The notes under the pieces were generated by a model, which worked only from the letters and a program-made list of their open reading frames with translations, had not been told where the DNA came from and did no database searches. Shown here one piece after another: positions 1-23,426 of a stretch of DNA of 23,426 nucleotides. Each line of letters begins with the position of its first letter. Within the stretch, counting starts at the first letter, position 1. Source of the stretch: a virus; the IMG/VR virus record IMGVR_UViG_3300018421_000218, positions 1 through 23,426 of that record; one strand, 5' to 3'. The translations under genes were made by a program, and so were the position numbers.

Positions 1-90
1 AAAGATACTATAACATCTGGCGAACAGATCTCTGGCGTCGGTTATAAGGTTACTTCTAGTTACTTAAACGGAGAACTTAAGAGAGGATAA
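1..90 (+). CDS. C-terminal end of upstream gene, probably baseplate wedge gp6 (partial)
   Basis: Reading frame 1 is open from the window edge to TAA at 88-90 and encodes 29 residues ending NGELKRG. The fragment is too short to recognise by sequence. In T4-like phages gene 6 (baseplate wedge) lies directly before genes 7 and 8, and the next two genes here are gp7-like and gp8, so gp6 is the inference from gene order alone. One base separates its stop from the next ATG, and its last codons contain the ribosome binding site of the next gene, which suggests coupled translation. Confidence 0.6.
   Translation, partial: KDTITSGEQISGVGYKVTSSYLNGELKRG
81..87 (+). promoter_or_regulatory. Shine-Dalgarno site of the giant gp7-like gene
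   Basis: GAGAGGA lies 4 bases before the ATG at 92 and inside the last codons of the upstream gene. It is one of the few good ribosome binding sites in the window and supports the start at 92. No late-promoter motif precedes this gene within the visible sequence, so it is probably read through from upstream. Confidence 0.65.
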
Positions 91-91
91 A

Positions 92-3000
92 ATGATACAA
101 ACGGGCTTTGAGAAGAGGGTAAAGGTTCAACAAATAATCGATAGTCAACTACCAGAATTCATACTTTCAGAAAGTCCAAAAGCATTAGATTTTCTAAAAC
201 AATATTACATATCTCAGGAATATCAGGCTGGTCCATCAGACCTGTCTGAAAATCTTGATCAATATTTGAAGTTAGATAATCTAACTACTGAAGTAATTGT
301 TGGTGAGACTACTCTTTCTTCTGGTATTTCAGCATCTGCTGATACTGTTCAGGTAGCAACAACAAAAGGGTTCCCAGCAGAGTATGGTCTCTTCAAGATT
401 GATGATGAGATTATTACCTATACTGGTATCACCACAAACTCTTTTACTGGTTGTATTAGAGGATTTAGTGGTATTACCACTTATAGAACGGACCTAAACT
501 CCGAAGAACTGCAGTTTAATACCTCAACAGCAGCATCTCATGCTACTGGAAGTTCTGTACAAAACCTCAGTACACTTTTCCTCAAAGAGTTTTATAACAA
601 ACTGAAGTATTCATTTACTCCAGGTCTTGAGAATGTTGATTTTGTATCTAATCTTGATGTTAATAATTTCATAAAAGAAGCAAGAAGTCTCTACGAATCA
701 AAGGGAACTGAGGAATCATTTAAAATTCTTTTTAAAGTTCTATATGGTAAAGAAGCTACTGTACTTGATCTCGAAAATTATTTGGTAAAACCATCTTCTG
801 CTAATTACAGAAGAAGAGAACTCATCATTGCAGAAAGAATTTCTGGAGATCCAAACAATCTAGTTGGACAAACAATTACAAAATCTACTGATTCTGAGAC
901 TAAGGCATCAGTATCTGAAGTGGAAATTTTCACTAGATCTGGTATCAGCACTTATTATAAGATTGGTCTGTTTGTTGGATTTGATGATAGAGATTTAATC
1001 GAAGGTACATTTGAAGTACAACCACAAACAAAAGTTATCGATACAGTATCTGTAGGTTCTTCAGTTATTACTGTAGACTCTACAGTGGGGTTTGCCGCTA
1101 CTGGTAGCGTTATTTCGGGAAGAAATACCATAGAATACAAATCCAAGACTGTAAACCAGTTTTTAGGGTGCACAGGTATTGGTACAGAGATTACATCCAA
1201 AACTGACCTTAGAGGCACAGAACTATTTTTTGGATACGAAAATGGAGATACCAGTAAGAAAGTAGAAATTAGAATCACAGGAGTACTGTCAAAATTTGAA
1301 CCCATTGGAGATATTAAGTCTTCAGTAGAAGGGCAAAAGGTCTACACTAAGAATGTTGGAGAAAAAATACTAAATCCAGAAACAAATAAGAGTGATAAGC
1401 AAATATTTGCTAATAGTTGGATTTACAATACAAGTTCAAGATTCCAAGTAGAAAGTGTCAGTGGTTCAACTTTCCAATTGAAATCTGATCTTGATAAGTC
1501 AAGTTTAAAAGTAGGAGATACTGTAGACATTCTTCAGGGAGATCTTGAATCTGTCCTTCATAGCGGTGCCGTTGTATCCGATATTGATTCTACGAATAAG
1601 CAAGTAATTCTTGATAATCTGTCTGGATTTACTTACAATCCAACTGTACTATACACCATTAGAAGAAAATTAAATACCGGAACCAGTAGTGGATCTTCCA
1701 TTGTTTATGGCGACAATACCATAACCAGTGATGTTCAGAATTTGTATACTGATAGTGAAGGGTATGCTTACGTTGCTTCAAACTCCATTCCATCATATAC
1801 TATTACTGAGAACACTATCAAAGCGACTATATCATCGGCAAGTGGAAATGCTATTCAAGGATATGATACAACAACGGAGAAATATTCTATTCTATCTTTC
1901 TCTAAATCAGTTCCATTCATTACTGGTGATGAGGTTTACTACACTGCGTCTGGAACTAAGTTAGTTGGTCTTTCTGAAGGTTATTACTACGTCAAAGTAT
2001 TACCTTTAAGTAACCAGATTAAATTATATGCTTCAAGATCTTTAATTATAAGTGATACTCCTGTTGAGTTTACATCTAGCAGTTCTACTGGATCACATAC
2101 ATTTACTCTCTCATCACAAAAGAGTGGTCAGATTTATCCACAAAGTTTACTTAAAAAATTCCCATTAACGAAGAATATTCAAAATGGTAAAAAAACTCCA
2201 ACCATTCCTGGTTCAACTGGAATGTTGGTAAATGGAGTTGAAATTCTTAATTATAAATCTAATGATAAGATTTACTATGGTCCTCTAGAAAGTGTTCGTT
2301 TGTATAATGGTGGAGTTAATTATGATGTGATTTCTCCACCAGTGATGGAAATTTCTGCTCCTGGTGCTGGATATACAAGCGCTCTTGTAAGACCTGTAAT
2401 TAGTGGTGATGTAAATCGTATCATAGTTGACCCGCAAAATTTTGATTTGGTTAGTGTCCAATCAGTAACCATTTCTGGTGGTAATGGAACTGGCGCTATT
2501 TTAGAACCAGTCGTAGAGACAAGATATCGTCAAATTTCTTTCGATGCTCGTTTGACTGCTGGTGGTGGTGGAATTGATGTTAATAATGATACAATTACAT
2601 TTACCTCACAACATAAGTTGAGAGATGGTGATGCTGTTGTTTATAATAGAAATGGAAATAATGCTATTGGTATAGGAACTTTTGGTGGTAGCAATGCACA
2701 CCAGAATCTATCTTTAAACAGTGGATCTGTTTATTATGCACAGTTGGTTAATAGTACATCTATTAAACTCTACAACTCTTACGATAACTACGCTGCTGGA
2801 ATTAATACAATAGGATTTACAACTACATCACAGGGTATCCATAAGTTTAGACTTTATTCAGGTAAGAAAACACTTAAAGCTATTAAAGTTATTAATCCTG
2901 GTTCTGGATATACGAATAGAAAATTAAAAGTTAAATCTGAAAACATTTCTACTGTAGAAAATACGATTAACTTTAAAAACCATGGTTTTAAGGATGGAGA

Positions 3001-6000
3001 AGATGTTGTATATACATCTGATGGAACCGCTGTAACGGGTCTTTCAACTTCTGTTAGATACAAAGTAATCAAAGTATCTAATGATACCTTTAAACTGGCA
3101 AATGCTGGCGTTGGTGGTACGAATACTACAAACTACGATAAAAAGTTATCAGCAAATATTACTGGAGTAGGAACTGGGTTCCATAATTTTGCATATCCAG
3201 ATATCACTGTTACAGTTAATGCTGAGTATGATGGAATATCTGGAGTCATCACTGCAACACCAGTTGTTAGAGGTAGCATTGTAGATCTTTACCTTTATGA
3301 AACTGGTACTGGTTATGGTTCAACTGTACTAAACTTCCACAAAAAACCAGATGTAAATATTAAGAATGGAAAAAATGCTGAGATAAAACCACTGATTTCT
3401 AATGGTTCAATAGTTTCTGTTCAAGTAACAAACAGCGGAACCGAATACTATTCGGCACCAGATTTGACCGTTAATGGTGAAGGCATTGGTGCTGTATTAA
3501 GACCAGTAGTTAGTGGTGGTAAAATTACCAATGTTGTAATCATTAATCCTGGCGTAGGATACAATCAAAATACTACTACCATTACAGTTACCCCTGCAGG
3601 TAGAAATGCATCTGTTGACGTGTCTGTTAGAGCACTTACATTGAACAATCACCATAGGTTTGGTGATGAAATTCTTTTGGATAATGGTGGTAAGTTAGAG
3701 TATGGTCTTGTTGGGTATACAACAAGTATTGGCGACAATACTTATGGTGATGATGGTATAAGCCATTCTCCAATTATTGGATGGGCATATGATGGAAATC
3801 CAATTTATGGTGCATATGGATATACAGATCCATCAGATATTAACTCTGGAATTAAAGTTCTAAGTAGTGGATATGTAACATCAACTATTGATATTTCTGA
3901 TAGACCTTCTGGTTTCCCTGCAGGTTTCTTCACTGAAGACTATAAGTTTACATCATCTGGTGATCTTGATGAGCACAATGGAAGATATGAAAAAACACCA
4001 GAATTTCCAAATGGTGTATATGCATATCATGCAAGCATTACTAGCGATGGAAAGACTCCAACATTCCCATATTTCTTGGGAGACACTTATCGCTCAATTC
4101 CACAAACTCAAAGTTTAACTCAAGAATTTGACTTTAACAATTCCAGTTTGATTAGAAACACTTTCCCATACAAAGTCGCTGATGCATATGCAAACAATGA
4201 CTTTATTTCAGAACCATATGAGACTTTATCACAGTTTGCTGTCATTGATTCTATCACAAGAGGATCTGTTGATGGTGTAATAATTAATGAGTCTGGAACT
4301 GACTATAGAGTTGGAGATATAGCATCTTTTGATAGCACTGATACCAATGGTGGTGGTCTAGAAGCATATGTAAGTAGAGTAACTGGTAAGCAAATAGTAG
4401 ACATTAACACAACAATTCAGTCATATGATCCGACAGTTCTTGTTTGGGAAAATGCAAATGAAGTGTCTGTTCACGTATCACCATCACATACTTACTTAAA
4501 CAAAGATAGTATTTCTATCTCTGGTCTTTCAACGTTTGTTTCTGGTCTAAACAAACTTCATACCATTGGTGTTACTTCAGAAAGCACAAGGATTGTATCT
4601 GAGGTTGCAGCAAATTCTACAGTTGGATTTGTAACCGACATTTTTGTACTCAATATTCCACCAACTGTTGCTGCTGGTACGACTGTTGCTATTGGAACAG
4701 AGAGAATGTCTGTTCTAGGCACATATCCAGATAATAAAGTTATTAGAGTTGTAAGAGGAATTGCTGGATCTGCACATACTGCGTTTACTGATATATTTGT
4801 ATCAACCAACAAATTTACATTACCTGTAAAGGTTCCATATTTTGACTCTGCTATTGATGATAAAGTTTTCTTCAACTCAATTCAATCGGTTGGTATAGGA
4901 ACAACTATTGGCGGATCTTCATCGAAAAGTTACTTCATTGGTAGCAGATTTTATTCAATCTCAGTTCCATTCCAAAGTATTTACTTACCCAAACACCCAT
5001 TTAAAACTGGTCAACAGGTAACGTTTGAAAGATTTGCAGGAAGTCAGGGCTTTACAGTTTCAAATACTGATACTAGTGCAACCTACTCAATTCCACAAAG
5101 TGGAAACAGTGAGACATTATTTGTAATTAAGAAATCAGACGATTATATTGGTTTGTGTACACAGGTTGGTCTCACAACAAACACAAACGGTTTGTACTTT
5201 AGAAACATAACAACAAATGGTGATAGTAGTGACTACAGATACTCACTAACTACAAATAAAACCCAAGTAACTGCAAAAGCACAAAAAACAAAAGCAAGAA
5301 TCTCCGTATCCACAGATCATTCATTAATCAATGGTGATGTTATTAAACTGACTTTAGATTCTGAGCAATCGGTTGGTATTGGAACTTCAACATCGGTATT
5401 TGTTAAGTACAACTCATCTCATGATAGATTGCTGATTAATCCTATTGGATTTAATTCAACTTCCGTTAATGCATCAACCAATGAAATTACATTAAACGAT
5501 CATGGTTTGATTACTGGTGATAAGGTGTTCTACGATGCATCTGATCTTGTTGTATCTGGACTATCAACAGGATCTTACTATGTTTACAGAATTGATGATA
5601 ATAGAATTAATCTTACCAACACATATTATGATTCAATTTCATCTCCACCATCAGTTGTAAGTTTTGCATCTACTGGTGGATCTAGTCAAGAACTTTCCAG
5701 AATAAATCCACAACTCAAAACTGTAAGAAACAATAACTTAGTTTTTGACGTTTCGGACTCCTCTCTGGATGGATACAATCTAAAACTGTTCTATGACAAT
5801 AAATTTGAAAACGAACTTGTTTCGATAGGTTCTTCAACTACTTTCACTACTTCAGGTGTCGGAACTGTTGGTGTAACAACAGGAGCAACATTTACACTGA
5901 ATTATCATGAGGATTTACCATCTAAGATATACTACCAACTCGAAAAAGGTGGTTTTATAAGCACATCTGATATTACCGTCAAAAATTATTCAGAAATATT

Positions 6001-9000
6001 ATTTGTTGAGAGCAAATATAATGGAACTTACAGTATATCTGGAATAGGTTCAACAACGTTTGACATCTCACTGTCCGGAACACCAGAGTCACTATCATAT
6101 AACCAAGGATCAACTAAGGTTCTTAAGTATTCAACATCTTCACCAAGAGCACTTGGTGGTGTAGATTCTATGAGAATTACCTTTGGTGGTTCAAATTATA
6201 AGAAACTTCCAGCTTTTGTTAGTATTGCATCAACAATTGGAACTAATGCTGATATTATTCCAACTTCGTCTACAATTGGAAGAATTAATCAAATATCGAT
6301 TAAAGATCCAGGATTTGATTTCTCTGTAGATAAAACCTTAAATCCTGAAGTTTATATTTCACCAAATATTACGGTTGTTAATAGAAATGCTATTACTGAT
6401 ATTTCTATTACATCTGGTGGTTCTGGATATACCTCAGCACCAGATATAGTTATAGTAAATCCAGCAACTGGAACTGCATATGATTCTGGTCTTGTGATTG
6501 CAAATATTCAAGGAACAGCAATAACCTCTTTAGATATTATCGAATCTCCAAGAGGACTATCTGAAGTTAAGTCCAAAGTTTACACAGTAAACAACAGTAA
6601 TGGAATTGGTATTAATAGTTGCTTCTCTTCTCCTGCAGGAGTTGTTACTTGCATATTATCAACACCTATCGCTGGTTTTACAACTGCTACAGTACCGTTT
6701 GCAACTGGAGACTTTGTATTTGTTGAGGGAGTATCACTAGCATCAACGACTGGAACTGGATTCAACTCTGCAGATTATGCTTACAATTTCTTTAAAGTAA
6801 CAGCATACAGAAATACAAATCCAGCAGAACTGGAATTTGACATATCACCATATGCTACTAATGCTGGTGTTGCAAATACTGCATTAAATTCCTTTGCATT
6901 CTTAGTTAATAAAAATAACTATCCAGTATTTGATGCAATACAGACTCCACGTTCATTCTTAATAGGTGAAAAATTATTCATTAAGTCTGGAAGAACATAT
7001 AATGAGATCGATCTTGTTATCACAGACAACCTGAATGATTCAATAAAAGTATATGGTACATATACTTTGAGTCAGGATGAGGTTATTGTTGGTCAAGATT
7101 CTGGAACTGTTGCTACAATCAAGACAATTGAAGAAAATAGAGCTATATTCAAAGTAGACTATTCACTAGAAACTGATTATGGTTGGTCTGATAATGTTGG
7201 AAAACTTAGTGAGGATTATCAAGTAATACCCGATAATGACTATTATCAAAATCTTTCATACTCAGTTAAGAGTCCTATTCAATATGAAAAATGGGTAGAT
7301 CCTGTTAATAGACTTCTACATTCTACTGGTCTGAAAAACTTTGCTGATACTGGCATCACAACAGAAGGAAGAGTTTCTGTAGCAACAAGCGAATCTTCAA
7401 AAAGCACTGCACTTATTGATATTATCTCCGAGCGTAGAGTTGATACAATTAATTTCTTTGATTTTGGTATTGATATTGATGTTCTTTCTAATAAATCAAA
7501 GTTTGTAAAACTTCAGAATAAAAAACTATCTGATTATATTGAATGTAGAACTAACAGAGTTCTTACTATTGATAACTTCAATGATCAGTTCTCAAATGCG
7601 GACGATGCAAATACAACTCCATATAAGGACATTGATAGTTTCTTTTCTAATGATGGGTATAGCAGATACTTTGTACAGATTATAAACCCATTCAACAAAG
7701 ACAGACAGTTTACTGAAATTGTTGTATTAAACACTCCAAATGATAACACAATTGTTGCTGAAAAAACTTCAGGTTATAATACTGAGGATAAACTCGGAGA
7801 ATTAGAAACCGTTACGAATACTAATGGTACTGCAGCATTAAGGTTTATTCCAGATGATCCATATAATTCTGATTATGATATTAAATTTATTAAGACCAAT
7901 TTCAATACCACTTTAGCTGGTGTTGGAACACAATCTATTGGTTTTGTTGACTTGATTAGTATTAACACAACCGTTGGTGTTGGATCTACTTCCACAGTTT
8001 ATGAAAAATTAACATCAAAGGCAGAATCTGTGTTTGCTATTGTTGAACTCACAGATACTGTAACAAAGGACAAGACCGTCGTTGATATGTTTATCAATCA
8101 TGATGGAACTAACACATATAAGTCAGAGTTCTATTTTGATAACAACTTTATTGGATTGTCCAATAACTTTATTGGAACCTTTACCTCCAATATTGATTCT
8201 GGTGTTCTTTCACTAAAATTTGAAAATACTGAGGCAAATAGTGTTCTAGTTAGATCTTCTATTGTTGGTTTTGGAACTACAGCAACTGGTATTGGAACTC
8301 ACATTTTCAAAGCATCTGGTCAACCAGATGAATCTGTAAGAGAAGGTAGACTTGAAACAAATTATACTATTTTCTCTGGAACTGGAATTTCCACAATTTC
8401 ATCATATCAGAAATCGGATGTTACTACGGTTAAGACAACTGCTAAAGTTTCTTATGGAAATACATCAGCACTACATCAAGTAGCCTTTAATCATAACAAT
8501 ACCAATTCATTCTTGATTCAATATCCATATCTTTCAGTTCAATCCCCAACTGGTATTGGTACTTTTGGTTCAGAAATTTCAGGAGACAATTTGAATCTGA
8601 TATTCTACCCAGATTCAAATATCACGGATGATATCACTATTCAGACTTACAGTGAAATTATTCAGACTGAAAAAGATTTGGATAATATTCCCGCTAAACT
8701 TTCATACGGAACTATTAACCAAAGACTTATTACCGATCAGTTTAATTCTATTAATGGAACTAGAACAAATAAGCTCGATTTTGATTTGAAACATAATGGA
8801 ACTGCAATTTTCGAGAAGCAGTTTAATCCTGGAATTTCTACAGTAGTTAATCTCTCAACTGGTGTATTCACTATTAATGAACATTTCTTCAGCACAGGAG
8901 AAAAACTAACATATACTCCAAGATCTACATTTGTTGGGGGAGCATATACATCGATGGTAATGTCCGATACCAATGTTCTTCCATCAGAAGTATATGCTAT

Positions 9001-11950
9001 TAAACTTAATAATAACGAGTTCAAACTTGCTACCAGTAAGTCTAATGCAAATGCTGGGACAGCAGTAACGTTTAATTCTTCTGGAAGTGGTAATGGTCAC
9101 ACTCTTGAGATGACCAAGAAGTTGGAGAAATCTATCATCAACATTGATGGTGTTTCAAGAGCACCTTTAGCATATACACCAATCTCTCACACATTATCTA
9201 ATAATGGTGGATCTATTTCTGTTGGTGCAACCTACTTTGGAATATCTGGAATTTCTTCAATTCTTCCAGGTGATGTTATGAAGATTGATGATGAGTATGT
9301 TAAGGTAGAAGCAGTTGGTATTGGAACTACAACTTTAGGACCTATTACTGGAACTGGATCATTCAATATCATCAAAACTGAAAGAGGATTTGTAGGAACG
9401 TTAGCAACAACACACACCGATGGTTCAACTATTAGAATCTATCAAGGTTCTTATAATATGACCAGAAGTAAAATTCACTTCACTGAAGCACCTAGAGGTA
9501 ATACTCAAGAATTGGTTGATGAAAGCAACATTCCTTACACCAAGTCCACATTTAATGGTAGAGTATATCTAAGACAAGATTATTCTACAAACCAAATATA
9601 TGATAGTATCACAAGAGAGTTTACTGGTATTGGTGCGACTTATAGATTGACTGTTGGTGGAGCGAACACAACTGGTATTGAAACTGGAAGTGGAATGTTG
9701 TTTATCAACAATATGTTCCAAACTCCTACGACCGTAAATAATACTGGTGGAAATTATACCTTTGTTGAAAATGGTGGAGTCTCCAATGTTGTGTTTAGTG
9801 GTGTTAATAATGCTACCTTTATTTCAGATTATGATGTTAATGAAAACTTGCTTCCTAGAGGTGGTTTGATTGTTTCCCTTGGTTCAACTCAAGGTCTTGG
9901 TATTGCTCCTCTAGTTGGCGCTTCAGTGACCGCGTTTGTATCTGGTGGCGTTATTCAGTCTGTTGGTCTTGGAGCAACTGATATTGTTGGTTCTGGATAT
10001 CGTGGAACAGTTTCCATTGGTGTTACTGATCCTAATCACAACGGAAATGCAGCAACCATTACCGCTACTGTCGGTGCTGGTGGAACTCTTTCATTCACTG
10101 TTAGTGATGGTGGAAGTGGTTATAGTTATAATCCAGTTATTGAAATACCAGAACCAACCTATGAGAATCTGTCGGTAATCGGAGTTTCTCGTCTTGGTGT
10201 TGGTGCTACTACAGACACTGGAAGTGGTCTTCTACTTAATGTTGAGGTTGGTGCCGCTGTTACCAACGTTGGTATTGGTTCCACACTATTTGAAGTTAAG
10301 AACTTCAATATCACAAGACCTGGTTGGGGATTTAGAAGAGGTGATAAATTCAAACCAGTTGGTCTTGTAACCGCTAGGGGATTACCTTCACTTGTTAATG
10401 ATTTTGAACTTGAGGTTCTTGAGGTATTTGATGATAATTTCTCTGCCTGGCAGTTTGGTGAATTTGATTTTATTGATTCAATTTCAGATTTACAAAATGG
10501 TTCTAGAACTAGATTCCCACTTTACTATAATGGACAACTCCTAAGTTTTGAAGTGGATAGTAACAACGTAGATTCTGCGTCCATAGATTTGGAAGCACTT
10601 CTATTAGTATACATTGAAGGTGTTCTACAAGAACCAAATATTCATTATAATTTTGAAGGTGGTACATCCATTTCATTTACCACCCCACCAAAAGCAGATG
10701 ATAATGTTAACATTTTCTTCTACATGGGAACTCGTGATGTTGATAGCACAAACGTTAATGTAAATGAGACTTTGAAAGTTGGAGATTATATCCAACTACA
10801 AAGAACTAAAAATAGTCTTTTACAAGATCCAAGAACTATCTACAATATCAATTCCTCCGATAAAGTTGAAACCAACATTTATGGTGGTCTTGGAATTGAT
10901 GAACAAGAGTATAAACCATTTAGTTGGACTAAGCAAAAAGTTGATATGACTCTTGGTGGAGAAATTGTCTACAAGTCTAGAGATTCTATTGAGAGTCAGG
11001 TTTACCCAACCGCTAAAATTATTGGCGATCTATCAACTTCAGGGACAGAAATTTTTGTCGATGATGCCCAATTCTTCAATTATGAAGAGAATGAATCATC
11101 TATTAACATTACTAGTGTAAAAGGTATCATTGTTAATACGACATCAGATCCCGTTTCTGCAGCAATAACTGCTGTCGTCTCCGCTACTGGAACTATTAGT
11201 TCCTTCACTATTACTAGTGGCGGTTCTGGATATGTTGGTTCTTCCACTGATGTTAAAATTTCTGCACCTAAGGCAGTTGGTGTTGGTGTTGGAACGACCG
11301 CTACAGCAACTGCAACCGTTTCAAACGGATCTATTACCGGAATTACCATTACTAACGCTGGTTTTGGATATACACACACTGCCCCACCACAAGTGCTAAC
11401 GGTGTTACCAAACGTTTCTTATGAACTAGTAACTGATATTAGTTCTGTTGCTGGTTTTGCTGGAACTGTTACGGGAATTGGAACTACAGTTGGAACTGGA
11501 AGCAATCCACTAGCACTTAAGTTTACACTTAATGCTTCATCATTCTCTGGTCTTCAGGCTGGATATCCAATTTATGTTTTCAATACTAACATTGGTTCTG
11601 GAGTAACTTCTATTAATGGGTCAGATTCTTCCTTAGTTGGAATCGGTACAACATTCTTAGATAATGTCTATATCATCAGCGATTTCCATTCAGAAGCTAC
11701 AACTGGTGTTGCTACATGTAATATTCTATCCACAACTTCAACAACTGGACTATCTACAACTGGTAGTGCAACTGATCCACGCGGTTTCTTCTCTTGGGGT
11801 AAACTTTCTGGTATTACTAGAGCATCTTCACCTATCTCTATCGGTGTAACAGGTCTTACAGTTGATTCTGGATTGTCTACATTCCCAACTATCCAAAGAC
11901 GTGGTTATGGTTTAAGAGATAATGGTTCTCTGAGAAAGGATCTTGGATAG
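92..11950 (+). CDS. Giant gp7-type baseplate wedge protein with YHYH domain and repeat modules
   Basis: This 3952-residue structural protein occupies the T4 gene 7 position. Seen in the sequence: an N-terminal helical part (1-65); a DDEI/RG module (72-160); a segment matching T4 gp7 (189-310, with ESKGTEESFKILFKVLY); HGL-type modules near 606, 841, 964, 1804 and 2931; GxGY modules from 756 to 3760; a YHYH domain (1225-1337); a second gp7-like segment (2369-2420); three related ~85-residue units (2523-2860); and a QEP-type module near 3513. The C-terminus ends RGYGLRDNGSLRKDLG. T4 gp7 has about 1030 residues and forms the wedge with gp6, gp8, gp10 and gp53; its first ~700 residues have no visible counterpart here. 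Few cysteines and many Ser, Thr, Gly and Asn fit a beta-rich virion protein. The baseplate role is well supported by gene order; the function of the modules, perhaps surface binding, is inferred. Confidence 0.85.
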   Translation: MIQTGFEKRVKVQQIIDSQLPEFILSESPKALDFLKQYYISQEYQAGPSDLSENLDQYLKLDNLTTEVIVGETTLSSGISASADTVQVATTKGFPAEYGLFKIDDEIITYTGITTNSFTGCIRGFSGITTYRTDLNSEELQFNTSTAASHATGSSVQNLSTLFLKEFYNKLKYSFTPGLENVDFVSNLDVNNFIKEARSLYESKGTEESFKILFKVLYGKEATVLDLENYLVKPSSANYRRRELIIAERISGDPNNLVGQTITKSTDSETKASVSEVEIFTRSGISTYYKIGLFVGFDDRDLIEGTFEVQPQTKVIDTVSVGSSVITVDSTVGFAATGSVISGRNTIEYKSKTVNQFLGCTGIGTEITSKTDLRGTELFFGYENGDTSKKVEIRITGVLSKFEPIGDIKSSVEGQKVYTKNVGEKILNPETNKSDKQIFANSWIYNTSSRFQVESVSGSTFQLKSDLDKSSLKVGDTVDILQGDLESVLHSGAVVSDIDSTNKQVILDNLSGFTYNPTVLYTIRRKLNTGTSSGSSIVYGDNTITSDVQNLYTDSEGYAYVASNSIPSYTITENTIKATISSASGNAIQGYDTTTEKYSILSFSKSVPFITGDEVYYTASGTKLVGLSEGYYYVKVLPLSNQIKLYASRSLIISDTPVEFTSSSSTGSHTFTLSSQKSGQIYPQSLLKKFPLTKNIQNGKKTPTIPGSTGMLVNGVEILNYKSNDKIYYGPLESVRLYNGGVNYDVISPPVMEISAPGAGYTSALVRPVISGDVNRIIVDPQNFDLVSVQSVTISGGNGTGAILEPVVETRYRQISFDARLTAGGGGIDVNNDTITFTSQHKLRDGDAVVYNRNGNNAIGIGTFGGSNAHQNLSLNSGSVYYAQLVNSTSIKLYNSYDNYAAGINTIGFTTTSQGIHKFRLYSGKKTLKAIKVINPGSGYTNRKLKVKSENISTVENTINFKNHGFKDGEDVVYTSDGTAVTGLSTSVRYKVIKVSNDTFKLANAGVGGTNTTNYDKKLSANITGVGTGFHNFAYPDITVTVNAEYDGISGVITATPVVRGSIVDLYLYETGTGYGSTVLNFHKKPDVNIKNGKNAEIKPLISNGSIVSVQVTNSGTEYYSAPDLTVNGEGIGAVLRPVVSGGKITNVVIINPGVGYNQNTTTITVTPAGRNASVDVSVRALTLNNHHRFGDEILLDNGGKLEYGLVGYTTSIGDNTYGDDGISHSPIIGWAYDGNPIYGAYGYTDPSDINSGIKVLSSGYVTSTIDISDRPSGFPAGFFTEDYKFTSSGDLDEHNGRYEKTPEFPNGVYAYHASITSDGKTPTFPYFLGDTYRSIPQTQSLTQEFDFNNSSLIRNTFPYKVADAYANNDFISEPYETLSQFAVIDSITRGSVDGVIINESGTDYRVGDIASFDSTDTNGGGLEAYVSRVTGKQIVDINTTIQSYDPTVLVWENANEVSVHVSPSHTYLNKDSISISGLSTFVSGLNKLHTIGVTSESTRIVSEVAANSTVGFVTDIFVLNIPPTVAAGTTVAIGTERMSVLGTYPDNKVIRVVRGIAGSAHTAFTDIFVSTNKFTLPVKVPYFDSAIDDKVFFNSIQSVGIGTTIGGSSSKSYFIGSRFYSISVPFQSIYLPKHPFKTGQQVTFERFAGSQGFTVSNTDTSATYSIPQSGNSETLFVIKKSDDYIGLCTQVGLTTNTNGLYFRNITTNGDSSDYRYSLTTNKTQVTAKAQKTKARISVSTDHSLINGDVIKLTLDSEQSVGIGTSTSVFVKYNSSHDRLLINPIGFNSTSVNASTNEITLNDHGLITGDKVFYDASDLVVSGLSTGSYYVYRIDDNRINLTNTYYDSISSPPSVVSFASTGGSSQELSRINPQLKTVRNNNLVFDVSDSSLDGYNLKLFYDNKFENELVSIGSSTTFTTSGVGTVGVTTGATFTLNYHEDLPSKIYYQLEKGGFISTSDITVKNYSEILFVESKYNGTYSISGIGSTTFDISLSGTPESLSYNQGSTKVLKYSTSSPRALGGVDSMRITFGGSNYKKLPAFVSIASTIGTNADIIPTSSTIGRINQISIKDPGFDFSVDKTLNPEVYISPNITVVNRNAITDISITSGGSGYTSAPDIVIVNPATGTAYDSGLVIANIQGTAITSLDIIESPRGLSEVKSKVYTVNNSNGIGINSCFSSPAGVVTCILSTPIAGFTTATVPFATGDFVFVEGVSLASTTGTGFNSADYAYNFFKVTAYRNTNPAELEFDISPYATNAGVANTALNSFAFLVNKNNYPVFDAIQTPRSFLIGEKLFIKSGRTYNEIDLVITDNLNDSIKVYGTYTLSQDEVIVGQDSGTVATIKTIEENRAIFKVDYSLETDYGWSDNVGKLSEDYQVIPDNDYYQNLSYSVKSPIQYEKWVDPVNRLLHSTGLKNFADTGITTEGRVSVATSESSKSTALIDIISERRVDTINFFDFGIDIDVLSNKSKFVKLQNKKLSDYIECRTNRVLTIDNFNDQFSNADDANTTPYKDIDSFFSNDGYSRYFVQIINPFNKDRQFTEIVVLNTPNDNTIVAEKTSGYNTEDKLGELETVTNTNGTAALRFIPDDPYNSDYDIKFIKTNFNTTLAGVGTQSIGFVDLISINTTVGVGSTSTVYEKLTSKAESVFAIVELTDTVTKDKTVVDMFINHDGTNTYKSEFYFDNNFIGLSNNFIGTFTSNIDSGVLSLKFENTEANSVLVRSSIVGFGTTATGIGTHIFKASGQPDESVREGRLETNYTIFSGTGISTISSYQKSDVTTVKTTAKVSYGNTSALHQVAFNHNNTNSFLIQYPYLSVQSPTGIGTFGSEISGDNLNLIFYPDSNITDDITIQTYSEIIQTEKDLDNIPAKLSYGTINQRLITDQFNSINGTRTNKLDFDLKHNGTAIFEKQFNPGISTVVNLSTGVFTINEHFFSTGEKLTYTPRSTFVGGAYTSMVMSDTNVLPSEVYAIKLNNNEFKLATSKSNANAGTAVTFNSSGSGNGHTLEMTKKLEKSIINIDGVSRAPLAYTPISHTLSNNGGSISVGATYFGISGISSILPGDVMKIDDEYVKVEAVGIGTTTLGPITGTGSFNIIKTERGFVGTLATTHTDGSTIRIYQGSYNMTRSKIHFTEAPRGNTQELVDESNIPYTKSTFNGRVYLRQDYSTNQIYDSITREFTGIGATYRLTVGGANTTGIETGSGMLFINNMFQTPTTVNNTGGNYTFVENGGVSNVVFSGVNNATFISDYDVNENLLPRGGLIVSLGSTQGLGIAPLVGASVTAFVSGGVIQSVGLGATDIVGSGYRGTVSIGVTDPNHNGNAATITATVGAGGTLSFTVSDGGSGYSYNPVIEIPEPTYENLSVIGVSRLGVGATTDTGSGLLLNVEVGAAVTNVGIGSTLFEVKNFNITRPGWGFRRGDKFKPVGLVTARGLPSLVNDFELEVLEVFDDNFSAWQFGEFDFIDSISDLQNGSRTRFPLYYNGQLLSFEVDSNNVDSASIDLEALLLVYIEGVLQEPNIHYNFEGGTSISFTTPPKADDNVNIFFYMGTRDVDSTNVNVNETLKVGDYIQLQRTKNSLLQDPRTIYNINSSDKVETNIYGGLGIDEQEYKPFSWTKQKVDMTLGGEIVYKSRDSIESQVYPTAKIIGDLSTSGTEIFVDDAQFFNYEENESSINITSVKGIIVNTTSDPVSAAITAVVSATGTISSFTITSGGSGYVGSSTDVKISAPKAVGVGVGTTATATATVSNGSITGITITNAGFGYTHTAPPQVLTVLPNVSYELVTDISSVAGFAGTVTGIGTTVGTGSNPLALKFTLNASSFSGLQAGYPIYVFNTNIGSGVTSINGSDSSLVGIGTTFLDNVYIISDFHSEATTGVATCNILSTTSTTGLSTTGSATDPRGFFSWGKLSGITRASSPISIGVTGLTVDSGLSTFPTIQRRGYGLRDNGSLRKDLG
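656..1021 (+). other. gp7-like wedge segment A (residues 189-310 of the giant protein)
   Basis: Residues 201-218 read YESKGTEESFKILFKVLY, close to STKGIEASYKFLFKVLY recalled from the C-terminal part of T4 gp7. Further on, LVGQTI (257-262) and the block ending at DLIEG (301-305) match LVGQTI and a LIAGQEV block in T4 gp7 in the same order and at similar spacing. The comparison is from memory of T4 gp7, not an alignment, but shared order of three blocks makes chance unlikely. Confidence 0.7.
3764..4102 (+). other. YHYH-type domain (residues 1225-1337 of the giant protein)
   Basis: Landmarks in order are GWAYDGNPIYGAYGY (1230-1244), LDEHNGRYE (1292-1300), PEFPNGVYAYH (ending H1313) and FPYFLGD (1325-1331). 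This is the order of the YHYH family (Pfam YHYH), whose members carry a GxxxDGxPIYG block, a D-x-x-N-G-R block and a (Y/T)(H/A)YH signature before PYFxG. Here the first His of the signature is Ala (YAYH). The family is found in secreted bacterial proteins and in marine phage structural proteins; its activity is, to my knowledge, not established. The domain sits between repeat modules, so it is probably displayed on the baseplate surface. Confidence 0.8.
7196..7351 (+). other. gp7-like wedge segment B (residues 2369-2420 of the giant protein)
   Basis: The block GKLSEDYQVIPDNDYYQN, then LSYSVKS, then YEKWVDPVNRLLHSTGL, resembles the block of T4 gp7 recalled as GKDLLQNNIDYINRSRSYYVM, then KIKSNLP, then WKSDVIRFVHPVGF. 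Shared points are the G-K-x-L start, the Y-x-x-x-(I/V)-K-S strand, the Lys/Trp pair, the D-x-V-x-x-(L/F)-(L/V)-H turn and the following Gly. In T4 gp7 this block lies a few tens of residues after the counterpart of segment A; here about 2,060 residues intervene. Recalled, not aligned. Confidence 0.6.
7658..8662 (+). repeat. Three related ~85-residue units (residues 2523-2857)
   Basis: Unit A covers about 2523-2604, unit B about 2643-2737 and unit C about 2782-2857. Common pattern: a strand ending in (F/V)-(V/I)-x-I or L; a polar turn; a second strand (EIVVLNT / VVDMFINHDGTNTY / HQVAFNHNNTNSF); a hydrophobic strand with Y or F; L-G-x-(L/F) or I-G-T-F; then a Gly turn and a (L)-x-L-x-F strand (AALRFIPDD / VLSLKFENT / LNLIFYPDS), followed by D-(I/V)-x-(I/V). 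The layout suggests three copies of a small beta-sandwich in a row. Similar units are known to me from other marine phage tail proteins. Confidence 0.5.
10481..10730 (+). other. QEP-type fibre module (about residues 3464-3546)
   Basis: The segment contains RTRFPLYYNGQ, then LLLVYIEGVLQEPNIHY, then SISFTTPPKADDNVNIFFYMG. The pattern 'strand, (N/E)-G-V-L-Q-E-P, x3, Y, G-G-x-x-I-x-F-x-x-P-P, x-D, x-V-x-I-F-F' is a recurrent module of phage tail and fibre proteins. No catalytic residues are visible. It is probably a binding or trimerising beta domain. Confidence 0.55.
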
Positions 11951-11951
11951 T

Positions 11952-11959
11952 TATAAATA
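11952..11959 (+). promoter_or_regulatory. T4-type late promoter for gene 8
   Basis: TATAAATA is an exact match to the T4 late promoter -10 element and starts one base after the stop codon of the giant gene. By analogy with T4 (motif ending near -6), transcription would start near 11965, giving a leader of about 13 bases before the ATG at 11978. No Shine-Dalgarno of normal strength lies in that leader. Confidence 0.75.
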
Positions 11960-11977
11960 TAGAAAAAAGCTATCACG

Positions 11978-13525
11978 ATGGCGGCAATTGTAACAGATCA
12001 GTTTAGAATATTAAATGCGGGAAATTTTGTAGATTCCGTCACCAATTCTTCCAACTCATATTATGTTTTTGTAGGTCTATCCAATCCAACTTCTGTTGGT
12101 TTTGGTAGAACTACAAATTGGGATACCAACACTCCCAACCCTGTTGATAACTTTGATTATCAAAGTTTTGTTGGTGATAATATGTCTTTTGGTAAGAAGG
12201 TAACTTCTGCTAATGTTAGAAGACTAGTTAGAAGAATTGATTGGACTAGAGGAACGAAATATGAAATTTATCGTCATGATTATAGTCTGACGAATTTGTC
12301 TCCCATTACAAAGTCTTCAAGACTTTATGATGCAAACTATTATGTGATGAATAGTGAGTATAAGGTTTATATTTGTATTGATAATGGTTCTTCTGGAATC
12401 AATACTTCGGGAAATGCTTCTCTTGATGAACCAACATTTACAGATCTTGAACCATCAAAAGCTGGAGTAAGTGGTGATGGTTATCTTTGGAAATACTTAT
12501 ATACTGTAACACCAAGTGATATCATTAAATTCGATTCTACAGAATACATTTCTTTACCTTCTGATTGGGAAACTTCGACCGATTCTCAAATATCGGCAGT
12601 AAGAAATAATGGAGACTCGGATACAAATGAAAACCAGATAAAAAAAGTTTATATTGATTTGCAAGGTTTAGGATATTCGCAAGGTTCTCATGAGTTGAAT
12701 ATTCTTGGTGATGGAACTGGTGGTAAAGTTATAGTTGATGTTGATGCAAATGGAAAGGTAACAAATACCGTTGTATCGTCTGGCGGTAAAGGTTACACTT
12801 ATGGTATGGTCGATCTTGGATCGATTAATTCAAGTTCTTCAATTAAAGCAAAATTAATTCCTATTATTCCCCCATCTAAAGGTCATGGGTATAATATTTA
12901 CAAAGAACTTGGAGCCGACAAGGTTTTAGTTTATGCACGTTTTGATGATTCTACCAGAGATTTTCCAACTGATGTTATCTTTTCCCAAATTGGTGTAGTT
13001 AAGAATCCAACCTCAATTGGATCTACTAACGTATTTACTGAAAATCAGTTCTCATCTCTTGGTGCTATTAAATTCTCATCTGTTACTGGAACAGTAACTA
13101 TTGGTGATAAGATAAGTCAGTCTGTTACTGGTGGTACAGCAAAAGGTTATGTAGCTTCATATGATTCAGAGACTAAAGTTCTGAAGTATTTCCAAGACAG
13201 AAATTCTTTCCTGAATCAGACATATTTTGATTCTACAGACTATGTTGGTGTTTCTACAAACGCCAAACTTTATTCATTCGCTTCAAATGCAAATGCAGTA
13301 ACAACAACTGGAGGATTTTCTGGTTCTATTGATACTGGATTTACTGGTATTAGTACAAATCCAACTGGAAACAAACTAATTTCACTTGGAACCCAGTTTA
13401 CAAATGGGGTTGCTAATCCTGAGATAAATAAAGGGTCGGGAGACATTGTATATCTTGATAATCGTCCCGTAATCACCAGAAATTCTAGACAAAAAGAAGA
13501 CGTTAAAATTATCCTGGAATTCTAA
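11978..13525 (+). CDS. 8: Baseplate wedge protein gp8
   Basis: This 515-residue protein is a T4 gp8 homologue. Matches recalled from T4 gp8, in order, are AIVTxxFR at the N-terminus, RRIDW (T4: RRDW), EYKVYICIDN (T4: VYRCLDV), GDGYLWKYLYTV (T4: GDGYVWEYLFEI), EYI(S/V), and the whole C-terminus GDIVYLDNRPVI ... KEDVKIILEF (T4: GEMIYMENRPPI ... EEINILFTF). gp8 is a dimeric wedge protein that binds gp7, gp10 and gp6. At 515 residues it is about 180 longer than T4 gp8 (334). The extra length includes a GxGY module (about 225-280) and a module near 365-410 (VTIGDKISQSVTGGTAKGYV) of the type seen in its giant neighbours. It has its own late promoter at 11952. The gene ends 3 bases before the next ATG. 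Confidence 0.95.
   Translation: MAAIVTDQFRILNAGNFVDSVTNSSNSYYVFVGLSNPTSVGFGRTTNWDTNTPNPVDNFDYQSFVGDNMSFGKKVTSANVRRLVRRIDWTRGTKYEIYRHDYSLTNLSPITKSSRLYDANYYVMNSEYKVYICIDNGSSGINTSGNASLDEPTFTDLEPSKAGVSGDGYLWKYLYTVTPSDIIKFDSTEYISLPSDWETSTDSQISAVRNNGDSDTNENQIKKVYIDLQGLGYSQGSHELNILGDGTGGKVIVDVDANGKVTNTVVSSGGKGYTYGMVDLGSINSSSSIKAKLIPIIPPSKGHGYNIYKELGADKVLVYARFDDSTRDFPTDVIFSQIGVVKNPTSIGSTNVFTENQFSSLGAIKFSSVTGTVTIGDKISQSVTGGTAKGYVASYDSETKVLKYFQDRNSFLNQTYFDSTDYVGVSTNAKLYSFASNANAVTTTGGFSGSIDTGFTGISTNPTGNKLISLGTQFTNGVANPEINKGSGDIVYLDNRPVITRNSRQKEDVKIILEF
13423..13430 (+). promoter_or_regulatory. Possible internal late promoter before the DUF4815 gene
   Basis: GATAAATA lies inside the end of gene 8, about 100 bases before the next start codon. 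The 12 bases CTGAGATAAATA (13419-13430) are repeated exactly at the promoter of the fibre gene (21543-21554). It is in coding sequence (codons for PEINK), so chance is possible. If active, it would give the 7-kb downstream gene its own transcript. Confidence 0.35.
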
Positions 13526-13528
13526 AAA

Positions 13529-16500
13529 ATGCCACAGAAAACGAATCTCAATATAAACCCTTATTATGACGATTTTGATAAGGGCGATAACTTTTACAAA
13601 GTTTTATTTAAACCAGGATTTCCTGTACAGGCTAGAGAGTTAACGTCTCTACAGTCTATCTTACAGAACCAAATTGAATCATTTGGTAGTCATATTTTTA
13701 AAGAAGGATCTATGGTTATCCCTGGAGGGGTAACCTTTGATGCTAATTACAATTCTGTAAAATTAAACTCAGACCACTTTGGTATAGGAGTTAGAAATTA
13801 TGCAGACAAATTGGTTGGTAAGCGTCTAAGAGGTCAAACCTCTGGAGTTGTTGCAATAGTTGATAAATGGGCAGATATTTCGGAAGTTGATGATATCACC
13901 AATCTTACACTATTTGTAAAATACTTAGATGCCAATAATGCAGGTGAGGTAGTTACATTCAGTGATGGTGAAATTCTTATCACTGAAGAAAGTTTTACAT
14001 ATGGTAACACAACCATTGGTTCTGGAGAATCGATTGCATCTCTAATAACGGAAAATGCAACTGCAGTTGGTACTGCAGTAGGAATATCTGATGGCGTTTA
14101 CTTTATTAGAGGAACTTTTGTAGACGTATCTAAGCAAAAGATTGTTCTTGATGCTTATAGAGCAGATTCATCTTACAGAGTTGGTCTAACAATTTTAGAG
14201 GAGATTATAACTGCTAAGGATGATCCTTCTCTGTATGATAATGCGAAAGGTTATTCAAACTATGCAGCACCAGGTGCTGATAGACTAAAAATTTCACTCA
14301 CATTATCTAAGAAACTGTTGGGTGATTATGATGATAAGACTTTCGTAGAACTACTTAGAGTTGAAAATGGTGAAATAAAGAAACTAGTAACCAAATCGGA
14401 TTATGATATTATTGGAGATTATATTGCCCAAAGAACATATGACGAATCTGGAAACTACGCTCTGAATGAATTTGGACTAGTAGTAAGTGAATCTTTAAAT
14501 AATGGTCTTTCTAATGGCGGAGTTTTTAAGAAAGAACAAAGTACAGATCAAGGAAATACACCTTCCGACAATCTTTTAGCAGTAAAAGTTTCTCCAGGAA
14601 AAGCATACGTCAAAGGGTATGATATTGATACCATTTCGACTACCATTCTGGATATAGAAAAACCTAGAGATAAGAAATCAATTGCATCATCATTAGTTCC
14701 ATTTGAATTTGGAACATTAATCAGAGTTAATAATGTCCAGGGTACACCAGTACTTGGCGTTAACAATAACTCCAATATAGTTAGATTGCAAAATAGAAGA
14801 AGAGGAACATCTACCACTGCTGCTACTGGAACTGAAATTGGTCAGGCAAGAGTCTATACTTTTGGGTTGACCGATTCAGCATACTCCAACGACTCAACAG
14901 AATGGGATTTGTATTTGTTTGATATTCAGACATACACTAAGATTACTCTAAATGAGACTGTAACGACCGCAGAAGTTCCAGCTAGTTCTTATATCAGAGG
15001 AGTAAGTAGTGGAGCGTCTGGATACGTTACAACTGCCCCTGGTGGAAGCAATTTACTAACACTCATACAAACATCTGGTACGTTCATTGTTGGTGAGCAA
15101 ATTCTCATCAATGAAAGTTCAGAAGTCTCTAGATCTATTAAAATAGTCCAGACTTACGGCATTCAGGATGTAAAATCAATATACCAAAATTCTGATAGTA
15201 TTGATGCCGATCTTCAAGTAGACTTTATTGCAGATACATCCCTACAAAAGACATTACCTAAAAACTTTGGTATTGCCGATACGATTAGAATCACAACCGG
15301 TGGTAACGTAACCTGTCCAGGTAAAAACTTTGTAGGTATTAAAAGTGATACTATTATTAGATATCAACTACCAGGGACTTCTGAAGAAACATTCAATAGA
15401 GTAGTCAGTGTAAACTCTGATAACAGTATGACCGTTGCTGCGGTTGAAGATGTTACTGGAGTTTGTGATGGTGGTCTTCCAGGATCTACTGCAGATGTTA
15501 CATTTGCACTGGGAGTTCCATCGGCGTATGATAAGGGTGGTTTATTTGCTCCATTAGAAGAACAAAATGTTTCTTCAGTGAATCTTGCAGGTTCAAACTT
15601 ACTAGTATCGAGTCAGATTAAAACTCAAAGTACTAGTTCCACAGGTTCTCTGACAATTAACGTTTCTTCCACTGGAATTAGTAGTGCATTTTTTGAGACT
15701 TTTGATTCCGAAAGATATAGTGTTTTCTATTCAGATGGAACTGTTGAGGATCTAACATCCGATCAGGTTACTTTAGGATCTAACGGTCAGACGATTACAT
15801 TTGAAGGTCTAACCGCTTCTCAATCCAGCAACGTTACAGTTAATACAACTGTTAAGAAGAACTCTATCACAAGTAAGACAAAAACATTTACAAGAAGTGA
15901 AAAGGTAAACATTACTAATAGCAATTCTGGTGTTTCTACTGCTATTAATGGATTAACAAAATCTGATTATTATGGAACTAGAGTTGAAGATAAAGAAATT
16001 TGCCTCAACTTCCCAGATGTTGTAGAAGTTTTAGCAGTTTATGAGTCTTTTGGATCATCAACACCAACACTTGATTCTATTGAGTTACCTTCCGGTCTTT
16101 CCTTAGATACAAATTCAATTCTTGGAGAAAGAGTAGTTGGTTCTACCAGTGGTGCTATAGCACAAGTTGTTACTAGATCCTCTGCTACAAAGGTAGAGAT
16201 TGTTTATCTAAACGCCAGTAAATTTGTTATTGGTGAAGTTGCTACTTTTGAAGACTCATCTATAATATCAACTATTCAAGCAGTAAATTCTGGAAACTAC
16301 CAGGATATTACGAATAAATTTACTTTAGATAAAGGTGTTAAAGATCAATATTATGATTACTCCAAACTTGTTAGAGTAAATGGTAATTATATTCCATCAC
16401 ACAAATTACTAGTAATCTTTAATCACTATACAATTCCATCTAATGATTCCGGTAATCTATACACAGTAAATTCATATACTGCTGATAGATACAAGACTGA

Positions 16501-19500
16501 TATTCCGCTGACTTCTAGTGGATTAAGATCGTCAGACACTCTCGACTTTAGACCAAGAGTAGCACAGTTTACTTCCACATCATCTTCGCCATTTGATTTT
16601 GCAAGTAGAACATTTGCAACCACTGGAACTAATCCAACTTTAGTAGTTACTCCAGGTGAAAGTTCTCTTATTGGGTATGATTTTTATCTACCAAGAATTG
16701 ATAAAGTTGTACTCAACAAAGAAGGTGCATTTAGTGTAATTAAAGGTTCTTCTGCAGTAAATCCAAAAGTACCATCTCATGGTGAAGATGCTATGGAAAT
16801 CGGTACATTGTACCTTCCAGCATATGTCTACAACACAAGAGACATAGAAATTACTCTTGTGGATAATAGAAGATATACTATGAGAGATATTGGAAAGATT
16901 GAGGATAGAGTTGAGAATCTTGAGACTGTAACCTCACTTTCACTGCTGGAACTTAGCACTCAGACTTTACAAGTTAGAGATGTTGATGGTCTAGATCGTT
17001 ATAAGTCTGGGTTCTTTGTTGATGACTTTAAAGACATTGATAGATTGGATGCGACAGAATCTTCAGTAAATATTGATACACTATCTAGTACTCTGATTAG
17101 CCCATTAGATTTCTATTCTCTAACTCCACAACTTTCACTGGACCCATCAATAGATGTTGATACTGCAGATTTTAGTCAAAATTTAAGTCTTCTTGATAGC
17201 AATGTTCAAAAAACTGGTAATCTAGTTACTCTAAAATATACTGAAAAATCTTGGATTGAGCAGCCATTAGCAACTAGAGTTGAAAATGAAAATCCATTTA
17301 ATATGATTTCTTTTAATGGAAGCGTAACTCTGAATCCATCATCTGATAGTTGGGTAAGAACAGTTGTTGTTCAGGGTGAAAGAACCGTTAGAGTGGAAAG
17401 TCTAGGATTGGTAAGAGGTGATAGTACAGTAACCTATACCCTCTCATCTACAACTGCTGATCCGCTTATTCGCTCAAGAAACGTAATGTTTACTGCTATT
17501 AATTTAAGACCTCTAGCAAGACACTACGCTTTCTTTGATAGCACAAGTGGTATTGATTTTGTTCCAAAACTCATTGAGATTTCAATGACCAATGGAGCAT
17601 TTAGAATTGGTGAAACTATAAGAGGATATATTGGTGATGCAAATGTATTCACATGCAGAGTAGCTCCACCAAACCATAAAACTGGACCATACAATAATCC
17701 TTCAACTACTTATTCATTAAATCCATATGATAAGTCAGTTACTCTTCCACAAGCATACTCAGCATCTTCAACTGTTCTGAACGTAGACATTCAAGGACTT
17801 CAGGAACAAGTTCTTGGAAAATATAGTGGATATGTTTCTAAAGGTATGGTTATACTAGGTGAGACAAGCAAAGCTCAAGCAACAGTTACTGATGTTAGAC
17901 TTTTTGCCGATACTTTTGGTGATATTATTGGATCTATATTCTTCCAAGATCCATATGCACGTCCAACACCTCTACTGACATTTGAAAGTGGAACTAAGAC
18001 TCTAAGACTTACCTCAAGTTCCACTAATGAAACTCCACTTCCAGGAAGTTTGCTTATCAGTAGTGGAGAAGGTACATACACGACAAGTGGTACAATTAAT
18101 ACACTCACCAGAACTGTTGAGGTTCTTTATTATGATCCTCTGGCGCAATCCTTTACAGTCGATGAAACTGGTGCATTCTTGACCAGCGTTGATGTATTTT
18201 TTGCAAATAAGGATGATAATGAAAAGTTATTGGTTGAACTAAGAACTGTTGAGTTGGGAACCCCAACACTCCGTCTTGTAAATGAATATGCTCAGGTCAC
18301 ATTAGATCCTTCTCAGATTAAAACATCCAAAGATGCTTCCGTAGCAACTAAAATTACTTTCCCATCACCAATTTATCTGGAACCAGGCACTGAGTATGCT
18401 TTAGTTCTACTCTCACCATTCTCAGATCTTTATGAGGTATGGATTGCTAGAATGGGTGAAAGAACAGTTAATACTACAAATCTACCAGATGCCGAAAGTG
18501 TAATTGCTACTAAGCAATATACTGGAGGAAGTTTGTTCAAGTCTCAAAATGGTTCCATTTGGACTACAGACCAATTTGAAGATATGATGTTTAAGTTGTA
18601 TAAAGCAAACTTCACTACAACATCTGGTGTTGCATACTTCTACAACCCTTCTCTAGGAACTGTAGATAACAATGTAGCGAAGTTGGGTGAAAATCCTGTT
18701 AAGACTTTACCAAGAAAGTTGAAGGTTGGCATTACAACAACTACCGCAATGGATTCTATTCTTACTGTTGGTAGAAAGGTATCTGATAGCACTTCAGCAT
18801 CCGCTGTTAATGGATATATTGAGAAGGTTGGCGGAAAACTCAATACAGTATCTGTAAACAGAGTTGGTGCTGGATACAGTGATGGAACATTCACTGATGT
18901 TCCACTTTATTCAATAACTGGAAATGGTAGTGGTGCTACTGCATCAATCACATTTGCTAGTGGTCTAGTATCTGGAACTCCTACAATAACAATTCCAGGA
19001 AATGGATATGTTGTTGGTGATATTCTGGGAATTACTACTTCAAGCGTTACTAAGGGTAAAAATGCTCAAATTTCTGTTGCAACTCTAAACGGAAAAGATA
19101 CATTATATCTAACCAATGTTCAGGGTGAAGAATTTACTGCCGAACAGGATTTGGTTTATTACAGCACAACAAATACTGCTGTATCGTGTGCTAATACTGA
19201 TATTCTTTCATCTTCGGTCATCAGTAATCTGTATGATGGAAGGGTTCTGGAAGTAACTCAAAGTAATCATGGAATGCACGCAGACAACAATATAGTTGTC
19301 CTAGCAAATCTTCAACCAAATACAATTCCAACAACTCTTAATGCAAATTTGGGTATTAATGATACCACAATTTCTGTTGCTAACACTTCGCTGTTTGCAA
19401 ACTTTGAAGGAATTACAACTTCTAGAGGATACCTAAAGGTAAATAATGAAATCATCTACTACAATTCAATCATTGCTGGTAGTGCAGGTGCTGGAACACT

Positions 19501-20575
19501 TGGAATTGGAACTAGAGGTGTTGATAACACTACCATAAGACAGCACTCTATTAACGATTCGGTTTATACTTATGAACTGAATGGTATTTCCTTAACTAGA
19601 ATCAATACACAACACAATCTACCATCAGACACTGCTCTAAAATCTAAGAGAGATTTTGATACTTATCATTTACAAATTAGTAGAGGATCTAGAACTTCTG
19701 GAGATGGGCAGGTAAGTTTCAAAGATGAAAATTCTCTTGGTGGAGTTAATGCGGCAGCATCAATGAATGTTCAGTTCAATACTATTGAACCACTGTTTGA
19801 CCTATTGAATCCTGGAGAAACTACAAGTATCAGTTCACAAATCAGAACTGTTTCTGCAACAAGTGCTGGTGGATCTGAAGTTTCGTTTATTGATCAGGGT
19901 TATGAGTCAGTTGAACTGAATAATAATAACGAACTGACTACAACAAGACTCGTTGCTTCTCAAGTCAACGAGACAAATAGACTTACAAGTCTACCAAAGA
20001 ATAGGTCCTTTACAATTGGACTTACTATGAATTCTTCTGATCCAAATCTATCTCCAGCAATAAATGCTTCTAATGCAACGATTGTCTACGGCAGAAATAG
20101 ACTTAATAGTCCAATAAGTGATTATGCATTTGATGGTAGAGTTAATCTATCACAAGAAGATCCTCACACCGCTGTTTATGTTACAAATAGAGTTGATTTA
20201 GAACAACCAGCAACCTCGCTTAAGGTTCTAGTTTCTTCTTACAGACACTCTTCTGCAGACTTTAGAGTTCTCTATCAATTATTCAGAGCAGACTCTAACC
20301 AAGTTGAACAAGCATATGAATTGTTCCCAGGATATGATAACCTCACCGATACCAATGGTGATGGATATGGTGACTCAGTTGTTGATTCCACATTGAATAA
20401 TGGAAGACCAGACGCATTTGTTCGCTCAAGTAATGAAGGTGAATTTTTAGAATATCAGTTCAGTTCTGATGAACTTGAACAGTTCATTGGTTTTAAAATT
20501 AAGATTGTTATGAGTGGAACTAATGAAGCAAGAGCACCAAGATTTAAAGATTTGAGAGTTATTGCTTTAGCATAA
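13529..20575 (+). CDS. DUF4815-type giant virion structural protein (outer baseplate / fibre connector)
   Basis: This 2348-residue protein lies where T4 has genes 9 and 10. Its N-terminus (YYDDFDKGDNFYKVLFKPG, then QARELTSLQSILQNQ, FGSHIFKEGSMVIPGG, and AVKVSPGKAYVKGYDID near 350) is typical of the DUF4815 family of phage structural proteins. Later landmarks are DTLDFRPRV (1003-1010), a helical stretch GKIEDRVENLE (1122-1132), RYKSGFFVDDF (1157-1167), YYDPLAQSF (1534-1542), a GxGY module near 1780, a DDE/RG-like module (1935-2020), a Ca-loop-like DTNGDGYGD (2274-2282) and the end PRFKDLRVIALA. No enzyme motif is visible. It probably links the wedge to fibres; that role is inferred from gene order. 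It starts 3 bases after gene 8 with no clear Shine-Dalgarno, so translation is likely coupled. Confidence 0.85.
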   Translation: MPQKTNLNINPYYDDFDKGDNFYKVLFKPGFPVQARELTSLQSILQNQIESFGSHIFKEGSMVIPGGVTFDANYNSVKLNSDHFGIGVRNYADKLVGKRLRGQTSGVVAIVDKWADISEVDDITNLTLFVKYLDANNAGEVVTFSDGEILITEESFTYGNTTIGSGESIASLITENATAVGTAVGISDGVYFIRGTFVDVSKQKIVLDAYRADSSYRVGLTILEEIITAKDDPSLYDNAKGYSNYAAPGADRLKISLTLSKKLLGDYDDKTFVELLRVENGEIKKLVTKSDYDIIGDYIAQRTYDESGNYALNEFGLVVSESLNNGLSNGGVFKKEQSTDQGNTPSDNLLAVKVSPGKAYVKGYDIDTISTTILDIEKPRDKKSIASSLVPFEFGTLIRVNNVQGTPVLGVNNNSNIVRLQNRRRGTSTTAATGTEIGQARVYTFGLTDSAYSNDSTEWDLYLFDIQTYTKITLNETVTTAEVPASSYIRGVSSGASGYVTTAPGGSNLLTLIQTSGTFIVGEQILINESSEVSRSIKIVQTYGIQDVKSIYQNSDSIDADLQVDFIADTSLQKTLPKNFGIADTIRITTGGNVTCPGKNFVGIKSDTIIRYQLPGTSEETFNRVVSVNSDNSMTVAAVEDVTGVCDGGLPGSTADVTFALGVPSAYDKGGLFAPLEEQNVSSVNLAGSNLLVSSQIKTQSTSSTGSLTINVSSTGISSAFFETFDSERYSVFYSDGTVEDLTSDQVTLGSNGQTITFEGLTASQSSNVTVNTTVKKNSITSKTKTFTRSEKVNITNSNSGVSTAINGLTKSDYYGTRVEDKEICLNFPDVVEVLAVYESFGSSTPTLDSIELPSGLSLDTNSILGERVVGSTSGAIAQVVTRSSATKVEIVYLNASKFVIGEVATFEDSSIISTIQAVNSGNYQDITNKFTLDKGVKDQYYDYSKLVRVNGNYIPSHKLLVIFNHYTIPSNDSGNLYTVNSYTADRYKTDIPLTSSGLRSSDTLDFRPRVAQFTSTSSSPFDFASRTFATTGTNPTLVVTPGESSLIGYDFYLPRIDKVVLNKEGAFSVIKGSSAVNPKVPSHGEDAMEIGTLYLPAYVYNTRDIEITLVDNRRYTMRDIGKIEDRVENLETVTSLSLLELSTQTLQVRDVDGLDRYKSGFFVDDFKDIDRLDATESSVNIDTLSSTLISPLDFYSLTPQLSLDPSIDVDTADFSQNLSLLDSNVQKTGNLVTLKYTEKSWIEQPLATRVENENPFNMISFNGSVTLNPSSDSWVRTVVVQGERTVRVESLGLVRGDSTVTYTLSSTTADPLIRSRNVMFTAINLRPLARHYAFFDSTSGIDFVPKLIEISMTNGAFRIGETIRGYIGDANVFTCRVAPPNHKTGPYNNPSTTYSLNPYDKSVTLPQAYSASSTVLNVDIQGLQEQVLGKYSGYVSKGMVILGETSKAQATVTDVRLFADTFGDIIGSIFFQDPYARPTPLLTFESGTKTLRLTSSSTNETPLPGSLLISSGEGTYTTSGTINTLTRTVEVLYYDPLAQSFTVDETGAFLTSVDVFFANKDDNEKLLVELRTVELGTPTLRLVNEYAQVTLDPSQIKTSKDASVATKITFPSPIYLEPGTEYALVLLSPFSDLYEVWIARMGERTVNTTNLPDAESVIATKQYTGGSLFKSQNGSIWTTDQFEDMMFKLYKANFTTTSGVAYFYNPSLGTVDNNVAKLGENPVKTLPRKLKVGITTTTAMDSILTVGRKVSDSTSASAVNGYIEKVGGKLNTVSVNRVGAGYSDGTFTDVPLYSITGNGSGATASITFASGLVSGTPTITIPGNGYVVGDILGITTSSVTKGKNAQISVATLNGKDTLYLTNVQGEEFTAEQDLVYYSTTNTAVSCANTDILSSSVISNLYDGRVLEVTQSNHGMHADNNIVVLANLQPNTIPTTLNANLGINDTTISVANTSLFANFEGITTSRGYLKVNNEIIYYNSIIAGSAGAGTLGIGTRGVDNTTIRQHSINDSVYTYELNGISLTRINTQHNLPSDTALKSKRDFDTYHLQISRGSRTSGDGQVSFKDENSLGGVNAAASMNVQFNTIEPLFDLLNPGETTSISSQIRTVSATSAGGSEVSFIDQGYESVELNNNNELTTTRLVASQVNETNRLTSLPKNRSFTIGLTMNSSDPNLSPAINASNATIVYGRNRLNSPISDYAFDGRVNLSQEDPHTAVYVTNRVDLEQPATSLKVLVSSYRHSSADFRVLYQLFRADSNQVEQAYELFPGYDNLTDTNGDGYGDSVVDSTLNNGRPDAFVRSSNEGEFLEYQFSSDELEQFIGFKIKIVMSGTNEARAPRFKDLRVIALA

Positions 20576-20576
20576 T

Positions 20577-20780
20577 ATGGAAAGAGTTGAAGGGCATAAG
20601 CATCTGTATCGAAATGATTCAGGTGCTATTGTAAATACCAATACTGCAGATTATTTGCAGTATGTTAAGATGAGAGCAGACAAAAAACGTCAAAGAGAAG
20701 AAATTGATCAGATAAAAGAAGATATTAGTGAAATTAAAACCCTACTTATGGAGATCATCAATGGACCCAGACAAAATTGA
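20577..20780 (+). CDS. Small coiled-coil protein, unknown function
   Basis: This 67-residue protein has an N-terminal part (VEGHKHLYRNDSGAIVNTN) that looks like a short strand-turn unit. It then has a basic stretch (KMRADKKRQRE) and a regular helix with Ile/Leu spaced 3-4 apart (IDQIKEDISEIKTLL), which predicts a coiled coil. Small proteins of this shape are common in T4-like marine phages, but I do not know a function. It starts one base after the stop of the 2348-residue protein and ends inside the next gene, so it is likely co-translated with both. An assembly-helper role, like T4 gp57A for fibres, is only a guess. Confidence 0.75.
   Translation: MERVEGHKHLYRNDSGAIVNTNTADYLQYVKMRADKKRQREEIDQIKEDISEIKTLLMEIINGPRQN
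20750..20753 (+). promoter_or_regulatory. Shine-Dalgarno deciding the start at 20761
   Basis: GGAG lies 7 bases before ATG 20761, inside the preceding coding sequence. It favours this start over the in-frame GTG at 20728, which would add 11 residues and enlarge the overlap. Confidence 0.6.
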
Positions 20781-20940
20781 ACTAGAAACAATGAGCAAAA
20801 TGTTTGAGTATGAAAAATGTTCTCGCCTAATTGACGATTTAGATATTGATGAACTAAAAAACTTTGCTAAGTCTTACTTTAAATTATATCTCAAGCAACA
20901 AGAAGTGATCAAGAATTTTGCTATCTCTGGTTTAGCATAA
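20761..20940 (+). CDS. Small helical protein, unknown function
   Basis: This 59-residue protein starts MDPDKIELETMSKMFEYEK and continues with an acidic, helical sequence (LIDDLDIDELKNFAKSYFKLYLKQQEVIKNF). It overlaps the previous gene by 20 bases in another frame. A longer form from GTG 20728 is possible but has no ribosome binding site that I can see. Pattern and size match small conserved proteins next to baseplate genes in marine T4-like phages; no function is known to me. Its stop codon lies within the late promoter of the next unit (20936-20943). Confidence 0.8.
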   Translation: MDPDKIELETMSKMFEYEKCSRLIDDLDIDELKNFAKSYFKLYLKQQEVIKNFAISGLA

Positions 20941-20943
20941 ATA
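20936..20943 (+). promoter_or_regulatory. Late promoter overlapping the stop codon of the 59-residue gene
   Basis: CATAAATA is a one-base variant of the T4 late element. The TAA stop of the upstream gene (20938-20940) is part of it. The predicted start is near 20949, about 15 bases before the ATG at 20964. The spacing agrees with the other late promoters in the window. Confidence 0.65.
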
Positions 20944-20963
20944 CTTCTAAAGACCACTTAGAA

Positions 20964-21302
20964 ATGTCTGTCTACGTTAGTAATATTGCAATTAATGGCG
21001 GAACTGACTTCAATCAAGTATTCACTCTAGAAAATTCCGCCACAAATTCCGCCTTAAATTTGACTGGATACGGCGTTAATGCTCAGATGAGAAAGCACGC
21101 CAGTGCTACGGGTGTTACGACATTTACTGCAGCAATAACTAATGCTTCCTTAGGGCAAATTAGAATTGGTTTGTCAACAACACAAACAGCAAGTCTTAAA
21201 GAAGGTAGATACGTTTATGATGTTGTAATTACAGATACTGCCTCAACAATGACAAGAGTTGTTGAGGGAATGGTACTAGTAAGCAAAGGAGTTACTCGCT
21301 AA
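20964..21302 (+). CDS. BppU-N-like virion structural protein
   Basis: This 112-residue protein shows the pattern of the N-terminal domain of baseplate upper proteins (BppU_N type): an entry strand with FNQVFTLEN, then LNLTGYGVNAQMRKH, a central strand pair with FTAAITNASLGQIRIGLS, then LKEGRYVYDVVITD and a closing VVEGMVLVSKG. In that family the domain is an immunoglobulin-like sandwich that joins receptor-binding proteins to the baseplate. Here it stands alone, without the C-terminal part of lactococcal BppU. The gene is first in a two-gene unit behind a late promoter. Its stop shares one base with the next ATG (TAATG). The domain call is by pattern; the baseplate role is inferred. Confidence 0.65.
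   Translation: MSVYVSNIAINGGTDFNQVFTLENSATNSALNLTGYGVNAQMRKHASATGVTTFTAAITNASLGQIRIGLSTTQTASLKEGRYVYDVVITDTASTMTRVVEGMVLVSKGVTR
21285..21291 (+). promoter_or_regulatory. Shine-Dalgarno of the 77-residue gene
   Basis: AAAGGAG, 10 bases before ATG 21302 and inside the upstream gene, is the best ribosome binding site in this part of the window. Confidence 0.6.
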
Positions 21303-21535
21303 TGGCAAACATTAGAGTTAGGGTAGGGCAACAAGATGGTATTAAAATTGTTGCCTCAAATAAATCTGTAGCATCCACAAAAATAGAAAATGCTCCAGAT
21401 GTAAACACTGGTGCTAGGACAACAAACACATTTTTAATGTTTAATGGAACTGAATATGTACATGTGCCAGCATCCCAGATATTAGATCTTGGTGATGGTA
21501 CTTCTGATGGAGAACTCGACTACGGGTCATTCTAA
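21302..21535 (+). CDS. Small virion-associated protein, unknown function
   Basis: This 77-residue protein begins MANIRVRVGQQDGIKIV, continues with a polar middle (NAPDVNTGARTTNTFLMFNGTEYVHV) and ends DGELDYGSF. The middle looks like a short display segment with strand FLMFNGTEYV. The last residues (DYGSF) nearly repeat the end of the next protein (DGGSF). The one-base overlap with the BppU-like gene suggests that both products are made in step. I do not recognise a named family; a small fibre or baseplate adaptor is the likeliest guess from context. Confidence 0.7.
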   Translation: MANIRVRVGQQDGIKIVASNKSVASTKIENAPDVNTGARTTNTFLMFNGTEYVHVPASQILDLGDGTSDGELDYGSF

Positions 21536-21546
21536 ACTTTTTCTGA

Positions 21547-21554
21547 GATAAATA
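21547..21554 (+). promoter_or_regulatory. Late promoter of the fibre-like gene
   Basis: GATAAATA lies 30 bases before the ATG at 21577, with a predicted start near 21560 and a leader of about 17 bases. A purine-rich AAAGG (21561-21565) ending 11 bases before the ATG may serve for ribosome binding. Confidence 0.65.
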
Positions 21555-21576
21555 CATAAAAAAGGTAAATTAAAAG

Positions 21577-23280
21577 ATGGCTGCTCCTGTTCTACAGTTT
21601 AAAAGGGGTGTTTTAGCTAATCTCCCAGCATTAAGGGCAGGTGAACCCGGTTTTACAACCGACAAATATGATTTATACGTTGGTATCGATTCTACCACTG
21701 CTAATAATCAATTTGTAGGTTCTGGAAGATATTGGACCGTTAATAGTGCTACAACAGGTTCCGGTGTTAACCTTGTCGAAGGCACAGATAATGGAACTTC
21801 TTATATCACACTAAAATCTCCAAACAGTCTTGCTGGTATTGTTACTTATACAATGCCAGGAACTGATGGTTCCAGCGGAGATGTTTTAAAAACTGATGGT
21901 TCTGGTAACTTATCATTCTCAGCACCAGCATCATCAAGCTTTACGCTTTCTGCAGATTCTGGGTCCGATGATACTTTCAATACAGGTGAAACATTAACGT
22001 TTACTGGTGGTGAAGGTATTGATACTACAGTAAGCGATAATACTATTACTATCGCAGGTGAAGATGCATCTGATACTAATAAGGGTATTGCGTCATTTGA
22101 TTCTGGAGATTTTTCAGTTACTTCTGGTAATGTAACTCTTGCCGATAGCGCTACTGGTGCTGTTATTACTATCAGTGGAACTGCTAATGAGGTAAACGTA
22201 TCCAGAAGCAATGGAACAGTAACCGTTGGTCTTCCTGATGATGTAACCGTTGGTGGTGGTTTGACTGCTACTACACTCACTCTTGCAGGTATTGCTGTCA
22301 CTGCAATCCTCGATGAGGATGACATGGTTTCGGACAGAGCAGATGCTCTGGCGACTCAACAATCTATCAAGGCATATGTTGACTCACAAGTAACGGCACA
22401 AGACTTAGATTTTAGTGGTGATAGTGGAACTGGTGCAGTTGATCTTGATTCACAAACTCTTTCAATTAGTGGAACTTCAAACGAAATTGTAACTAGTGCT
22501 TCTGGTCAAACTATTACAATTAGTCTTCCCGATGAAGTTACTATTGGTGATTCTATAACAGTAACTAAAGATGCTTCCGTTGGTAGTGCTCTTACTGTAA
22601 CAGGTGCAGCCGACTTCAATGGTGGTCTTGATGTTTCTGGCGCAGAAACCACACTTTCTTCTGCTACAGTTAGTGACCTAACTTCTGGTCGTGTCGTTCT
22701 TGCTGGTACTTCTGGTGCTCTTGAGGACAGTGGAAACCTCACATTCGACGGCACAACTTTGACCGTAACTGGTTCAGCTGCTGTTGATAACGTAACTATT
22801 GACGGCAACACAGTTTCAACGTCTTCTGGTGGTTTAACTCTCGATTCGACTTCTGGAACAACAACGGTTGCTGATGACCTGACTGTTAATGGAACTCTGA
22901 CCGTTCTTGGTTCCCAGTCCATCATCAACACTGAGACTCTGAAAGTTGAAGACTCTCTGATTGAAGTTGGTCTGGTCAACTCTGGCGGTTCTCTGGTTCC
23001 CCCATCATCCGATGCTAACATTGACGTTGGTGTTGTTCTACACTACTACAGTGGTTCTGCTAAGACCGCTGCAATGTTCTGGGACGATAGTGCTGGAAGA
23101 GTTGTTGTTGCTTCTGACGTAAGTGAATCGTCAAGTGTAATGACGATTACAACTTATGCTAATCTTGAGATTGGAGCACTGACCGTAACTGACTGCCAAG
23201 GAAATAACCAAGCAGTTATTACTTGCAGTGGCTCAACAAGAACGTTAGAAAATATCACTATCGACGGTGGTTCGTTCTAG
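21577..23280 (+). CDS. Tail fibre-like structural protein with Mtd-type N-terminus
   Basis: This is a 567-residue protein. Residues 1-50 (LQFKRG, LPALRAGEPGFTTDKYDLYVG) match the Mtd_N-type domain found at the start of many phage fibre and tropism proteins. Residues 120-350 are low-complexity beta repeats, with two related units beginning at D190 and D282. Residues 420-510 (VNGTLTVLGSQSIINTETL, then IEVGL, DVGVVLHYY and AAMFWDDSAGRVV) form a block common in marine phage fibres. The C-terminus is ENITIDGGSF. No chaperone or peptidase domain is visible. It is probably a trimeric fibre that reaches toward the host. The last ~200 codons use CTG, AAC, GAC and ACC far more than the rest of the window. 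The gene has its own late promoter and is followed by a terminator. Confidence 0.8.
   Translation: MAAPVLQFKRGVLANLPALRAGEPGFTTDKYDLYVGIDSTTANNQFVGSGRYWTVNSATTGSGVNLVEGTDNGTSYITLKSPNSLAGIVTYTMPGTDGSSGDVLKTDGSGNLSFSAPASSSFTLSADSGSDDTFNTGETLTFTGGEGIDTTVSDNTITIAGEDASDTNKGIASFDSGDFSVTSGNVTLADSATGAVITISGTANEVNVSRSNGTVTVGLPDDVTVGGGLTATTLTLAGIAVTAILDEDDMVSDRADALATQQSIKAYVDSQVTAQDLDFSGDSGTGAVDLDSQTLSISGTSNEIVTSASGQTITISLPDEVTIGDSITVTKDASVGSALTVTGAADFNGGLDVSGAETTLSSATVSDLTSGRVVLAGTSGALEDSGNLTFDGTTLTVTGSAAVDNVTIDGNTVSTSSGGLTLDSTSGTTTVADDLTVNGTLTVLGSQSIINTETLKVEDSLIEVGLVNSGGSLVPPSSDANIDVGVVLHYYSGSAKTAAMFWDDSAGRVVVASDVSESSSVMTITTYANLEIGALTVTDCQGNNQAVITCSGSTRTLENITIDGGSF
22144..22608 (+). repeat. Two related repeat units in the fibre-like protein
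   Basis: Unit 1 starts at D190 (DSATGAV, ISGTANEV, GTVTVGLPDDVTVGG) and unit 2 at D282 (DSGTGAV, ISGTSNEI, GQTITISLPDEVTIGD). Each goes from a D-S-x-T-G-A-V start through I-S-G-T-x-N-E to L-P-D-(D/E)-V-T-(V/I)-G. A stretch of about 45 residues that contains AILDEDDMVSDRADALATQQSIKAYVDSQV lies between them; it is helical and could be a coiled-coil knob in the shaft. Confidence 0.65.
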
Positions 23281-23294
23281 TATTAACTAGACAT

Positions 23295-23302
23295 TATAAA
23301 TA
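23295..23302 (+). promoter_or_regulatory. Late promoter set against the terminator
   Basis: TATAAATA is an exact match to the T4 late element, one base before the left arm of the terminator hairpin. With the T4 geometry, transcription would start near 23308, inside the left arm, and read into the gene at 23339 with a leader of about 31 bases. Confidence 0.7.
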
Positions 23303-23303
23303 T

Positions 23304-23329
23304 AGGTGGGCATTGTCCCACCTTTTTTT
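23304..23329 (+). terminator. Intrinsic terminator after the fibre-like gene
   Basis: A 7-bp perfect stem (AGGTGGG at 23304-23310 with CCCACCT at 23317-23323), a 6-base loop (CATTGT) and a run of seven T (23323-23329) make a classical Rho-independent terminator. It should stop transcripts coming from the fibre gene. Confidence 0.9.
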
Positions 23330-23338
23330 GTATCAACT

Positions 23339-23426
23339 ATGAATGAAACTGATTATAGAAGTCTGATTCTTGTTTATCAACAAAAGTCATCAGATCTGTT
23401 TTCTCAGACTGTTGCTTTAGAAGCGA
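23339..23426 (+). CDS. N-terminal end of a helical protein (partial)
   Basis: From ATG 23339 the frame is open to the window edge for 29 codons (starts MNETDYRSLILVYQQKSSD, then LFSQTVALEA). It looks helical, and the start resembles small coiled-coil proteins of marine T4-like phages that lie before the neck genes, but that is recalled, not tested. There is no Shine-Dalgarno; the bases before the ATG are the tail of the terminator. An ATG at 23343 is in another frame that closes quickly. Confidence 0.6.
   Translation, partial: MNETDYRSLILVYQQKSSDLFSQTVALEA

Follow-up and report, generated by a model that had tools for sequence, protein, structure and literature searches.

A late promoter box at fixed register with a terminator stem at the tail fibre/gp13 junction of T4-like phages, a probable border between late units

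Introduction

Late promoters of phage T4 carry TATAAATA at positions -13 to -6 (PMC1524935), have no conserved -35 element and are AT-rich in the bases just after the box (PMC2988020), while CTAAATA is the late box of the Aeh1 type (PMC1524935). That a late start can lie inside the 5′ arm of a hairpin is already established in T4 for hairpins at ribosome sites, with the starts at gene e and I-TevI freeing these sites (PMC2988022, PMC3014915). A literature search found no description of a promoter placed within a terminator, a weak absence given that subscription journals lay mostly outside the search. Here we describe such an arrangement at the junction between a tail-fibre-like gene and a gp13 unit.

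Gene content and anatomy of the junction

The window, that is the whole stretch of DNA analysed, covers 23.4 kb of a viral record and has T4-like virion genes on its + strand. ORFs on this strand include a baseplate wedge protein (phrog_438) and a 2348-aa ORF, and the small proteins of the window include a homologue of an L-shaped-tail-fibre-assembly protein. One structural ORF of 3952 aa (92-11950) takes up half of the window. The features of the junction and of the gene leading into it are as follows.

21547-21554, + strand: GATAAATA, probable late promoter of the fibre-like gene (intergenic, same strand as the gene)
21577-23280, + strand: tail-fibre-like virion structural gene, 567 aa (ORF; phrog_18186/phrog_697; S-B05 DNA match)
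23295-23302, + strand: TATAAATA late promoter box, -13 to -6 in T4 numbering (read directly; conserved in relatives)
23304-23310, + strand: left arm of the terminator stem, AGGTGGG (23304-23307 upstream of the predicted start)
23308, + strand: predicted transcription start (+1) from T4 spacing, the first G of GGG within the left arm
23311-23316, + strand: terminator loop, CATTGT (3-7 nt in relatives)
23317-23323, + strand: right arm of the terminator stem, CCCACCT (read directly; terminator scan)
23323-23329, + strand: T-tract of 7 T (3′ ends of fibre transcripts predicted at 23326-23330)
23339-23426, + strand: start of the next gene, MNETDYRSLILVYQQK, with its ATG read, running off the window (73 aa in the related locus L003)

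On direct reading a single T at 23303 separates the box from the stem, and the preliminary description, which had placed the box one base before the stem, is exact to the base (box 23295-23302, stem from 23304). Its naming of the upstream ORF as a fibre gene is also reasonable, this gene having phrog tail and structural matches and a DNA match to the 'tail fiber-like protein' of S-B05. The arithmetic by which transcription would begin near 23308, lose AGGT and keep 3 bp of stem is correct provided that T4 spacing applies.

In L003, where the same junction is kept, the 73-aa gene is followed by homologues of gp13, gp14, gp15 and gp16, numbers which were assigned from the P-SSM2 and S-SM2 records together with gene position. 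The order gp13-gp14-gp15 is annotated likewise in both of these phages. The L003 gp13 has 75-77% identity to gp13 of AG-345-L05 and of Synechococcus phage S-SRM01, and the phage was therefore grouped with the Kyanoviridae-type T4-like phages.

Late promoter box and terminator

The exact T4-type late box TATAAATA (T/A at the first base) is present at the junction, and with the T4 box at -13 to -6 the +1 is predicted at 23308. The raw count of ATAAATA in the window shows no enrichment, and the evidence for late promoters is therefore that of position, strand and conservation. NATAAATA occurs five times on the + strand and not at all on the - strand, four of the five sites being in gaps that precede genes, with gaps making up 4% of the window. 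In a related 76-kb contig (G001) the strand ratio is 23:0, and 18 of the 23 sites touch non-ORF DNA, which is 12% of that contig. Evidence for the late sigma factor comes from the contigs of relatives, the window itself being a 23-kb fragment: gp55 family matches of ~3e-67 or better were identified in four contigs bearing the promoter-terminator composite, G001, G002, G004 (L033) and G008 (L068).

The six bases past the junction box, TAGGTG, hold three GC, more than at most TATAAATA sites of these genomes (mean 1.2-1.8). Taken with the AT-richness of this region in T4, this suggests that the junction promoter may be weak or of modest strength. The predicted +1 is a purine (G or A) in each of the 40 composites, which is uninformative because the left arms are purine-rich.

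The hairpin has the form of an intrinsic terminator, with a 7-bp stem including 5 GC pairs followed directly by 7 T, and was the top-ranked forward terminator of a scan of 3500-23426. Hairpin and tail together have a predicted energy of -11.0 kcal/mol (z -3.85). When a terminator was defined as a perfect 7-bp stem, five or more of its pairs GC, followed by 6 T, the window held one, against none in 200 dinucleotide shuffles (both strands), and the same was found for the promoter-terminator composite (one against none in 200, both strands). A chance match is ruled out by these shuffles (0/200) and by the conservation of the register across relatives. Read on the reverse strand the hairpin scores too, its tail there being AT-rich. 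The possibility of a bidirectional terminator was considered and rejected, as no role was seen for it: the window is without a reverse-strand late motif and the junction genes are all forward.

Conservation of the register in related phages

At least 53 of the 80 related loci keep the promoter-stem register, and they do so at the same tail fibre/gp13-unit junction. A search which did not require the stem, selecting 44 distinct junctions by 'late motif + T-run + small ORF', found it at the fixed register in 41. A scan of a viral collection, permitting 0-30 bases between box and stem, gave 69 distinct pairs of ATAAATA with an RGGTRGG terminator among the matches listed; 24 of these have a spacing of exactly one base, with no other spacing above six pairs. 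All 24 one-base pairs among the matches listed have TATAAATA and resemble this junction. As to whether related phages keep the spacing from promoter to stem, a point raised in the preliminary description, the answer is yes (24 of the 69 listed at one base, others at most 6).

Around this constant register the stem letters and flanks vary, as do the distance from fibre stop to motif (13-32), the loop (3-7), the distance from stem to ATG (5-18) and the stem length (7-10). With AGGT or GGGT stems one base lies between box and stem, while with AGGGG stems the last A of the box doubles as the first stem base. All 38 junction elements have TATAAATA as their box, or AATAAATA where the stem is of the AGGGG type, in a list found through an ATAAATA search and hence biased towards the box. 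Pairing is kept through changes in the stem in 33 elements, pair 1 being A-T, G-T or G-C and pair 5 G-C or A-T; perfect pairing in elements detected by their stem is biased by detection, and the analysis was repeated on the 44-junction set without the stem requirement. Pair 1 falls within the outer four pairs, before the predicted start, and therefore can matter only in RNA arriving from upstream. The hairpin thus appears to be kept for read-in RNA.

More than 3 Mb of DNA from T4-like phages was surveyed, with 249 distinct terminators. Ahead of a stem, ATAAATA stands 40 times at the junction register and at most twice at any other position, except for 8 cases at -19, which are a second box copy in some of these same elements. 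Most of the 40 represent a single homologous junction, so that independent origins are few. As a rule the terminator comes first and the promoter second, the box beginning 4-16 bases past the stem (at least 27 cases, 3 in T4), while the order promoter then terminator is nearly confined to the junction register. RNA started from a box placed 5-30 bases before a terminator would be expected to stop there, a self-termination that the junction element would avoid. The second NATAAATA stands 18 bases before the main box and often arises from the fibre stop codon (TGATAAATAA); it was seen in L020 (7991-8010), L043, L048, L049, L029-L031, L071, L206, L211, L219, L228 and L241. A start there should give the full hairpin, immediate termination and a short RNA.

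A number of variants were read by eye. L006 has CTAAATA running into the stem at much the same register, and L052 has a terminator and then CTAAATA. L065 and L070 have a terminator and TATATAAGGGG but lack a consensus box; a box without a GC-rich stem is found in L066, L072, L073 and L080, and neither box nor stem in L036 and L076-L078. In phages with the same gp13 and another fibre family, the fibre stop often abuts the small gene and both box and stem are missing. The element therefore follows the 3′ end of the fibre gene and is not required for the gp13 unit in general. The element at the fixed register is absent from the complete isolates T4, Syn9, S-SM2, S-SRM01, S-SKS1 and HTVC008M.

Similar elements at other sites

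A second stem family, AGGGGR, has spacing 0 in 12 of 98 distinct elements, with up to 10 elements at other single spacings. Independent recurrence of the design through these stems was rejected, there being no clear spacing peak, and only member families are suggestive. One comprises N-ATAAATA directly before AGGGGG-loop-CCCCCT and a T-tract, seen at L424 8169, L468 726, L412 211, L453 9156 and, on the reverse strand, L484 2884. In L424, L468, L453 and L484 an hsp20-like gene comes before the gap that holds it, and what follows is a 267-269-aa protein in L424, L468, L412 and L453 and a different gene in L484. This site is a possible second conserved junction of the same design.

In the S-PM2 record (L203, 115176-115200), GATAAATA runs into ACCTCC-ATAT-GGAGGT-TTTTT before a RusA-like gene. 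Its right arm is a Shine-Dalgarno sequence, which would be freed by a start at the predicted base, and this element may combine the roles of a terminator-type and a ribosome-site hairpin. S-PM2 and S-T4, both cultured phages, carry less strict forms of the element away from the fibre junction, in S-T4 at about 101204 on the minus strand. On the reverse strand of G001, at 62847, AATAAATA is followed by CCCATAGGTGAAACTTATGGG and ATG, with a hairpin that has no T-tract. This hairpin, also predicted to be broken by the late start, looks like a translational version.

Discussion

We propose that the junction element probably separates two late transcription units as a one-way border. RNA polymerase arriving from the fibre gene would transcribe the whole hairpin and T-tract and terminate at about 23326-23330. 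Host RNA polymerase with a gp55-type late sigma factor of the phage would recognise TATAAATA at 23295-23302 and, going by T4 spacing, start within the left arm, near 23308. The new RNA would have no AGGU and could form only a GGG/CCC stem, with ACC between it and the T-tract. It would thus be expected to escape termination and enter the small coiled-coil gene and the gp13-gp16 unit, and the gain for the phage might be that fibre and neck/terminase genes are dosed separately. In the window a start at 23308, taken from T4 spacing, changes the predicted hairpin from -11.0 to -3.4 kcal/mol. A start 6 nt past the box weakens the stem in 40 of 40 composites, from -8.7 to -16.2 kcal/mol down to 0 to -7.8 kcal/mol; the L071 and L214 variants have a 5-bp residual stem of -7.1 to -7.8 kcal/mol. 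The 5′ ends, termination and read-through at the junction are all predicted here from sequence.

It is unlikely that the terminator works alone, with TATAAATA decayed or little used and the gp13 unit served by read-through or by other promoters. A decayed promoter would fit the GC-rich initial region after the box and the many relatives with another fibre family in which the small gene directly follows the fibre stop and no promoter lies between. However, box and spacing are fixed in 38 of 38 elements from the ATAAATA search while neighbouring bases and flank lengths change, and a box that is constant at a fixed spacing is unlike an unused one, which would drift. The converse, that only the promoter matters and that hairpin and T-tract are a stabiliser or processing site for the 3′ end of the fibre mRNA, is quite unlikely in our estimation. 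Termination and protection of a 3′ end by a hairpin and T-tract look alike at the level of sequence, but the canonical terminator form with 7 T and a z of -3.85 speaks for the former. In addition, the terminator precedes CTAAATA in L052 and several relatives have no hairpin, so the promoter does not need the hairpin.

The adjacency could also serve recycling, in which polymerase released at the terminator is held by the gp45 clamp and restarts at the box some 30 bases back, the disarming of the hairpin being a by-product. Late polymerase tethered by gp45 has been modelled to resume scanning after termination (PMC7892883), and in E. coli polymerase remains bound to the DNA once it has terminated, with a possible new start at a sense promoter close by (PMC6978322). 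Recycling is nevertheless very unlikely as the main explanation, as the common terminator-then-promoter order already gives such adjacency, and the exact register of promoter before stem is explained only by disarming. Least probable, and in our view extremely unlikely, is a role in translation, with the hairpin of read-in RNA shutting off the next gene. The geometry is shared with T4 gene e and I-TevI, and in the S-PM2 element at 115176 the right arm GGAGGT stands ~9 nt before the RusA start codon. In the window, in contrast, with CCCACCT as the right arm and 15 nt from stem to ATG, ribosome site and start codon are left exposed, and a tract of 7 T would be superfluous for such a role.

If the one-way border is real, it amounts to a very compact, 35-base insulator at which RNA from upstream ends and new RNA of the same orientation begins, with insulation set by the position of the start site within the stem. 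For marine T4-like phages it would offer a sharp and cheap test of where late transcription starts, and it would be a simple design part for separating consecutive genes. More tentatively, and with doubt outweighing confidence, there might be a conserved class of such borders, in which the start of a late promoter erases the left arm of its own terminator, maybe with restart of a clamp-tethered polymerase, and which is reused at fibre/gp13, downstream of hsp20, at S-PM2 nrdB/rusA and at S-T4 to decouple late units.

Comparison with known systems

The 8-base box, strand bias and intergenic position are shared with T4 late promoters (PMC2988020, PMC1524935), and gp55 is found in relatives; the junction element differs in being GC-rich just after the box, where T4 late promoters are AT-rich. 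Terminator-then-promoter borders of T4-like phages likewise end one unit and start the next within a short gap. In these ordinary borders the T-tract often runs into TATAAATA (at least 27 cases, 3 in T4) and the promoter, coming after the terminator, needs no trick, whereas the junction element reverses the order.

The closest likeness is to T4 gene e, soc, I-TevI and segB and to Aeh1 mobE, where late RNA likewise starts in or after the 5′ arm of a hairpin (PMC2988022, PMC3014915). Those promoters are of the gp55 type and only the longer read-in RNA forms the hairpin, as predicted here, where T4 spacing puts the late start inside the 5′ arm. The hairpins of these systems hide a ribosome-binding site, the hallmark of the class, and act on translation; no hidden ribosome-binding site was found at the junction in the window, where the hairpin is instead a predicted intrinsic terminator whose action would be on transcription, at the boundary of two late units. 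A T4 principle would, if this is true, have been carried over from translation to transcription termination, and the comparison supports well the view that the junction element is a new form of the late-start-in-hairpin trick of T4.
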